Program-made: the position numbers and the translations under genes | Part shown: positions 1 through 64,000 of the stretch, piece after piece | Layout: each line of letters opens with the position of its first letter | Numbering within the stretch: the first letter of the stretch is position 1 | The notes under the pieces: model-generated | Databases searched by the model: none | The model's input: only the letters and a program-made list of their open reading frames with translations | What the model was told of the DNA's origin: nothing | Source: Pseudoalteromonas nigrifaciens | Lineage (GTDB): Bacteria; Pseudomonadota; Gammaproteobacteria; Enterobacterales; Alteromonadaceae | Assembly: GCF_002221505.1 (NCBI RefSeq) | Contig: NZ_CP011038.1 | Location: forward strand, 9,732-73,731 | DNA length: 64,000 nucleotides | Reading direction: 5' to 3'

Positions 1-766
1 ATGTCTTAAATAGCGATTCAGAATAAGGATTATCATTACTCACAGACGGTCGGCTAAATGAAGGAACAATACCTAATTCCTGCAATGTTGCCAATAACGT
101 TGCCCCTTTCATTGGACTGCCATTATCCGAGTGCAACGTGACTTGATCTGGCTTTACCTGCTCTCGCCTGCAAATATCTATCATTAAATCAGCCGCCAGT
201 GTGCTTAGCTGTGTGTCATGAACCTGCCAACCAACTATTTTTCGACTATAAATATCCATCACTAAATATAAGTATAAAAACTGACCTTTAACCGCTGTTG
301 GCAAATATGTGATATCCCATGTATAAATTTCGTTTACACGTGTTGCCTTGAGCGCTTTTGGCTTTTTTATCTTTTTATTTGGTTTAACTTTTTCTCTGTG
401 TGTTAATAATTTATGTGATTTCATAACACGATAAAACGAGCTTTCTGATGCTATCCACACACCTTTATCTAATAGTTTAGGGACTATCTTGCTGGGTGGT
501 AAATGTCCGTATTCTATTGAATTTACTGTCTTAATAATACGCTGTTGCTCTAATTCAGTTAGCCTGTTAGGTGGTCGCTTTATCGTACTCGTTCGCTTAT
601 CTGTCATATCATCAGCTTCAATCCAGCGTTGAATTGTTCTTGCCGTTAGACCAAGTAACTCACATGCTTTTGCTTGCCTAGCTCCTGATTTCTGCGCGTC
701 TGTAATGAGCTTTATCAATTCATGACGTTCAGTTGAGTGGGTTAATCGTCCTCGTTGAAACCCCAA
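1..766 (-). CDS. IS3-family transposase OrfB, partial
   Basis: The reading frame is open from the TTG codon at 766 to the window edge (about 255 residues) and encodes an rve-type integrase core. The first Asp lies in YTWDITYLP and the second in LHSDNGSPM; the frame is cut just after YSESLFKT, which carries the catalytic Glu of the DDE triad. An N-terminal helix-turn-helix region (GLTARTIQRWIEADD) precedes the core. In IS3 elements OrfB is made as an OrfA-OrfB fusion by -1 frameshifting. Here OrfB lies in the +1 frame relative to OrfA after the 8-A run, so a normal -1 shift would not join them. Identity as an IS3 transposase is certain; activity is doubtful. Confidence 0.88.
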   Translation of the reverse strand, partial: MGFQRGRLTHSTERHELIKLITDAQKSGARQAKACELLGLTARTIQRWIEADDMTDKRTSTIKRPPNRLTELEQQRIIKTVNSIEYGHLPPSKIVPKLLDKGVWIASESSFYRVMKSHKLLTHREKVKPNKKIKKPKALKATRVNEIYTWDITYLPTAVKGQFLYLYLVMDIYSRKIVGWQVHDTQLSTLAADLMIDICRREQVKPDQVTLHSDNGSPMKGATLLATLQELGIVPSFSRPSVSNDNPYSESLFKT

Positions 767-1247
767 AGCGCATCTGCTTTTTTTTGAGTACAAGTAAGGC
801 GGCTGTTTCTGCTAACGCTTTGTCTTTACGATTAAGCTCTTTTTGAAGCTGCTTAATTTCTTGTCTGAGCTGTTTACTGTCTGATTTTACGGGCTTCGTT
901 GAAGGCCCTTTAGCAAAATCTTGCTTCCATTGTTTAATATGATGTGGGTAAAGCCCCTTAGCACGGCAATATTCATTAAGAGCTGCTTCATCTAAACTAG
1001 CACATTCAATAATGGCGTTAAGCCTTTCTTCTAAGCTCCAGTCATGAGGGCGTTTTTCTGTTGTCATGTGACTACCATTATTTTTAGTTTCAAGTTCATG
1101 GTTTTTAGCAAGCGCGATCCATCGTTGTAAGGTTGAATAACCGATACCTAAATCAAGCGCAATATCTTCTAAGCGAACATCATCACATTGAGATAATGCT
1201 TTTTCAACAGCTTGAACTTTAAATTCATGTGTAAATCGACGTCTCAT
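729..1247 (-). CDS. IS3-family transposase OrfA
   Basis: This 172-residue DNA-binding half of the transposase starts with RRRFTHEFKVQAVEKA, the HTH_Tnp_1 signature, and contains a second helix-turn-helix (LNEYCRAKGLYPHHIKQW). A C-terminal leucine-zipper-like stretch (KQLRQEIKQLQKELNRKDKA) probably mediates oligomerisation. It is about 85% identical by eye to the OrfA of the second copy. After the A-run its C-terminus reads KKKQMRFGV, unlike the KKKADALWG of the other copy, because one A is missing. The ATG start is shared by both copies. Confidence 0.9.
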   Translation of the reverse strand: MRRRFTHEFKVQAVEKALSQCDDVRLEDIALDLGIGYSTLQRWIALAKNHELETKNNGSHMTTEKRPHDWSLEERLNAIIECASLDEAALNEYCRAKGLYPHHIKQWKQDFAKGPSTKPVKSDSKQLRQEIKQLQKELNRKDKALAETAALLVLKKKQMRFGVSTRTINPLN

Positions 1248-1299
1248 TTTATCTGCCTCTATTAAAAGTTAGAAGCGACAACTATCCTGACACAGTGGG

Positions 1300-1346
1300 A
1301 CTTACATCAACTGAGGTTCATATCGAGGGGATGGGCGCAAAACCCC
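1300..1346 (+). repeat. Repeat R1 (47 bp, subtype A)
   Basis: R1 is a 47-bp sequence with the core GAGGGGATGGGC followed by GCAAAACCCC, so GGGG and CCCC arms can pair. It matches the reverse complement of R3 (6819-6865) at 46 of 47 positions. R2 and R4 share the core. It begins about 6 bp after the IS end and marks the left edge of the tus-containing segment. A recombination or cassette-boundary site for the nearby tyrosine recombinase is inferred, not shown. Confidence 0.8.
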
Positions 1347-1432
1347 GAGTTGCTACGAAAAGGTAAATTATTAATGACCACTACAAAGCGACCTCTTGGT
1401 ATAATTGTCTGTGTTAGCCAATTGTATTTGCA

Positions 1433-2317
1433 CTACCGAGCTGAAAACACCTCAATCGTTACCCCACCAAAGGAGCCGATAACTTCTGATACCGCTTTGT
1501 CTGATCGTATTTTTCTTTGTGATTTAGCATCAAAATCAGTTAAAGCTTTAAGCTTAAGCTCATTACTTTGAATTATGATTATAGGCATTGGTGCTGTTAC
1601 TGTTTTTATTCCAGCATCAAAGCGTATATTTGCTGCCGGTTGTACGCGAACCTGCCGGCGTATCCTAAGCAGCTCCCCAGGAGTTTGCTTAATTCTATTA
1701 ATCAATTGCTCAAGAGGTACGCGGTATTCAGGCCCCGATCTATCAAATTCCTCTTCAATTTTAAGTAAAAGGTCTTTTTTAACCGGCTTTGATAGCGAGT
1801 CCTTTCTTTGCCAGGCAAAGCGAATTGATTGAATGTTTTGCTCTGAATAACACCGAATATGCCTATATAGGTGCATAGTCATAATACCAGGGCACTCTGC
1901 GCGAAGCGCTTCAAACCGGTCTTGCCTTGTTTCATACGTTTGAATGATATGGTTTTCGATATCCGTTTTTGCCGCGTTTATTTTATCCACCAGCTCAGGG
2001 ATAGTAATGCTTGTTGGGTTTTGGGCAGGGGAGAGCCAAATAACGCCGACAGTGCGCCGCGCTGATTTTTGTGAATAGCCTGGTTGAATGTAAAGGTCTT
2101 GGTAGCAGGAAGCCGCGAGTTCAACAGCCTTATGTCCGGTATGTTCTTCTGCTGCAATATATTTAACCGGTTCGCTTTCCATTCCCTTTGAGGTGCAGGG
2201 TAGTGGGTAGGCAAGGGCGGCCAATGGTTGCGTATGTGTGAGGATTGTATTGAGAGAACGGATATTGTTTTTCAGCTCATCAAATCGATCAGTAATAAAA
2301 TGCATAGTATGGTTCAT
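1433..2317 (-). CDS. tus: Tus-like DNA replication terminus site-binding protein
   Basis: The protein aligns by eye with E. coli Tus along most of its length. MTMHLYRHIRCYSEQNIQSI followed by RFAWQRKD matches the Tus segment around ITLNAYRTLTVLHDPATL and RFGWANKH. LLRIRRQVRVQPAANIRF matches KLKIKRPVKVQPIARVW, and PMPIIII matches PTPLIALI. Tus is monomeric, binds Ter sites and blocks replication forks in one direction only. At 294 residues from ATG 2317 it is close to the 309 of E. coli Tus; a GTG at 2335 would add six residues. It lies alone on its strand between R1 and a 16-bp inverted repeat, and no clear E. coli-type Ter core is visible nearby. Tus homologues are known on plasmids and chromids, so a role in ending replication of this replicon is plausible. 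Confidence 0.82.
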   Translation of the reverse strand: MNHTMHFITDRFDELKNNIRSLNTILTHTQPLAALAYPLPCTSKGMESEPVKYIAAEEHTGHKAVELAASCYQDLYIQPGYSQKSARRTVGVIWLSPAQNPTSITIPELVDKINAAKTDIENHIIQTYETRQDRFEALRAECPGIMTMHLYRHIRCYSEQNIQSIRFAWQRKDSLSKPVKKDLLLKIEEEFDRSGPEYRVPLEQLINRIKQTPGELLRIRRQVRVQPAANIRFDAGIKTVTAPMPIIIIQSNELKLKALTDFDAKSQRKIRSDKAVSEVIGSFGGVTIEVFSAR

Positions 2318-2358
2318 TATTTGTTGTGAAAGCACAGAGTACAGTTAATAGCCTAAGA

Positions 2359-2570
2359 CTAGACCATCATGCAATATAATGGAAGTTAACCATGTAGTTC
2401 TTTTAATATTAACTTTTGTGGTACTGCTTTGGCTGGCCCCGCCCTGAGATTAGGATGAGAAAGAGAGAGAAAAAGAGAGAAAAAATAGAAAAGGCAATGA
2501 GGTTGGCTGAGAAGGAGTTCGGGGTTAAGGGTTTGTTTATTACAAACCCTTATTTTGCATGATGGTCTAG
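2359..2570. repeat. Widely spaced 16-bp inverted repeat upstream of tus
   Basis: CTAGACCATCATGCAA at 2359-2374 recurs exactly inverted at 2555-2570, with similarity continuing into ATAA beyond the match. The arms are about 180 bp apart, too far for a terminator. Each could be a protein-binding site, and Tus-family genes commonly have a Ter site at their own promoter, so oppositely oriented Ter-like sites are one possibility. The DNA between the arms holds a purine-rich tract, a possible 34-codon ORF (2454-2557, MRKREKKREKIEKAMRLAEK...) that I do not recognise, and a hairpin. Confidence 0.6.
2527..2551. terminator. Perfect 10-bp hairpin, likely terminator
   Basis: AAGGGTTTGT and ACAAACCCTT pair perfectly around a 5-nt loop. 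No long T-run follows on either strand, so its strength is uncertain. It lies 48 bp beyond the stop codon of the minus-strand gene at 2599-3138 and could end that transcript. Confidence 0.5.
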
Positions 2571-2598
2571 CCTATCATGCATTGGAAAGTGTGCCGCT

Positions 2599-3138
2599 TT
2601 ATCTAATATCAGATTGTTTTTTTCTTTGCTTTACGTACTCTAATATTTCCTTTATTGGCACTACTTTTCGCTTTTTTTCCTTGGTAGAAAATATAAATAT
2701 CACAATGAATCCGACTATTAGCAACGCGTAGGCAGCTACATCACTCTTAGTTTTAAAGTTTAAATATAAAGACAATAAGCCTCCAACAATAAACCAGATC
2801 ATAAAGTACATGAAGGTTCTTATGTTATAGAGCGTACTTATTGCTGTTAAATCACCCTTGAGCTCAATATCAGGTATGTGATCATATTTACCGTTTTCAG
2901 TAGTTATGCCAACAATTGTTCGCTTCAAGTTTTTACCATCTTTAACTTCCAAATAATCAAGTTCAAACTCTTTGCCAACCCCATCAACCAAATGTCGATT
3001 TATTACATCAGGCACTTGCACATTACCGTACCTTACGCTGTCTATCTCCAAATAATCATATATATTTAGCGTTGTTTTATTCGTTTTAAAGGTGTGACTT
3101 ACTGTTATATCCGTTAATTTACCTTTTAATTTTTGCAT
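2599..3138 (-). CDS. Two-TM membrane protein of unknown function
   Basis: This 179-residue protein was not recognised. The N-terminal ~95 residues look beta-rich and soluble (YDYLEIDSVRYGNVQVPDV). Two hydrophobic helices follow at about residues 105-130 (FMYFMIWFIVGGLLSLYLNF) and 135-155 (AAYALLIVGFIVIFIF), then a basic tail (STKEKKRKVVPIKEILEYVK). The topology suggests an inner-membrane anchor with a globular N-terminal domain. It is co-oriented with and 64 bp downstream of the DUF2726 gene. Nothing in it gives a reaction. Confidence 0.7.
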   Translation of the reverse strand: MQKLKGKLTDITVSHTFKTNKTTLNIYDYLEIDSVRYGNVQVPDVINRHLVDGVGKEFELDYLEVKDGKNLKRTIVGITTENGKYDHIPDIELKGDLTAISTLYNIRTFMYFMIWFIVGGLLSLYLNFKTKSDVAAYALLIVGFIVIFIFSTKEKKRKVVPIKEILEYVKQRKKQSDIR

Positions 3139-3202
3139 TCAAATTCCCTTATTTTTAGTGCGCGATTGTCGCTATGAATAATCCTATTGCTTACCTTAAC
3201 AG

Positions 3203-3973
3203 TTATTTCATTTTAAATAGCGGTACATTTTCTTCTATCCATTTAAAATGAGCCGGATAGCGGCCTTTTTCTATAAACTCCCCACCATTTCTCAACCCTT
3301 TTTCGGTTAGCTGATGCGTACCGTTGATTTCTGTTAAATACCCATACTCAACCATTTTATCCAAGAACTCCGAAGTTTTGAGTCCGTGCTTTTTCGCTAA
3401 CTTTGATGAAGTTAGGCGCTCACTGTTGATTAGCTCTAGCTTGTTACAGGTAGGCGTACCAACGTCTTCGCTTACAGATAGGCTGTTGGTTGCCTCAAGA
3501 ATTGCGTTTCGTACTGCCTCAATTTGATAGCTTTTTTGGGCCTTGAATCTAACCAACTTTAAATCAGCTCCCTGGCAGGCATTGTTTAAAAACAAATCTC
3601 TTTCTTGGGCTCTTTTGCTATTATGTGACTTATCATCGAGCTCTATTACACAAATAACTTCCATTGTACTCATGTTACATAGTACAAAATCAAAATGCTT
3701 AGCTGCTATCTTATTAAAAGCAGTTTGCCAAGATGAACGCTGCTTAGTAGCTTTAGTTTTAAGAACATCTGCTACTCTAACTTTACCGTAAATACGGTAG
3801 TTATTAGAAATGGCTTGCTCTAAAACCCCAAGGAAAGAGCGCTCAGCTGGCGTAAATAAAGGGCCTATTTTGGTGTAGTCAGGGCTGCCAGAGCCGGTCT
3901 TTTCGATCCCAGAAAGTGCTATTGCAATAAAAACAAATACAGCAATAATAAAAACAATCAATGTTAAGCTCAT
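3203..3973 (-). CDS. Membrane-anchored DUF2726 protein
   Basis: An N-terminal hydrophobic helix (LTLIVFIIAVFVFIAIALSG) is followed at about residues 35-150 by a DUF2726 domain. Its signature is FTPAERSFLGVLEQAI and VIELDDKSHNSKRAQERD with FLNNA and LVRFKA. DUF2726 resembles PD-(D/E)XK/vsr-like nuclease folds and often carries topoisomerase-type zinc ribbons in other proteins, but none is present here. Residues ~165-256 look like a winged-helix region (SSKLAKKHGLKTSEFLDKMV, TEKGLRNGGEF). Cleavage activity is not established for the family. It sits in the R1-R2 segment with tus. Confidence 0.75.
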   Translation of the reverse strand: MSLTLIVFIIAVFVFIAIALSGIEKTGSGSPDYTKIGPLFTPAERSFLGVLEQAISNNYRIYGKVRVADVLKTKATKQRSSWQTAFNKIAAKHFDFVLCNMSTMEVICVIELDDKSHNSKRAQERDLFLNNACQGADLKLVRFKAQKSYQIEAVRNAILEATNSLSVSEDVGTPTCNKLELINSERLTSSKLAKKHGLKTSEFLDKMVEYGYLTEINGTHQLTEKGLRNGGEFIEKGRYPAHFKWIEENVPLFKMK

Positions 3974-4025
3974 ACGGTTATACCCCCTTTTATTAATATA
4001 GGCTAAAGTGATTATCCATCATTTC

Positions 4026-4061
4026 TAAGGTTAATAGGAGGGGATGGGCAACAAACCCCTA
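4026..4061 (+). repeat. Repeat R2 (subtype B)
   Basis: TAAGGTTAAT, a short spacer, GAGGGGATGGGC and AACAAACCCCT occur here and again at R4 (6968-7003) with only a spacer difference. The core is shared with R1 and R3. R2 and R4 are direct repeats about 2.9 kb apart, so recombination between them would release the segment with the 81-residue gene, the ompA-like pseudogene and the 623-residue gene. Confidence 0.75.
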
Positions 4062-4289
4062 ATTGAAAAGTATAAATTTAAAAGTGGCAAAGAAAAGCTG
4101 CTTATGTTGGTCGCTCTAGCTGCTGCCGCTTATGGCCTTTTAGGTTTGACCAGAGAATATCAAGAAGGTGGGATTAGCTTGTATATAATCCCTGCTTTTA
4201 TTGCCATTGCGATCGGAGCGTGGAGCCTAACCAAGCTGCTGAATAAACCGATAGAAATTGATAAAGATAAAAACAAAGAAAATAAGTAA
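4044..4289 (+). CDS. Small membrane protein of unknown function
   Basis: This 81-residue protein has two predicted membrane helices (LLMLVALAAAAYGLLGL and ISLYIIPAFIAIAIGAW) and a basic, charged tail (DKDKNKENK). The first ATG lies inside repeat R2 and the purine tract before it is too close to act as a normal ribosome site, so the start may be the internal ATG at 4104. A coding start created by the repeat is also possible. No homologue was recognised. Confidence 0.55.
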   Translation: MGNKPLIEKYKFKSGKEKLLMLVALAAAAYGLLGLTREYQEGGISLYIIPAFIAIAIGAWSLTKLLNKPIEIDKDKNKENK

Positions 4290-4400
4290 CAGTGTTAAAT
4301 AGTAGTACCCTCCTAAAGTAAGTAAACCAAAGCCTAATTTTTTAATTGGGCTTTTTTCAACTACACAGTTAGCGCAATAATAATGTAGAGAGTAATAATT

Positions 4401-4828
4401 GTGAAAATAACAAAGTATACATATATAGGTTTGGCTTTAAGTGCCTTGCTAAGCGGTTGTCACTCAAGCGACAGTGATATTTACGCATGGTGATTTAAAC
4501 AACCAACAGGTGACTTTCACAAAGCGCGTGTCACATTTAGTGGAGTTTGAGTTCGATTCATCTGAGTTACCATTCAATGCTGCAGAGGTTGTTGAGCCGC
4601 ATGCTCGCTACCTTATAGCCAATCCAGATAATAAAGGTAGCGATCCAAGGTAACGCGTCTAGTGAAGGCGGTAGGGGTTACAACTACAATTTGGGTAAAG
4701 AAAGAGCAAACGCAGTCAAGGGGCTTTTTTTAGAGCTTGGTGTAGATGAGAAGCAACTAGTTGTACTTTCAGTAGGTGAGCGACACAACAACTTCATTCC
4801 CAAAAGAACCGTAATGCAAGGTTATTAG
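4401..4828 (+). pseudogene. OmpA-like lipoprotein, frameshifted
   Basis: A GTG start opens a lipoprotein signal ending in the lipobox LLSGC, but the frame stops after about 31 codons. The next frame continues with FTHGDLNNQQVTFTKRV and FEFDSSELPFNAAEVVEP, typical of an OmpA C-terminal domain, then also stops. A third segment reads KVAIQGNASSEGGRGYNYNL, LGKERANAVKGLFLELGVDE and VLSVGER. Together these give a complete peptidoglycan-binding OmpA domain (residues ~40-140) in three frames, so at least two indels have broken the gene. An intact version would be an outer-membrane lipoprotein anchored to peptidoglycan. Confidence 0.8.
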
Positions 4829-4901
4829 AGCGTCTTTTTGCTGCACGGAGTGGGTGGTTTTGAGATAATCACCCCATGACTAAAGCCAAAGAGTATTTTT
4901 A

Positions 4902-6773
4902 ATGCTGATTAAACAGCAAGTAGTTTTTCAATATAAATCCACTAAAAATAAGTATTTTTTTTATATTTTAATGGTTTTATTTTATTTGTGGTTAGAGGTT
5001 TCTTTTAATTACTTTGTAGTATCAACCGCTTCCGATCTTGCTGTCACAACTGACGAATTGAAATTTATAGAGCTGTTTGGCCGATTTCTAAGTTGCATTG
5101 GTTGCTTGGTATTGCTGTCTCGAAGAATTAAACCAAGTGGGAGCGCGGCTAAATATTGTGCTAAGTTTTTTATTATGGCCGCACTCGCTATCCCTACCGT
5201 TTATTTTGGACAAAAATTACTAATAGATACTTTAAGTAGTATGGCTAGCGGCGATGATCGTATGAAAGCCGTGCAAAGTGATTTGGTCAAAGGCTCCTTT
5301 ATAGTTGCCGGTACTCCCCTTAACATTACCAAGAAAATCAATGCGGCATTGTTGCCAGCTTTTTATTATTCTAACTCCACTCCTTTTGTCTTGAGTGACA
5401 TGCACTTAACTGAAATTACAAAGCAAAAGCAATCAAAGCTTTTAAGCAAAATGTATAGTCAATTTAGTGGCCTGAATAGTAAGCTTGATGAAAAATACCA
5501 GCAGTATGTAGAGCTTAACAAAAGTGTTGATCAACTAAATGTAGCTTATGATGAAAAAATCAACAAAACCAAAGCGGCGGTTGATACATACTGGGAAAAA
5601 TTAAAATTAACAGAAAATAAGGCATGGGAAACTTACCGCGCTACAATAAAAGAAATTAGTAATGAAAAGTTAGATGCTGATTTAATGAATAAGTTAGACA
5701 GTGGTTTTAGGTCATATCGGCATGGCGGCTCGTATTCTTTTTTTAAAAAATACGAGCATTTCACCAAGGAAACGGTGTTAAAAGGGACAACTCCACAAGA
5801 CTGGCAAAATGGTATTTATTTGCCCCCAAAGATATGGGGAGGTGTTGATGTGGCCGCTGCAAAGCGATTTTACCATAAGCGGTACAGGGCTTTGTTACGC
5901 GAAGCTAAAACAGGTTTTTTTGATGAAATAAAGGATAAGCAAAACTTTATTACTCAAGATAAAGTGAAAAGCCAAATAAAAGAAAAACTGGCTTCGATAA
6001 TGACTAACAACATTGATGTAGAGCAGGTAAACATTGATGATAAGCAAGGTTTTGAAAATAGCTTGCTTAAATCACTATATGAGGCGAAGGAAACCGCGAT
6101 ATTAAAGGGCTCAGGTGGCGTCCCTCTAGGACTTAATAAAGTAGGCTTTGTGGCGTATTCTATTGAACAGTCACCTTTGAACTTACCATTTACATTAAGC
6201 ACCAAGCAATCGGCTTTGTTGTTTAGTGACTACTCGCAGGAAAATTTTAACGCTATTGTGGCCACTCCTGTAACTGAATCAAGTATTGATAATATTATTT
6301 CAGCTTTAAACTCTCCCCCCAGTAGTTTTGAAAACCAAAGCGAAAACAGCCAAATAGGAACCAATCATTTTAAAGCGTTGTTGGTTATACCTTTCGCTAT
6401 TTCGATAAGTCTCTTCTTGATCATAATGCTTAGTTTTGATTTGTTACTGCATATCAATAGATACAGTCAAATCAATTTCGCAAAGAGAACCGAATCACGC
6501 AAAATATACAATAAGCCCTTTTACTATGCTCAAATGAACCCTAGGGTAGCTTTGCTAATAACTATGCTAGCTACTTTGTGTCTTATCAGTTATTTGCACT
6601 CTGAGTGGCCGGTGAAGTTTGCTTTTGAAAAAGTGTGCAGCTTTGTTATGGCTATTCTTGAAGGCATTTATTACATTGGTGAAAGTACAAATGGCTACAT
6701 CAGCATAAAGGAATTGTTTGAACCATTAATTGAATACTTAGAAGCGTTGGATGATCTTGTTTTTCCAAAGTAG
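4902..6773 (+). CDS. Large membrane protein of unknown function
   Basis: This 623-residue protein has three N-terminal hydrophobic segments at about 20-40, 55-70 and 85-105, then a long charged region with coiled-coil-like heptads (residues ~175-290). A middle domain carries GIYLPPKIWGGVDVAAAKRF. Two more membrane segments lie at about 485-510 (ALLVIPFAISISLFLIIMLS) and 550-570, followed by an acidic C-terminus. The soluble part probably lies on one side of the inner membrane. No family was recognised. It lies between R2 and R3. The broken OmpA gene just upstream suggests the two once belonged to one envelope module, which is inference. Confidence 0.75.
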   Translation: MLIKQQVVFQYKSTKNKYFFYILMVLFYLWLEVSFNYFVVSTASDLAVTTDELKFIELFGRFLSCIGCLVLLSRRIKPSGSAAKYCAKFFIMAALAIPTVYFGQKLLIDTLSSMASGDDRMKAVQSDLVKGSFIVAGTPLNITKKINAALLPAFYYSNSTPFVLSDMHLTEITKQKQSKLLSKMYSQFSGLNSKLDEKYQQYVELNKSVDQLNVAYDEKINKTKAAVDTYWEKLKLTENKAWETYRATIKEISNEKLDADLMNKLDSGFRSYRHGGSYSFFKKYEHFTKETVLKGTTPQDWQNGIYLPPKIWGGVDVAAAKRFYHKRYRALLREAKTGFFDEIKDKQNFITQDKVKSQIKEKLASIMTNNIDVEQVNIDDKQGFENSLLKSLYEAKETAILKGSGGVPLGLNKVGFVAYSIEQSPLNLPFTLSTKQSALLFSDYSQENFNAIVATPVTESSIDNIISALNSPPSSFENQSENSQIGTNHFKALLVIPFAISISLFLIIMLSFDLLLHINRYSQINFAKRTESRKIYNKPFYYAQMNPRVALLITMLATLCLISYLHSEWPVKFAFEKVCSFVMAILEGIYYIGESTNGYISIKELFEPLIEYLEALDDLVFPK

Positions 6774-6818
6774 ATTTTAAATTACATAACAAGTACGTCC
6801 AAGACTAATGAAGTACAT

Positions 6819-6865
6819 GGGGTTTTGCGGCCATCCCCTCGATATGAACCTCAGTTGATGTAAGT
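6819..6865 (-). repeat. Repeat R3 (subtype A, inverted relative to R1)
   Basis: R3 is the 47-bp subtype-A repeat in reverse orientation and differs from R1 by one base (GGCC for GGGC). R1 and R3 enclose 5.5 kb containing tus, the DUF2726 gene and the membrane-protein genes. Recombination between them would invert that block. Confidence 0.8.
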
Positions 6866-6965
6866 TATTGAAAAACTTTGCGCCCCCTAACTTTAAGTAT
6901 AGATCAAAAAATTTAAAACGTTTTGATAATTGTTTAACACTCAAATTACTGTTTAAGAAACAGGC

Positions 6966-7004
6966 TTAAGGTTAATTTCGAGGGGATGGGCAACAAACCC
7001 CTAG
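6966..7004 (+). repeat. Repeat R4 (subtype B)
   Basis: R4 is the second subtype-B copy, starting TTAAGGTTAAT and including the 24-base core that is also in R2. It lies about 100 bp from R3 and about 50 bp past the stop codon of the 163-residue integrase partner, the nearest repeat to the integrase module. No other gene lies in 6774-7055. Confidence 0.75.
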
Positions 7005-7055
7005 GAGGTGTCTATTAGCTCATTTAGGGCAAATGTAGTGAAATTTTTAAAATCA

Positions 7056-7547
7056 TTACTGGCTTCTTCTTATCAACTCATTTTGACGTAATATTGCTAA
7101 GGTATCCGAAGGTGTGACTTGCCACGCGCCCGACAATCTGCGTAAAGTAAAAACACCTAATTCAAGTCTATCTTCGGGTGATAAAAAGTGATGTAAGTGT
7201 CGGCCAGCGACTGAAATAGTGACAGCAGCCCCCTGTGCACCATTATTATAAACTGCAATCCCTTTGTTTTTATTCTCGCCATGAAATGAAGCTTTTACTT
7301 CGCTTTTCAAGCCAAACAACACGCCGCACAACCCGGTTAACTCGCTTTTAGTCAGCTGTATTATTGTTTTATTTGCCCAGTCTGGTGATTCACCAGGGGA
7401 GTTAATGGTGGTCATTTCAATACTTAACGTCTGCAAGCCAAGCCGACTAGATGTGTACTGAACGTTCATAGCTGTGCGCTTTAATGGATCTGGATGCCTA
7501 TCAGCATAAAATGTAAGTGTTTCACCAAAATTGTTCTGTTGTGACAT
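7056..7547 (-). CDS. Conserved-looking small protein next to integrase
   Basis: This 163-residue soluble protein has no membrane segments and was not recognised. It has beta-rich stretches (LTFYADRHPDPLKRTAMNVQ, TISVAGRHLHHFLSPEDRLE) and a basic C-terminal helix (LAILRQNELIRRSQ). A GGGGGAA ribosome site precedes the ATG, and the integrase ends 8 bp upstream, so the two are co-transcribed. That arrangement suggests a recombination accessory protein, for example a directionality or DNA-binding factor, but no helix-turn-helix is obvious. Confidence 0.7.
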   Translation of the reverse strand: MSQQNNFGETLTFYADRHPDPLKRTAMNVQYTSSRLGLQTLSIEMTTINSPGESPDWANKTIIQLTKSELTGLCGVLFGLKSEVKASFHGENKNKGIAVYNNGAQGAAVTISVAGRHLHHFLSPEDRLELGVFTLRRLSGAWQVTPSDTLAILRQNELIRRSQ

Positions 7548-7555
7548 TCTTCCCC

Positions 7556-8551
7556 CTAAATATCTAAGCGTTTACTTGCTGCTCTTAGGCGTTCATCACC
7601 CCTAAAGTCATATTTTTGCGTTGTTGCTAAGCTTGCATGGCCCATTGCATCTTTAACTGTAATTAGATCTTCGCCGTTCTCTAGCATTGACGAAGCGAAT
7701 GTCCTTCTTAGGTCATGCGGGGCACACTTTTCTATACCGGCCTCGACAGATCTACTATTTAAAATATGGTAAATTGCCTGGCTAGTCATGCGCTCTGAGG
7801 TAACATCATCGTACCTGCGAATACGACTAAATAGCGGCCCCGGAATATCACTTCTCACTTCCTCAACCCAGCTTTCAAGCCTTTGAAATGCGCCATCTGG
7901 CAAGTACGCCATGCGCTCTTTATTACCTTTACCTAGCACTTTTAGCGAGCGGTTATGCCGGTTATAATGAGCAAAATCAAGGGATACAACTTCAGCTCTT
8001 CGTAATCCGCACCCGACTAAAACAGATAAAATAGCGCTATCTCTAACCCCAATAGCAGACTTATCACTTTCACATGTGAAAAATAATTTCTTCACTTCAG
8101 CAGGGGCCAGGGCTCTACCTTTGGGTATCCTTGACCCTCTAACCGATTTAACTAACTTGATATGTTGGTAAGTGTCAGTGCTAATAAGCTTAAGTGTCCA
8201 CGCCTCTACGGCTACACCTTTTATTGCCGCCAAGTAATTATTTATAGTGGCCGGTGCTTTTCCCGCATCAGTGAGCATGGTCAAAACTGCCTGTACATGG
8301 TGCCGCTCAAGCATACCCCAAGGGCAGGTTCTTAAATCATGGTAACCCATCATTTTAGCGATGTTGTTTAAAAACGACCTCATGGCTAGCCGGCTACTTT
8401 CAGCCCTTAAGCCCATTAAGTATGAAACTGCAGGGTTTTTTTCAATACCATTTACACCAGTGCCCGCAGCCTCCGCACTTAACACTTCAAAAGTACGCTC
8501 TGCAGGGAGAAATGTGACTTCGGTATTTCCATCTTTGTTTTGTTCGTGCAT
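7556..8551 (-). CDS. Tyrosine recombinase / integrase
   Basis: This is a 331-residue phage-integrase-family recombinase. An N-terminal SAM-like core-binding domain spans about residues 40-130 and the catalytic domain 145-325. All catalytic positions are visible: Arg184 in GCGLRRAEV, Lys208 in GKGNKER, His279 and Arg282 in PHDLRRTF, His305 in GHASLATT and the nucleophile Tyr314 in QKYDFR. It shows no integron-integrase-specific insert between the second and third boxes. It heads a two-gene operon with the 163-residue protein and lies at the right edge of the block with R1-R4, so those repeats are the natural substrate candidates. No tRNA gene is next to it. Confidence 0.9.
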   Translation of the reverse strand: MHEQNKDGNTEVTFLPAERTFEVLSAEAAGTGVNGIEKNPAVSYLMGLRAESSRLAMRSFLNNIAKMMGYHDLRTCPWGMLERHHVQAVLTMLTDAGKAPATINNYLAAIKGVAVEAWTLKLISTDTYQHIKLVKSVRGSRIPKGRALAPAEVKKLFFTCESDKSAIGVRDSAILSVLVGCGLRRAEVVSLDFAHYNRHNRSLKVLGKGNKERMAYLPDGAFQRLESWVEEVRSDIPGPLFSRIRRYDDVTSERMTSQAIYHILNSRSVEAGIEKCAPHDLRRTFASSMLENGEDLITVKDAMGHASLATTQKYDFRGDERLRAASKRLDI

Positions 8552-8845
8552 TTTTGATGCCTCAAAGTAACTTTGTGCTTTTGCTCCATACTAAGTTTAA
8601 GTTTGTGTGTTTAGAACAACCCTAAATAATGAAGTACGGGCATATTATCTGTGTTTATTTTACTCAGTATCACCGGCTAAATTACAGCTTCTAATTTTAA
8701 ATTCTGATGGTGTTGACTCGATATTTATTATATCACAGGCTCTACTTTCTAAAAGGGTCATTTTAATAAGTAGGTGCTAGTGGGTTATCTATTTTTTATA
8801 CCGAATCGAATGTATTTTTGGCTATTGTTTTTCCACAGCTTAAAT

Positions 8846-8872
8846 AGTACTATTTATAGTATAAATAGTACT
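8846..8872. promoter_or_regulatory. Palindromic operator upstream of galE
   Basis: This 27-bp perfect palindrome has 13-bp arms around one central base; the inner part is TTTATAGTATAAA. It ends 11 bp before the galE ATG, overlapping the likely promoter/leader. The same inner core occurs as a 21-bp palindrome upstream of the TonB receptor gene (29616-29636), implying one regulator for both. Apart from this, 8552-8845 shows no gene; TAATGAAGTAC at about 8622 also occurs beside R3. Confidence 0.7.
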
Positions 8873-8883
8873 AGGGTATATGT

Positions 8884-9897
8884 ATGAGAGTTTTAGTTAC
8901 TGGCGGCATGGGTTACATAGGTAGCCACACATGTATTGCATTACATGACGCAGGTATTACACCTGTTATTTATGATAACTTGTCTAATGCAAGTGCGCAG
9001 GTACTTGACCAACTCGAAAAGATTACGGGTACTCGGTTTGAGTTTATTTTGGGCGACATACAAGACGAGCAACAGTTTAAGCTCGCTCTAAAACATACTA
9101 AAGCCGAAGCTGTATTTCACTTTGCGGCTTTAAAAGCCGTTGGCGAATCTACCGAGCAACCACTGCGCTATTATCAAAATAATGTGTCGGGCACATTAAG
9201 TATGTTACAAAGCATGCAAGAAGCCGATGTTAACCACATTATATTTAGCTCATCGGCCACTGTGTACGGCGAGCCAGATTACCTCCCTATTGACGAAAAG
9301 CACCCTATACGCGCTACTAACCCATATGGTTGGACTAAAGTCATGGTTGAGCAAGCTATGCAAGACGTATGTAATGCCAATAGTCAATTTATGGGCATAG
9401 CGCTGCGTTACTTTAACCCTGTAGGTGCGCACCCAAGTGGTTTATTAGGTGAAAGCCCCAATGGTATTCCTAATAACTTAATGCCATTTATTGCTCAAAC
9501 AGCGGTAGGTAAACGCGAGGTGGTTAATATTTTTGGTGACGACTACGACACCGAAGATGGCACAGGCATGCGCGACTATATTCATGTTTTAGATTTAGCT
9601 AAAGGCCATGTAGCGGCATTTATGCAGCATAAAACAGATACCGCTTTTCATGCTTACAACCTAGGCACAGGCCAAAGTTATTCAGTGCTTGATATGATTA
9701 AGGCATTTAGTGCATCAGCCAATAAAGATATTCCGTATAAGAGTGCACCGCGCCGAGCAGGCGATATTGCCTGCAACTACGCCGATGCCACAAAAGCGAA
9801 AAATACACTTAACTGGCACGCAGAACTAACACTTAGCGATATGACCAACGATACATGGCGCTGGCAAACTAATTACCCTCGTGGGTTGGAGAGTTAA
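8884..9897 (+). CDS. galE: UDP-glucose 4-epimerase
   Basis: GalE interconverts UDP-galactose and UDP-glucose in the Leloir pathway in the cytoplasm. The NAD-binding Rossmann motif VTGGMGYIGSHTC starts at residue 4. The Ser of FSSSATVYG and the YxxxK pair in NPYGWTKVMVEQ form the SDR catalytic site, and RYFNPVGAHPSGLLGE is a strong family signature. Its 337 residues match E. coli GalE (338). It is the first gene of galE-galT-galK, and galT starts 1 bp after its stop. The palindromic operator just before it suggests repression in the absence of inducer. Confidence 0.96.
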   Translation: MRVLVTGGMGYIGSHTCIALHDAGITPVIYDNLSNASAQVLDQLEKITGTRFEFILGDIQDEQQFKLALKHTKAEAVFHFAALKAVGESTEQPLRYYQNNVSGTLSMLQSMQEADVNHIIFSSSATVYGEPDYLPIDEKHPIRATNPYGWTKVMVEQAMQDVCNANSQFMGIALRYFNPVGAHPSGLLGESPNGIPNNLMPFIAQTAVGKREVVNIFGDDYDTEDGTGMRDYIHVLDLAKGHVAAFMQHKTDTAFHAYNLGTGQSYSVLDMIKAFSASANKDIPYKSAPRRAGDIACNYADATKAKNTLNWHAELTLSDMTNDTWRWQTNYPRGLES

Positions 9898-9898
9898 C

Positions 9899-10963
9899 AT
9901 GGCTTTATTAGAAAGTACTCACAGACGTAAAAACCCACTAACGGGTCGTTGGGTGTTAGTGTCACCGCATCGTAATAACCGCCCATGGTTAGGCGCAACA
10001 GAAGCTGTAAATGAAAGCGCACTGCCTAAGCACGATGAAAGCTGCCCACTTTGCCCAGGTAACACCCGTGCAAATGGCGACAGCAATCCAGATTACGAAT
10101 ACACGCATGTATTTAGCAATGATTTTGGCGCACTGACACCTAATGCCAGCGACCAATCTCAAAGCTTAGAGTCAGACAGCGATTTATTTATTGCCGATGA
10201 AGCAAGCGGCGAATGCCGTGTAATTTGCTTTTCGCCAGAGCATAACAAAACATTACCTGAGCTAGAGCTCGACGCCCTGTATGAAGTAGTAAAAACCTGG
10301 AAAGAAAACTACACTGAACTTGCACAGCACTATGAATGTGTACACGTTTTTGAAAACAAAGGGGAAATCATGGGGTGCTCGCAACCTCATCCACACGGCC
10401 AAATATGGGCTCATTCGCACTCATCTACCGAAATAGAAGCAGAAGATACACAGCAACTTGCCTATTATAAAAAGCATGGCAGCGCAATGCTTGCCGATTA
10501 CGCGCAAAAAGAACAAGCAGATCAAACACGTGTTGTATTTGAAAACGCACACTGGCTTGTTGTTGTCCCGTTTTGGGCTGCTTGGCCGTTTGAAACAATA
10601 CTATTAACTAAAGATAATATTCAAAATTTTAGCCAGCTAAACGATATACAAATAAATACACTCGCACAAGCACTTAAAGTATTAACCACTAAATACGACA
10701 ACGTATTTAATTGTAGCTTCCCGTATTCTATGGGATGGCACAATGCACCGGCTAATCGTGGCTCAGATGAGCAACATTGGCGCTTGCACGCCCATTTTTA
10801 TCCGCCGCTACTTCGCTCAGCTACCGTGAAAAAACACATGGTTGGCTACGAAATGCTAGCCGAAAGTCAGCGCGACTTAAGCGCAGAAACCGCCGCTTCT
10901 ATTTTACAAGCAGCCAGTACCACACACTATAAAAATACAGCAGGACACACAAATGAAGCTTAA
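9899..10963 (+). CDS. galT: Galactose-1-phosphate uridylyltransferase
   Basis: GalT transfers UMP from UDP-glucose to galactose-1-phosphate. The active-site HPH motif is in GCSQPHPHGQIWAHSHSS, where the second His is uridylylated. CPLCPGN near the N-terminus matches the structural metal site, and YSMGWHNAPAN is conserved. I chose ATG 9899, which has a GGAG site inside the end of galE, over an in-frame GTG at 9881. The 354 residues match the family. It overlaps galK by 11 bp, consistent with translational coupling. Confidence 0.96.
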   Translation: MALLESTHRRKNPLTGRWVLVSPHRNNRPWLGATEAVNESALPKHDESCPLCPGNTRANGDSNPDYEYTHVFSNDFGALTPNASDQSQSLESDSDLFIADEASGECRVICFSPEHNKTLPELELDALYEVVKTWKENYTELAQHYECVHVFENKGEIMGCSQPHPHGQIWAHSHSSTEIEAEDTQQLAYYKKHGSAMLADYAQKEQADQTRVVFENAHWLVVVPFWAAWPFETILLTKDNIQNFSQLNDIQINTLAQALKVLTTKYDNVFNCSFPYSMGWHNAPANRGSDEQHWRLHAHFYPPLLRSATVKKHMVGYEMLAESQRDLSAETAASILQAASTTHYKNTAGHTNEA

Positions 10964-12101
10964 CGAATTCCAACAACAATTTTTGTCACTGTATGACGTG
11001 CCTGCTCAAGGTATTGCAGCCGCTCCAGGGCGTGTAAACCTAATTGGTGAATTTACCGACTACAACGACGGTTTTGTTTTACCGTGCTCGTTAGAGTTTC
11101 GTACTCAAGTTATGTTTAAAGAGCGCGACGATAACATTATCACTGTGCATTCTTTAAATTACCCAGGCGAAAAAGACAGCTTTAGTGTTGATGAAGCAAT
11201 CAGCGAAGGACAATCGCAATGGGGTAACTATATTCGTGCAGTATCATTTGTATTAAAGCGTGCGGGCCATACTTTACGCGGCGCCGATTTACTTATCGAC
11301 AGTAACTTACCGCAAGGCAGTGGCTTGTCGTCATCGGCTGCGCTAGAAGTTGCTGTTGGTGGTATGTTTAACCATATTGCACAACTTGGTTTAAGCGAAG
11401 AAAAAATAGCATTACTAGGCCAAGAAGCCGAAAACGACTTTATGCATTGCCAATCGGGCATTATGGATCAGCTTATTTCGGCAAAAGGCGAAAACGGCCA
11501 TGCTCTTTTAATTGACTGTGAAAACCTAGCAACCGAGTCTGTAAAAGTTCCAGATGACTTAAATATTGTTATTGTTAACTCTAACTACCCTCGTAAATTG
11601 GTAGATAGCGAATACAACCAACGTCGTGTTGACTGTGAGCAAGCAGCTGCAAAAATGAATGTAGCAACACTTCGTAAAGCAACCATGGCCACGCTTGAAG
11701 CAACAAAAGACGCATTGAGTGAAAACGAATACAAGCGTGCACACCATGTAATTAGCGAAAATGACCGTGTAATTGCAGCAACTAAAGCGCTGCAAAATAA
11801 CGACATTGACGCGCTACGTGAGCTAATGGCTGCATCGCACCAGTCGCTTAAGCATTACTTTGAAGTAACCGTACCAGCGACCGATGGCCTAGTAGAAATT
11901 TGTAAAGAAGCCATGGGCGATCGCGGTGCAGTACGTATGACCGGAGGCGGCTTTGGTGGTGCTATTGTATGTTTATGTCGTGATGCAGAAGTGCCACTAA
12001 TTAAAGCAGCGGTTGAGCAGCATTACTTTGAACGCTTTAACTTAAATGCCGACATTTACGTATGTTCAGCGGGTTCAGGGTTACAAATTACGTCTTTTTA
12101 A
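10953..12101 (+). CDS. galK: Galactokinase
   Basis: GalK phosphorylates alpha-D-galactose with ATP, the first committed Leloir step. The signature APGRVNLIGEFTDYNDGFVL is at residues ~25-44, the GHMP ATP loop LPQGSGLSSSAALEVA at ~125, and the C-terminal glycine motif MTGGGFGGAIV at ~330. Its 382 residues equal the E. coli length. It is coupled to galT by overlap and followed 19 bp later by an oxidoreductase. Confidence 0.97.
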   Translation: MKLNEFQQQFLSLYDVPAQGIAAAPGRVNLIGEFTDYNDGFVLPCSLEFRTQVMFKERDDNIITVHSLNYPGEKDSFSVDEAISEGQSQWGNYIRAVSFVLKRAGHTLRGADLLIDSNLPQGSGLSSSAALEVAVGGMFNHIAQLGLSEEKIALLGQEAENDFMHCQSGIMDQLISAKGENGHALLIDCENLATESVKVPDDLNIVIVNSNYPRKLVDSEYNQRRVDCEQAAAKMNVATLRKATMATLEATKDALSENEYKRAHHVISENDRVIAATKALQNNDIDALRELMAASHQSLKHYFEVTVPATDGLVEICKEAMGDRGAVRMTGGGFGGAIVCLCRDAEVPLIKAAVEQHYFERFNLNADIYVCSAGSGLQITSF

Positions 12102-12120
12102 ATAAAGTTAAGGAATAAGC

Positions 12121-13125
12121 ATGGCAAAGGTTAATTGGGGAATTATTGGGTGTGGCAATATTGCTCACACCTTTGCTAAAAGCATTGCGCATTGCGCTGA
12201 TGCTCAGCTTATTGGCGCAGCATCGACTAGCGAGCAGCGCGCAAAAGAGTTTTCAACACCGTACAATATTAAAGGTTATAAGTGCTATCAAGCTCTTATG
12301 CAATGCCAAAATATTGATGCTATTTATATAGCTAATACGCATGAGCAACATTTTAAAACGATAGCGCAGTGCTTAACACACAATAAGCATGTACTAAGCG
12401 AAAAACCAATTACTGTTAATGCTCAGCAATTGGAAAGCCTCACCGAGCTTGCAAAGCAGAAAAATTGCTTTTTAATGGAAGGCGTTTGGATGCGTTTTTT
12501 ACCGGCAATAGTAAAATTACAGCAACTCCTAAGCGAAGATATTATTGGTAATGTACATAGCGTGAATGCGAACTTTAGCTTACCTGGCAGCTTTGCAAGC
12601 ACGCATCGTTTAATGAACCCTACAACAGCGGGTGGCGCCCTGCTAGATTTAGGTATTTACCCTATTTCTATTGCTGATGTGGTATTTAATAAAGCCCCAG
12701 AACAAATCAAATCTTTTGTACACAAAAGCATAACCGGTGTTGATGAGCGAAGCACTGCTATAGTTGATTACGGTAACGGACAGTTTGCATCTCTTGCTAG
12801 TGCACTCCAACAAAGCGGCCCAACTGAGGCATGTATTAATGGTGAGCTTGGCTTCATTCGCATTCCTGAATTTGTAGGCGCTCAATCTATAGAACTCCAT
12901 ATATATGGCCAAGACTCGCAACACTTTGAATACGGCTTTAGTGATGATGAAAACTTTAAGTTTGAAATTGCACATGTTACGCAGTGTATATTACAAAAAC
13001 AGACGCAAAGCACCGTGTTACCACTAAGTACTAGCTTACGAGTTATAAACATAATGGATACCTTACGGGCACAATGGCAACTGAAATATAACTACGCTAT
13101 TGAGTCGGCTGAACTGACAAAATAA
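12121..13125 (+). CDS. Gfo/Idh/MocA-family oxidoreductase
   Basis: This 334-residue NAD(P)-dependent dehydrogenase has an N-terminal Rossmann motif (IIGCGNIAHTFAKSI), the EKP motif in LSEKPITVNAQQ that positions substrate and cofactor, and a C-terminal alpha/beta domain with GGALLDLGIYPISIADVVF. The last pattern places it near the dihydrodiol / D-xylose dehydrogenase-like branch. Its position after galK suggests oxidation of galactose or a related sugar, perhaps the first step of an oxidative route, but the substrate cannot be read from sequence. Confidence 0.88.
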   Translation: MAKVNWGIIGCGNIAHTFAKSIAHCADAQLIGAASTSEQRAKEFSTPYNIKGYKCYQALMQCQNIDAIYIANTHEQHFKTIAQCLTHNKHVLSEKPITVNAQQLESLTELAKQKNCFLMEGVWMRFLPAIVKLQQLLSEDIIGNVHSVNANFSLPGSFASTHRLMNPTTAGGALLDLGIYPISIADVVFNKAPEQIKSFVHKSITGVDERSTAIVDYGNGQFASLASALQQSGPTEACINGELGFIRIPEFVGAQSIELHIYGQDSQHFEYGFSDDENFKFEIAHVTQCILQKQTQSTVLPLSTSLRVINIMDTLRAQWQLKYNYAIESAELTK

Positions 13126-13147
13126 AAACACACAACAAGGACACACA

Positions 13148-14470
13148 ATGACACACGCACTCAAAGCGCTTTCAAAAGCTATATTACTCGCTACGTGCAG
13201 TTTATCTGCCAGTGTAACCTTTGCTGAGTCTAATAAACCAGAGCAACTATATCCTCCAATCACTAGCGAAGTACTCCCAGAGCTTGCAGCCAAAGGTAGC
13301 TATAATGTAGGAGTGCAAACACTTGATTTAGTTAACCCTGAGCAATTTGACCCAGCTACACAAGGTCAAAATGATCGTCCTCTAAAAGTCGAGGTATGGT
13401 ATCCGGCTGCAAATACAGCACAAACGCCGCTTACCAGCTACACCGATCAAACTCGCTCAGGTAAAAAATTTACTCTGCAAGCCGATGCTATGCGCGATGT
13501 AGCCATTAATAATAAAGAGCATTACCCTGTTATTGTACTTTCTCACGGCTATACTGGCTATCGCACCATTATGTACTACCTTGGTGAGCATTTAGCCTCG
13601 AATGGCTACATTGTTGTAGCAATTGATCATACCGACTCAACCAATGCTGATGTTGATTTTAAAAACGCACCATTTTCGGGCTTTTTTAGCACGCTCATAA
13701 ATCGCTCGCGCGATCAGCAATTTGTTATTAATTACTTTAACGAGCAAAAAAACTTTGCAAGCAAGCAAGTAGATAGCAAAAACGCTGGCGTAATTGGTTA
13801 CTCAATGGGTGGCTATGGCGCGGTAAATACCATTGGTGGTTGTTATGCTTTTAATGAGCAAACTACGGCTATGTTTACGGGTATGAAAGACCCAGCTCAA
13901 ATTAAAAAAGTACAACAATTACTAAACAGCTGTGCTGGTGGGCAATACCAAAATCCAAAAGTAGACCCACGTATAAAAGCGATGGTGGCCTTTGCGCCTT
14001 GGGGCGGACAGCACGATATATTTGATACCAAAGCGATGGGAAATATTAAAGTACCTTCGCTTTATATATCCGGTAGTTTAGATGATATATCAGGGTATGA
14101 AGGTATTAAAAGTCTTTATAACCAAACGGGCAGCGAAAATAAGTACATGCTTACTTACAAAAATGCACGCCATAATATTGCACCGCACCCAGCTCCAGCT
14201 ATTGCACAAAGTAGTAGTGAGTTAGATATAGGTCATTACTACGAGTCATCGTGGTCTATGCGCACGCTAAACGAAATCAATAAACACTTTGTACTTGCTA
14301 TGATGGATTGCCACGTAAAAGGTATCGCCAGCGAATGTAAATACTTAGATTTACCACAAAGCGGCGACCAAGCTGTTGTTGATGGCAAGCCACTGCCACA
14401 GTGGCGTGGGTTTGATAATCGTTTTTCTACCGGTATGGACTGGCAACAAACAAGTCCTCACAGTAAGTAG
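13148..14470 (+). CDS. Secreted alpha/beta hydrolase (dienelactone hydrolase / PAF-acetylhydrolase type)
   Basis: A Sec signal peptide (LSKAILLATCSLSASVTFA) precedes an alpha/beta-hydrolase fold of 440 residues. VIVLSHGYTGYRTIMYYLGE gives the oxyanion region and GVIGYSMGGYGAVNT the nucleophile elbow with Ser in GYSMG. The acidic residue probably lies near YISGSLDDISGYEG and the His in YKNARHNIAP. The product is periplasmic or secreted and likely an esterase. It is 22 bp after the oxidoreductase, in the gal operon, so it may remove ester groups from galactosides; that is inference. Confidence 0.85.
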   Translation: MTHALKALSKAILLATCSLSASVTFAESNKPEQLYPPITSEVLPELAAKGSYNVGVQTLDLVNPEQFDPATQGQNDRPLKVEVWYPAANTAQTPLTSYTDQTRSGKKFTLQADAMRDVAINNKEHYPVIVLSHGYTGYRTIMYYLGEHLASNGYIVVAIDHTDSTNADVDFKNAPFSGFFSTLINRSRDQQFVINYFNEQKNFASKQVDSKNAGVIGYSMGGYGAVNTIGGCYAFNEQTTAMFTGMKDPAQIKKVQQLLNSCAGGQYQNPKVDPRIKAMVAFAPWGGQHDIFDTKAMGNIKVPSLYISGSLDDISGYEGIKSLYNQTGSENKYMLTYKNARHNIAPHPAPAIAQSSSELDIGHYYESSWSMRTLNEINKHFVLAMMDCHVKGIASECKYLDLPQSGDQAVVDGKPLPQWRGFDNRFSTGMDWQQTSPHSK

Positions 14471-14671
14471 TGAAAATTCAAAGCTGCTTTTTGTTTAAAT
14501 AGTCGTGTTCACACTTAAAAATCCTCTAAAGTAAAACAGCTTTTATATAAGAAACTTATCTATAAAAACAAGCATATTTTACTTTTATACAAATATTTTA
14601 AGAAAAACCATTGCCATTAGCTAGCGTTAAAGGCAATCTAGTTATATATAAGATAAATAATATTAATAATT

Positions 14672-16171
14672 ATGTCTAAATACATACTATCGATTGATCA
14701 AGGCACCACAAGCTCTCGGGCCATTTTGTTTACAAAGGATGCTGACGTTTTTGGTACAGCACAACAAGGGTTTTCTCAGCACTTTCCAAAAAATGGTTGG
14801 GTAGAGCACGACCCTTACGATATTTGGCAAACAGTGCTTAGTACTAGCCGTGAAGTGTTAACTAAAAACAATGTGAAGCCTGAAGAAGTTATTGCCATTG
14901 GTATAACTAATCAACGCGAAACTACCTTGGTGTGGAATAAAAAAACAGGAAAAGCTATTTACAATGCAATTGTTTGGCAAGATCGCCGCACCAGTGATTA
15001 CTGCGAAAGCTTAAGTACAAATGATTTTTGCCAAACTATAAGCGACAAAACAGGCTTGATACTCGACCCGTACTTTTCCGCCACTAAAATCCGTTGGATT
15101 TTAGATAACGTGGAAGGTGCTCGCGAACAAGCGCTTGCCGGCGAGCTTGCTTTTGGGACAGTTGATACTTATTTACTTTGGCACCTAACCGGTGGGAAAG
15201 AACACCGTACTGATGCAACGAATGCATCGCGCACCATGTTATTTAATATCCATACTCAACAGTGGGATCCAGAATTACTCGATTTATTTGAGGTTCCAGA
15301 ATCCATGCTGCCAGAAGTGATGGACTCAGCAGATGAATTTGGTTCAACGAGTGATAATATTTTTGGTTCGCCAATCCGTATCTGTGGTATTGCAGGTGAC
15401 CAACAAGCCGCACTTGTAGGTCATGCATGCTTCGAACAAGGAATGGCAAAAAGCACCTATGGTACAGGTTGCTTTCTCATGCTTAATACCGGTGAAAAAG
15501 CACTTACTTCTGAAAATCGTTTGTTAACCACTGTTGCATATCGCTTAAATGGCAAATCAACTTATGCTATTGAAGGCAGTATTTTTATGGCTGGCGCAAC
15601 CATGCAGTGGATTGTTGAAGGCTTGAAACTACTAAGCCATGCTGGTGAAAGTGAGTCGATAGTAAAAGATGTACCACTGGATCATGGCGTATTCCTAGTT
15701 CCTTCATTCACAGGGCTTGGCGCTCCGTATTGGGATCCTAATGCGCGTGGCGCTATTTTAGGCCTCACACGTGACTCAGGTATTAGCACCATCGTTGCCG
15801 CAGCGTTGCAATCGGTAGGTTATCAAACTAAAGATTTACAAAAGGCGATGGAGCGTGATGGTTTGCGCCCAAGTGTACTGCGTGTTGATGGTGGTATGGT
15901 TAAAAATAATTGGGCAATGGCGTTTTTATCAAATATTTTAGGTGCGACAGTTGAGCGTCCTACAGTAAGCGAAACAACTTCTCTAGGTGTCGCTTACTTA
16001 GCAGGTCTTCAAGCAGGGGTTTACGAGTCAACAGAGCAATTATCTAAAATGTGGACATGTGATCACCGTTTCGAACCAACAATGAGCGTCGACGAACGTA
16101 ACGAGCTATATGCAAAATGGCAGCACTGTGTTGCTCAAGTTTGCTTAACTAATGATAGTTGTGACCAGTAA
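14672..16171 (+). CDS. glpK: Glycerol kinase
   Basis: GlpK makes sn-glycerol 3-phosphate from glycerol and ATP. The FGGY-family N-terminal motif [17 protein letters not shown] starts at residue 4; [29 protein letters not shown] and [13 protein letters not shown] are glycerol-kinase signatures. The 499-residue length is standard. It has its own AT-rich leader (14471-14671) and precedes glpD by 36 bp. No glpF or glpR is present in the window. Confidence 0.96.
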
Positions 16172-16207
16172 ATTCAATGTTTTCATATGATTAATAGAAG
16201 GTGAGCG

Positions 16208-17713
16208 GTGAAATTAGCAGATAATGAATATGACTTACTCGTCATCGGTGGTGGCGTAAACGGCACAGGCATAGCAGCTGATGCTGCAGGAAGAGGGCTT
16301 AAAGTACTTTTGTGCGAACAGTCTGATTTAGCTTCTGCAACATCTTCAAATAGTTCCAAGCTGATCCATGGTGGACTGCGCTACCTAGAGCATTACGAAT
16401 TTAGATTAGTAAAAGAAGCGCTAGCTGAGCGTGAAGTACTTCTAAAAAATGCTCCCCACATTATGTGGCCACTTACTTTTAGATTACCACATCAGAAACA
16501 TCTGCGCCCAGCTTGGATGATTCGGATTGGTCTGTTTATGTACGATAACTTGGCTAAACGGGTTACCTTGCCTGCGTCTAAAAGTATAAAATTTGGCGAA
16601 CATAGTGTATTAGAGCCTACAATCACTAAAGGCTTTGAATATGCGGATGGGTGGGTTGATGACTCTCGTTTAGTCATTTTAAATGCATTAGCCGCTCAAG
16701 AAAGAGGCGCTGTTATTGCCACACAAACAAAATGCGTGAAAGCGCACCGCGAGCAAGGCACATGGCAAGTAACCCTAGAACAGCAAGAGACTAAACAGCA
16801 CTATGATATTTCAGTTAGAGGTATTGTAAATGCTGCAGGCCCTTGGGTTGCTAAATTGTTTGATGAAACACTTGAAGAAAAATCGCCACAAAATATTCGC
16901 CTTGTAAAGGGCAGTCATATTGTTGTACCGCGTATTCATGATGAATCACATGCTTATATTTTACAAAATAAAGATAATCGCATTGTGTTTGTGTTGCCAT
17001 TTGAGGATGATTATTCTCTAATTGGTACTACCGATGTTGAATATAATGGTGCTGCACAGGATGTAAAAATAAGTGACGAAGAAATCGATTATCTTATCGA
17101 TATTACTAATAACTACTTTAAAAAGCTTATTAAACGTGAAGATATAGTACATACCTTTTCTGGGGTAAGGCCATTACTTGATGACGAGTCGGTTAATGCA
17201 CAGGCTGTTACTCGGGACTATAAATTAGAACTTTCAAGTGACGGTCAGCGCACGCCGTTACTGAGTGTATTTGGCGGTAAAATTACCACTTATCGAAAAC
17301 TTGCAGAAGCAGCAATTAATAAGCTTGAAAGCTTTTATCCGCAAATAGGCAAACCATGGACGAAACATAATGTTTTGCCCGGTGGTGATTTTAGCTCTGT
17401 AAAAACACTTAAAAAACAATTAAAATCAAGCTATAAGTGGTTACCAGAGGTACTCTTAAATCGTTTGATACGTACTTATGGTACGCGTGCTGTAAATGTT
17501 TTAGGTGGCACAAAGCAGTTGAGTGATTTAGGTCAAAACTTCGGTCATAATTTATATGCGGCAGAAGTGGATTATCTATTGAATTATGAATGGGCTAATA
17601 GTACAAGCGACATATTGTGGCGACGCACAAAGCTAGGACTACGTTTCAATCCTGAACAAATTACTACACTTAATCACTATATTGAGTACAGCAAGTCAGC
17701 TAAAAGTGCTTAA
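16208..17713 (+). CDS. glpD: Aerobic glycerol-3-phosphate dehydrogenase
   Basis: This FAD-dependent, membrane-associated enzyme oxidises glycerol-3-phosphate to dihydroxyacetone phosphate and passes electrons to quinones. The dinucleotide motif LLVIGGGVNGTGIAADAAGR begins at residue 10, and SSNSSKLIHGGLRYLEHYEF is the DAO-family signature. LIGTTDVEY and TFSGVRPLLDDE are also typical. The 501 residues equal the usual length. The GTG start has an AAGGTGAG ribosome site. It forms an operon with glpK and ends before a bidirectional terminator. Confidence 0.96.
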   Translation: MKLADNEYDLLVIGGGVNGTGIAADAAGRGLKVLLCEQSDLASATSSNSSKLIHGGLRYLEHYEFRLVKEALAEREVLLKNAPHIMWPLTFRLPHQKHLRPAWMIRIGLFMYDNLAKRVTLPASKSIKFGEHSVLEPTITKGFEYADGWVDDSRLVILNALAAQERGAVIATQTKCVKAHREQGTWQVTLEQQETKQHYDISVRGIVNAAGPWVAKLFDETLEEKSPQNIRLVKGSHIVVPRIHDESHAYILQNKDNRIVFVLPFEDDYSLIGTTDVEYNGAAQDVKISDEEIDYLIDITNNYFKKLIKREDIVHTFSGVRPLLDDESVNAQAVTRDYKLELSSDGQRTPLLSVFGGKITTYRKLAEAAINKLESFYPQIGKPWTKHNVLPGGDFSSVKTLKKQLKSSYKWLPEVLLNRLIRTYGTRAVNVLGGTKQLSDLGQNFGHNLYAAEVDYLLNYEWANSTSDILWRRTKLGLRFNPEQITTLNHYIEYSKSAKSA

Positions 17714-17727
17714 TAACATGCAGTCAT

Positions 17728-17753
17728 ATAGCCCCTCATAATAGAGGGGCTAT
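17728..17753. terminator. Bidirectional terminator between glpD and dgoK
   Basis: ATAGCCCCTC and GAGGGGCTAT pair perfectly around a 6-nt loop, followed by TCTTT on the plus strand. The right arm overlaps the stop codon of the convergent dgoK gene. Confidence 0.85.
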
Positions 17754-18700
17754 TCTTTCATCTCTAAATTAAATAAATAATTAAAGCCACTAAGCGTCGC
17801 TGCTTTAACATCAACCCCAATACTCTTAACACCGATTTGCTTCAGTGCTGTAATAAAACATTTATTAAGTTGCTCTGTACCAATAACTACTACTTGCGTA
17901 TCACTTAATAATTGCCATTCGCTAGCATGGCGAGATGCTCTTACATCGCTGCCAATTAAGACGCCCGATAAATATGCTTTTGCTTGTACTGGAGTTAAAT
18001 CCTTTGAAAGTTGACGAGTACGCACACTAAAAATACCATGCGCCAAGTTCCCGTTATCACTACCTAAAGTAAGCTCACAACCTTGTTCAAATGATTCCCA
18101 GTCAAACTCTCCTTTTGCGCAATCGTTAGGAATTAAAACACTTTGATTACATAATAAATCGTATAATTCACCGGTCATTGCTGTTTTAAAGCATATTATT
18201 TCACCGCGGTCTAATAACACCCACTTTGTATGGGTACCCGGCAAACAAAGTAGCACTTTAACATGCTGGTATTCGGGGTTTTCTTTTAAAAACCCCAAAA
18301 TTTGAAGTTCTTCACCACGCATTACGTCAAATAAATTATTTTTTAGCATGCACTTTGTACCAGGTAACGCCTTTATAGTAAGTCCCGCATAACTAAAACT
18401 CACTGCTAAATTAAGTAACTCTTCAGGGTTAATTGGACACTCTAAATAAGGCGTTACATGCCAGCCAATATTCGAGGTGATCTGCCCTGAAATATAAATA
18501 GGTAAACTGCCATACTCTTGCTCCCAGTCACCAACTGTATCAACTAAGGTTTGCCCAAAGTGTTGGCTAGCTTTTACTACGCCGGGTCCGTCGCGTTGCG
18601 CTAATAACTTAAATGTTGATTGCGTTTGTACTTCACATAAATAAGCACGTAAATGGCTCGTTCCCCAGTCAACAGCAATAAAAGATGGTGAAGCAGTCAA
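17750..18700 (-). CDS. dgoK: 2-dehydro-3-deoxygalactonokinase
   Basis: DgoK phosphorylates 2-keto-3-deoxy-galactonate with ATP in the De Ley-Doudoroff galactose route. The actin-fold phosphate motif FIAVDWGTSHLRAYL is at the N-terminus, and LCLPGTHTKWVLLDRGEI with FKTAMTGELYDLL is characteristic of the DgoK family. At 316 residues it is slightly longer than E. coli DgoK (292). A TTG start at 18700 lies 3 bp after the stop of the SDR gene. The matching aldolase (dgoA) and galactonate dehydratase (dgoD) are not in this window. Confidence 0.9.
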   Translation of the reverse strand: MTASPSFIAVDWGTSHLRAYLCEVQTQSTFKLLAQRDGPGVVKASQHFGQTLVDTVGDWEQEYGSLPIYISGQITSNIGWHVTPYLECPINPEELLNLAVSFSYAGLTIKALPGTKCMLKNNLFDVMRGEELQILGFLKENPEYQHVKVLLCLPGTHTKWVLLDRGEIICFKTAMTGELYDLLCNQSVLIPNDCAKGEFDWESFEQGCELTLGSDNGNLAHGIFSVRTRQLSKDLTPVQAKAYLSGVLIGSDVRASRHASEWQLLSDTQVVVIGTEQLNKCFITALKQIGVKSIGVDVKAATLSGFNYLFNLEMKE

Positions 18701-18703
18701 GTT

Positions 18704-19462
18704 TTAAAGCCTCCCGCCGTCAATTTTAATACTTTGCCCGGTGATCATACTACTTTCATCTGCAGCTAAAAATAGTGCTAAATTTGCAACATCCTCAGGT
18801 GTAACTAATTTTTTTAATGCCATAGCTGCCATCCATTTTACTTGTTCTTCCTCAGTAAACCAGCTTGCTAGTTGCCGCTTTGTGGCGACCCAACCAGGTA
18901 AAATAGCGTTTACTCGAATACCAAATTCACCATAATCTCGAGCTAATGCTTTAGTCATTCCTATGATACCCGCTTTAGCGGTTACATAGCCTGCCATTTG
19001 GGGTTGCCCCATAATAGCGTTAATAGAGCTAAAATTTATTATGCTACCTGAGTTCTCTTTTTGCATAAAAGACATTGCGACTTGAGAGGCAAAAAAGGCT
19101 GGATTTAAATTTATTTGTAAGCATTGTTCCCAATCATTAACCGTAACTTCTTCACTTGCTTGGCGACGATCGTTTGCTACGTTATTAACTAGTACATTAA
19201 TATTACCAAGAACTAAACTCGCATCAACTAGTGACTTTTGCAGAGCATATGAGTCTGTTACATCGACTTGTCTATACCATAAATTAGCCTCTGGGAGGCT
19301 GTTAATAAGCACTCGTGCGGAGTCATCATCTATATCTATAAATGCCACTTTAGCATCCTGCTTAGCAAACGATTCAACCATTGCCTTTCCGATGCCTGAA
19401 GCACCGCCAGTAATAAAGATAACTTTACCTCTAAGGCTATGATATTGGGCTAAGGTGTTCAA
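18704..19462 (-). CDS. SDR-family dehydrogenase, probably sugar-specific
   Basis: This is a classical short-chain dehydrogenase: NAD-binding motif FITGGASGIGKAM, the NVAN motif (VNNVANDR), catalytic Ser in INFSSINAIM and YxxxK in AGYVTAKAGI, and the C-terminal SSMITGQSIKIDGGRL. I chose TTG 19462 because a GGAG site sits 8 bp before it and it gives a normal 252 residues; in-frame starts at ATG 19507 and TTG 19528 would add an unusual N-terminal tail. Pairing with dgoK suggests galactose 1-dehydrogenase or a related step of galactose/galactonate oxidation. Confidence 0.87.
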   Translation of the reverse strand: MNTLAQYHSLRGKVIFITGGASGIGKAMVESFAKQDAKVAFIDIDDDSARVLINSLPEANLWYRQVDVTDSYALQKSLVDASLVLGNINVLVNNVANDRRQASEEVTVNDWEQCLQINLNPAFFASQVAMSFMQKENSGSIINFSSINAIMGQPQMAGYVTAKAGIIGMTKALARDYGEFGIRVNAILPGWVATKRQLASWFTEEEQVKWMAAMALKKLVTPEDVANLALFLAADESSMITGQSIKIDGGRL

Positions 19463-19571
19463 ATTAGATTCTCCATACAGTGTATATTCACTCCTATTTA
19501 ACACCATAATAAATCTATAATGAACCAAGCAGAGCTTTTATCACTGTGTTAAACATTTACTAATAAAAGTT

Positions 19572-19612
19572 TATAGCATATCTATACGTACATTAATATG
19601 ATATATGCTATA
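19572..19612. promoter_or_regulatory. Inverted repeat in the SDR/GntR divergent promoter
   Basis: TATAGCATAT (19572-19581) and ATATGCTATA (19603-19612) form an inverted repeat between the divergent SDR-dgoK and GntR genes. ATGATATATGCTAT at 19598-19611 recurs inverted with one change upstream of the alpha-galactosidase (22667-22680). This is a likely operator for the adjacent GntR regulator. Confidence 0.55.
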
Positions 19613-19647
19613 TAATAAAGTAATATCTCAACTCGGAATCCTGCGTA

Positions 19648-20349
19648 ATGAAAAGCCAACCTCGTCAAAATTTAACGCAACAACTCGCTCACGATCTAGG
19701 GTTTGCTATTGTGCGTGGTATTTACCCTATAAATGAAGGGCTGCCTTCTGAAGCTGACTTATGTATTAAATACGATGTAAGCCGCAGCGCAACTCGAGAA
19801 GCGGTAAAAATGCTCTCAGCTAAAGGGTTAATATCTTCTCGTCCTAAACAAGGTATTCGTGTTCTACCTGAAAGTAGCTGGAATATGTTTGATACTGATG
19901 TATTACGCTGGATTCTAAGCAGTAACCCGTCACTTTCATTGTTAAAAGAATTCACCCAAGTACGTGTAGCGCTTGAACCACAGGCTGCAGCCCTTGCAGC
20001 TATAAGTGCCACAGCTGAGCAACTCGCAGAAATTGATAATGCATTAGCGCGTATGGCAGATGCTGACAAAGGATTGGATGATACGCTGGAAGCAGATATT
20101 GCTTTTCATACTAGTATATTAGTTGCCAGTAATAATCGATTTTTTGTACAGTTAACTGAGTTTATCAGTACAGCTTTACGCGTAAGCATTCGTTATACAA
20201 ATCATATAAAAGGCGTGCCTGGTGCTGATGTAGCAAAACATGCAGATATTTTAAATACCATTAAATCACGCAACCCTGAACGAGCTAAAAAAGCAGTAGA
20301 AACAATTTTAGAAGAAGCCCTTGAATTAATTGAATCTAGATTAGTTTAA
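19648..20349 (+). CDS. GntR-family (FadR subfamily) transcriptional regulator
   Basis: An N-terminal winged helix (LPSEADLCIKYDVSRSATRE with AVKMLSAKGLISSRPKQG) is followed by an all-helical FCD ligand domain (residues ~85-225) with the metal-binding Asp/His pattern in DIAFHTSILVASNN. It is 233 residues. Similar proteins control galactonate (DgoR) and hexuronate genes. Placed divergently from SDR-dgoK, it most likely represses that operon and itself, and possibly the alpha-galactosidase through a shared site. The effector is unknown. Confidence 0.88.
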   Translation: MKSQPRQNLTQQLAHDLGFAIVRGIYPINEGLPSEADLCIKYDVSRSATREAVKMLSAKGLISSRPKQGIRVLPESSWNMFDTDVLRWILSSNPSLSLLKEFTQVRVALEPQAAALAAISATAEQLAEIDNALARMADADKGLDDTLEADIAFHTSILVASNNRFFVQLTEFISTALRVSIRYTNHIKGVPGADVAKHADILNTIKSRNPERAKKAVETILEEALELIESRLV

Positions 20350-20365
20350 TATTTTGAAGGCTTTA

Positions 20366-20391
20366 AAAAGGGAGCTTACTTGCTCCCTTTT
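20366..20391. terminator. Bidirectional terminator, gntR / alpha-galactosidase
   Basis: AAAAGGGAGC and GCTCCCTTTT pair perfectly around TTACTT, with A- and T-rich tails on both sides. It sits 17 bp after the gntR stop and 20 bp before the convergent alpha-galactosidase stop. Confidence 0.88.
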
Positions 20392-20410
20392 GCTACTTTT
20401 TCTTTAAACT

Positions 20411-22543
20411 TTAAATTTTATTAAGTTCAAAAACAAGTGATGTTTGTGGAAATGATATTGGCATTTGTAGACCAAATTGCATTAACGCTTCACCTGTGAA
20501 TTTCTGTCCATTTACCGCAGCAATAGAAGATGGACGATACTCTTCAAATTTAACAGGCCATACTAAGCTAAGTGTGTACTGCGCATCAGCATCTAGGCCA
20601 ACAAAGCGAAGCTTATTAGGCGCTGTACGCGGTGTTTCGCGCACGCTGTTATAAGCAAATAATGCTTTTGATTTTCGCTCATCGATTAAACCAAAGTTAA
20701 TTGATAAATCGTCGCTATCAAGGCGGTATAAATCTGCAGCATGAATAAAGTCACGATGCTCTTTATGTAGAGAAATAGCTGCTTTAAGTGCGCTGTATTC
20801 GTGATCAGTTAATTCACGTGGGTCCATTTCAATGCCCATATGACCAAACATTGATACAGCAGCACGCATTTCAATACTTACGTTACGCCCTGTAATGTGA
20901 CAATCCCGAGGACCTACATGAGCCCCCATTACCGACGATGGGAAGAAGAACGAACAACCACGCTGAATTTCAAGGCGATCAAGCGCATCGTTAGAATCTG
21001 ACGTCCATACACGGTCTGTATGTGCAAGTACGCCGTAATCTACACGGGCACCACCTGATGAACAGCTTTCTATTTCAAGCCCAGGATGCGCGGCTTTAAT
21101 ACGGTCAATTAAACGATAAAGTGCAAGTGTTTGTTGATGCACCGCAGGTTTTCCTGAAAAGTTACCTGCATGGTTAATATCACGGTTCATATCCCACTTA
21201 ATATACTTTATCGCTGGGTACTCAACTAAGATATCGTGGATTGCTGTGTATAAGTACTCAATAACTTCTGTACGAGTTAAATCAAGCACGAATTGATTTC
21301 TGAAGCTTAATTGCTCATTATTTTCTGAGCCTAACACCCAATCAGGGTGAGCACGGTAAAGGTCACTATCTGGGTTTACCATTTCAGGCTCAAACCAAAG
21401 GCCAAACTCCATACCTAAGCCATTTACATGCTCGATTATTGGCAACAAGCCATCAGGATACACATCATAGTCTACAGTCCAATCACCAAGTCCTGCATTG
21501 TCGTCATGACGCCCTTTAAACCAACCATCATCAAGTACAAAGCGCTCAACACCTAATGGAGCAACTTTGTCAGCTAACTCTTTAAGAGTATCTACATCAT
21601 GGGTGAAGTAAATTCCTTCCCATGTATTATAATGCACCGGACGTGCTTTCTCACGTTGTGCTTGAGTAAGTAGATTTGCTTTAACAAAACGGTGAAAATT
21701 ACGAGAAAGCGCGCTAAACCCCTTGTTTGAGAATGAGCTATAAATATTAGGGCTTTGGTAAGTTTCGCCTTTAGAAAGAGTAAGTTCACCAGGTAATAGC
21801 AATTCACCCATTTGTACGTAACGGCGCCCTTCGGGTAATAACTCTGCACGCAATTTATTATTACCACTCCAACCTAAGTGGAAACCATAACACTCGCCAT
21901 GCTGCTCTCCTGCGCCTTCACTATGTACTAATAAACCAGGAAATACGTCGTGTGATGTTTTACCCTTACGATTTTCACGTACAAAACTACCTAGTGTTAA
22001 ATCAACTGATTGGCGTTGAAACTCATTCGCCCAACGACCCTCGAAGCTTACAATTTTATTTATGCTATCTGGTAACGGAAATGTTGGTGCAGCACAGAAG
22101 TTAACGTTTAATGGCAAATCGCCTAAATTAGTTAGTACAGTATGCGCGCTCAATACATCGGTATCATTATCGAGCGTAATACTGTGCAGTAATTCAATAC
22201 CACGTAATGTATCTACACTTAAAAACTCAATTGTTGAATTTAAAGGCTGGCGAACTTCTTTAAGCTGTGGACCAACTGACCAAGCAATAGAATCATTTAT
22301 TAACTCAAGCCCTGGTGCACCAGTAAAACCTTCACCTAATAATGGTGAAAGGGAAATGGGTGCTTCTTCAACTACAGCACATTTCACTTCTTGGCGGGTA
22401 GCAAGTTGAGCTAACATAGTTTCTGTAGTTTGCTCTGATAATTTTTTACCAAAGTATAGTAACGAAGGTGTTTTTCTTTGACAGTCGAAAATTACAGTGC
22501 AATTTGCACTGTCTAATCGATAAAATAATTTAGTGTCAGCCAT
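20411..22543 (-). CDS. Alpha-galactosidase, GH36
   Basis: This retaining alpha-galactosidase (710 residues, usual GH36 length) releases galactose from alpha-galactosides such as melibiose or raffinose. The nucleophile Asp lies in YIKWDMNRDINH, and the acid/base Asp in VWTSDSNDALDRL after the conserved ESCSSGGARVDYG. VLDDGWFKGRHDDNAGLGDW and FGLWFEPEMVNPDSDLYRAH are further family blocks. No signal peptide is seen, so it should act in the cytoplasm on imported sugar. It follows the symporter gene in the same direction but has its own leader with a GntR-like half-site. Confidence 0.95.
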   Translation of the reverse strand: MADTKLFYRLDSANCTVIFDCQRKTPSLLYFGKKLSEQTTETMLAQLATRQEVKCAVVEEAPISLSPLLGEGFTGAPGLELINDSIAWSVGPQLKEVRQPLNSTIEFLSVDTLRGIELLHSITLDNDTDVLSAHTVLTNLGDLPLNVNFCAAPTFPLPDSINKIVSFEGRWANEFQRQSVDLTLGSFVRENRKGKTSHDVFPGLLVHSEGAGEQHGECYGFHLGWSGNNKLRAELLPEGRRYVQMGELLLPGELTLSKGETYQSPNIYSSFSNKGFSALSRNFHRFVKANLLTQAQREKARPVHYNTWEGIYFTHDVDTLKELADKVAPLGVERFVLDDGWFKGRHDDNAGLGDWTVDYDVYPDGLLPIIEHVNGLGMEFGLWFEPEMVNPDSDLYRAHPDWVLGSENNEQLSFRNQFVLDLTRTEVIEYLYTAIHDILVEYPAIKYIKWDMNRDINHAGNFSGKPAVHQQTLALYRLIDRIKAAHPGLEIESCSSGGARVDYGVLAHTDRVWTSDSNDALDRLEIQRGCSFFFPSSVMGAHVGPRDCHITGRNVSIEMRAAVSMFGHMGIEMDPRELTDHEYSALKAAISLHKEHRDFIHAADLYRLDSDDLSINFGLIDERKSKALFAYNSVRETPRTAPNKLRFVGLDADAQYTLSLVWPVKFEEYRPSSIAAVNGQKFTGEALMQFGLQMPISFPQTSLVFELNKI

Positions 22544-22754
22544 GATTCTCCTATCCTTTTATCCATTGTGTGAGTTGTAAATATAATGAAGGTATATTAG
22601 TTATATCCTGAGTTTATATGCCTATCGTTGCTCAAGGCATAATCTATCAGATGGGAATAATTAATAATAGTATATATCATACAAATAAATTGTTAATAGA
22701 CTATTGCACCTAAATCACAAACTTTCCTGTACTTAATAAGGCTTCTAAAAGTAA

Positions 22755-22785
22755 AAATCGGCCAGAGCACCCCCTTGACCGATTT
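22755..22785 (-). terminator. Terminator after the sugar symporter gene
   Basis: AAATCGGCCA pairs with TGACCGATTT (one G-T wobble) and on the minus strand runs into TTTTTACTTTT. It lies 23 bp beyond the symporter stop. Confidence 0.8.
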
Positions 22786-22807
22786 GTCAGCTTTAACAAT
22801 TGGTAAT

Positions 22808-24286
22808 TTATTTTTGCTCTTGAGCAGATCCAATAACTTCAATTGCAGGTGACTTACCAGCCCATTGAGCTGTTAAGCCAAATACAACCTTATTTACAAT
22901 CAATGCAAAAGCTACGCATACAATTAAGGTAATAGGCATTACATGAATATAATGCAAATCAGTATGTAATGGTGAGTTTTTAAAGGTCAGCATACCGTAC
23001 ATAGTAACTCCTAAGATTACAGCTGCAATACCTGCTCGCGCATCAACATTTTTAAATAGCAAGCCCACAACAAAAATAGAAAATATAGGCATGCTTAGCA
23101 GGCCATTCAATTGTTGCAGTAAATTAATGATGCTATCGGCCTGTTGATAAATAGGCACAAGTACAAGCGTTAAGCTTGTTAGTAGCAATGTTACATAACC
23201 ACTTAGCTTTACAACACTTGGTTCTTTATTAAAATATGCTTCGTGAATATCACACACATATAATGCCGTAGATGAGTTTAGTAAACTGTTATAAGTTGAA
23301 AGCACTGCTGCAGCCATTGCTGCGGCAAACACACCTGTTAACCATGTAGGTATTACATCGCCCACAATTCGACCATAAGCGGCGTCGCCAATATCACCAT
23401 AAAGCTTAAACGAAATAATACCCGGTAATACCACGATTGCTGGGACGATTAAAAAGCGAATCCCCGCAGCTGCAAATATACCTTTTTGCGCTTCTTTAAC
23501 ATTAGGCGCTGCCATTGCTCGCTGCGTAATTGTTTGGTTAGTACCCCAGTAAAACATTTGAATGAAGATCATGCCGGTTAAAAGTGTTGGCCACGGAATA
23601 GGTGAATCAGCATCGCCAATTAATGTTAAACGTTCTTCTGGAATACCGCTAAAATCATAATCAATTGCATTAAGTGCTAAAAACACCACTAAAACAGCCA
23701 TACCGAGTACAAGTATACCGTTGTAGGTATCCGATACAGCAACTGCACGCAGGCCACCAAAAAAGGCATAAACAGCACCAATAATGGCAAAGGCTGTCGC
23801 AATATACATTAACGGAATATCCACTTTAAACATGGTTTGCATAAATAGCGCACCAGAGTAGATTACCGCTGGCATATAAATAAGTGCATTACCTAAAAAG
23901 AACAACCCACCAATAACAGCGCGAATATGCTTGTTGTTATAGCGCTTTTCCAATAACTCTGTCGTGGTAGTACAATTGTATTTGTAATAAACTGGAATAA
24001 ACACTTTAGCTAAAATAATTAAGCCAATAATTGCTGCTAATTCCCACCAAACTAGTAACGCCATTTGGTTACCATTCATACCTACAAGCTGATCGGTACT
24101 TAGATTAGTTAATGTGATCGAACCTGCAACAAAAATCCAAGTAAGGCCACCGCCCGCTAAAAAATACTCTTTGGTTTGGCTTTGTCCGTTATTGCGATTT
24201 TGACCTCGACATTTCCAATAAGTAAGGCCACCAATTAATGCGGTGACAAAAACAAAAACCACTAACTGTAAAATGTTATCTGACAT
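22808..24286 (-). CDS. SSS-family sodium/sugar symporter
   Basis: This 492-residue inner-membrane protein has about 13-14 helices and belongs to the solute:sodium symporter (SGLT-like) family. Typical features are EYFLAGGGLTWIFVAGSITL with NLSTDQLVGMNG, the TTTTELLEKRYNNKHIRA loop and FYWGTNQTITQRAMAA. Co-location with alpha- and beta-galactosidases suggests import of galactose or a galactoside with sodium. It is the last gene of a run that begins at the TonB receptor, so it would complete outer-to-inner membrane uptake. Confidence 0.92.
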   Translation of the reverse strand: MSDNILQLVVFVFVTALIGGLTYWKCRGQNRNNGQSQTKEYFLAGGGLTWIFVAGSITLTNLSTDQLVGMNGNQMALLVWWELAAIIGLIILAKVFIPVYYKYNCTTTTELLEKRYNNKHIRAVIGGLFFLGNALIYMPAVIYSGALFMQTMFKVDIPLMYIATAFAIIGAVYAFFGGLRAVAVSDTYNGILVLGMAVLVVFLALNAIDYDFSGIPEERLTLIGDADSPIPWPTLLTGMIFIQMFYWGTNQTITQRAMAAPNVKEAQKGIFAAAGIRFLIVPAIVVLPGIISFKLYGDIGDAAYGRIVGDVIPTWLTGVFAAAMAAAVLSTYNSLLNSSTALYVCDIHEAYFNKEPSVVKLSGYVTLLLTSLTLVLVPIYQQADSIINLLQQLNGLLSMPIFSIFVVGLLFKNVDARAGIAAVILGVTMYGMLTFKNSPLHTDLHYIHVMPITLIVCVAFALIVNKVVFGLTAQWAGKSPAIEVIGSAQEQK

Positions 24287-24322
24287 GTGTGTGTCTCTTA
24301 TATGTGTGTGAAAACAGACACG

Positions 24323-25090
24323 CTAAAATGCGTGCGCATCTCGACTTAGCTCTAATTTAATTTGCTTTAAAGGCTTGAGTTCTGGATGCTGATTATGAAT
24401 TTTTACTAAGGCGTTAAGCTGAAAAAGTGAAATTAACATGCTATTTAACACATTTAAGTAACCTTGCTTATGTAAGTTAACAATAGTGTCATGATCAAGT
24501 GCTTGAAGCTTATCTTCGTCAACGGTACTCAAGCCTTGAATAGTTTGAGGGTCGCCTTGTTCGAACTGCAAAATAATATCAATATCCTTTATAAGCCCTA
24601 AACGCACTAACTCTTGTGTAAATTTATAAGTGAGATAATCGTTTTTTAAATCAGCTTCGAGTAGTTTTTTCTGCGCGCTTAAAAATAAACTTGGGGTTCC
24701 TTTATTATCAAATAACGCTTCACCTTGCTCTATATTTACTACTGAGCTTTCTTCATCTATAGCAACAAAGTAATCACTACTATTAGCATCGTGTGTTAAT
24801 AAATAAAGTGGATATGATTGCATACACATTGGTGTATAAAGTGCGTGCCATTTTGTGTTATTTACTAATAAATTTTTATTAGCATTAAAACTGGTTAGGG
24901 CTGAAATTGTATAGCTACCATTTTGTGCATTACGTGCAAAAAACACAGGAAGATCGCACGTTACTTTAGCTACTTCTGTTGCTCTTAAATTAAGTAAATG
25001 CTTGGTTGATGCATAAATTGCCGCAGCATTAGGGTTAACTTTTAATGCTTGATGTTCTGTGTTTGATAATTTTTTAATTGCCATCTTCAC
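24323..25090 (-). CDS. SapC-family protein
   Basis: The protein matches the SapC Pfam family (unrelated to the SapC peptide permease): LNLRATEVAKVTCDLPVFFA, WHALYTPMCMQSYPLYLL and SPLFLSAQ-like FLSAQKKLLEADL. It is 255 residues without a signal peptide or membrane helix. Such genes recur next to tryptophan-halogenase-like and TonB-receptor genes in Alteromonadales and Caulobacter carbohydrate loci. Biochemical function is unknown. It starts 6 bp after the halogenase gene; the second Met (24323-25084) is an equally good start. Confidence 0.82.
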   Translation of the reverse strand: MKMAIKKLSNTEHQALKVNPNAAAIYASTKHLLNLRATEVAKVTCDLPVFFARNAQNGSYTISALTSFNANKNLLVNNTKWHALYTPMCMQSYPLYLLTHDANSSDYFVAIDEESSVVNIEQGEALFDNKGTPSLFLSAQKKLLEADLKNDYLTYKFTQELVRLGLIKDIDIILQFEQGDPQTIQGLSTVDEDKLQALDHDTIVNLHKQGYLNVLNSMLISLFQLNALVKIHNQHPELKPLKQIKLELSRDAHAF

Positions 25091-25096
25091 ACATCC

Positions 25097-26623
25097 TTAA
25101 ATTGAGTTAGCTGCCAACCACTGGTTTATGTAAGCACGGTGTGGCGGCAAAGTTTGCAACATCTGCTGTGTTAATTGAGTGTTACGTTCAATTATTTGTT
25201 TTGCTTGCGTATGTTGTGTATATAAATACGCTTGCTTAGTAAAGTCGGGCTTAAAACCCATACCATACAAAACATATTGATAACTAGCAGCAGGGAATAA
25301 CTCTAATGAACCATGGAAATCTTGAATAAGTGGACCGCGCCCTCCCCAAACCAACAGGTCTTCTTGTAAGCTTTGTGGAATAGTTTCAGGTTTAACATGT
25401 GCTTGCCAATAAGGTTCTGGACGCTTAGACAGCATGTAATGCAGTTTTAAAAAATCGATAATACGCTGCCAACGGTAATCCATCTGTTCGTTAAAGCGTT
25501 TAGCTATAATAGGCATGACCTGTGTATCAGTTGGCATGTGTTCTGCTACGAAGCGAGCTGAAATCTCTACTAACATAATTGCGGTTGCTTCAAGTGGCTC
25601 TACAAATCCTGCCGACATACCAATAGCAACACAGTTTTTATGCCAAAACTTCTCACGATACCCTGATTCAAAGCTTATTTTGCGAGCGGTTAAGCCCTTC
25701 GCTGCATCGCCTAAATAGTTCCGTAAGTTTTCCTCAGCTTCGTCATCCGATAAAAATTTGCTTGAATATACGTGACCTACACCACGGCGGTCTGTTAAGC
25801 CTATATCCCAAATCCAACCTGCATTTTGAGCGGTAGCAATAGTATGACTAGCAATGGATTGATCATCTTCACCGTAAGGGACTTTCATAGCAAGTGCACT
25901 GTCGTTAAACAATACATGGTCTATTTTTTTAAATGGTACGTTAAGCGTTTGACCTAACAACAGCGATGAAAAACCAGTGCAATCTATGTATAAATCGGCG
26001 TTTATAGTATGAGTACTATCTTTCAGAGTAAGCTCGTTTATCTCTCCACTATTATCAAGCTTTACTTTATCAACTGTGCCAATAATATGCTCAACACCTA
26101 GGTTATTTTTACAGTGCTGCTTTAATAAATCAGCAAAGGCACCTGCATCGAAATGATAAGCATAGTTACAATCACCTTGATATTCACCTTGTGTAATACT
26201 GCGTGGTGCTAGGTTTTCTTCACAAATATCATGTTGGAAGTTAGTTTGTTGTGCATAGTTTTCAACGTTATCTAAGTAAGGAGCTAAATCTATACGTCCG
26301 TAACCTAGTGGTACAGTAAATGGATGGTAATAGAAGTCGTTATTGCCATGGGTCCAATTTACAAACTTCCCGCCTTGTTTAAAAGTGGCATTACAGGCTT
26401 TAAAAACATCAACTTCACGCAAACCTATTTGCTGAAGTGTATTTTTCATCGTGGGCCAAGTACCTTCACCTACGCCAATAGTTGGAATATCTGAGGATTC
26501 AACCAACATCACTTTTAAGCCATCACCATTTTGACTTTGGTGATGTGATGCTATAATTGCAGCACTTAGCCATCCGGCTGTACCGCCACCAATTACCGCG
26601 ACTGTTTTTATTGTTTTATTCAT
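25097..26623 (-). CDS. Tryptophan 7-halogenase-like flavoprotein
   Basis: This 508-residue flavin-dependent halogenase-family protein has the FAD motif VAVIGGGTAGWLSAAI at residue 8, the family block GVGEGTWPTMKNTLQQIG, and a Lys (about residue 82) near the position of the catalytic halogenase Lys. The usual WxWxIP motif reads GWIWDIGL, so Pro is replaced by Gly. Members in marine carbohydrate loci sit with TonB receptors and SapC and have no proven halogenation substrate. A role linked to sugar sensing or receptor maturation is only a guess. Confidence 0.85.
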   Translation of the reverse strand: MNKTIKTVAVIGGGTAGWLSAAIIASHHQSQNGDGLKVMLVESSDIPTIGVGEGTWPTMKNTLQQIGLREVDVFKACNATFKQGGKFVNWTHGNNDFYYHPFTVPLGYGRIDLAPYLDNVENYAQQTNFQHDICEENLAPRSITQGEYQGDCNYAYHFDAGAFADLLKQHCKNNLGVEHIIGTVDKVKLDNSGEINELTLKDSTHTINADLYIDCTGFSSLLLGQTLNVPFKKIDHVLFNDSALAMKVPYGEDDQSIASHTIATAQNAGWIWDIGLTDRRGVGHVYSSKFLSDDEAEENLRNYLGDAAKGLTARKISFESGYREKFWHKNCVAIGMSAGFVEPLEATAIMLVEISARFVAEHMPTDTQVMPIIAKRFNEQMDYRWQRIIDFLKLHYMLSKRPEPYWQAHVKPETIPQSLQEDLLVWGGRGPLIQDFHGSLELFPAASYQYVLYGMGFKPDFTKQAYLYTQHTQAKQIIERNTQLTQQMLQTLPPHRAYINQWLAANSI

Positions 26624-26653
26624 AATGAACTGCTCTTTGAACGCTTTCTAGTA

Positions 26654-26699
26654 ACGTCTATACAGCAAATGCCCTAACGGGCATTTGCTGTATAGACGT
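26654..26699. promoter_or_regulatory. 21-bp perfect hairpin between TonB receptor and halogenase genes
   Basis: Two 21-bp arms, at 26654-26674 and 26679-26699, are exact inverted copies around a TAAC loop. There is no long T-run on the minus strand, so it may cap the 3' end of the receptor mRNA and reduce or delimit expression of the halogenase-SapC-symporter genes rather than being a simple terminator. Confidence 0.8.
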
Positions 26700-26804
26700 A
26701 ATTTCTTAGGGTTGGGCGCTATGGCTAAGCCAAACTTATTGGCATTAGCACATGTAGCACTCTAATAAAATAATCAGAGGCAAAGTACTTGCCTCTATTA
26801 TTAG

Positions 26805-29552
26805 TTAAAACGACCCTCGAATACCAAACGCGTATCGCGAACCATTATCTTCTATAGAATAAATTTGATTAGCAAAACGACCTGTTTGTACTAACTCTTC
26901 TTCAGTAATGTTGATCCCTTCTGCAAAAATAGTAAAGTTCTCGTTGATATCATAGCTTGCGCTAATATCCCATTGCCCGTAGGTTTCAACATTCACAGGT
27001 TCGCCATTAAATCCATTATCAACTAAGCGTAAGAAACCTTCACGGTTGTTAAATGCAACTCGCGCTTGCCAGTTATCTTGCTCATAAAACAACACCAAAT
27101 TTTGTGAATCGCCTAACCCTTCAAGTGCGAATGTTTGTGTAGTGTCAGCACCAACGCTAATATCGCTATTAACTACGGTCGCATTAGCTATAAAGCCAAA
27201 GCCACTTTCAAACATATGAGTTACACCAAGTTCGTAACCTGTTACTTTCGCTGACTCACCATTTTGAGGTCGAGTGGTAGTGTATACTTCTGAACTACCA
27301 TTTAGCTCATCATCGATTTGCCCTGTACATGTAGTACATGCAAAGCCAGGACCTGTTCTGTCAGCCATTTCATAAGTTTCAGAACCTGTTAATGTGACTA
27401 TGAAATCATCAACTTCTTTACTAAACACTGCAAAACTAAATAAGTTTGCATCGTTATAATACCACTCATAAGAGATATCCCAGTTTTCTGATTGGAATGG
27501 TTTGAGTGCAGGGTTACCACCATTGGCTGTTAAGTTTTGACGGCGTGGCTCATTAAATGTTGTAGCAGGAGATAACTGCGACATGGTTGGGCGTGTTATA
27601 CTATCGTATGCAGCAAAGCGTAGTATCATATTTTCTTGTAGTTCAAGCTTCACATTGAGAGATGGTAGTAAGTTTGAGTAACTAGTTCCTTGTTCAATAT
27701 TTGTCGCTGGACCAAATACGTTAGCAAACAATGTTGCATCAGGAGTTGGTACTACATCACTGATAAAACTTTGTACTGCTGCGACATCAATGTCAGTTTC
27801 AGAATAACGTGCACCTAAGTTAACAGTTACAGGCATATCAGCTAGGTCAAAACCAAGTGTAAAGTCCATGTATAAGCTAGTGATATCTTCGTTGATTGTA
27901 TAACGGTTATTTTGTAGCGTTGGCTCAATAGGAAAACCTTGTTCAGCTAAATAACTAACCATCTTATCGCCGTCATAGCTATAAAATGTATCAATTAAAC
28001 CTGGGAAGTAATTACTAGCAGAGTAGGCTTCAAAATCAATAGCATCAAGTGGTGCTGGAACTGTATACCCACTAAAATGACCTTGATTTCCATAAATTTG
28101 GAAACTCGACTTTTCACGCTCTTGACGGTAAGCACCAAAATTAATTCTTTCAACAGGACCTTTATCGGGCACATATTCGAAGTCAGCCTTTACTTCAGTA
28201 ATTTCATCTTCGTCTGTAAATTGATCACCCTTTACGTTGATATGAAGGCGTGCAAGACTAGGATCTGGTAATGCCCCGTTTTCGAAACCATCATGTTGGA
28301 CTGTTGGTATACTACCTGTACCATCAAAGTTATAGCTATTAATAATACCTACGACGTTAGTGCGATCTTTACCGGCACGGTCGTTTTCAGCCGTTGAACG
28401 AGAAACATCAAATTTTGCTTTTAATGAATCGTTTACTTGCCAATCAACGTTAATACCAAATGCTTTATTAGTTACATCGCGTGAATTACTTGTTTTTGAT
28501 ACAAAGTCACTTGCAGGGTCACCACTAGGTGCGCCTAAACCAACTTCTTGAGTAAAGGTCAAAAGCGTGCCTGTTTTTGGATCGATAGTTGCGCTACCAA
28601 CGCGATCAGGTTCAAACCACGATGCTAAACTTCGTACCGTTGAATCGACTTCAAATTTAGAAATCATACCATCAACAGTGATTGTGACATCCTCCGACGG
28701 CGCATATTGAAGTACTAAGCTTGCGTTCGTACGTTCACGATCTTGCTCATCAACTATTTGGTCCCAGTTGCGTGGAATGTATGCATTGTCAAACAATACG
28801 CCATCTTGTGGATTAGATATTGTTTGGCCGCCGCGCCAACCTGCTGTTAGTATTTGATTATTCTGAAGCTTACGTTGTTGGTTAGTGATAGCAAAAAGAA
28901 CACCTAGCTTGTCATCATTAAACGTATTACTTATCAAAAATGATGCTGACGGTGAGACTTCTTCAGAAAGGCTTTCGTACATACCTTTAACTGAACCTAA
29001 AACATGCAAACCACCAAAGTCAAAAGGGCGAGCTGTAGTTACGTTAACAGTGCCACCAATACCGCCTTCCTGAAGTATTGCTGTGTTACTTTTATAAATA
29101 TCAGCACCGGTGATTTGATCCGCAGCTAATACATCAAAATTAAACTCACGGCCTGCACTGTCTGTTGCAATTTGACGGCCATTAACAAGTACAGTATTAA
29201 ATTGTGGACCAAAACCACGGATAGTTACCGCTTGTCCTTCACCACCACTCCGGTCAATTGCTACACCTGTAATACGTTGCAGAGATTCTGCTACGTTTAA
29301 ATCAGGGAATTTACCAAGATCTTCTGCTTTAATTCCATCGGTTACCACATTAGATGCTTTTTTATCCAACATCGATGAACGCAAACTACTACGAATACCT
29401 GTTACTGCGATAACTTCAACATCTTTATTCGCGACTGTAGGTGTGTCGTTTTCAACACCTTGAGCCGCAACAGTTCCGCTTGCCAATATACCTGTGATAG
29501 CAATACTGAGTGCGGTTTTCTTGTTGAACGATAACTTATTGTTAATTACCAT
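26805..29552 (-). CDS. TonB-dependent receptor
   Basis: This 915-residue outer-membrane receptor has a signal peptide (TALSIAITGILASGTVAAQG), a TonB-box-like VEVIAVTGIRSSLRSSML, a plug domain (FPDLNVAESLQRITGVAIDR with GQAVTIRGFGPQFNTVLVNG) and a large beta barrel. It ends in the canonical aromatic RYAFGIRGSF for BAM recognition. Position at the head of the halogenase-SapC-symporter run, with a palindromic operator upstream, argues for energy-dependent uptake of a galactose-containing oligosaccharide. Confidence 0.95.
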   Translation of the reverse strand: MVINNKLSFNKKTALSIAITGILASGTVAAQGVENDTPTVANKDVEVIAVTGIRSSLRSSMLDKKASNVVTDGIKAEDLGKFPDLNVAESLQRITGVAIDRSGGEGQAVTIRGFGPQFNTVLVNGRQIATDSAGREFNFDVLAADQITGADIYKSNTAILQEGGIGGTVNVTTARPFDFGGLHVLGSVKGMYESLSEEVSPSASFLISNTFNDDKLGVLFAITNQQRKLQNNQILTAGWRGGQTISNPQDGVLFDNAYIPRNWDQIVDEQDRERTNASLVLQYAPSEDVTITVDGMISKFEVDSTVRSLASWFEPDRVGSATIDPKTGTLLTFTQEVGLGAPSGDPASDFVSKTSNSRDVTNKAFGINVDWQVNDSLKAKFDVSRSTAENDRAGKDRTNVVGIINSYNFDGTGSIPTVQHDGFENGALPDPSLARLHINVKGDQFTDEDEITEVKADFEYVPDKGPVERINFGAYRQEREKSSFQIYGNQGHFSGYTVPAPLDAIDFEAYSASNYFPGLIDTFYSYDGDKMVSYLAEQGFPIEPTLQNNRYTINEDITSLYMDFTLGFDLADMPVTVNLGARYSETDIDVAAVQSFISDVVPTPDATLFANVFGPATNIEQGTSYSNLLPSLNVKLELQENMILRFAAYDSITRPTMSQLSPATTFNEPRRQNLTANGGNPALKPFQSENWDISYEWYYNDANLFSFAVFSKEVDDFIVTLTGSETYEMADRTGPGFACTTCTGQIDDELNGSSEVYTTTRPQNGESAKVTGYELGVTHMFESGFGFIANATVVNSDISVGADTTQTFALEGLGDSQNLVLFYEQDNWQARVAFNNREGFLRLVDNGFNGEPVNVETYGQWDISASYDINENFTIFAEGINITEEELVQTGRFANQIYSIEDNGSRYAFGIRGSF

Positions 29553-29615
29553 TTTTAAAAAACTCCTGATTGTGTGTAGTCATTTTATTGTCGTGTGGTC
29601 TGAATTGCTTCAAAT

Positions 29616-29636
29616 AGTATTTATACTATAAATACT
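29616..29636. promoter_or_regulatory. Palindromic operator upstream of the TonB receptor gene
   Basis: AGTATTTATA and TATAAATACT flank a central C, a perfect 21-bp palindrome. Its inner part TTTATACTATAAA matches the galE operator at 8846-8872 apart from the central base. It lies 64 bp before the receptor ATG. The window encodes two candidate regulators, the GntR and AraC proteins; neither is proven to bind here. Confidence 0.68.
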
Positions 29637-29717
29637 TTAAATTGACTTAAAGCGCAACCTTTCACTTAACTTTGAGTAACTTTTAACTCATTTAAATTAA
29701 CATTATTCAGTGTGTTT

Positions 29718-30686
29718 TTATGAAAATGCATAAATGATAACTTGTTCATACGTTTCACCTGGCAATAAATTTGCTTTAGGAAAACCCTTTTTATTTGGTG
29801 CATCAGGCCAGTTTTGCGCCTCTAAACACAATGCCTGGCGCGCTTTAAAAGGTAAGTCAACAAAGTTAGCAGTGTAAAGCTGCATACCTGGCTGAGTACT
29901 AAAAAGCGTTAAATTAATATTAGTAAGAGTGGATGTTAAGCTAGCCATTAACTTGAGGCTATTATCATCTTCATATACATAGCAATGGTCGATTCCAGAA
30001 GCTATGTCTAACTGCGGATGACTTTGTTCAAGTGCGCTACCCACCAGTTTAGATTGAGTGAAATCAAAGCAGCTTTTAGCAACAGGAATAGGCTCACTGA
30101 TTGGAATATTGTTTTCATCAATAGGTAAAAAGTGCGTGGCATTTACTTGTAATAAATGATTTTCAATAGTGTCGCTACCTTCAAGGTTGAAGTAACAATG
30201 ATTAGTAAAATTGACTAGAGTTTCTTTATTACTGACGGCTTTAAAACTCAAGACTAATTGACCATTGTTTGCGGTAATGGTTTGCCAAACTTGCAGCTGA
30301 CCAGGAAACCCTTCCTCGCCATCTGCAGAGCAATAATAAAGCTCTACTTCATTAGCACTTTGCTTGCTCACTTCCCAAAGCACTTTATTAAAACCCTTTA
30401 TGCCACCGTGCAAACTATTTGGACCATTGTTTTTTGCTAACTTATATTGTGTACCTGATAAATTAAAGCACCCCCCTTCAATCCGATTTGCATACCGGCC
30501 AATAGTGGCACCTAAATAAAAAGGGTTTTCAACATAGTATTGGAGATCATCTACACTAAGCGTAACCTCCTGTTTTTTAAATTTAATACTTTTTACTATT
30601 GCGCCGAATGGTATTATTTCTGCAATTAAGTTCTCACCATCACTAAGCTGGATACTCTGTAAAGAATTTCTTTCTTTAGCAATCAA
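29718..30686 (-). CDS. galM: Aldose 1-epimerase (galactose mutarotase)
   Basis: GalM equilibrates the alpha and beta anomers of galactose, needed because beta-galactosidase releases beta-galactose while GalK uses alpha. ATIGRYANRIEGG, NGPNSLHGGIKGF, VNFTNHCYFNLEG (catalytic His) and LCLEAQNWPDAPNKKGFP (catalytic Glu) are family motifs. It has 322 residues. The start is a TTG with GGAAAG six bases before it. It lies 72 bp after the beta-galactosidase stop on the same strand, so the two are probably co-transcribed. Confidence 0.94.
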   Translation of the reverse strand: MIAKERNSLQSIQLSDGENLIAEIIPFGAIVKSIKFKKQEVTLSVDDLQYYVENPFYLGATIGRYANRIEGGCFNLSGTQYKLAKNNGPNSLHGGIKGFNKVLWEVSKQSANEVELYYCSADGEEGFPGQLQVWQTITANNGQLVLSFKAVSNKETLVNFTNHCYFNLEGSDTIENHLLQVNATHFLPIDENNIPISEPIPVAKSCFDFTQSKLVGSALEQSHPQLDIASGIDHCYVYEDDNSLKLMASLTSTLTNINLTLFSTQPGMQLYTANFVDLPFKARQALCLEAQNWPDAPNKKGFPKANLLPGETYEQVIIYAFS

Positions 30687-30758
30687 AATACTTTCCTTTT
30701 AATTAAATTACTGAATAAACATAATCTACTTACTATGAATTTATGATAAGTAAACAGG

Positions 30759-33905
<3,147 letters not shown>

Positions 33906-33990
33906 TTATAATGCGCTAAATATAGCTAAAAATAATCACAGGGGTTATGCTTAAAGCTCTCATTTATTTATCCAAAGCTATCATTGTATT

Positions 33991-34827
33991 ATGCGCTACA
34001 ACATTAAAGATATACTCGATATTGGCCCGCACTGCACAGAGCGCTTTATAGATTCACAAACGCTCGCACAAATGCCAAACCTAGAAATAGCGCTAGCAGG
34101 TTGTTCAAACCTATTGGGGCGTTATTGCGTGGCACGTACAGCCCCCTTAGAACATACGCTTTTTTATACGCTTGCGGGGCAAGGTAAATTAACCACACAA
34201 AATGAGCAGTACACGCTTAATGCCAATACACTTATTGTGTTACCAGCTAAGCAAAGCTTTGAAGTTAAAATAGATGGGGAACATTGGGATGTGATTTGGT
34301 TAAACCTTGCAAACACCAAACGTTGGAAGCATTTAAACCTTGCGCAAGCATTGGTATTAACCGATCAAAAGCTTGAGTCGTTGCATCTTGCTATGGAGCT
34401 TTTATACAGCGAACCCAACGCTAACTTACGCAAAAGCGTAACGCCTGTTTTAAGTCATTATTTAAATACTACATTACAAAACAACTCTCAGGGGGCGGCG
34501 CATAATCGTTTAATTGGTTTATTTGAAGAGGTAGATAAGCGTTTACAGTTTGGTTGGACAATAAAGAAAATGTGCGAGTATGCACATTACTCACCGCCGC
34601 ATTTACATCGTTTATGTCTAGCTCAATTTGGTAAAAGCCCCATACAACAGCTTATTTATTTACGAATAGAGCGGGCTAAAAACTTATTATTAAATACCCG
34701 CTGGCCTATTGCACATATTGCCGTTTACGTGGGGTATCCAAATATATTTAATTTCTCTAAACGGTTTAAAAAATCAGTGGGTATAGCGCCTAGTGAATTC
34801 AGGAAAATTGATACTTTCTTGGAGTAA
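33991..34827 (+). CDS. AraC-family transcriptional regulator
   Basis: An N-terminal cupin-like sensor domain (FYTLAGQGKLTTQNEQYTLN) is followed by the two C-terminal helix-turn-helix motifs (TIKKMCEYAHYSPPHLHRLC and PIAHIAVYVGYPNIFNFSKR) ending in KSVGIAPSEFR. It is 278 residues. It is divergent from lacZ-galM and so probably activates them in response to a galactoside. Confidence 0.9.
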   Translation: MRYNIKDILDIGPHCTERFIDSQTLAQMPNLEIALAGCSNLLGRYCVARTAPLEHTLFYTLAGQGKLTTQNEQYTLNANTLIVLPAKQSFEVKIDGEHWDVIWLNLANTKRWKHLNLAQALVLTDQKLESLHLAMELLYSEPNANLRKSVTPVLSHYLNTTLQNNSQGAAHNRLIGLFEEVDKRLQFGWTIKKMCEYAHYSPPHLHRLCLAQFGKSPIQQLIYLRIERAKNLLLNTRWPIAHIAVYVGYPNIFNFSKRFKKSVGIAPSEFRKIDTFLE

Positions 34828-35359
34828 GCTTGAAAGCTAATTAGGTAAGCAACTACGACAAGCGAATTTTAATCTCAGACTTCCCCCTACTTCAAAGTGA
34901 TGAAGTGTGTACAGACAGCTTAGCTATAATCGAAGTCTAGCTAAGCCCTCCCACGGCATTAGATCTGTAAAATAATCATCGTTATCATGGTGCATGACTA
35001 TATTTCTACTTACTTACAGCACCTAGCTGATATTCTCATGACTTTGGTCACCGATTCTCATCAGCTTAGAGTTGGAATTTAGAAGAAGAATGACAGCTTT
35101 GAGCGATAAACGGATATTGAAGAGTTAAACTTATTTTTGTTTTGATTTGACTCTTAATCTGTCCCATAACATTGTAAAACGGCATATTAATGGAGTTATT
35201 AAGGTATGTAATATATGCCATTTTGGTACGTTAAACCACCAAAATGGTGTTCAATAAGGTGTTAAATGTAAAAAACGTAAGTATGGGTGAATGGTCGTTA
35301 CTTTAGTTTCGAAAAGTGAAAAGATATAAAAAATTTCACTTCAGGAGAAAAGTATTACC
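34828..35359. other. Intergenic stretch with a dispersed repeat and a hairpin
   Basis: No convincing gene. A 33-bp sequence at 35088-35120 containing CAGCTTTGAGCGATAA recurs in the same orientation at 39325-39358. CCATTTTGGT and ACCAAAATGG form a 10-bp hairpin near 35218-35247, about 110 bp before the Rep_3 fragment. This marks the transition from the galactose region to the mosaic of mobile remnants. Confidence 0.55.
35088..35120 (+). repeat. Dispersed repeat, copy 1 (GAGCGATAA type)
   Basis: GAATGACAGCTTTGAGCGAT and the following ~13 bases match 39325-39358 with three substitutions and one gap. The two direct copies bracket the Rep_3 fragment, umuDC, lipoprotein and endonuclease genes. Confidence 0.6.
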
Positions 35360-35734
35360 ATGATTAATATGCCTAACAAATTAATTGAAGCTTCCTATTA
35401 TGTGCCGAACAAATTAACTAATGCTTCCTATAATATGCCACTCAGCGCCATGCGCTTGAGAACATTAGCATTGTCGAAATTAGAGCCTCTAAGTTATTTG
35501 TCTGGCATCTCCAACCCAGTAACAATTTTTGCAAGTGAGTGGCAAGAAGTTTTTATTAATTCGGAGAATCCATACAGATACATGAAAAGGGCTGCCTCTG
35601 CCTTCTCCAAGGCTATGGTTCAGTTCGAAGGTAAAAAAGAACCTATAAAGTTTTTGGATAACGTGGTATATGAATCTGGAAAGGGGCGGGTAAAACTGTA
35701 CTTCAACCCAGAGTTTTTAGTATCGTGCCTTTAA
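35360..35734 (+). pseudogene. N-terminal half of a Rep_3-type plasmid replication initiator
   Basis: This 124-residue product matches the first winged-helix domain of RepB/Rep_3 initiators: NKLTNASYNMPLSAMRLRTL resembles the nelieasY-x-L-x-x-x-eqRl start, and NPYRYMKRAASAFSKAMV then VVYESGKGRVKLYFNPEFL the end of WH1. Full Rep_3 proteins are 250-400 residues with a second winged helix that binds iterons; here it is missing and no continuation was found downstream. A GGAG site precedes the ATG, so a short protein could still be made. It is most likely a relic of an integrated plasmid, and the umuDC genes beside it are common plasmid cargo. Confidence 0.65.
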
Positions 35735-35947
35735 CACTTAACAAATTGAAGCGTTAGTGGACTTCTCTAGTTTGCTAGGCACCAAATTAGTTACATTGTA
35801 ACTTCTAATTAGTCGATAAATCAGTTAACTTTTAGGAAATCTATGTCAGGCAATGAATCTGAGGTTAGATATAAAGACTCTAAAACTGTGGCCAAATTTT
35901 ATTGACCACTTGTTATCACATTCAATATTTGATGGTTCTAACCCAGT

Positions 35948-37207
35948 TCAATCACAATCTATGATTGGAATATCTGACCAGCGAGTTGTGTAATGGGGCG
36001 ATAAAAAAGCCCGTTTCATGTTCCATGATTTTGTGAGCTTTTCACTTCCTAAAGATAAAGTGCCGACCCCATAACGTTTATTTATAGCATCTAAACACGC
36101 CATTACTTCTGGGTTATCTTTACTTACAGAAAACATATCCGCTTGTTGAAATAACTCACTTTCTAATTCTATTGCGCCAATACCGCAGCGATAAAAGCGC
36201 GTGTTAGCCTTAAAAATATCATCAATAACACCTGAAACAGCATTGGCTATAACACTGGTATCTGATGTAGGTATAGGGAAATCATAGAGCAACGATTTTT
36301 TATAATACACGTCTTCGTGTGGCGAGCTTGCAGCGAATATAACGAGTCGTTTTGCTAATGATTGCTGTTTCCTTAGTTTGCGGCCAACAATCGCTGCATG
36401 TGTTACGAGGGCTGATTTTAATGTATTTAAGTCACTTACTCTTTCCCCAAAACTTCTCGTTGAGTAGATTTCTTTTTTATTCTGTTTTACTTCATTCCAA
36501 CTTAAACAGGCGATGCCGTTAAGCTCACTTACGGTCCTCTCAACAACAACGCTAAACATGCGTCGCATTGCTTTAGGGTTCTGGTTTGCTAAATCCCATG
36601 CACTTTTAATCCCCATGACCTTAAGTTTTCTACCGAGTCGAGAGCCAATACCCCAGACATCGGTAACATCCATACGCATAAGGACTTCCTGGCGTGAGAT
36701 ATCATCATTAATAACAGCAACCCCGTTATAACCAGAGAGTTTTTTTGCCGCATGATTGGCTGCTTTAGCTAGCGTAGGCGTAATGCCAAAGCCTACACCA
36801 ACAGGCAATCCTGTCTCACGCCATACAGCTCGTCGTATTGTGTGTCCGTAATCAGCCCAGTCATTAATGATTTTAGAAAAACCAGTAAAGCGTAAAAATG
36901 ACTCATCAATACTATAAACATAATGGTCATCGCAAAAACGATTAATAACCGTCATCATTCTCTCACTCAAATCAGCGTAAAGTTCATAATTTGAAGAGCG
37001 TACGATGACATTATGCTGCTCTAAATAGGGTTTAATTTTGAAGTAAGGTTCAAATTTCGGGATATTGAGCTTTCTAGCAATAGGACATATGGCACAAATA
37101 CATCCATCGTTATTTGTCAGAACAACAACGGGTTTAAAGCGAATGGATGGGTCAAATACCTTCTCCGCACTGGCATAAAATGCCACTGCATCTACGAGGG
37201 CAAACAT
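35948..37207 (-). CDS. umuC: UmuC-like Y-family DNA polymerase V subunit
   Basis: This is the catalytic subunit of error-prone translesion polymerase. MFALVDAVAFYASAEKVFDP matches the E. coli UmuC start (with Ala for the Cys of FYASCE), DDHYVYSIDESFLRFTGF carries the catalytic Asp-Glu pair, and VWGIGSRLGRKLKVMGI is the HhH region. DUF4113-like C-terminal sequence is present (RWSDIPIIDCD at the end). It has 419 residues (E. coli 422). It overlaps the end of umuD by 16 bp and is controlled from the umuD SOS box. Confidence 0.94.
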   Translation of the reverse strand: MFALVDAVAFYASAEKVFDPSIRFKPVVVLTNNDGCICAICPIARKLNIPKFEPYFKIKPYLEQHNVIVRSSNYELYADLSERMMTVINRFCDDHYVYSIDESFLRFTGFSKIINDWADYGHTIRRAVWRETGLPVGVGFGITPTLAKAANHAAKKLSGYNGVAVINDDISRQEVLMRMDVTDVWGIGSRLGRKLKVMGIKSAWDLANQNPKAMRRMFSVVVERTVSELNGIACLSWNEVKQNKKEIYSTRSFGERVSDLNTLKSALVTHAAIVGRKLRKQQSLAKRLVIFAASSPHEDVYYKKSLLYDFPIPTSDTSVIANAVSGVIDDIFKANTRFYRCGIGAIELESELFQQADMFSVSKDNPEVMACLDAINKRYGVGTLSLGSEKLTKSWNMKRAFLSPHYTTRWSDIPIIDCD

Positions 37208-37608
37208 CGATTTACCTCAGCTTTATTTCTGTGTAGGCGGATGCTCGCAGTAACGACGCCTTCGAGCTTAAAGTCATCATCATTAGAGATATAAACAGAC
37301 TTATAATCTTTAGAGGCAGAGATAAGTAAGCGTTTCGATTTATCTATGATTTTACAAACAAACGAACCGTTGTAACTTGCAACAATAATATCGCCGGTAC
37401 TTACATCCTCAGCTCTATCAATGACTAATAAGTCACCATCGAATATTCCTACTTCTTGCATGGATTGCCCAGAAGCTATACCAATAAAAGTAGCATTCGG
37501 GTGTTTAATGATTAGTTCATCGATTGAAATACCGAGCTCTACATATTCTGCGACAGGAGATTCAAAGCCGGTAATGCCTGCTTCTATAAAAATTGGAATA
37601 ACGAACAT
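37192..37608 (-). CDS. umuD: UmuD-like autoproteolytic subunit of DNA polymerase V
   Basis: This S24-family LexA-like protein has catalytic Ser49 in ASGQSMQEVG and Lys86 in FVCKIIDK. The likely cleavage site is Thr13-Gly14 in ITGFESP, aligned with Cys-Gly of E. coli UmuD. The arm before the cut is only about 13 residues, against 24 in E. coli. I chose ATG 37608 with GAGG before it; a GTG at 37623 would add five residues and overlap the LexA site. After RecA-stimulated cleavage it would pair with UmuC. Confidence 0.92.
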   Translation of the reverse strand: MFVIPIFIEAGITGFESPVAEYVELGISIDELIIKHPNATFIGIASGQSMQEVGIFDGDLLVIDRAEDVSTGDIIVASYNGSFVCKIIDKSKRLLISASKDYKSVYISNDDDFKLEGVVTASIRLHRNKAEVNRCLPS

Positions 37609-37620
37609 ACACACCTCAAG

Positions 37621-37640
37621 CACTGTTTATATATACAGTG
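37621..37640. promoter_or_regulatory. LexA (SOS) box for umuDC
   Basis: CACTGTTTATATATACAGTG contains the perfect CTGT-N8-ACAG consensus at 37623-37638. It lies 15 bp before the umuD ATG, so LexA would block the promoter until DNA damage. Confidence 0.92.
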
Positions 37641-37838
37641 TAATTTAAGGTTCAAATTATGCCAAGGTTCTTTTTGTGAAGACGATAGTTTAATTAGATC
37701 TGGTATAAGCATGTTTTAGACTTAAAGATTAAAAACCCCTTTAATAACAATTAGTAAAATTACCATCGGTTTGTTAAAATTTCACAAAGGAATTATGAGC
37801 TTACTCAAAGCTTATTTTAATTACGGAATAATTTACTG

Positions 37839-38348
37839 ATGACTTTAGTTAAAAACACTATTGTATCTTTTCTGATACTTAGCTTTATTACTGGCTGTTC
37901 AGCCTCTAGACACGCCATCATTTCCGGTGACTCTGAATTAACAGATGCTCAAGTGTGTCGAAATTACCTTAATGATAAAGATATCCTCGCTAAAAATTAT
38001 ACCGCCGAAAATACTGATGAAGCGAACTATATCTACGCGCTTAATAGAGAAGTTAAATATAGAGCACTCACTCAGTACAAATGTGAGATATTAGCCGCGC
38101 AAGACAGAAAAGAAATCGCTCAAGGCGTTGTTGCAGCTGTCGTTGCGGTAGGTGTCGTTGTTTTAGCTGTTGCGGCAGCAGGAGCTGGCGGGTCAAATAA
38201 CTATTCTTCTGGTTATGCATGGGACCAGTTTTATGATGGTAACTACAACTTAGTCTGGCGCTGTCGAGATAAGTCTACGGGCCAATTTGCAAATAACAGC
38301 GCTTGCTCTGGACAGTATCAAAATGATAATACATGGACTGGGAAGTAG
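37839..38348 (+). CDS. Small lipoprotein of unknown function
   Basis: This 169-residue protein has a lipoprotein signal (IVSFLILSFITGCSAS, lipobox FITGC). A charged helical region (residues ~35-90) leads into a glycine/alanine/valine-rich segment (VVAAVVAVGVVVLAVAAAGA) that could be a membrane helix, then a Cys-containing tail (WRCRDKSTGQFANNSACSGQ). Four Cys outside the lipobox could form disulphides. No family recognised. Confidence 0.72.
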   Translation: MTLVKNTIVSFLILSFITGCSASRHAIISGDSELTDAQVCRNYLNDKDILAKNYTAENTDEANYIYALNREVKYRALTQYKCEILAAQDRKEIAQGVVAAVVAVGVVVLAVAAAGAGGSNNYSSGYAWDQFYDGNYNLVWRCRDKSTGQFANNSACSGQYQNDNTWTGK

Positions 38349-38485
38349 CTTTCCCAATTAATTTTAAAAGCACAATATCTTAGTTCTAAAAATTAAAATT
38401 ATCAGTAACCACAAATGAGAACTAGCTTATTAACTCATTTATTATATGTGACATATTTAAACTGAAATAGGTACCTAGAATCATA

Positions 38486-39220
38486 ATGAAAGCATCCACA
38501 ATTTCACTGTTAGCAACACTTATTTTCTCTGCTGCCTCTTCAGCAAATCAAGAAATCGACTCATTTAGCAAAGCTAAACGACTGTTAGAAAAACAAGTTT
38601 ATAACAACCACCGCGTTACACTTTATTGTGGTGCGACATTTGACGCTAGTAAAAAAGTAACCGCACCGGAGGGCTTTTCTACAACAAAGTACGTCAAACG
38701 AGCTAAAAAAATTGAATGGGAACATGTCGTTCCGGCAGAAAACTTTGGTCGTACTTTTAGCGAATGGCGAGATGGACATAAGCAGTGTGTAAATAGTGTG
38801 AGGAAGTCATTTAAGGGTCGAAGATGTGCAGAAAAAGTAAATACAGAATACCGTTTTATGCAAGCTGATATGTTCAACCTCTATCCGGCCATTGGTGCCG
38901 TGAATGCGCTGAGAAGTAATCATAACTTTACTATGCTTCCAGCGGCTCAAAGCGATTTTGGACGTTGTGCGATGAAGATTGACGACAGCAAAGCTGAGCC
39001 ACCTGAAATGGCTAGAGGTCAAATTGCGCGTACTTATCTGTATATGGAGAACACCTATAAACGATACAGCATGAGTAAAGCACAAAGCCAGCTAATGAAT
39101 GCGTGGGATAAAATGTATCCTGTAGATGCTTGGGAATGTACTAGAGCAGAAAAAATTTCAAAGCTACAAAAGAATCAAAATGATGTAGTAAAAAGTCGCT
39201 GTGAGAGTAGAGGTCTTTAA
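38486..39220 (+). CDS. endA: Secreted endonuclease I (EndA/Dns family)
   Basis: This non-specific periplasmic or extracellular DNase has a signal peptide (ISLLATLIFSAASSANQ). The catalytic block EWEHVVPAENFGRTFSEWRD holds the metal-site Glu and the general-base His, and YRFMQADMFNLYPAIGAVNA is the second family signature with Asn. Several Cys (YCGAT, KQCVNS, RRCAEK, GRCAMK) fit the disulphides of Vvn/EndA. At 244 residues it is near the usual 230-235. It may degrade incoming or environmental DNA. Confidence 0.93.
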   Translation: MKASTISLLATLIFSAASSANQEIDSFSKAKRLLEKQVYNNHRVTLYCGATFDASKKVTAPEGFSTTKYVKRAKKIEWEHVVPAENFGRTFSEWRDGHKQCVNSVRKSFKGRRCAEKVNTEYRFMQADMFNLYPAIGAVNALRSNHNFTMLPAAQSDFGRCAMKIDDSKAEPPEMARGQIARTYLYMENTYKRYSMSKAQSQLMNAWDKMYPVDAWECTRAEKISKLQKNQNDVVKSRCESRGL

Positions 39221-39619
39221 ACATATCATCTTAATCATGATTTATGAAAGCTTAGAATTAATAATCAATCAAGTGATTTTTAACGTGAAACTCTCAGCTT
39301 TTATTAGTTAGTTTTTAATTCAGAATGAGCAGCTTTGAGCGATAACCGGTCATTGAGATTAGCTAAATATAATAGTTAATTGATTGGTCAAACTGCTCTT
39401 TACTCATATATTCATGAAAATGAGCTGCTCGCGCATATTGATCTATTTAACTTTACTCAAAAATTTTAGAAAACTTAGTGATAGTAATACCTTAGGTTAT
39501 TTGTTAAAACTATATAAAGCAGAAAAATGAGCGTTAAGTCGGCAGAAATATGCGCGATAAGCGGACTATAAAATGTTAGTTTTATATTTGAGTTATTCAG
39601 AATTAAAGGTGTCAACTAG
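39221..39619. other. Intergenic stretch with second GAGCGATAA repeat
   Basis: No gene was identified. The second copy of the dispersed repeat lies at 39325-39358, and a weaker relative (GCGCGATAAGCGGACTA) at about 39551-39567. The rest is AT-rich. Confidence 0.5.
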
Positions 39620-40119
39620 TTGAAAAATGTACTTATACTTATGGTTGTTGGATTGTATCTGGTAGCTTGTGGCTTTTTCATTGGTGTTACAGATAGAGCG
39701 GCTATGTTTGACGGGGTCAAATGGACTGATGTTGGTACTTTAGTTGTTACATCTCTTGGTTTTATTTTTGGTTTCTATACCTACTTTCAATGGTTAAATA
39801 ACAAGCGAAAGGAGGATTCATATTTAGTCGCCAAAAGATACATCGCTGCTATAGATGAAATAGAAGAAAACTTACATGAGTTGCGATTTCATTATGATCA
39901 TATATGTCCTACACCAGGATTGATGGTTGAGGATAAAGATGTATCAATCAAACGTATTGAGCATCTTAATATTGTTTGGGGCAACCTATATCAAGCACGG
40001 CGAAACCTTTATAAATCTAATAGAGAGCTATCATTCTGGAATGTTTGTCTAGCTAAAGAGGCTGTAGAAGACTACAACTATCGGAGTTTTTCAAGTTAGT
40101 TGTCGCCTCAAGTTAAATT

Positions 40120-41184
40120 TTATGCCGCCCGCATTTCTTCTTTTTTCTCAGGGTTTAAATTTACTTCATTTATCATTGACCAGTCTCGTGACTTTCCTGA
40201 CCAACGACTTGGGTTATTCAATTTAGCTGCGTCGTTTACCTGCTGACGCTTAGCTAATATTTCTTTATCTAAACCTGAATGACGCTGGTTTGGCGTCACA
40301 AATTTTATACCACTGTGAAGGTGCTCATTATTGTACCAATCAACGAACCCACTTACCCATTCTCTTGCTGCGCTTATATCTTCAAATGCCTTTTCTGGGT
40401 ATTCTGGGCGATACTTTAACGTTTTAAATAACGACTCAGAGTATGGATTGTCATTACTTACTGACGGTCGACTAAATGATGGCACAATCCCTAACTCCTG
40501 TAATGTTGCCAGTAATGTCGCGCCTTTCATTGGGCTACCATTATCTGAGTGCAACGTGACTTGCTCGCGCTTTATTTGCTCCCGACTGCAAATATCCTTC
40601 ATTAAATCTGCGGCTAATTCACTTAACTGTGTGTCGTAAACCTGCCAGCCAACAACCTTTCGACTAAAAATGTCCATCACTAAATATAAGTATAAAAACT
40701 GCCCTTTTACGCTCGTTGGTAAATAGGTGATATCCCAAGTGTATACTTCATTTGCACGCACAGCCTTCAATGCTCTTGGCTTTTTCATCGGCTTAGCCGG
40801 CTTTACTTTTTCTCTATGCGTTAATAAGTTATGTGCCTTCATGACACGATAAAACGAACTTTCAGACGCTATCCATATGCCCTTATCAAGCAGCTTAGGG
40901 ACTATTTTACTGGCCGGTAAATGCCCATATTCGGCTGAATTAACCGTATTAATAATGCGCTGCCGCTCTAACTCTGTGAGACGGTTTGGCGGCTGTTTTT
41001 TCGTACTCGTCCGTTTGTCAGTCATATCGTCTGCTTCAATCCACCGCTGAACGGTTCTTAGTGTCAGTCCAAGTAACTCACATGCCTTTTCTTTCCTTGC
41101 CCCTGAAGCCTGTGCGTTTGTGATAAGCGTTATTAATTCATGTCGCTCAGTCGCTGTTGTTAATCGTCCTCGTTGAAACCCCAA
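40120..41184 (-). CDS. IS3-family transposase OrfB
   Basis: This is the catalytic half of the transposase, with the DDE triad in YTWDITYLPTSVKGQF, LHSDNGSPMKGATLLATLQE and NPYSESLFKTLKYRPEYPEK. An N-terminal helix-turn-helix (LTLRTVQRWIEADD) and HTH_21-type segment precede the rve domain. The 354-residue frame starts at TTG 41184, but the real product is expected to be an OrfA-OrfB fusion by -1 slippage on the 9-A run at about 41195-41203, which puts OrfB in the right frame. Confidence 0.93.
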   Translation of the reverse strand: MGFQRGRLTTATERHELITLITNAQASGARKEKACELLGLTLRTVQRWIEADDMTDKRTSTKKQPPNRLTELERQRIINTVNSAEYGHLPASKIVPKLLDKGIWIASESSFYRVMKAHNLLTHREKVKPAKPMKKPRALKAVRANEVYTWDITYLPTSVKGQFLYLYLVMDIFSRKVVGWQVYDTQLSELAADLMKDICSREQIKREQVTLHSDNGSPMKGATLLATLQELGIVPSFSRPSVSNDNPYSESLFKTLKYRPEYPEKAFEDISAAREWVSGFVDWYNNEHLHSGIKFVTPNQRHSGLDKEILAKRQQVNDAAKLNNPSRWSGKSRDWSMINEVNLNPEKKEEMRAA

Positions 41185-41666
41185 AGTGCATCCGCTTTTT
41201 TTTTGAGTACAAGCAGAGCGGCTGTTTCAGCTAAGGCCTTATCTTTACGATTCAGTTCTTTTTGCAGCTGTTTTATCTCTTGCTTAAGCTGTTTACTGTC
41301 TGATTTAGCTAGTTTCGTTGTAGGTCCTTGGGCAAAATCTTGCTTCCACTGCTTAATATGATGCGGGTAAAGCCCTTTATTACGACAGTATTCATTAATG
41401 GCTGTTTCATCTAAATGACCACAGTCAATGATCGCGCTGAGTCTTTCTTCTAAACTCCAGTCTTGTGGTCGTTTTTCTGCTGTCATTTGGCTACCCGTCT
41501 GGTGTGTTTCAAGTTGATGTTTTTTTGCGAGTGCTATCCAACGCTGTAACGTTGAATAACCGACACCTAAATCATCTGCAATATCTTCTAAGCGAACATC
41601 ATCACATTGAGATAATGCTTTTTCAACCGCTTGAACTTTAAATTCTTGTGTAAATTGACGTCTCAT
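41160..41666 (-). CDS. IS3-family transposase OrfA
   Basis: The 168-residue protein starts RRQFTQEFKVQAVEKALSQC (HTH_Tnp_1), has a second helix-turn-helix (INEYCRNKGLYPHHIKQW) and a leucine-rich coiled coil (KQLKQEIKQLQKELNRKDKA). It ends KKKADALWGFNEDD just past the slippery A-run. On its own it may act as a repressor, as in other IS3 elements. Confidence 0.93.
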   Translation of the reverse strand: MRRQFTQEFKVQAVEKALSQCDDVRLEDIADDLGVGYSTLQRWIALAKKHQLETHQTGSQMTAEKRPQDWSLEERLSAIIDCGHLDETAINEYCRNKGLYPHHIKQWKQDFAQGPTTKLAKSDSKQLKQEIKQLQKELNRKDKALAETAALLVLKKKADALWGFNEDD

Positions 41667-42191
41667 TATATCTGCCTCTATTAAAAGTTAGAGGCGACAA
41701 CTATCCTGACACAGGGGGCTATTTGAATAAGTCACTGGACAATATTAGTGTGATATCTTCAGTTTTGAACAATCAATTATTCCATTTTGTAAGCAGTAGA
41801 CAAAATATGGATGGAGTGATTCGAGAGAAGCAAAGGTTTGACGAGTTACATGATTCAGTTCATAAAATCATTCAACATCGCGTTGATTGTGGCTTTAAGT
41901 CAATGTTTACCTTCGAAATATAAATGTAACGAAAAAAACGTTCAAGAGTAACTCCAAACGTGTGCTAGTTTTGCTGCGCTCACAATATGGCACACGGTTG
42001 TCACACTTTAACGTGGAGTTGAGGCTGCAGAATTACTTTTTTTAAGGAAAACAGCCTGTTTTATGTGTTCCAAATGCATTACCTAATGCTCTAAAAAGGC
42101 TTAGAGTGAATTGTAGGAGCTATTTTTTAATTGAATTTGACTGTTGGAGTTATTCTACAGTCTAGTTAGGCAATAAACCAATGGAAGTTTG

Positions 42192-42905
42192 ATGCTCAAT
42201 AGTAGGTTTTTCGATAAAGATAGAAGTGTTCAAGAGCGGTGGTTTCGAATGAAATTCCACAGAAATTTTGGGCTGCAGATAAAAGCTGTTTTCTTGTGGC
42301 GACTTTACCGTAAATTGGAAAAAGAATTTAAAGCAAAAGATAAAGTTATAAACGGAGCTATAGAAATCACAGTGAAAGAATGCAAGAAGGTCAATGAGGA
42401 GCTGTTTCCTGCGACAAAGCAGTTTCTAAATATTGGCCTGTATTTCTTGCTTGCTGAGAGAGATATCCAAGCTTTAAAAGCTGATGCTTTCGCTCATCCT
42501 AATGAGACAAAAAGGAATATTGCGTTACGTGCACTGCTTTTAACCATTTATGAGTGGGATATGGGAAAAGTTACTGGACGGCGAATGCAGTTTATATACG
42601 AATCGACAGGATTGTCTGATTCTTCAAGGAGTATGGTTGTTGATGCCCTAAAAAAATTAAAGAAAGCAAGAAAAGCAATTGAAAATGAAATTTCTGAGGC
42701 AAGGCACAACACTATTGCCCATAGAGAGGCCGACGCTCTACATCAGTACGAAATTATCTCAGAGCTGAAAATCATGGATTTTTCCATAGCTTTGACTGGT
42801 TTGTACGAAGCATCAGATATGCTGTTGAAGTCTTTGGTAAAAGCGATGCTTGAAATTGGTACGACGGAAAACCTGTTTAATCAGGTGAATTATCGAAAAA
42901 AATAG
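42192..42905 (+). CDS. HEPN-like protein, possible abortive-infection gene
   Basis: This 237-residue all-helical protein contains EARHNTIAHREADALHQYE, in which RHNTIAH has the R-x(4-6)-H pattern of HEPN RNases; AbiU2-type proteins show a similar motif. No other domain is visible and the assignment rests on that motif and the predicted helices. The ATG follows GGAAG. The coding region is bracketed by GTTAGGC (42165-42171) and its exact reverse complement GCCTAAC (42905-42911, overlapping the stop), as in an integron cassette. It lies just before the CBASS operon. Confidence 0.6.
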   Translation: MLNSRFFDKDRSVQERWFRMKFHRNFGLQIKAVFLWRLYRKLEKEFKAKDKVINGAIEITVKECKKVNEELFPATKQFLNIGLYFLLAERDIQALKADAFAHPNETKRNIALRALLLTIYEWDMGKVTGRRMQFIYESTGLSDSSRSMVVDALKKLKKARKAIENEISEARHNTIAHREADALHQYEIISELKIMDFSIALTGLYEASDMLLKSLVKAMLEIGTTENLFNQVNYRKK

Positions 42906-43313
42906 CCTAACAAGCTGCTGCCGACGAGCGGCAGAGTGCAGAGTTACTAATGTCCGCAATTGGCACTGAGCCGAACTTCGGCAAAGAGCGAGAAGCAGAC
43001 GGTCGAGTAAACTCGTTTTTGGACAGAAACAATTCAGTAACCTTACTAAATTAGCAAATCAATAAATTATCTTAAGTATGACAAACTCGTTTAATGAAGT
43101 GTTCAATCTGAGTGGTGCGAGTTACTTGGCTGCGTGTTAGATAATTTAGACTTATCATACTTAACGGATTGAAAGTGATACTGTTCGCTCTGACAAGTTA
43201 GCACTACTGACAGATCAACCATTAATTAAATCATAATCTTATGGGTTGGGTTTACCCACAACGCCCCCATATAATTAATGCTTAATACTGAGTAATTTAT
43301 CGTGGAGGTTGCA
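42906..43313. other. Intergenic region upstream of CBASS with attC-like hairpin, terminator and inverted repeats
   Basis: From GCCTAAC at 42905 an imperfect stem can form through TAAC/GTTA, CTGC/GCAG and CTGCCG/CGGCAG over about 45 nt, shorter than typical attC sites. CGAG-TAAA-CTCG-TTTTT at 43004-43020 is a short terminator. AAATTATC (about 43066) and TTAAGTATGA (about 43073) recur inverted near 43140 and 43155. No gene was found; the last part should hold the CBASS promoter. Confidence 0.5.
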
Positions 43314-44312
43314 GTGGCTGATATTCAGAAAGCATTTATAGATTATCATGATCAAATAAAACTAGGCACATATGATGAAAATAAGGCGTTGCGCGATAAG
43401 CGAGACTTACTGATAAATGGGCTTAAAGAGTCTTTACGTGACGAGAAGATTCCTAATACCGAAAAGAAACTGACCTTTTCTAAGATCGATCAAGGCTCTT
43501 ACTCGATGCATACAGGAGTCAAACCTCTTGATGATGACTATGATATCGATGTTGGGGTGATCTTTGACATCAATACTGATGACTATGATTCAAAAAAATT
43601 GAAGAAACTTGTTCGAGATAAACTCGATAAACAAAATAATAGAAACGTTTCATATAACCGACCTTGTATTAGCGTCAACTATGCCGCAGGCTATCATGTT
43701 GATATACCTGTATATGCCAAAAATGGCGGAAATATACATATTGCATGGGGCAAAGAAACGTCCTCAGAACACGTCTGGTATGAGTCAGACCCAGAAGGTT
43801 TAAAGCAATGGGTCAAGGACGTTTCTAACGATGGTGAGCAAAGAGCACAATTCAGACGCTGTGTGCGATACCTTAAGCGCTGGAAAAACAAAAATTTCAC
43901 ATCTAACGGCAATACTGCTCCCCCTTCAATTGGATTAACAATCCAAGCAAAAACTTCTTTTGTTTACAAAAAAGAAGACGACCTATCTTGCCTTATAGGC
44001 ATAGCAAAGAGTATTCGTGATAGCTTTACTTTATCGTTTAGTGTTGATGATATGAAGTTTTATAAAGTCGTGGATGTGCCACTACCAGTTGCGCCAGGCA
44101 AAAACGTTTACTATAAGATGACTAAAAAGCAACTTGATAACTACTATAACAAAGTTGATGAACTAGTCGAAGCGTTGGAGGCCGCTCAAGAAGAAGAGAG
44201 TCTCTCGGAGAGTAGTACAATTTTAAACAAGGTATTTGGCGACTTCCCTGTGATAAGCGACGCTGTTAAATCGAATAAGCAGCCCTACTTGCCTACAGGC
44301 ATGAGTGCATGA
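43314..44312 (+). CDS. CBASS CD-NTase (cyclic oligonucleotide synthase)
   Basis: This cGAS/DncV-like nucleotidyltransferase makes a cyclic nucleotide alarm signal on phage infection. The polymerase-beta fold motif is clear: QGSYSMHTG (Gly-Ser at 61-62) followed by DDDYDIDVGV with the metal-binding Asp pair at about 77 and 79. KAFIDYHDQIKLGTY at the N-terminus and CVRYLKRWKNKNF are typical of bacterial CD-NTases. I chose GTG 43314, with GGAGG five bases before it, over GTG 43302. It overlaps cap2 by 4 bp. The C-terminus (QPYLPTGMSA) is the kind of flexible tail that Cap2 modifies in type II systems. Confidence 0.92.
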   Translation: MADIQKAFIDYHDQIKLGTYDENKALRDKRDLLINGLKESLRDEKIPNTEKKLTFSKIDQGSYSMHTGVKPLDDDYDIDVGVIFDINTDDYDSKKLKKLVRDKLDKQNNRNVSYNRPCISVNYAAGYHVDIPVYAKNGGNIHIAWGKETSSEHVWYESDPEGLKQWVKDVSNDGEQRAQFRRCVRYLKRWKNKNFTSNGNTAPPSIGLTIQAKTSFVYKKEDDLSCLIGIAKSIRDSFTLSFSVDDMKFYKVVDVPLPVAPGKNVYYKMTKKQLDNYYNKVDELVEALEAAQEEESLSESSTILNKVFGDFPVISDAVKSNKQPYLPTGMSA

Positions 44313-46015
44313 CCCCAGAAATAATAGCTGGCTTGATTGAAAGCATCACATTCAATCAGCTTATTTCGAAACAGCAAGTCGATGAAAGAACCTTTGACTT
44401 TGAACTACAAGGGCGATCCATTAAATGGAACGTCCGCCTGTACTTCTACCTAACATTCCCATTTAGCTTACCTCTTGCGCAAATCCTCAATGAAGAATAC
44501 ATAGGCAAAATGCCACATGTGAATTCGAAAGGAACTTTATGTGTTGAAGAGGGAGATTCGATACTAGTTGATTATCATTCACCAAGTGAGATTATCGAAA
44601 CGTTCTTATGCCAAACTTTAAAAACTCTAGAACGCTCCTCTTTGCGGGTATTTAAAGGTGAATTGTATGATGAACTAGAAGGCTTTATACATGGCGCAGA
44701 TACCATTAACTCCTTCTACAGAGCAGGTAGCTCGGTAGAAAAGTTAGTTCTACGTATAGCACCATCAAGCAACCTATTAGCTCCTTCCGACATAAATCCT
44801 ATAGCTTTAGCCAAAAGCACAAGCGATATACCTTGCGGGTTCAGCAACACCCAAGCACTAAATAAACACCAATTAGTGAATATCGTTCACATTCCCCTAA
44901 GTGCTCCAGTTGTTCCGTCTACAACAAGCGAATCAGCGTCCCGTTTCATTTCAGAGTTAAAACAGCAGATATCAGAAGAAAACTCAAAAATACTTATAAA
45001 GCTGTTGGGACAAAATTCTAAGAAACAACGCCAATTTTTTGTTTTGGTAAGTATGCCAAGAAGCTCTAGAGAGAGAAGTGAGTTTATCTGTCAGTTCAAA
45101 GCTAAAGCACCAGCGCTACACCCAATTCTCACTGATAGTACAGATTGGCAACTGAAGTTTTTCCTTTTGAATAGGCATAACAAAGAATACCTACTCGAAA
45201 GAGGCGGAGCCAATTTAAGCATAAACAACAAAACAGTAGCAGTGGTAGGGTGTGGCTCTGTAGGTAGTGAAATTGCTATGTTAATAGCCAAATCAGGTGT
45301 AGGGGCTATTAAACTGATCGATGACGATTTACTTGATGCAGACAATATCTATAGGCATAGCCTTGGTGGTCGCTACTTAAACTTCAGTCCTTCTGTCAAG
45401 GATAGAAAAGTGCGAAAGATATCTAAGGTGAGAGCATTAGCAAAAGAAATTAGGGTAAATATTCCCCATATTCACGTTGAAGCTTGCCAGTATTCACTTT
45501 CAGCTCACAACGTAAAAAGCGTAATGAAAGGGGTAGATATTGTTATTGTAGCTATTGGAAATCCATCCATCAGTCTATTACTCAATCGCAGCTTGAAAGA
45601 GCATCAATTCAACAATGTTATTTATTGCTGGAATGAGCCCGATGGTTACGGTGGGCACTCTGTTGCTCTAAATTTAGATCAAGTTTGTCTTGAGTGTGTT
45701 TTATACAAAAAAAGTAGTCCGAGCACTTCTATAAATTTAGTTGAGTTCGGACAAGCTATATCCAAAAACTTAACAGGTTGCGCGGGTGTTTTTACACCAT
45801 TCTCTTACTTAGATTCAACTAAAACCGCCTCAGCAGCAGCTCAGCAAGCTATTACTTTTTTAACTTCGGGTAAAATGGAACCAAAAGTAACATCATGGAA
45901 AGGTATTGATAAAGGCACCTTACAAACAACTAATAGATTTAAAAGTATGGCATTGATGGAAGAAATAAGTTTATCAAAAAACGATGAGTGTATATGTTGT
46001 GACAGTAATAACTGA
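44309..46015 (+). CDS. cap2: CBASS Cap2, E1-E2 ubiquitin-transfer-like enzyme
   Basis: Cap2 activates the CD-NTase C-terminus and conjugates it, priming the synthase. The N-terminal E2-like domain carries Cys78 in HVNSKGTLCVEEGDS; the C-terminal ThiF/E1 adenylation domain has the ATP motif VAVVGCGSVGSEIAMLIAKS at about 310-329 and LIDDDLLDADNIYRHSLG. A second Cys in NLTGCAGVFTPFSY (~489) is the candidate E1 thioester residue. The 568 residues agree with Cap2 (~600). It is translationally coupled to the synthase (ATGA) and overlaps cap3 by 32 bp. Confidence 0.92.
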   Translation: MTPEIIAGLIESITFNQLISKQQVDERTFDFELQGRSIKWNVRLYFYLTFPFSLPLAQILNEEYIGKMPHVNSKGTLCVEEGDSILVDYHSPSEIIETFLCQTLKTLERSSLRVFKGELYDELEGFIHGADTINSFYRAGSSVEKLVLRIAPSSNLLAPSDINPIALAKSTSDIPCGFSNTQALNKHQLVNIVHIPLSAPVVPSTTSESASRFISELKQQISEENSKILIKLLGQNSKKQRQFFVLVSMPRSSRERSEFICQFKAKAPALHPILTDSTDWQLKFFLLNRHNKEYLLERGGANLSINNKTVAVVGCGSVGSEIAMLIAKSGVGAIKLIDDDLLDADNIYRHSLGGRYLNFSPSVKDRKVRKISKVRALAKEIRVNIPHIHVEACQYSLSAHNVKSVMKGVDIVIVAIGNPSISLLLNRSLKEHQFNNVIYCWNEPDGYGGHSVALNLDQVCLECVLYKKSSPSTSINLVEFGQAISKNLTGCAGVFTPFSYLDSTKTASAAAQQAITFLTSGKMEPKVTSWKGIDKGTLQTTNRFKSMALMEEISLSKNDECICCDSNN

Positions 46016-46511
46016 GAATTGGTTAATTGAGTCAGATGAATATGGGAATATAGTAATTGACTCAGAAGTAATTAATACCCTGATTAGTTACAGGCAACTA
46101 GGTAAGCATGATTGTGAGGCAGGAGGAGCACTTATGGGCTGTCTACGGGGAAACAATGAAATTGAGGTAAATGACTTAACGTTACCTCAACCAAGTGATA
46201 AAAGAACTAGGTACTCATTTTTTCGCTCGAATGCTCATAACAAAATTTTAAATGGAAAATGGAAAGCTAGTAATGGGGAGGCGTACCTAGTTGGCCTTTG
46301 GCATACACACCCTGAACCAACGCCTGAGTACTCTAATGAGGATAAGAAAGATTGGCATAAAGTCTTAAAACAAGGTCAATATGAAGGCCAGTCGTTAATT
46401 TTTATTATCGTTGGGCACAAAGACATTCGACTCTGGATAAGCAACAACAAAAATTATAAAATAACACTTCTAGGAGAGTATTCTCTTAAAAATAGTGTTC
46501 ATAAAGGGTAG
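45984..46511 (+). CDS. cap3: CBASS Cap3, JAB/JAMM isopeptidase
   Basis: Cap3 reverses Cap2 conjugation. The JAMM zinc site is complete: Glu45 in EAGGALMG, His107 and His109 in LWHTHPEP, Ser117 and Asp120 in YSNEDK. It has 175 residues, normal for the family. The start lies inside the end of cap2; a GTG 15 bp later is an alternative. The set synthase-Cap2-Cap3 defines type II CBASS. Confidence 0.92.
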   Translation: MSVYVVTVITENWLIESDEYGNIVIDSEVINTLISYRQLGKHDCEAGGALMGCLRGNNEIEVNDLTLPQPSDKRTRYSFFRSNAHNKILNGKWKASNGEAYLVGLWHTHPEPTPEYSNEDKKDWHKVLKQGQYEGQSLIFIIVGHKDIRLWISNNKNYKITLLGEYSLKNSVHKG

Positions 46512-46526
46512 TGGCAGAATGATTAT

Positions 46527-47597
46527 ATGAAATATTATTTCAATAAAGTTTTTAATTGGTATTTTAAACCAAAGACTTTAGAAAACCGACTTTGGAAGTT
46601 AGCTCTGCTTCTTCTATCAACAGGAATCTGTGGTGGGCTATATAGTGCAATTAATGTGACTTGGAAGTACTCTGACACACAGAGTATAAGTACAGGGTAT
46701 TCTACGCAAGATTCAGTAACCGCCATGATTACATACTCAGCTTTTTTAATAGGTATTATATCAGCTTTTCTGGCATCTTATTTAGGTTTTAAACGTGAGC
46801 GACGAAATCCAAATATATTCATTGAGCACATAGGCCTTAGATATCCCAAAAATCAAAGTTTAACCGAAGCAGCAAAAAAGAAAACAGGGCTAGGAAGTAG
46901 TCTATACATAGACATATCAAATTATTATAATCAGGGGCTATTAGTTTCAAATAAACAGGCTTTAGACTATTCCCTTGCTTGTTTCAAAAACACGTTCTCG
47001 AATTTGATGCGAAATGCAGATACAACCAATGTCACATTGCACTATGGTGGTACACCATCTGTTCCTATTGGTTTCGTACTTGGACACTCTATAGGTAATA
47101 CTTCTAAAGTTTCTTTATGGGATTTTGATCGCGATAAATCAGAGTGGTATGCCCTTGAAGACACCCCATCAGACTTGAATGTTCCAATTATAAATTGGGA
47201 GGATTATAAGAAAACAGAAGATGTTTGTTTACTAATGGGAATTTCTTTTGAAGTTTCTCATCAACAAGTTGGTAGTTTATTAAATGGAAGAGGTATTGTA
47301 TCCGTAAGTATGCCTGAAGTTAAGTATGACAGTATGTCTAGCCTTGATAAAATCGAGGGGTTTCAGCAGAAGTTTAGAGAGATTTTGAAAACATTTAATA
47401 CTGATGGAGTTAAGCGAGTTCATATATTTTGTGCCGCGCAGTCATCATTTAATTTCGCAATGGGACGACAAGTTGAGCGCAACCATCCAGAATGCATAGT
47501 TTATGAATACGTCAATAACTCAGATCAAACTACTCAATATCCCTGGGGCGTTTTATTTAACGTTCAAGGACAAGAACCTTCTATTATCGAAACATAG
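46527..47597 (+). CDS. CBASS effector, two-TM SAVED protein (Cap14-like)
   Basis: Two membrane helices at about 23-43 (WKLALLLLSTGICGGLYSA) and 66-88 (MITYSAFLIGIISAFLASYL) are followed by a SAVED sensor domain ending in VHIFCAAQSSFNFAMGRQVE with CIVYEY, the conserved SAVED core. SAVED binds cyclic nucleotides made by the synthase; TM-SAVED effectors are thought to damage the inner membrane when they bind ligand. The 356 residues fit a 2TM-SAVED protein. It is 15 bp after cap3, the last gene of the operon. Confidence 0.86.
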   Translation: MKYYFNKVFNWYFKPKTLENRLWKLALLLLSTGICGGLYSAINVTWKYSDTQSISTGYSTQDSVTAMITYSAFLIGIISAFLASYLGFKRERRNPNIFIEHIGLRYPKNQSLTEAAKKKTGLGSSLYIDISNYYNQGLLVSNKQALDYSLACFKNTFSNLMRNADTTNVTLHYGGTPSVPIGFVLGHSIGNTSKVSLWDFDRDKSEWYALEDTPSDLNVPIINWEDYKKTEDVCLLMGISFEVSHQQVGSLLNGRGIVSVSMPEVKYDSMSSLDKIEGFQQKFREILKTFNTDGVKRVHIFCAAQSSFNFAMGRQVERNHPECIVYEYVNNSDQTTQYPWGVLFNVQGQEPSIIET

Positions 47598-47932
47598 AGC
47601 GGTAATAGTGAGGGCTGATAAATTTTTATATCGCAAAACCGGATGAACAAAATGCAAAAGCCCCATTATTCTAACTAATAATGGGGCAGAAACGAGTTAC
47701 GGCTGATAGTCGGCTTATGGCACGTAGCGGCCGAAAAAACTAGTCCAAAAAGTTATCAGCCTTACAGTCTCATTTTTATACTTTGTTGTGTAATTTCAAT
47801 CCACGTTGCCCTGCTACACTAAGATACAGTTTTCGTAAACTCACTCCAAATACGTTTGAAATTCATAAATACAACATTTTCTTATACGTCCCTAACAAAC
47901 CGCTCACGGTTTACGAAAAACACCTCATTCCT
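47598..47932. other. Convergent intergenic region between CBASS and hsdR
   Basis: It holds one strong hairpin: GCCCCATTATT (47660-47670) and AATAATGGGGC (47677-47687), followed on the minus strand by CTTTTGCATTTTG. This would act as a bidirectional terminator. No gene was identified; the short ORF here overlaps the 3' end of hsdR and is not convincing. Confidence 0.6.
47660..47687. terminator. Bidirectional terminator between CBASS and hsdR
   Basis: An 11-bp perfect stem with a 6-nt CTAACT loop lies 62 bp past the effector stop. Confidence 0.75.
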
Positions 47933-50821
47933 TTAAAACCCTGCGATAAACGTATCAACAAAGTGTTTAAATTTATCCGTTATTACAGGCAGCATTTTTC
48001 TGCGCTGTAAAAGGCTGGGTTTGGTTTCTAGTACATCAGCAAAGTCATCCCTTAATGGCATTTCGTCACTTAGCTCATAACGCGTTACTAGCTTTTCTAA
48101 GCGTTCTTGGTTTAGCTTTTGCTCGTGGGCAAACTTCTCAAGCTCTAGGCGCTTTTCTTTCTCCCAATAAAGCTCAAACTCTTCATCAACGTCAGCACTG
48201 GCAGGTATACCTTGTAAGTGCTCATCCATAAACTTATCTATAAGTGCTTTTTTACTTAATAAGGTTGGGTCGGTGGCTATCAGGTTTGCTATTACTTGAC
48301 GTTTACGGGCTTTTTCGTCGCCGCTTTCTTCGCCGTGTAACTCTCGTAATAACTGCAAAATATAGGTTACATTTACTATATCACTGTGTAGTAGCTCTAG
48401 TTCAAAATCAACGTCATCTAAAACCGATACTTTCTCTTTACTTGAGTTCTCACGTAGCTGCCTGCCAAGGTCGGCATACTTACTCGTATAATCCTGAAAC
48501 TCTTGCTCGCCCATCGCGGTAGAGTCCATATCAAAGTCAGCAAAGTTGCTTAACATGTTCTTTAAGCGCATAAGCTCACGAAACTGCCTCACAAACAACG
48601 CCTGAGCTTCTTCATCAGGTAAAGTATCAACTGAGTCAACGGTAGGCGTAATTGCTATTAGCGCACCATAGGCGTCGTTAAAATCGGCTAGCAGCTCATT
48701 ATACGAAGGGGTTTCTATATATTCTTTAGGCTGCTTGTTTGAAAACAGTGTAAAAGCAATGTCAGCAGCTTTTTTAAGGTTTCTAAAACACACTATATTA
48801 CCGTGCGATTTAGTTTCACCCAATAATCGGTTGGTGCGCGAGAAGGCCTGCACCAAACCATGATATTTAAGGTTTTTATCAACGTACAACGTATTGAGTT
48901 TTGGGGCATCAAAGCCTGTTAAAAACATATTCACCACCAGCAATATATCAATCTCTTTGGCTTTAACACGCTTAGATATATTTTTGTAGTAGTCATCAAA
49001 TAACTTGCCATCTTTAGTGGAGTAGCTTGTACCAAACATAGCATTGTAGTCGTTAATGAATGAGTCTAACTTATCGCGGCTATGTAGCTTAACGGCTTGC
49101 CCTTCATTTAAATACTTAACAGAGGTTTCTTTAATCCTTGGTGCATCACTATTACCTAGTTCGTATTCTTCCTCTTCATTAGCCTCATAGCTAAATATGG
49201 TGGCAATTTTAAGATTATGTTTTCCCTGTGCCTTTTTCGCTGCAAATAGCTCATAGTATTGAATAAGCTCAGCCACACTTGAAACACAAAACATAGCGTT
49301 AAACTCACGACTATGCGTTTTACGATTATGCTGGGAAATAATGTAATCGGTTATTTTATCTAAGCGCGCAGGAGAGGTTAAAAGCTCTTTGGTGTCGATG
49401 TCTTCAACTTCAATGTCTAGGTTGTTGTTAGAGCCATCTTTGTATTGGTAACGCCCAACATACTCAATAGCAAACTTAAGCACGTTAGCGTCGCGTATCG
49501 CATCCACAATTACATACGGGTGTAGGCATTCACCAAACAAATCTTTAGTGGTGCGCTTAACTGAATTTTTAGCAACGGCATTGTCGGCAAATATAGGCGT
49601 ACCCGTAAAACCAAACAACTGCGCGTTATTAAAAAATTCGGTAATGTTTTTATGCGTATCGCCAAATTGACTGCGGTGGCACTCGTCAAATATAAACACA
49701 ATGCGCTTATCCTGCAGGCTTTGCATTTCTTTTAAGTAGCGCTGTTTAGTCACCACGTTATTAAGCTTTTGTAGTGTAGTTACCACCAGCTTAGTATTAC
49801 GGTTTTGGTTAACTTTTCTGCCTTTCATAGGCTTATCTAACAGCTGGTGGAACAACATACTTGTGTTGTCAGTGCTGTCTACAGAGCCCTTTACAAACGC
49901 ATTAAACTCAAGCGCTGTTTGGTAGTCTAGGTCTTTACGGTCAACTACAAACACAACTTTATCAACCTCACTCAGAGAGGTCATAATCTGTGCGGCTTTA
50001 AACGAGGTTAATGTTTTACCTGAGCCCGTTGTATGCCAAATATAGCCATTATCAGTTGTGGTTTTAACTTGCTCTACAATCGCCTCAACTGCATAAAACT
50101 GGTACGGCCTAAGCACCATTAAGTACTTACCTGTTTCATTAAGCACAATGTACTTAGTGAGCATATGCGTTAGGTGGGAAGGCGTTAAAAACGCTTCGGC
50201 AAAGTCATGCAACTGGCTTATTTTATTGTTTTCGCTATCAGTCCAGTCAAAGGTTTGCTTAGCCGACATTTCACTGTTGTTAGAAAAGTACTGGCTATTA
50301 ACTCCATTCGACATAACAAACAGCTGCACATAGTTAAACAAACCATGGTTGGCATGAAACGAATGCTTTTGATAACGCTTAATTTGGTTAAACGCTTCTT
50401 TTAGTTCAATACCACGGCGCTTTAATTCTACTTGTACCAGCGGAAAACCATTCACTAATAGCGTTACATCGTATCGGTTAGTGTACGTGCCCTTTATCGT
50501 TATTTGCTGAGCTACCTGAAAGCTGTTTTGCTGCGGATCATCGAACAACAAGGTTAAGTGCATGCTGTCGCCATCATCAAGTGCTACATCAAGCTGGTCG
50601 CGCAGTATTTTGGCTTTAGCAAATATATTACCTTTACCAAGCTTACCGAGTATTTGTGTAAACTCAGTATCACTCAGCTTGCAGTTATTTACTTTTTCTA
50701 GCTGGTGTTTAAGGTTAGCTTCAAGAGCGGCGTTATCCTTTAAAACTACGCGCGTAAAACCTTGCTCGCTAAGTTGTGCAATTAAGTCATCTTCTAATTG
50801 TTGTTCACTTTGGTAAGTCAT
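47933..50821 (-). CDS. hsdR: Type I restriction enzyme R subunit
   Basis: HsdR supplies ATP-driven translocation and DNA cleavage to the HsdR2M2S complex. The N-terminal PD-(D/E)XK nuclease shows Asp118 in NRYDVTLL and the Glu132-Lys134 pair in VQVELKRRG. The SF2 motor has Walker A TTGSGKT at 264-270 and the DECH box at 379-382, with FGFTGTPIF after it and QAFSRTNR as motif VI. A helical C-terminal region ends KHFVDTFIAGF. Its 962 residues match R subunits. It is last in the operon, 53 bp after the AlbA_2/ATPase gene. Confidence 0.95.
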   Translation of the reverse strand: MTYQSEQQLEDDLIAQLSEQGFTRVVLKDNAALEANLKHQLEKVNNCKLSDTEFTQILGKLGKGNIFAKAKILRDQLDVALDDGDSMHLTLLFDDPQQNSFQVAQQITIKGTYTNRYDVTLLVNGFPLVQVELKRRGIELKEAFNQIKRYQKHSFHANHGLFNYVQLFVMSNGVNSQYFSNNSEMSAKQTFDWTDSENNKISQLHDFAEAFLTPSHLTHMLTKYIVLNETGKYLMVLRPYQFYAVEAIVEQVKTTTDNGYIWHTTGSGKTLTSFKAAQIMTSLSEVDKVVFVVDRKDLDYQTALEFNAFVKGSVDSTDNTSMLFHQLLDKPMKGRKVNQNRNTKLVVTTLQKLNNVVTKQRYLKEMQSLQDKRIVFIFDECHRSQFGDTHKNITEFFNNAQLFGFTGTPIFADNAVAKNSVKRTTKDLFGECLHPYVIVDAIRDANVLKFAIEYVGRYQYKDGSNNNLDIEVEDIDTKELLTSPARLDKITDYIISQHNRKTHSREFNAMFCVSSVAELIQYYELFAAKKAQGKHNLKIATIFSYEANEEEEYELGNSDAPRIKETSVKYLNEGQAVKLHSRDKLDSFINDYNAMFGTSYSTKDGKLFDDYYKNISKRVKAKEIDILLVVNMFLTGFDAPKLNTLYVDKNLKYHGLVQAFSRTNRLLGETKSHGNIVCFRNLKKAADIAFTLFSNKQPKEYIETPSYNELLADFNDAYGALIAITPTVDSVDTLPDEEAQALFVRQFRELMRLKNMLSNFADFDMDSTAMGEQEFQDYTSKYADLGRQLRENSSKEKVSVLDDVDFELELLHSDIVNVTYILQLLRELHGEESGDEKARKRQVIANLIATDPTLLSKKALIDKFMDEHLQGIPASADVDEEFELYWEKEKRLELEKFAHEQKLNQERLEKLVTRYELSDEMPLRDDFADVLETKPSLLQRRKMLPVITDKFKHFVDTFIAGF

Positions 50822-50874
50822 TATATCTACAATTCCTTGGTACTAGCCTTATGCAATACATTCATAGCTTGTTG

Positions 50875-52860
50875 CTAATCTTTGTGTAACTTATAACCCT
50901 GTTCTGGGTGGTTCGGTATTGTTGGATAGGCCAAAAATAATACCTGCTCTTTAACCATCTCACGTAAGTAATTCTTTCTCAATGTATCTGTATTCATGTT
51001 AAGCAATTGCGCTATATCGCTAAGCCTTAAGCAATTAGGAGCCGACTTAGTACATAAATCAATTATCGCTTTTTGTACATCAGGCTTTTGTTTACGTCCT
51101 GAATTTTGGGCAATAGGCGATGCTATTTCTTTGAGTTCAAGCCAAAAGTTAGAAGCACTTAAATCGAACTCCGGCACTGGCGGATTGAGCTCCGGCACTA
51201 ACTCCGGCACTGGCGGGTTAAGCTCCGGCATTGGCTCTGTTAAGTCCGGCACTTCATTAATTTTTTTACTACCAATCAAGGGCAACGCTGCCTGACTAGG
51301 TGATAATACAAAGCTAATGTTCCTACCAGCCTCATTGTCTGGCGTTGGCACTTCTATCCCTTTTAAATGATATATCTTGCCTCGGTGCTGGCCTGCCGAC
51401 TCCAAGTACCCTGCATTAACTAACTGACTTAACGCAAGTGTCACTTCTCTCGTATGCTCTGAAGTGAGCGAACAAATACGCTCGTGGTTAAACCATGACT
51501 CAGTAATAGCGGTCATTAAAATGGTGCGTTTTAGCTCGCTTAGTTTGTTATAACCTTCACCATACGTTTCAATTAGGCGTTGGTGTAACTCTGGCGATAC
51601 CATGTTTACCATACGCAACTCTAATAAGGTTTGGTTTAACTCGTCTTTTTCGTACAAATGTGGGGGCTGCCAGTTTTGCGCTTTACAATTACTGTATATT
51701 TTAGGAATACCCGAGCCTGCTTTTTCACTCAAACCAATATTTAAAAACATTTGATGAATAGCGGGATTACGGCACTGGCTATTACCGCCTGCTTTAGCTT
51801 CATGTACAGGCACTCGCATAAGCCCTGCATTTCTAAAGCCGATAAAGTCAGGGTGTTTTTCAATTAAAATATTACTTTCGGTACTAAAGTCTGCATGTGC
51901 GAGTGTATTAACAAGTGCTTCACGAATAGCCTCATGCGCTGGGGTTGTATCTTGCCGTTGCCCGCCATCGGTTAGGTTAAAGCCTACTTTTAAATCTACC
52001 GTGAGCTTACGGTAAACCTTACGATAAAAGTCAAAAGCATTTCCCGACCAAGAACCATCGGTATAAATTCGGTCTATCCAGCGGTGTGTACTGTCGTCTT
52101 TTTCTTGATAATCGAGTGCAAAACTTGGTAGTGCGTCTTGAATCGCATCCCACTTACCAAACATTACCAGGCCTGCAAGGGTTAAGCCTGCCTTGCCTGT
52201 TGCGCGGTCTTTTTGCCAGCCACGTATTGAACGCAAAAACTCTTGGTCGCTTAATTCTAAAAAAGGATGTTGTGGTTTGGCGTCAATAAACATTTGCCTG
52301 TAAATACGCAAGCTTTCGGGGTCTATATCGTCTAAGGTAAAGTGCTCTAAAATGCGGTTATCACGCACTTCCTCTTGCTCTGCCAGCATTTTATTTACTG
52401 CCGGTGGCAAACACTTTTGATCGGCCTCGTAACGGCGCTGATAGGTCCCATTAAGTGGGTTTGCATTCATAAATACAGGGCGGCTTTGCCGCGGAGCGCG
52501 CGGCACAGTAATCGCAATAACCGACTGGCCTTCAAGTGTTTCAATCCGTACGTCGCTTTCGCTGAGTAAATTAACACTCACTTTATTTGGGTTGTTAACC
52601 GTATCCCAAATATTCTTAATTAGCGGCGCGGGGTTTGTTATACCCTCAACCGTAAACGTGCCTTTTTTTTCTTTAATGCCCAATAAAATTAAGCCACCAC
52701 GGGTATTGGCAAACGCGCTATAGGTTTCCCACATATCGTTAGGCACTGCACCATGGCCATCGCGGCCACTCGCCTGCTTACACTCAACCTCTACGCTTTC
52801 TTGCAAAGTTTGAATATCAATAATATTCGCTATTGGGTTGTCGTTAATTTTATTAGTCAT
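50875..52860 (-). CDS. AlbA_2 (Schlafen-like) / ATP-binding regulator-like protein
   Basis: This 661-residue protein has an N-terminal AlbA_2 domain (ESVEVECKQASGRDGHGA, YSAFANTRGGLILLGIKE) and a C-terminal HATPase_c_4-type region (IREALVNTLAHADFSTESNI, NIGLSEKAGSGIPKIY). Winged-helix segments follow near 450-500 and at the end (IAQLLNMNTDTLRKNYL). Between them, at about 560-580, is a Pro-Glu repeat (PELNPPVPELVPELNPPVPE). Such proteins are called RNA-binding or transcriptional-regulator-like, and many lie inside type I RM operons. It starts 6 bp after hsdS. It may regulate the operon or be a defence accessory. Confidence 0.82.
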   Translation of the reverse strand: MTNKINDNPIANIIDIQTLQESVEVECKQASGRDGHGAVPNDMWETYSAFANTRGGLILLGIKEKKGTFTVEGITNPAPLIKNIWDTVNNPNKVSVNLLSESDVRIETLEGQSVIAITVPRAPRQSRPVFMNANPLNGTYQRRYEADQKCLPPAVNKMLAEQEEVRDNRILEHFTLDDIDPESLRIYRQMFIDAKPQHPFLELSDQEFLRSIRGWQKDRATGKAGLTLAGLVMFGKWDAIQDALPSFALDYQEKDDSTHRWIDRIYTDGSWSGNAFDFYRKVYRKLTVDLKVGFNLTDGGQRQDTTPAHEAIREALVNTLAHADFSTESNILIEKHPDFIGFRNAGLMRVPVHEAKAGGNSQCRNPAIHQMFLNIGLSEKAGSGIPKIYSNCKAQNWQPPHLYEKDELNQTLLELRMVNMVSPELHQRLIETYGEGYNKLSELKRTILMTAITESWFNHERICSLTSEHTREVTLALSQLVNAGYLESAGQHRGKIYHLKGIEVPTPDNEAGRNISFVLSPSQAALPLIGSKKINEVPDLTEPMPELNPPVPELVPELNPPVPEFDLSASNFWLELKEIASPIAQNSGRKQKPDVQKAIIDLCTKSAPNCLRLSDIAQLLNMNTDTLRKNYLREMVKEQVLFLAYPTIPNHPEQGYKLHKD

Positions 52861-52866
52861 TATTTC

Positions 52867-54090
52867 TCACACAAACATTTGCTGTAGTAAGCCTTTTTTA
52901 AATAGCTTAGTTTGTTCAATTTGATCGTTAACAGCGTTTATTTTTTTATCGAGCGATTGTAAGGATTGCGCTATTTTTTGCTGCTCAGCTTCGCAAGGTA
53001 TTTCAACTTTTAAGCTTTTTAAATGTGTTGAATATAAATGAATTACTGAACTACCTTGAGATAATGAAGCTATTTCTCGCTTCTTGGCCGAGTTAAAATA
53101 ATAAGATAAAAAAACTCCATTTAACGGAGTCCGTATAACAGTTAGATCACCGCTATAAGCTACACCACTTAACTTTACACATGCTGCGGTTGCAATGTCC
53201 CATTGAGTTTCACCTGATGATGGGACTATAACGTCATTTGCTTTACTAAAAAGTAAACTCTTTATCGGTAAACTTGTTGCAGAAACAACTGATTCTATAA
53301 CCTCACCGTAAGTAGTATACAGTTCACCATAACGAATACAGGGAGTTATACCATCAATTGATATATCAGCTTTCGATATACTCTTACCTTTTGTAAAAGT
53401 AGCTATATCACCTAACAACTTTTCTTCCCACTCAGGAAAAGCGTTTCCATCATCGTCTTTAAAACGAATTTGTTGGCTAAAAATTTGTTGCATTACGCCT
53501 TTTTTATAGTCTTTTAATAAGCGGTGCTTTTCAGTTAGCTGGCTGATTTTAGTATCAACTGAAGTGAGGAAGTTAGCTATTTTTTGTTGTTCTAAGCTCG
53601 ACTTAGGAAAGTGAGCTTTGTATGTTCGTAAATAATCTGTAGTAACACGTTTCTGTCCTGCTGAACCTTGCATATTCTGTTCACCAACAAAACGAAACTT
53701 AGGTGTACTCAATAAATAATGTATAAATGATGGTGAGTTACCTTCTTTTGCTCTTAGAACATGGAATTCAGTGCTACCGAAACCGACACCATTAACGAGA
53801 CCTTGCAATAAAGCCCCTTTACCATTTTCAAAGCAAGGTGTAATTTTAGCAAAAATCGCATCCCCATCTTGAAAACCTGTAAAACCTTTGCAATAGCTCT
53901 CGTACAGAACAGTTTCAGAGTAAGAAAGCTTAGCCTCTTCTGTTACTGCATTCATAGGTATAAATGAAACCTTACCATCAACTGGTTCAATAGGTTTTGG
54001 TGGATTTATATAGCAGAAGTGAGATAGTTTATTTTCACTCCAGTCACTTTGAAAACATTGAAACCTAAGTTTAGGTATTACTGCGCTCAT
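52867..54090 (-). CDS. hsdS: Type I restriction enzyme S (specificity) subunit
   Basis: HsdS chooses the bipartite DNA target. Two target-recognition domains lie at about 1-170 and 215-370, each followed by a conserved coiled-coil spacer: EQQKIANFLTSVDTKISQLT and EQQKIAQSLQSLDKKINAVN, with the paired tails GVMQQIFSQQIRF and GLLQQMFV. Its 407 residues are typical. It overlaps hsdM by 4 bp (ATGA). The recognition sequence cannot be read from the protein. Confidence 0.95.
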   Translation of the reverse strand: MSAVIPKLRFQCFQSDWSENKLSHFCYINPPKPIEPVDGKVSFIPMNAVTEEAKLSYSETVLYESYCKGFTGFQDGDAIFAKITPCFENGKGALLQGLVNGVGFGSTEFHVLRAKEGNSPSFIHYLLSTPKFRFVGEQNMQGSAGQKRVTTDYLRTYKAHFPKSSLEQQKIANFLTSVDTKISQLTEKHRLLKDYKKGVMQQIFSQQIRFKDDDGNAFPEWEEKLLGDIATFTKGKSISKADISIDGITPCIRYGELYTTYGEVIESVVSATSLPIKSLLFSKANDVIVPSSGETQWDIATAACVKLSGVAYSGDLTVIRTPLNGVFLSYYFNSAKKREIASLSQGSSVIHLYSTHLKSLKVEIPCEAEQQKIAQSLQSLDKKINAVNDQIEQTKLFKKGLLQQMFV

Positions 54091-55658
54091 TTTACTATCC
54101 CAAATGGAATTTCAACCCCTAGCTCATCACAAAAATCAGCAATTATTTTATCCGTTTCAAGCATCGCTTTATCATTTGCCACCAGCTGCTGCGCAACCTC
54201 TCTCAAATCAACAAGCGCTTCATCTTCAAAGGTATCTACGTAACGCGGAATATTAAGGTTGTAATCGTTCTCTGCTAAATCGGTTTGTGTAGCTGCGAAC
54301 GCATATTTATCAATAAAATCGCGTTTGCTTACGGCATCTAAAATGCGTTGTAAGTCTTCCTCGCTCATTACGTTGTTGTTAGTGCCTTTTTCAAAGTGAT
54401 TACTGGCATCTATAAACAATACATTATCGTCAGCTTTACGGTGTTTTTTTAGCACCAACACACAAGTAGGAATAGACGTGCCAAAAAAGATATTAGCAGG
54501 TAAGCCTATTACCATATCAAGGTAGTTTTTTTCTTTAATAAGGTGTTTACGTATATGCCCTTCGGCAGCACCACGAAACAACACGCCATGCGGTAATACC
54601 ACCGCCATTGTGCCGTTGTCGGCAAGCTGGTGGATCATGTGTTGTACAAAAGCAAAGTCGGCTTTGCCTTTTGGTGCCAGCTTGCCGTAGTCGGCAAAGC
54701 GCTCGTTATTCATGTGTAGCGGGTTGGCAGACCAGTCCGCCGAAAATGGCGGATTAGCTACCACAGCACTAAAGCGTTGCTCAAAGTGTGCGGGAACTTC
54801 TAACGTGTCGTCGTTTTGAATGTCGAACCTTGTGTAATGCACGTCGTGCATAATCATGTTCATACGGGCTAGGTTGTAAGTACTTGGGTTTTGCTCTTGT
54901 CCGTAAAACTTTAAATCGGGGTTATTAGCTTCTTTTGCAACACGTAACAACAATGAGCCAGAGCCACAGGTAGGATCGTAAACCGATTTAATGTGCGGGT
55001 TATTTAAAGTTACTAATTTTGCTAATAACTTAGATACCATTTGCGGAGTATAAAACTCACCTGCTTTTTTACCCGCGCCACTAGCAAACATACCAATAAG
55101 GTATTCGTAAGCATCGCCAAGTATGTCTATTTCGCTACTTTCTAGGTGAAAGTCGATGTTATCAAGGTGCTCTAATACTTTGGCTATTAACTTATTACGC
55201 GCATCCGGTGTTTTACCTAGTTTGTTAGAGGTTAGGTCTAGGTCATCAAACAAACCGTTAAAGTCATCAGCGCTGTCTACGCCCATAGTACTTTGCTCAA
55301 TATGGTTAAGCACGTTGGTTACATCATCAAGTATAAACTTATCGTTAGCACCGCGTTCAGCAAGTACATGAAAAAGCTCTGCAGGTTTTAAAAAGTAGCC
55401 AAGCTTATCAAGTGTCTCTTCTTTTACAGCTTCAAGGTACTCTTGGCCCTCTGCTGTTGTTTCGTCAATTTTAGCAAATACAATACCGTCTTCACTCAGT
55501 AGCTGATCGGCATAAGTGTTGAGCTTGTCAGAAAGATACTTATAAAAAATAAGCCCAAGTATGTAATCGCGAAAGTCATCAGCCGACATATTGCCACGTA
55601 AGCTGTTAGCGATATTCCAAAGCTGCTTTTTTAATTCTTGTTGGTGTTGTTGAACCAT
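54087..55658 (-). CDS. hsdM: Type I restriction enzyme M (N6-adenine methyltransferase) subunit
   Basis: HsdM methylates adenine in the HsdS target with S-adenosylmethionine. The N-terminal helical HsdM_N domain (LWNIANSLRGNMSADDFRDY) precedes the catalytic domain with the SAM motif DPTCGSG at 228-234 and the catalytic NPPF at 302-305. Its 523 residues are usual. It is immediately upstream of hsdS, with translational coupling, and 46 bp after the fusion gene at 55705-58056. Confidence 0.96.
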   Translation of the reverse strand: MVQQHQQELKKQLWNIANSLRGNMSADDFRDYILGLIFYKYLSDKLNTYADQLLSEDGIVFAKIDETTAEGQEYLEAVKEETLDKLGYFLKPAELFHVLAERGANDKFILDDVTNVLNHIEQSTMGVDSADDFNGLFDDLDLTSNKLGKTPDARNKLIAKVLEHLDNIDFHLESSEIDILGDAYEYLIGMFASGAGKKAGEFYTPQMVSKLLAKLVTLNNPHIKSVYDPTCGSGSLLLRVAKEANNPDLKFYGQEQNPSTYNLARMNMIMHDVHYTRFDIQNDDTLEVPAHFEQRFSAVVANPPFSADWSANPLHMNNERFADYGKLAPKGKADFAFVQHMIHQLADNGTMAVVLPHGVLFRGAAEGHIRKHLIKEKNYLDMVIGLPANIFFGTSIPTCVLVLKKHRKADDNVLFIDASNHFEKGTNNNVMSEEDLQRILDAVSKRDFIDKYAFAATQTDLAENDYNLNIPRYVDTFEDEALVDLREVAQQLVANDKAMLETDKIIADFCDELGVEIPFGIVK

Positions 55659-55704
55659 TAATCTAATCTCTTTATTTTAATAGGCGACTTATGAGCCGAT
55701 TTAA

Positions 55705-58056
55705 TCACTTGTTTTTAAAATGCATTTCTATATATTTTAGTAGCTCGTAACCATATAAAGCTTCTGATTCTGATGAGCGTCTTATATAAAAATCTTGATA
55801 CTTATTATTTTCACCTTTCATGAAAACAGGCTCAGGAGAAGTAATACAATCTACGATAACAATATTTTTATCATCTATGATAACTGAAGATAGGCGAACC
55901 AATTTGCTAATTGAATCACCTAGCAAATTTGTCACTTTGTTTTCTAAATCTTTTAGGTACTTTTCAATTTTCTGCAAATTTAAAGCTGACATTTCTCTAT
56001 CTATTCCAACCAACTTGCCACTGTCACTTACACCCAACAATAATGTGCCGCCATCAGTATTGAGAAATGAAGCTATATTTTTAATTACCTTAGTCTGCTC
56101 TTCTTCGCTACGTTCAACTTTTCCAGAAGGGTTGTAAACATCTTGCTCTTTGAGAAAGAAAAACTGTTTAAACTCAATCTCTTTAGTTTCATTAATCTCT
56201 ACTAGAATTTTAACACGCTCAATATCGCTAATATCAGATAAATCAAAAATAATTCTATTTGTTTGATTTGCTATTTCATGAGCTGAGGATGGGTTAGTGA
56301 TTAGATCACTCTTGTAACGAGTTAGAGTAGATTCTGCTGCTTCTAATTTATTTGCTAACTCAAGTACTTTTAGTTGCTCTGATTTCTCCGGCACATAAAT
56401 ATTTAGTTTATGTAAATCTTTAATAGACAACATAGCAAAAGTACCTGAAGAAAGGTGTTCCAGTGATAACTTGCCTAACTCTGAATCTAAATACAACTTC
56501 GCATAACGGCAAAGTACAATATTCTCATTAAATTGAACTTCAATATAACGCTTTTGCTGTTGGGGTGTTAGTTCGTCTAAATTTGTCAGGACACGATTAC
56601 GACTTTGCATTGAAGAAATAAATACAGAATTAGCTTTTGTTTCAGATCCAGCTTTCATCCGACGCATAGACAAAACGGCTCGTTGATCTAACTCTGAAGA
56701 GCTATCAAATGAATACTCTTTAAACGTTTTATGATTCTGCTGTAATCTATCAATTATTTTTTTATTCGGTGAGTTATCAACATACTCTTTAACAGCCAAA
56801 GAGTAATTTTTAGCTTTTATATCATCTAAACTAACAACCTTAGAGTAGGTCCCTATATCTTGAAATTCATTGTAAGTTTGAATGATATTGTTGATGTGTT
56901 CACGTGTTAACTCATTAGCCCTTCTCGACTGAAGATAGTCGTACTTGGCATCAATAAATAACGTTTTTAGCTTCTCACTTTTATTTTTGTTAATTATTAA
57001 AATACAAAGGTCAACTGAACTTGATTGCAATATTTTTGATGGTAAGGCAATAACAGATTCGATTAAGTCTTCTGAAATAAGAGCGCTTCTTATATTCAAC
57101 TCTGCACGGTAAGCCGCCAACATATGGGATGTAACAAGCGTTACTAATTTACCATCGGGAGCTAAACTAGCCAATTGATGTAACAACCAAGCATAGTTAG
57201 CATTACTTTTAGGGGGCATTCCAAAAGTAGTCCGTTTTCCTCCTAAATAACTCCACTCTCCATGATTGAAAAACTTCTGATTAATTGGAGGAAAGGAAAC
57301 TATCTTGTTAAACGTTTTAAGATCGTATGAGTTTGATTCTTTAAACTGCGGATTTAGTAATGCGTCCCCTAGCCTTACATTAACACTAAGGTTATTACTC
57401 AAAATCATGAGGACTCTAGCAAACCAAAACTCATCTAGCTGATTTGTCTCACCGTAAATAAAACCTTGATACTGACCCAGATTACCATCAAAGCTTTTGG
57501 GACTAATTAACATCTTACCGATGCAAAATGAGGGATCATATACATCCTCATTTTTCTTTAAATCTAAGAGCAACAACATTAACTCAGCAACTTGTACGGG
57601 CAAATCAGGACCAAAGTTAATCTCTCTAGGACTGAGCCATTCTTGTACAAAGATAGCTATTTGTGTATCACATTCACTGATTACTCTGTAATATAAATAA
57701 TGAATAGACATTAGTAACTCAACTAGGTAATAGCTATCTAAATGCTGAAATAAAGAGATAGGAAATATACCGTTTAAAAAGTCATTCTCAGCCTCAATTT
57801 CTACGAGATTACTGATTAGCCGCTCTTTCAAACTGTATCTATCTGAGTTTACTAAGTCATTAAAGTGGCAGTGTTCAGGTACAAAGTAAGGAAAGCGATA
57901 ATCTAAAATTTCTTTTTCCACTATTTCCTGATGATAGGAGATATGATGGTATGTAATTAATGAAATTATTAACTTGTATCGTTCGATCCTTGGAAGCGGA
58001 GATTCTCTTAATATATCATTAGCTTTATTGAGCACTTTCACTACTTCAGTTTTCAT
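55705..58056 (-). CDS. Degenerate N6-methylase / HsdS-like / AlbA_2 fusion protein
   Basis: This 783-residue protein reads as an HsdM-like methyltransferase fused to a specificity-like segment and a Schlafen AlbA_2 domain. The methylase part (about 145-400) keeps the order of motifs but loses the key residues: motif I reads DPSFCIGKM at ~174 instead of DPxxGSG, and the catalytic NPPF is FPPI at 255-258. Residues ~520-600 (IKDLHKLNIYVPEKSEQLKV) resemble the end of a target-recognition domain. The C-terminus (ETKEIEFKQFFFL, IASFLNTDGGTLLLGVSDSG, FYIRRSSES) is AlbA_2. Catalysis of methyl transfer seems unlikely. It sits between the Mrr-like nuclease gene (26 bp) and hsdM. Confidence 0.75.
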   Translation of the reverse strand: MKTEVVKVLNKANDILRESPLPRIERYKLIISLITYHHISYHQEIVEKEILDYRFPYFVPEHCHFNDLVNSDRYSLKERLISNLVEIEAENDFLNGIFPISLFQHLDSYYLVELLMSIHYLYYRVISECDTQIAIFVQEWLSPREINFGPDLPVQVAELMLLLLDLKKNEDVYDPSFCIGKMLISPKSFDGNLGQYQGFIYGETNQLDEFWFARVLMILSNNLSVNVRLGDALLNPQFKESNSYDLKTFNKIVSFPPINQKFFNHGEWSYLGGKRTTFGMPPKSNANYAWLLHQLASLAPDGKLVTLVTSHMLAAYRAELNIRSALISEDLIESVIALPSKILQSSSVDLCILIINKNKSEKLKTLFIDAKYDYLQSRRANELTREHINNIIQTYNEFQDIGTYSKVVSLDDIKAKNYSLAVKEYVDNSPNKKIIDRLQQNHKTFKEYSFDSSSELDQRAVLSMRRMKAGSETKANSVFISSMQSRNRVLTNLDELTPQQQKRYIEVQFNENIVLCRYAKLYLDSELGKLSLEHLSSGTFAMLSIKDLHKLNIYVPEKSEQLKVLELANKLEAAESTLTRYKSDLITNPSSAHEIANQTNRIIFDLSDISDIERVKILVEINETKEIEFKQFFFLKEQDVYNPSGKVERSEEEQTKVIKNIASFLNTDGGTLLLGVSDSGKLVGIDREMSALNLQKIEKYLKDLENKVTNLLGDSISKLVRLSSVIIDDKNIVIVDCITSPEPVFMKGENNKYQDFYIRRSSESEALYGYELLKYIEMHFKNK

Positions 58057-58082
58057 TTAACATCCCTATAGTGAATGAATTA

Positions 58083-59018
58083 CTATCCAACTGTACTCAC
58101 AAGCCATTCAATTAATCCTGCATTCACTGATAAATCAGCAAGCTTTTCAGCGTCCCACACCTGAATTGAATTATTCTTATCCATTGTATTAATATGGTCG
58201 CTTAGCTTTTTATCTGGTGTGTGGGTCACATAAAAAGCTTTATCATAACCCTCTATATTTAATCGCTCTTCATACTCTTTATATAAACTTAGGTTACTCT
58301 GTGATTTCACCTGAACAATGGCACGTTCTCCTGTAACTGGCGCCAAGAGTTCTATATCTAGCGTTTTTATTGTGTTACCCGCAGAGCCAACCCTTGACCA
58401 CCCCGATGAACGAAATATTAAATCGACAAATACTTCAAAATCTTGCGGTGACAACAATTGGATGATCTTTTCGAGTGAGAGCTTAAGTGATACTAAATTC
58501 GTCTCTACATTTTTAACATCAGGGTGTTGAGTATTGTTGATTTTATTAAGCAGGTACTCTTTTTCTTTAACATCACAAATTGTACCTCTGAAGCCTTGTA
58601 CTTTAGTCAACTTGCCACTTAGAGTTTGTATGAAAAGTGAATTGTTCTGACTATCTACACTGCGCCAACCATCAACTGTTTTACGTGATTTTGTTCTACT
58701 GTTCTCATCAAGCAGAACTTCTTCTTCAGCAAAGCAGTACCACAATTTACAGTCGTAAAATGTAATCCACATTGTTGTTTTAGGCTCGGTGTAAAACCTT
58801 TTAATTTGATTTCGATGGCTTGTTGTCGAAGCTTTGTTTGTATTGTACTCCAGAGCTACAAACTCACTCACTTTATCCCAGTTATTACTTAAACATAACT
58901 CATGAGGAATTTGCCTGTAATCTAACTTTATTGTACCTTCTTTTTCAATACACTCACTCTCGTAATCACCTTTTGAACCAAGCTTTATAAATAATGCAGT
59001 TGCAGCTTTAATCGCCAT
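58083..59018 (-). CDS. Mrr-like restriction endonuclease-fold protein
   Basis: The C-terminal part (residues ~190-310) is an Mrr_cat-type PD-(D/E)XK nuclease: LSPQDFEVFVDLIFRSSGW, then TLDIELLAPVTG with the catalytic Asp, and AIVQVKSQSN with the QxK pair. The N-terminal ~180 residues carry a domain I do not recognise (MWITFYDCKLWYCFAEEE). It has 311 residues. It probably cuts DNA, perhaps modified DNA as Mrr does. It is 26 bp upstream of the methylase/AlbA_2 fusion and likely works with it. Confidence 0.78.
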   Translation of the reverse strand: MAIKAATALFIKLGSKGDYESECIEKEGTIKLDYRQIPHELCLSNNWDKVSEFVALEYNTNKASTTSHRNQIKRFYTEPKTTMWITFYDCKLWYCFAEEEVLLDENSRTKSRKTVDGWRSVDSQNNSLFIQTLSGKLTKVQGFRGTICDVKEKEYLLNKINNTQHPDVKNVETNLVSLKLSLEKIIQLLSPQDFEVFVDLIFRSSGWSRVGSAGNTIKTLDIELLAPVTGERAIVQVKSQSNLSLYKEYEERLNIEGYDKAFYVTHTPDKKLSDHINTMDKNNSIQVWDAEKLADLSVNAGLIEWLVSTVG

Positions 59019-59041
59019 TTTAAAATCCTTTTTTATTAAGT

Positions 59042-59979
59042 TTAATCTTCTATAAAGTAGTCGCTATCAAGTGCTTTTACTTCAAATGCCTGTTTAGTAC
59101 TAACGCCTACGTTATGAGTAAGCATTAGCTCTGTTAGCTGTTTACCATCCACCAGCACAATACGCTTATCAATTAAGCCAACATATTCGAGTGCGTCTTT
59201 ACTAAAGCTGCTGGTGGTGATGAATACCCCTTTTTAGCACGGTGCATATCTAGCGCACCAGCAAAGGCTTGTATATCTGGCCTACCCACTGTTTTATTGG
59301 TGTAGCGCTTAGCCTGTAAATATATCATTTCGAGGCCGAGTTTATCTTCTTTTATTACACCATCAATGACACCGTCTTGAGTATATTACGTAGCTTGCCC
59401 TGCATCTTTACGTGAGCCGCCATAGCCCATAGCTAGCATTAAATCGACTACAAGGTTTTCAAAAAACGCAGGGGAGGCCGAAAGCACAGCCTGTAGTACT
59501 TCATCGCTCAAGTTAGTATTGAGTGTATCTACTGCGGCTTCTATTAGCTCTTCTGGTGTTTTTTGTGAGTTGCTATTTACTAAGCTGGTGGTGTTTTCGT
59601 CTAGTGAGTCGTTAGTATCTTTAGTACGGGTTTTAAAGTCTAAAAACTCAGGGTATTGGCTTAAGTACTGGTTATTGATTTGTTCGCCAGCTTGTATGGC
59701 AGTCAACCCTTTGTGCGTGATTTTGTAAAAGGCTCTTTTAGGCTGCTCTATCAAGCCTGCTTGTACTAAGTATGTTTTAGCCCAACCCAAACGATGGTAA
59801 GCATAAGTTTGCTTTCCACTAGGAATACGCAGTTTAAGCTGCTCTGCCGATAAGCTCAGGCTTTGATAAACGTTTGCTTCAATCTCTTTAAGCTTTACAG
59901 TTTTACCGTTAGCTAAGCATTGCTGTAATGGGGTCATGAATGATTGGTAATCTGGTAAAGACATACTATTCCCTGCCAA
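59042..59979 (-). pseudogene. mrr: Broken mrr-type restriction endonuclease
   Basis: The intact N-terminal frame (59386-59979) encodes the Mrr winged-helix domain (LPDYQSFMTPLQQCLANGKT with VKLKEIE) and the start of the nuclease (FFENLVVDLMLAMGYGGSRK and DAGQAT). A TAA stop then follows, where the family continues with a Gln/Val-type residue. The same frame goes on with YTQDGVIDGVIKEDKLGLEM and IYLQAKRYTNKTVGRPDIQA (catalytic Asp and QAK). One base is missing in the G-run near 59236, after which AKKG should lead to VFITTSSFSKDALEYVGLID. The tail SDYFIED ends at 59042. One nonsense change and one frameshift have inactivated it. Confidence 0.85.
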
Positions 59980-60190
59980 GCCGTATTAGTTAATAACTAA
60001 ACAGCTAATCCTTTTGTTTTATTGGTTGAGATAATATACACATTAAGATTAAGGGGCAAAGATTATGCAATGATCATGTGTCTCATATCAACACAGTTTA
60101 TGTTGAGTAGTAAGAATAACTAAGAACGCACAGTTACAAACGGCTCCTGGTGCGTTTATGACTATATTATCGGAGTTTTCACTGTTTTTC
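59980..60190. other. Start of the origin-side intergenic region
   Basis: No gene seen. It begins the ~2.75 kb mostly non-coding stretch that runs to the initiator gene. Confidence 0.5.
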
Positions 60191-60192
60191 TT

Positions 60193-60632
60193 AAACCGAT
60201 GCACTAAACCTATAGGGTTTTTCGGTCTATTTACCCCAGTTGCTCACAAGTGATTTTTGTATTTTATCTTATGAAATAAGTTGTGATATTAGACTGTTTT
60301 TTATCCATTTGATGTATGTTCTGATGTATCAATTCTTGTTCACCATTGTTAATCACTCAAACCGATGCAGCAAACCTATATACCCTGCTTTAAACCGATG
60401 CAACAAACCTCTAGTTATAAAACAATGGCTTAGGTTTATTTGGTACTTTAAGCTCTGCTTCTCTTAGACTTGAAAGAGGGTTTATCTGGGATTTCTTCGG
60501 AAAACCGATGCAGTAAACCTCTAGTTATAGATCAATGACTTAGGTTGATACCTGCTTTATTCCCCTGTATTTAGACACTTTAAGGGCATTATTCGGTCCC
60601 TACCTGGAGAAAACCGATGCAACCAACTATAG
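60193..60632 (+). repeat. Five AAACCGATGCA repeats (iteron-like)
   Basis: Copies of AAACCGATGCANNAAACCTMTAG occur at 60193-60215, 60359-60380, 60392-60414, 60502-60524 and a diverged one at 60611-60632, all in one orientation. For the third and fourth copies similarity extends about 45 bp, through CTAGTTATA and CTTAGGTT. Spacing is irregular (about 33-166 bp). They differ from the iterons at 62.1-62.7 kb, so they probably bind another protein, perhaps a partition or copy-control factor. Confidence 0.8.
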
Positions 60633-60699
60633 GGCTTTGGTGGTGGGCTGAAGGTAGCGCTTTTAAAAACCTGTTAAAGCGCTACTTATCCTGGTATCA

Positions 60700-60921
60700 C
60701 TAAAGCTGGCCAAAGAAGTCATCAGCCCGCAACTTACTTCTTCGTAATCTAAGTTTGATTGGAGTAAAGGTTTTTATCGCTAGTTTGTGCCAGTATTGAG
60801 CAATCCTCTTATAAAAAGTTTTCTTATTGGGGATTTCACATCCGTATCGATTTGATAATTTTACTATCGAAACGCCCTTTTTTGTTGACGACTTGTTTTC
60901 AAGTATTTCGTTAGTAAACAA
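60700..60921 (-). CDS. Small basic ORF of unknown function
   Basis: A possible 73-codon ORF starts at TTG and is open further upstream without a better start. The product is basic (KTFYKRIAQYWHKLAIKTFT, KLRLRRSKLRADDFFG) with no known motif. It lies in the origin region between two repeat arrays and may be a remnant or chance frame. Confidence 0.3.
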   Translation of the reverse strand: MFTNEILENKSSTKKGVSIVKLSNRYGCEIPNKKTFYKRIAQYWHKLAIKTFTPIKLRLRRSKLRADDFFGQL

Positions 60922-61030
60922 AAACCTCTCATCTGCAGAACTTCTATCATTAAATGGGGAAAATACTCTGCCTCTTTACTTAGAATAAACCCCATGGAAC
61001 TTTCCAATCACTTCCCAAATAACTATCTAT

Positions 61031-61290
61031 CTGGGATTGTGATGCATATTTCCACGAAGGCAGCTTATACATAACTATTACAGGGGATTGATAGGGGAAC
61101 TCCCTGTATTTCTGGGATTGTGATGCGTATTTCCACTAAAATAGCTCATACATAGCTATTACAGAGGATTGATAGGAGCATTCCCTTTATTTCTGGGATT
61201 GTAATGCATATTTCCGCAAAAATAGCTCATACATAGCTATTACAGGGATTAATAGGAGCATTTCCTATTTATCTGGGATTGTGACTTGGT
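61031..61290 (+). repeat. Three 80-81 bp tandem repeats plus partial fourth
   Basis: Units start with CTGGGATTGT at 61031, 61112, 61193 and 61273; each contains GATGCATATTTCC-like, CATACATAGCTATTACAG and GATTGATAGGAGCATTCCC segments. They are highly similar but not identical. No reading frame is conserved. Tandem repeats of this size beside an origin could serve partition, incompatibility or fork-related roles; function unknown. Confidence 0.85.
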
Positions 61291-61299
61291 AGTGAGATA

Positions 61300-61968
61300 T
61301 TTATCCAAAATAAAAGTAGCGTTTAAAAATAAAACTTAAATGGTCTCTTTAGAGACCTAAATATATACTTGCCTGTTCAAGTTAAATATTTGATTGATTT
61401 TTAGTCTTTTAAGGGACCTTTCAAAGGCCTTTATGAATAGGTAATAACTTCCATAAGCGTCTAATAAAGGGCACCTGCTAATAATCAGTCAAAGCTATTA
61501 ATCTTTCTCCAGCTTTACATGAGGAAAACACGTAGCCTTGAGTTCTGGCGTAGTATTATAGAGGAGTAGCAAGTTAACTATCACTGAGTATTGTCAGCAA
61601 AGTGCTTTATCAAAAACAATACTTTATGCCGCAAGAAACAAGTTAAAGTCATTACTTGGCTGTATTGATATGGCGATGATAAACCGGGGAAAGGCGCTAA
61701 TATTTTCTGTTTGATTATTATAATAGCCATGTAGGCTAATGTGCGACTAATCTTCTTGATGTGAGAGTCTTTACTATGGCCAAGCTACAGATAAATATTT
61801 TTGATATTAACCCCATTTTAGAGATCAGATATTTACTTACTCCATAGTGTTTTTAAAGCTTAATTCTTTTTAATAGCAGCTTAATAGAGTAATTAGTCTT
61901 GATTATTAACTATTTGACTAATGAGTTAGTAAGATGTTGATCCAATTAACTCGTTAGAATCGTCATTA
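61300..61968. other. Intergenic part of the origin region
   Basis: No gene was identified. GGTCTCTTTAGAGACC at about 61342-61357 is a near-perfect palindrome. The rest is AT-rich with no repeat family that I could see. Confidence 0.45.
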
Positions 61969-61970
61969 AC

Positions 61971-62078
61971 TTATTCACATATCCACAGTACCTATTAATT
62001 CTATTAAATCTATTAAAACTATAAGATCTATAAGAACTATAGGTGTCTGTAAGTTATTGTTATTAATAAATAAAAACA
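61971..62078 (+). other. DnaA boxes and AT-rich unwinding candidate
   Basis: TTATTCACA at 61971-61979 fits the DnaA-box consensus TTATNCACA, and ATATCCACA at 61979-61987 is one mismatch from TTATCCACA. An AT-rich stretch with repeated CTATTAAA and CTATAAG words (to about 62078) lies between them and the first iterons, as in iteron origins where host DnaA and the plasmid initiator open the duplex together. Confidence 0.72.
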
Positions 62079-62086
62079 TGGTAACA

Positions 62087-62727
62087 GATCGTATATTTGG
62101 TGTTTTGGATCATATATTTGGTGTTTTAGATCATATATTTGGTGTTTAGGATCATATACTTGGTGTTTAGGTTACATATTTTTGGTGTTTAGATTACATA
62201 TTTTTGGTGTTCTTTTTTAGAATAAGGTTCTGACGACATACACTATTTTTATAGTATATGTCTCATTGCTAGCATGCAAAATGATAGATTAAGCTCTTTT
62301 TTAATATATTTAACACAATTCTGAGGTTGAAAGTTTGTAATTGTGTATATGCGTAACATATTTTTGGTGTTGAGAGCTTGTATCTTTGTATGTACGTAAC
62401 ATATTTTTGGTGTTGAGGGATTATATTTTTGTATGTAACATTTTTCTTATCATGGAGATTATATCTTTGCATGTACTATTTTTGTAGGTATGCAACATAT
62501 TTTTGGTGTTAGGGGTTATATCTTTGCATGTACGTAACATATTTTTGGTGTTGAGAGCTTGTATCTTTGTATGTACGTAACATATTCTTGGTGTTTTATT
62601 TATTTGTAGGGCTATATTCGTCGTATTTTATGGGAAGTTATTAAAAATAGGTCTACGTGAGCATATTTTATATGAGCTACATTACATATTTTTGGTGTTA
62701 TTGAGAGCACATACCAAAAATATGTAA
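62087..62727 (+). repeat. Replication iteron array (CATATTTTTGGTGTT)
   Basis: About twelve direct copies of a ~19-21 bp unit with core TTGGTGTT occur. Four GATCRTATAYTTGGTGTT units start near 62087 at about 20-bp spacing, then two TTACATATTTTTGGTGTT units (to ~62211). Further GTAACATATTTTTGGTGTT-like copies lie at 62354, 62397, 62492, 62534, 62577 and 62681, and one inverted copy at about 62711-62727. Another copy lies at about 63847-63865 in front of the initiator. These are typical binding sites for a Rep_3-type initiator. The array lies downstream (3') of the rep gene. Confidence 0.92.
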
Positions 62728-62735
62728 TATGCTTT

Positions 62736-63809
62736 TTAATATGGAATATCTAAATTATCTATAGTCAGTTTATTCGCAATATCAATTTCTTCTTTGCTGG
62801 ATGCTTGTTCTGCGCGGTTATTACGCCTTTCAATCAAGGTTGTAGCTATTTTATTAGATAGCTCCTCATTACCAGTGTAATTGTATGCAGAAAGTAACAG
62901 TTTAAGTTCTGCAGTTGATAATTTTTTACCATTGCCTTCAGACTTTAATTGCTGCCTTTTAAGCTCTAGCTTTTTAATAGTTGTAATAGCATCGCGTTCA
63001 TTAAATTCCTCAATATTGCCTTTTGTTATCCAACTCATAAGGAATTTGATAGCTATGATTTTGTTGCCTTGTTTTTTTAATTCGTAGCCAACTTCACCAT
63101 TAGCACTTTCATAAAATAATAGCTCTTTATTTGTTGTCGGATTGGACTTGAGAATATCAATGCTGCTTCTAATGCATCTCTGCATAAAAACCCCATTATT
63201 TTTAAAAGATAATTTATCTGATTTTAAATTCCCTTTTTCATCATATAGACCAAATAAACCTTTTAGTTCATCAAGCTTAATCAAGTGCATTTCGTAGCCG
63301 GGCTCTTTAAACCTACTAAGTATTTCATAGAGTCGCTTTGCGTATTCCTGTTTTATGCATAAAAAGCTTGTGGTATTGATCAGCGCAAATCCTTGCTTAT
63401 ACTCTATAAACTCAGACTTCAGAAGATCATTAGGTATCATTGTAAATGTGCGGTTTTTATAGCTTATATTTTTAAATATTGGTTTATAGTCAAATTCAAT
63501 TTCACCATTACCATCTTCAGTTTTTATACCAACGCTATATCGTGATAGCCGCATAGCTACAGGGTTAAGGTATGTCGCTATATGTTTTGGCGCTATATTG
63601 AGCCAATTGGAGAGCTGAGATGCTGAAAACTCGTATTTAGGGGTTGTTCCAACCCAATCACTTTCTTTCATAGTTGCAATCATGAGTGCAAATATATCTG
63701 CTTCACGGGCAGATAAATCTTGGCGACTAAATACTATCTGATGGCTCTTTTTTATGTGTTTAGGAAGAGAATCCCTTGAAACTACTTTCTTTTTCTCATC
63801 GATACTCAT
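62736..63809 (-). CDS. rep: Rep_3/RepB-type replication initiator
   Basis: This initiator of the replicon has two winged-helix domains: residues ~15-130 (LPKHIKKSHQIVFSRQDLSA, ALMIATMKESDW) and ~150-260 (FALINTTSFLCIKQEYAKRL, YEILSRFKEPGYEM then KLDELKGLFGLYD), as in RepB/RepE/Pi-type proteins that bind iterons. I chose ATG 63809, which has GGAAGAAG six bases before it and gives 357 residues. An upstream ATG at 63890 would add 27 residues, but that DNA contains an iteron-like TTCTTGGTGTT and is more likely an operator for autoregulation. No parAB genes are in the window. Confidence 0.9.
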   Translation of the reverse strand: MSIDEKKKVVSRDSLPKHIKKSHQIVFSRQDLSAREADIFALMIATMKESDWVGTTPKYEFSASQLSNWLNIAPKHIATYLNPVAMRLSRYSVGIKTEDGNGEIEFDYKPIFKNISYKNRTFTMIPNDLLKSEFIEYKQGFALINTTSFLCIKQEYAKRLYEILSRFKEPGYEMHLIKLDELKGLFGLYDEKGNLKSDKLSFKNNGVFMQRCIRSSIDILKSNPTTNKELLFYESANGEVGYELKKQGNKIIAIKFLMSWITKGNIEEFNERDAITTIKKLELKRQQLKSEGNGKKLSTAELKLLLSAYNYTGNEELSNKIATTLIERRNNRAEQASSKEEIDIANKLTIDNLDIPY

Positions 63810-63846
63810 TTCTTCTTCCAATGTCGAGACTGTATTTGCTAGTTGA

Positions 63847-63865
63847 TGACATATTCTTGGTGTTT
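63847..63865 (+). promoter_or_regulatory. Iteron-like operator in front of rep
   Basis: GACATATTCTTGGTGTTTTT occurs upstream of the preferred rep start, and ACACATATT lies nearby at about 63876-63885. A single iteron at a rep promoter usually mediates repression by Rep dimers, which fits the preferred start. Confidence 0.6.
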
Positions 63866-64000
63866 TTACTAGATTACACATATTAGACATTAAAATATAC
63901 TCTCTAATTAGCTTATATTTCGATGATGAGGGGAGCTTTTATTTCAATAGTCATTTTTTAAAATAACGATAAAAATATTCCTCAAGTTGTATTTTACCTA

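Follow-up and report, generated by a model that had tools for sequence, protein, structure and literature searches.

The window analysed here is a stretch of 64,000 nucleotides from Pseudoalteromonas nigrifaciens, lying on a contig of 73.7 kb that carries a Rep3 initiator and is therefore probably a plasmid. Part of the window is taken up by a run of genes on one strand which, from upstream to downstream, comprises a broken mrr, mrrL, a fusion gene (hereafter the window fusion), hsdM, hsdS, an AlbA_2-HATPase gene, and hsdR. The intergenic gaps from mrrL onward are 26, 46, -4, 6, and 53 bp. As promoter and terminator scans performed no better than shuffles (16 vs. a mean of 21.4 and 2 vs. 4.4, respectively), the designation of these genes as an operon is based on the short gaps and the conserved gene order. 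The features are:

59042..59979 (-): broken type IV mrr gene, with an Mrr_N piece at 59386-59979 and the remainder in other frames
58083..59018 (-): mrrL, encoding an Mrr_cat-like protein of 311 aa, 26 bp upstream of the window fusion
55705..58056 (-): window fusion (pseudo-HsdM, half-HsdS, and AlbA_2), ATG start, intact frame, 783 aa
56752..58056 (-): HsdM-like part of the window fusion, residues 1-435 (structure model and N6_Mtase match)
57514..57537 (-): degenerate SAM loop DPSFCIGK, residues 174-181 (motif alignment)
57283..57294 (-): FPPI, residues 255-258, where the catalytic NPPF is expected (alignment to PacII M1 and EcoR124 M)
56197..56751 (-): half-HsdS-like target-recognition stretch with long C-terminal helices, approximately residues 436-620 (PADLOC, profile, and model)
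55759..56190 (-): AlbA_2 (Schlafen) domain, residues 623-766, with E623, E628, and D678 (Pfam and motif alignment)
54087..55658 (-): hsdM, 523 aa, NPPF intact, 46 bp downstream of the window fusion
52867..54090 (-): hsdS, 407 aa (Pfam, PADLOC)
50875..52860 (-): second Schlafen gene, AlbA_2 and HATPase_c_4, between hsdS and hsdR (Pfam)
47933..50821 (-): hsdR, 962 aa (Pfam, PADLOC, and curated models)

A preliminary description of this locus had proposed a degenerate DNA methylase fused to an AlbA_2 domain within a defence operon, and both points are borne out: the FPPI motif, the DPSFCIGK loop, and the AlbA_2 domain are found at the residues listed above, and hsdM, hsdS, and hsdR follow on the same strand. 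The half-HsdS-like stretch, the Schlafen triad, the second AlbA_2 gene, and the broken mrr are features beyond that description. In the window fusion, Pfam recognizes an N6_Mtase domain (residues 153-431, E = 3.7e-55, 187.9 bits vs. a cut-off of 20.4) and a SLFN_AlbA_2 domain (residues 623-766, E = 1e-15, 58.7 bits vs. a cut-off of 25.3), and no HsdM_N or ATPase domain. The predicted structure overlays HsdM folds from residue 1 onward, and its closest structural match is PacII M1. At the same time, the protein stays below the threshold of the curated hsdM equivalog TIGR00497 (129.3 vs. 242.75 bits), has FPPI and DPSFCIGK instead of the motifs of a working HsdM (NPP[FY] and DPxxGxG), and is only 21% identical to the product of the adjoining hsdM. 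Its middle part matches Specificity_I (residues 473-582, E = 1.9e-7, PADLOC), and the family profile of this stretch reaches the HsdS 1yf2 (6.1e-7), S.BsaXI (2.5e-6), and EcoKI S (3.4e-5); the model places helices at residues 558-587 and 589-606.

The C-terminal domain contains the Schlafen triad of E-x4-E and D (E623, E628, and D678), aligned with that of SLFN11, and its sequence profile reaches SLFN11, Schlafen 8, SLFN14, and SLFN12. The full model is confident over most of residues 623-766; the fold-comparison rows cover only residues ~1-579, and no Schlafen chain is among them. The E-x4-E and D of the Schlafen core are a likeness to the RNases SLFN11, SLFN13, and SLFN14, and in SLFN13 the mutants E205A and E210A are described as inactive, with D248 completing the active site (PMC5862951).

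Schlafen domains are also found elsewhere in the window and in other type I operons. The second Schlafen gene (50875-52860) resembles the Schlafen-HATPase effectors linked to BREX, and the AlbA_2-HATPase form occurs in the type I operons of the window and of locus L091. A Schlafen domain is fused to HsdR in L035, which represents another form within type I operons, and to GmrSD_N in L028 and L030 (Pfam) and L029 (by similarity); in L029 and L030, the Schlafen-GmrSD_N gene is flanked by an HsdR-like gene on one side and hsdM on the other.

The whole architecture of the window fusion is shared by close relatives (P0001-P0011, 83%-99% identity), more distant proteins (P0013-P0015, 31%-37%), and a further set (P0241-P0256) whose named members include Vibrio, Pseudoalteromonas, Psychrobium, and Litoribrevibacter; whole-architecture loci were also found at L005, L007, L008, and L034. 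One homologue, P0012, is shortened to 433 aa and stops before AlbA_2. Together with two proteins carrying a C-terminal FRG domain (see below), the motif comparison comprised 38 fusion rows, 36 of them of the AlbA_2 type (one shortened). The architecture is rare. It is present in 2 of 108 genomes of the genus (E = 1e-60), and the C-terminal profile matched 4 of 295 genomes in the family, 3 of 394 in the order, 9 of 369 in the class, and 2 of 197 in a second family. Short forms or AlbA_2 alone account for many of these matches; multi-genome matches to the AlbA_2 part alone were not counted as fusions. A scan of genome contigs with the window fusion as single sequence gave no match, while the alignment of the C-terminal half retrieved three loci, one of them partial. 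No homologues were detected in viral contigs or phages, plasmid searches yielded none or one partial match, and none of the 2,378 records returned by a further search covered 80% of the protein.

The methylase motifs of the fusions differ from those of ordinary HsdM. In 108 ordinary HsdM rows, drawn from the best 120 hits to the window fusion and thus not a random sample, motif IV is NPP[FY] in 107 and NFPF in one, the catalytic Asn is never lost, and the commonest SAM loop is DPCCGSGG (n = 70). The motif change in the window fusion is therefore not background. Of the 38 fusion rows, 12 have NPP[FY], one has NPPM, and 25 have lost the Asn, with the variants FPPI, FSPI, IPPF, VPPF, HPPF, QPPF, QIPF, QLPF, and TPAF. 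After collapsing the 13 rows of the window clade to one lineage, NPP[FY] was found in 12 of 26 fusion lineages vs. 107 of 108 HsdM rows (Fisher's test, p = 4e-11, to be taken only as a guide since the rows are related). The Asn of motif IV changes state at least six times on the tree of the C-terminal half, from which, as from one further tree, eight near-copies of the window clade were left out. The degenerate motif recurs in 12 close homologues (11 with FPPI, one with FSPI); the FSPI row, P0001, is 99% identical to the window fusion and may represent the window's own cluster. Homologues that retain NPPF and act as ordinary methylases would, according to the preliminary description, speak against its reading. 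The 12 rows with NPP[FY] go half of this way: they retain the motif and may be working methylases, so that loss of catalysis is not a family-wide trait, yet all of them still carry AlbA_2. m4C methylation was considered as a cause of the motif change and dropped, as m4C subunits are reported with NPPY and not FPPI (PMC9613975).

The Schlafen domain is more constant. The pattern E-x4-E-F-K ... GG-x-L ... G[VI]-x-D occurs in 35 of the 36 AlbA_2-type rows, the sole miss being the shortened P0012, and all 35 full-length AlbA_2 fusions keep the triad. In five homologues compared with the window fusion, AlbA_2 is 94%-98% identical vs. 75%-97% for the HsdM part, indicating that the HsdM part evolves faster.

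Close relatives of the operon differ in what they carry upstream of hsdM. A search with the window HsdM retrieved window-type operons (HsdM at least 89% identical) at five loci in the genus. In L041 and L042, the order is mrr, mrrL (96%), slot protein, hsdM, hsdS, AlbA_2-HATPase, and hsdR, and the slot protein of 700 aa combines HsdM_N and N6_Mtase with FRG at its C-terminus (E = 5.7e-27 and 1.8e-26) and shows neither AlbA_2 nor a specificity domain (Pfam). Both FRG forms have VPPF in motif IV, and they are 65%-76% identical to their cognate HsdM over residues 1-375 and 45%-47% over the next 75. L075 and L076 contain the same operon without mrrL and without a slot protein, so that 3,365 bp of the window (55677-59041) correspond to 39 bp in L075. 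The mrr copies of L041, L042, L075, and L076 are intact. Judged from these sequences, the slot upstream of hsdM can thus be vacant or occupied by a dead HsdM copy that carries another C-terminal domain. The window DNA matches L042 on both flanks of the fusion gene, which itself has no DNA counterpart in L042, and the sequence ATTAAAATAAAGAGATTA directly after the stop codon of the window fusion also forms the end of the L042 FRG-form gene including its stop codon. This shared stretch, in AT-rich DNA, is a hint that the fusion replaced an FRG form in the window. The FRG form was found in two genomes only. In 375 further genomes of the order, no FRG-HsdM fusion was detected and no reading frame matching FRG exceeded 459 aa, and no slot protein was seen at another 18 type I loci read within the genus.

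Between L041 and L042, dN/dS is 0.20 for the HsdM part of the slot protein, 0.07 for FRG, and 0.02 for the cognate HsdM. The HsdM part of the FRG form is therefore under purifying selection and is kept, although its catalytic function is probably gone. As dS is 0.10 for the HsdM part vs. 1.12 for FRG, the tail may have been exchanged here, too. These values bear on the view that the window fusion is a duplicated methylase that is merely decaying and hitch-hikes in a mobile defence operon. Its broken methylase motifs, the faster evolution of its HsdM part relative to AlbA_2, and the mrr two places upstream, which is also broken, would fit such decay; however, the 783-aa frame is intact, 12 homologues share the same degenerate motif, AlbA_2 is conserved, and purifying selection acts on the HsdM part of the FRG form, so we regard decay as very unlikely.

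The exchange of the tail also bears on a regulatory role, in which the window fusion would be a modifying M subunit of an M2S complex, as in M1M2S, that tunes methylation or restriction (e.g. by making one half-site unmethylatable), with AlbA_2 serving nucleic-acid binding or operon control. PacII M1 as the nearest fold and the NPP[FY] kept in 12 fusion rows would agree with this, and AlbA_2 also occurs in genes annotated as regulators. Yet the triad pattern of all full-length AlbA_2 fusions is more constant than the methylase motif, and an unrelated domain (FRG) takes the place of AlbA_2 in the same slot, which makes this role quite unlikely in our estimate.

The half-HsdS-like stretch allows for another interpretation. 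The window fusion could use its own target-recognition domain (TRD) to bind specific non-self, i.e. unmethylated, DNA and fire AlbA_2 directly, comparable to a type IIG enzyme with a Schlafen tail, while the neighbouring HsdM would protect the host sites. Besides this stretch and the long helices that follow it, the structural matches of the protein beyond HsdM, which comprise TRD-bearing single-chain DNA methylases as well as type IIG/ISP enzymes, speak for this. We nevertheless consider it unlikely, as an intact HsdS and HsdR adjoin the fusion and as the FRG form shows no specificity domain, implying that reading DNA by itself is not common to the proteins of the slot.

The HsdM half of the fusions has a mosaic history. 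Over residues 1-375, P0015 shares 79%-88% identity with the HsdM of Vibrio salinus, after which it is nearer to the fusions; its TRD part is 59%-65% identical to the V. salinus counterpart of the window fusion, compared to 18% to the HsdM of that species. When 20 fusion rows were set against 14 HsdM rows, the HsdM halves of the fusions did not form one clade (p-AU = 1e-76) in a tree that left out the window clade (long branch), P0013, and P0251. A group of P0013, P0252, and P0253 is joined by the N-terminal half with support of 100/98 and rejected by the C-terminal half (p = 1.9e-5). In the reverse test, the N-terminal half did not reject a group of P0013 and P0242 (p = 0.06), and P0013 is a long branch; the conflict between the halves hence rests on the p-AU of 1e-76 and the C-terminal p of 1.9e-5. 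These results point to repeated recruitment or exchange of the HsdM half. An origin of this half from local hsdM genes, by recruitment or exchange, explains these findings best, although the lack of monophyly could in principle also arise if some HsdM descended from fusions.

Gene neighbourhoods further inform on the possible partners of the fusion. The preliminary description had suggested that it and the Mrr-like protein could form a sensor-nuclease pair for reading methylated or hemimethylated DNA. The 311-aa reading frame 26 bp upstream is indeed present, and calling it Mrr-like is fair but weakly founded, since its Mrr_cat match is just under the Pfam cut-off (20.9 vs. 21 bits). In the operon family of the window, mrrL comes and goes with the slot protein, being present in all three loci with this protein and absent from the two without. 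Elsewhere the pairing breaks down: fusions occur without mrrL at L005, L008, and L034 and no mrrL was seen on the 8-kb contig of L007, whereas L043 and L044 carry mrrL with neither a fusion nor type I genes to be found within 19.5 kb. Nothing was found that supports reading of methylated or hemimethylated DNA, and the FRG-type slot protein shows neither AlbA_2 nor a specificity domain. We therefore consider this pair highly improbable. A steadier neighbour of the fusion than mrrL is hsdM, which lies immediately downstream of the slot protein in five of seven loci read (the window, L005, L008, L041, and L042). In L034, hsdMSR is located ~4 kb from the fusion and does not adjoin it, and no type I gene is found within the 8-kb contig of L007.

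The reading we prefer, to which we assign a probability of about 0.5, is that the window fusion is an extra, catalytically dead HsdM-like subunit, a decoy with a nuclease-like tail that would stay inactive within the type I complex and go off once this complex is blocked. Specifically, we infer that the pseudo-HsdM enters the HsdM-HsdS complex or imitates it, similar to the unlike M subunits in PacII M1M2S, and that its tail is held silent there. A phage protein attacking HsdM or HsdS, be it a DNA mimic like Ocr or ArdA or a peptide like Stp, would then engage the complex or the decoy and cause the tail domain to be released or activated. AlbA_2 might subsequently cut tRNA or other RNA and stop the infected cell, an abortive outcome that would provide a second line behind DNA cleavage. 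In favour of the decoy, we count the exchange of the slot protein, the purifying selection on the HsdM part of the FRG form, the loss of the Asn, the constant triad, the mosaic HsdM half, the match to PacII M1, and the adjoining hsdM. On the other side, the fusion may form a complex of its own, given its low identity to the neighbouring HsdM and its own TRD-like stretch, and AlbA_2 in bacteria is not necessarily an RNase. The loci L034 and L007, the rarity of the fusion, the 12 rows with NPP[FY], the restriction of the FRG form to two genomes, and the 18 type I loci without a slot protein also count against it.

Parts of the proposed mechanism are known from other systems. PrrC is described as kept in check by EcoprrI until Stp releases it (PMC2610378, PMC3874165), and the window shares with it an extra gene in the hsdMSR operon, which likely encodes an RNA-cutting effector, with a type I complex that would be both silencer and sensor (PMC2610378, PMC3874165, PMC12409349). 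PrrC, however, belongs to the ABC-ATPases and has an ACNase triad of its own, whereas the window fusion has a Schlafen AlbA_2 tail (or, in relatives, FRG) on a dead HsdM and no ATPase domain (Pfam). Ronin is presented as an R-M-like system without R and with the toxin RonA, proposed to sense anti-restriction proteins via its modification subunits (PMC12409349). The decoy would likewise rely on modification-type subunits for sensing and for setting a toxin free, but the window has an hsdR (962 aa), and its effector is fused to the pseudo-M instead of being a separate small gene; this comparison is by description only. Compared to both PrrC/EcoprrI and the proposed Ronin mechanism, sensor and effector would be combined in one chain. 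In PacII, a non-canonical type I enzyme, two unlike M subunits share one S, and Ocr and ArdA are reported to bind and inhibit the complex (PMC9613975). The window also encodes two unlike M proteins, the fusion and HsdM, before one hsdS, a likeness at the level of the genes. Both M subunits of PacII are catalytic, though (NPPF and NPPY), in contrast to the FPPI, broken SAM loop, TRD-like part, and AlbA_2 of the fusion. PARIS (AriA/AriB) is similar in that an immune protein triggered by an anti-restriction protein leads to tRNA cleavage according to the account in PMC12409349, but it consists of an ATPase and a separate nuclease, and the window fusion matched neither family among 19 PADLOC hits. 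Lastly, Schlafen genes have been described as backup effectors beside BREX, a DNA-modifying defence (PMC12839542). These combine Schlafen with a histidine-kinase-like ATPase and a wHTH, whereas the Schlafen domain of the window fusion is attached to a pseudo-HsdM and half-HsdS.

In line with the preliminary description, which knew of no described defence system with this architecture, searches of the open-licence literature for Schlafen/AlbA_2 with type I R-M, FRG with type I R-M, and decoy or inactive HsdM retrieved no paper whose listing points to this arrangement. The principle that the state of an R-M system controls a toxin is already known, but the build, a dead HsdM with an exchangeable tail, seems to be new. 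More tentatively, and with odds that we place somewhat below even, such proteins may form a class of 'integrated decoys', in which the local hsdM repeatedly gave rise to inactivated R-M subunit copies that were joined to exchangeable effectors (Schlafen AlbA_2 or FRG), with the R-M enzyme itself as bait for phage anti-restriction proteins. Plant immune receptors contain integrated decoy domains, to which the dead HsdM decoys would be comparable. A search for HsdM paralogues that lie beside hsdM, have lost the catalytic Asn, and have gained a C-terminal domain provides a rule for finding more candidates. As the slot offers matched natural variants (AlbA_2, FRG, and empty) in close relatives, the idea is directly testable. 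Type I R-M enzymes belong to the most common defences against phages, and many phage proteins block them. If the decoy reading is true, restriction would also act as a tripwire, and its tail could be changed without changing the sensor.

The AlbA_2 domain, a Schlafen-type domain that ends the fusion of pseudo-HsdM, half-HsdS and AlbA_2 in the window (M*), is also found in other protein contexts among the compared loci, including a 1,169-aa HsdR that carries it at the C-terminus within an hsdM-hsdS operon (L035, 9143-12652, minus strand). Three further loci encode it behind a GmrSD_N domain, and three encode it in short relatives (570-609 aa).

Genes encoding AlbA_2 in other contexts
L028 9697-11820, minus strand, GmrSD_N-AlbA_2, 707 aa
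L029 9241-11364, minus strand, GmrSD_N-AlbA_2, 707 aa
L030 8100-10223, plus strand, GmrSD_N-AlbA_2, 707 aa
L024 9255-11084, minus strand, short relative, specificity-like part and AlbA_2
L025 4351-6069, plus strand, short relative, specificity-like part and AlbA_2
L026 1908-3620, minus strand, short relative, specificity-like part and AlbA_2

In L029 and L030, the GmrSD_N-AlbA_2 gene is flanked by an HsdR-like gene and hsdM, and an OLD-like ATPase-TOPRIM gene adjoins the short relative in L024.

Additional genes also accompany the M* fusions and type I operons. A HEPN-nucleotidyltransferase gene lies between hsdR and M* in L034 (7687-8565, minus strand), and in L005, which also encodes an M*-type fusion, the genes at 12354-19276 (plus strand), which adjoin the G095 locus, are candidates for Tn7-type tnsABC and tniQ, judged by eye. 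AAA_13 genes, together with a RhuM gene, occur in Pseudoalteromonas type I operons (L084, 4202-6371; L088, 9145-10215; both minus strand), and their P-loop, read by eye, may be PrrC/RloC-like. Locus L079 encodes a 712-aa HsdM-HsdS fusion with the motif NPPY (2684-4822, plus strand).

In the window, a complete-looking CBASS adjoins the operon.

43302-47597, plus strand, CBASS: DncV-like synthase, ThiF-type E1, JAB peptidase, 2TM-SAVED effector

The type IV mrr is in pieces (59042-59979, minus strand), whereas it is unbroken in the same operon of L041, L042, L075 and L076. Several copies of a word resembling GGTTT-N-TGCATCGGTTT, spotted by eye 5' of the operon (60190-60630), are perhaps iterons or operator sites. 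Repeats close to the Rep3 gene (61030-61284 and 62087-62595), seen as overlapping self-like matches to L075, are likely plasmid iterons.

Finally, in L041 and L042 the protein encoded just upstream of hsdM is a 700-aa HsdM copy with an FRG domain, and between the two loci its FRG part (codons 490-700) has about 10 times the synonymous divergence of the HsdM part. Given this higher divergence, the two sequences look as though the FRG tail alone had been exchanged.
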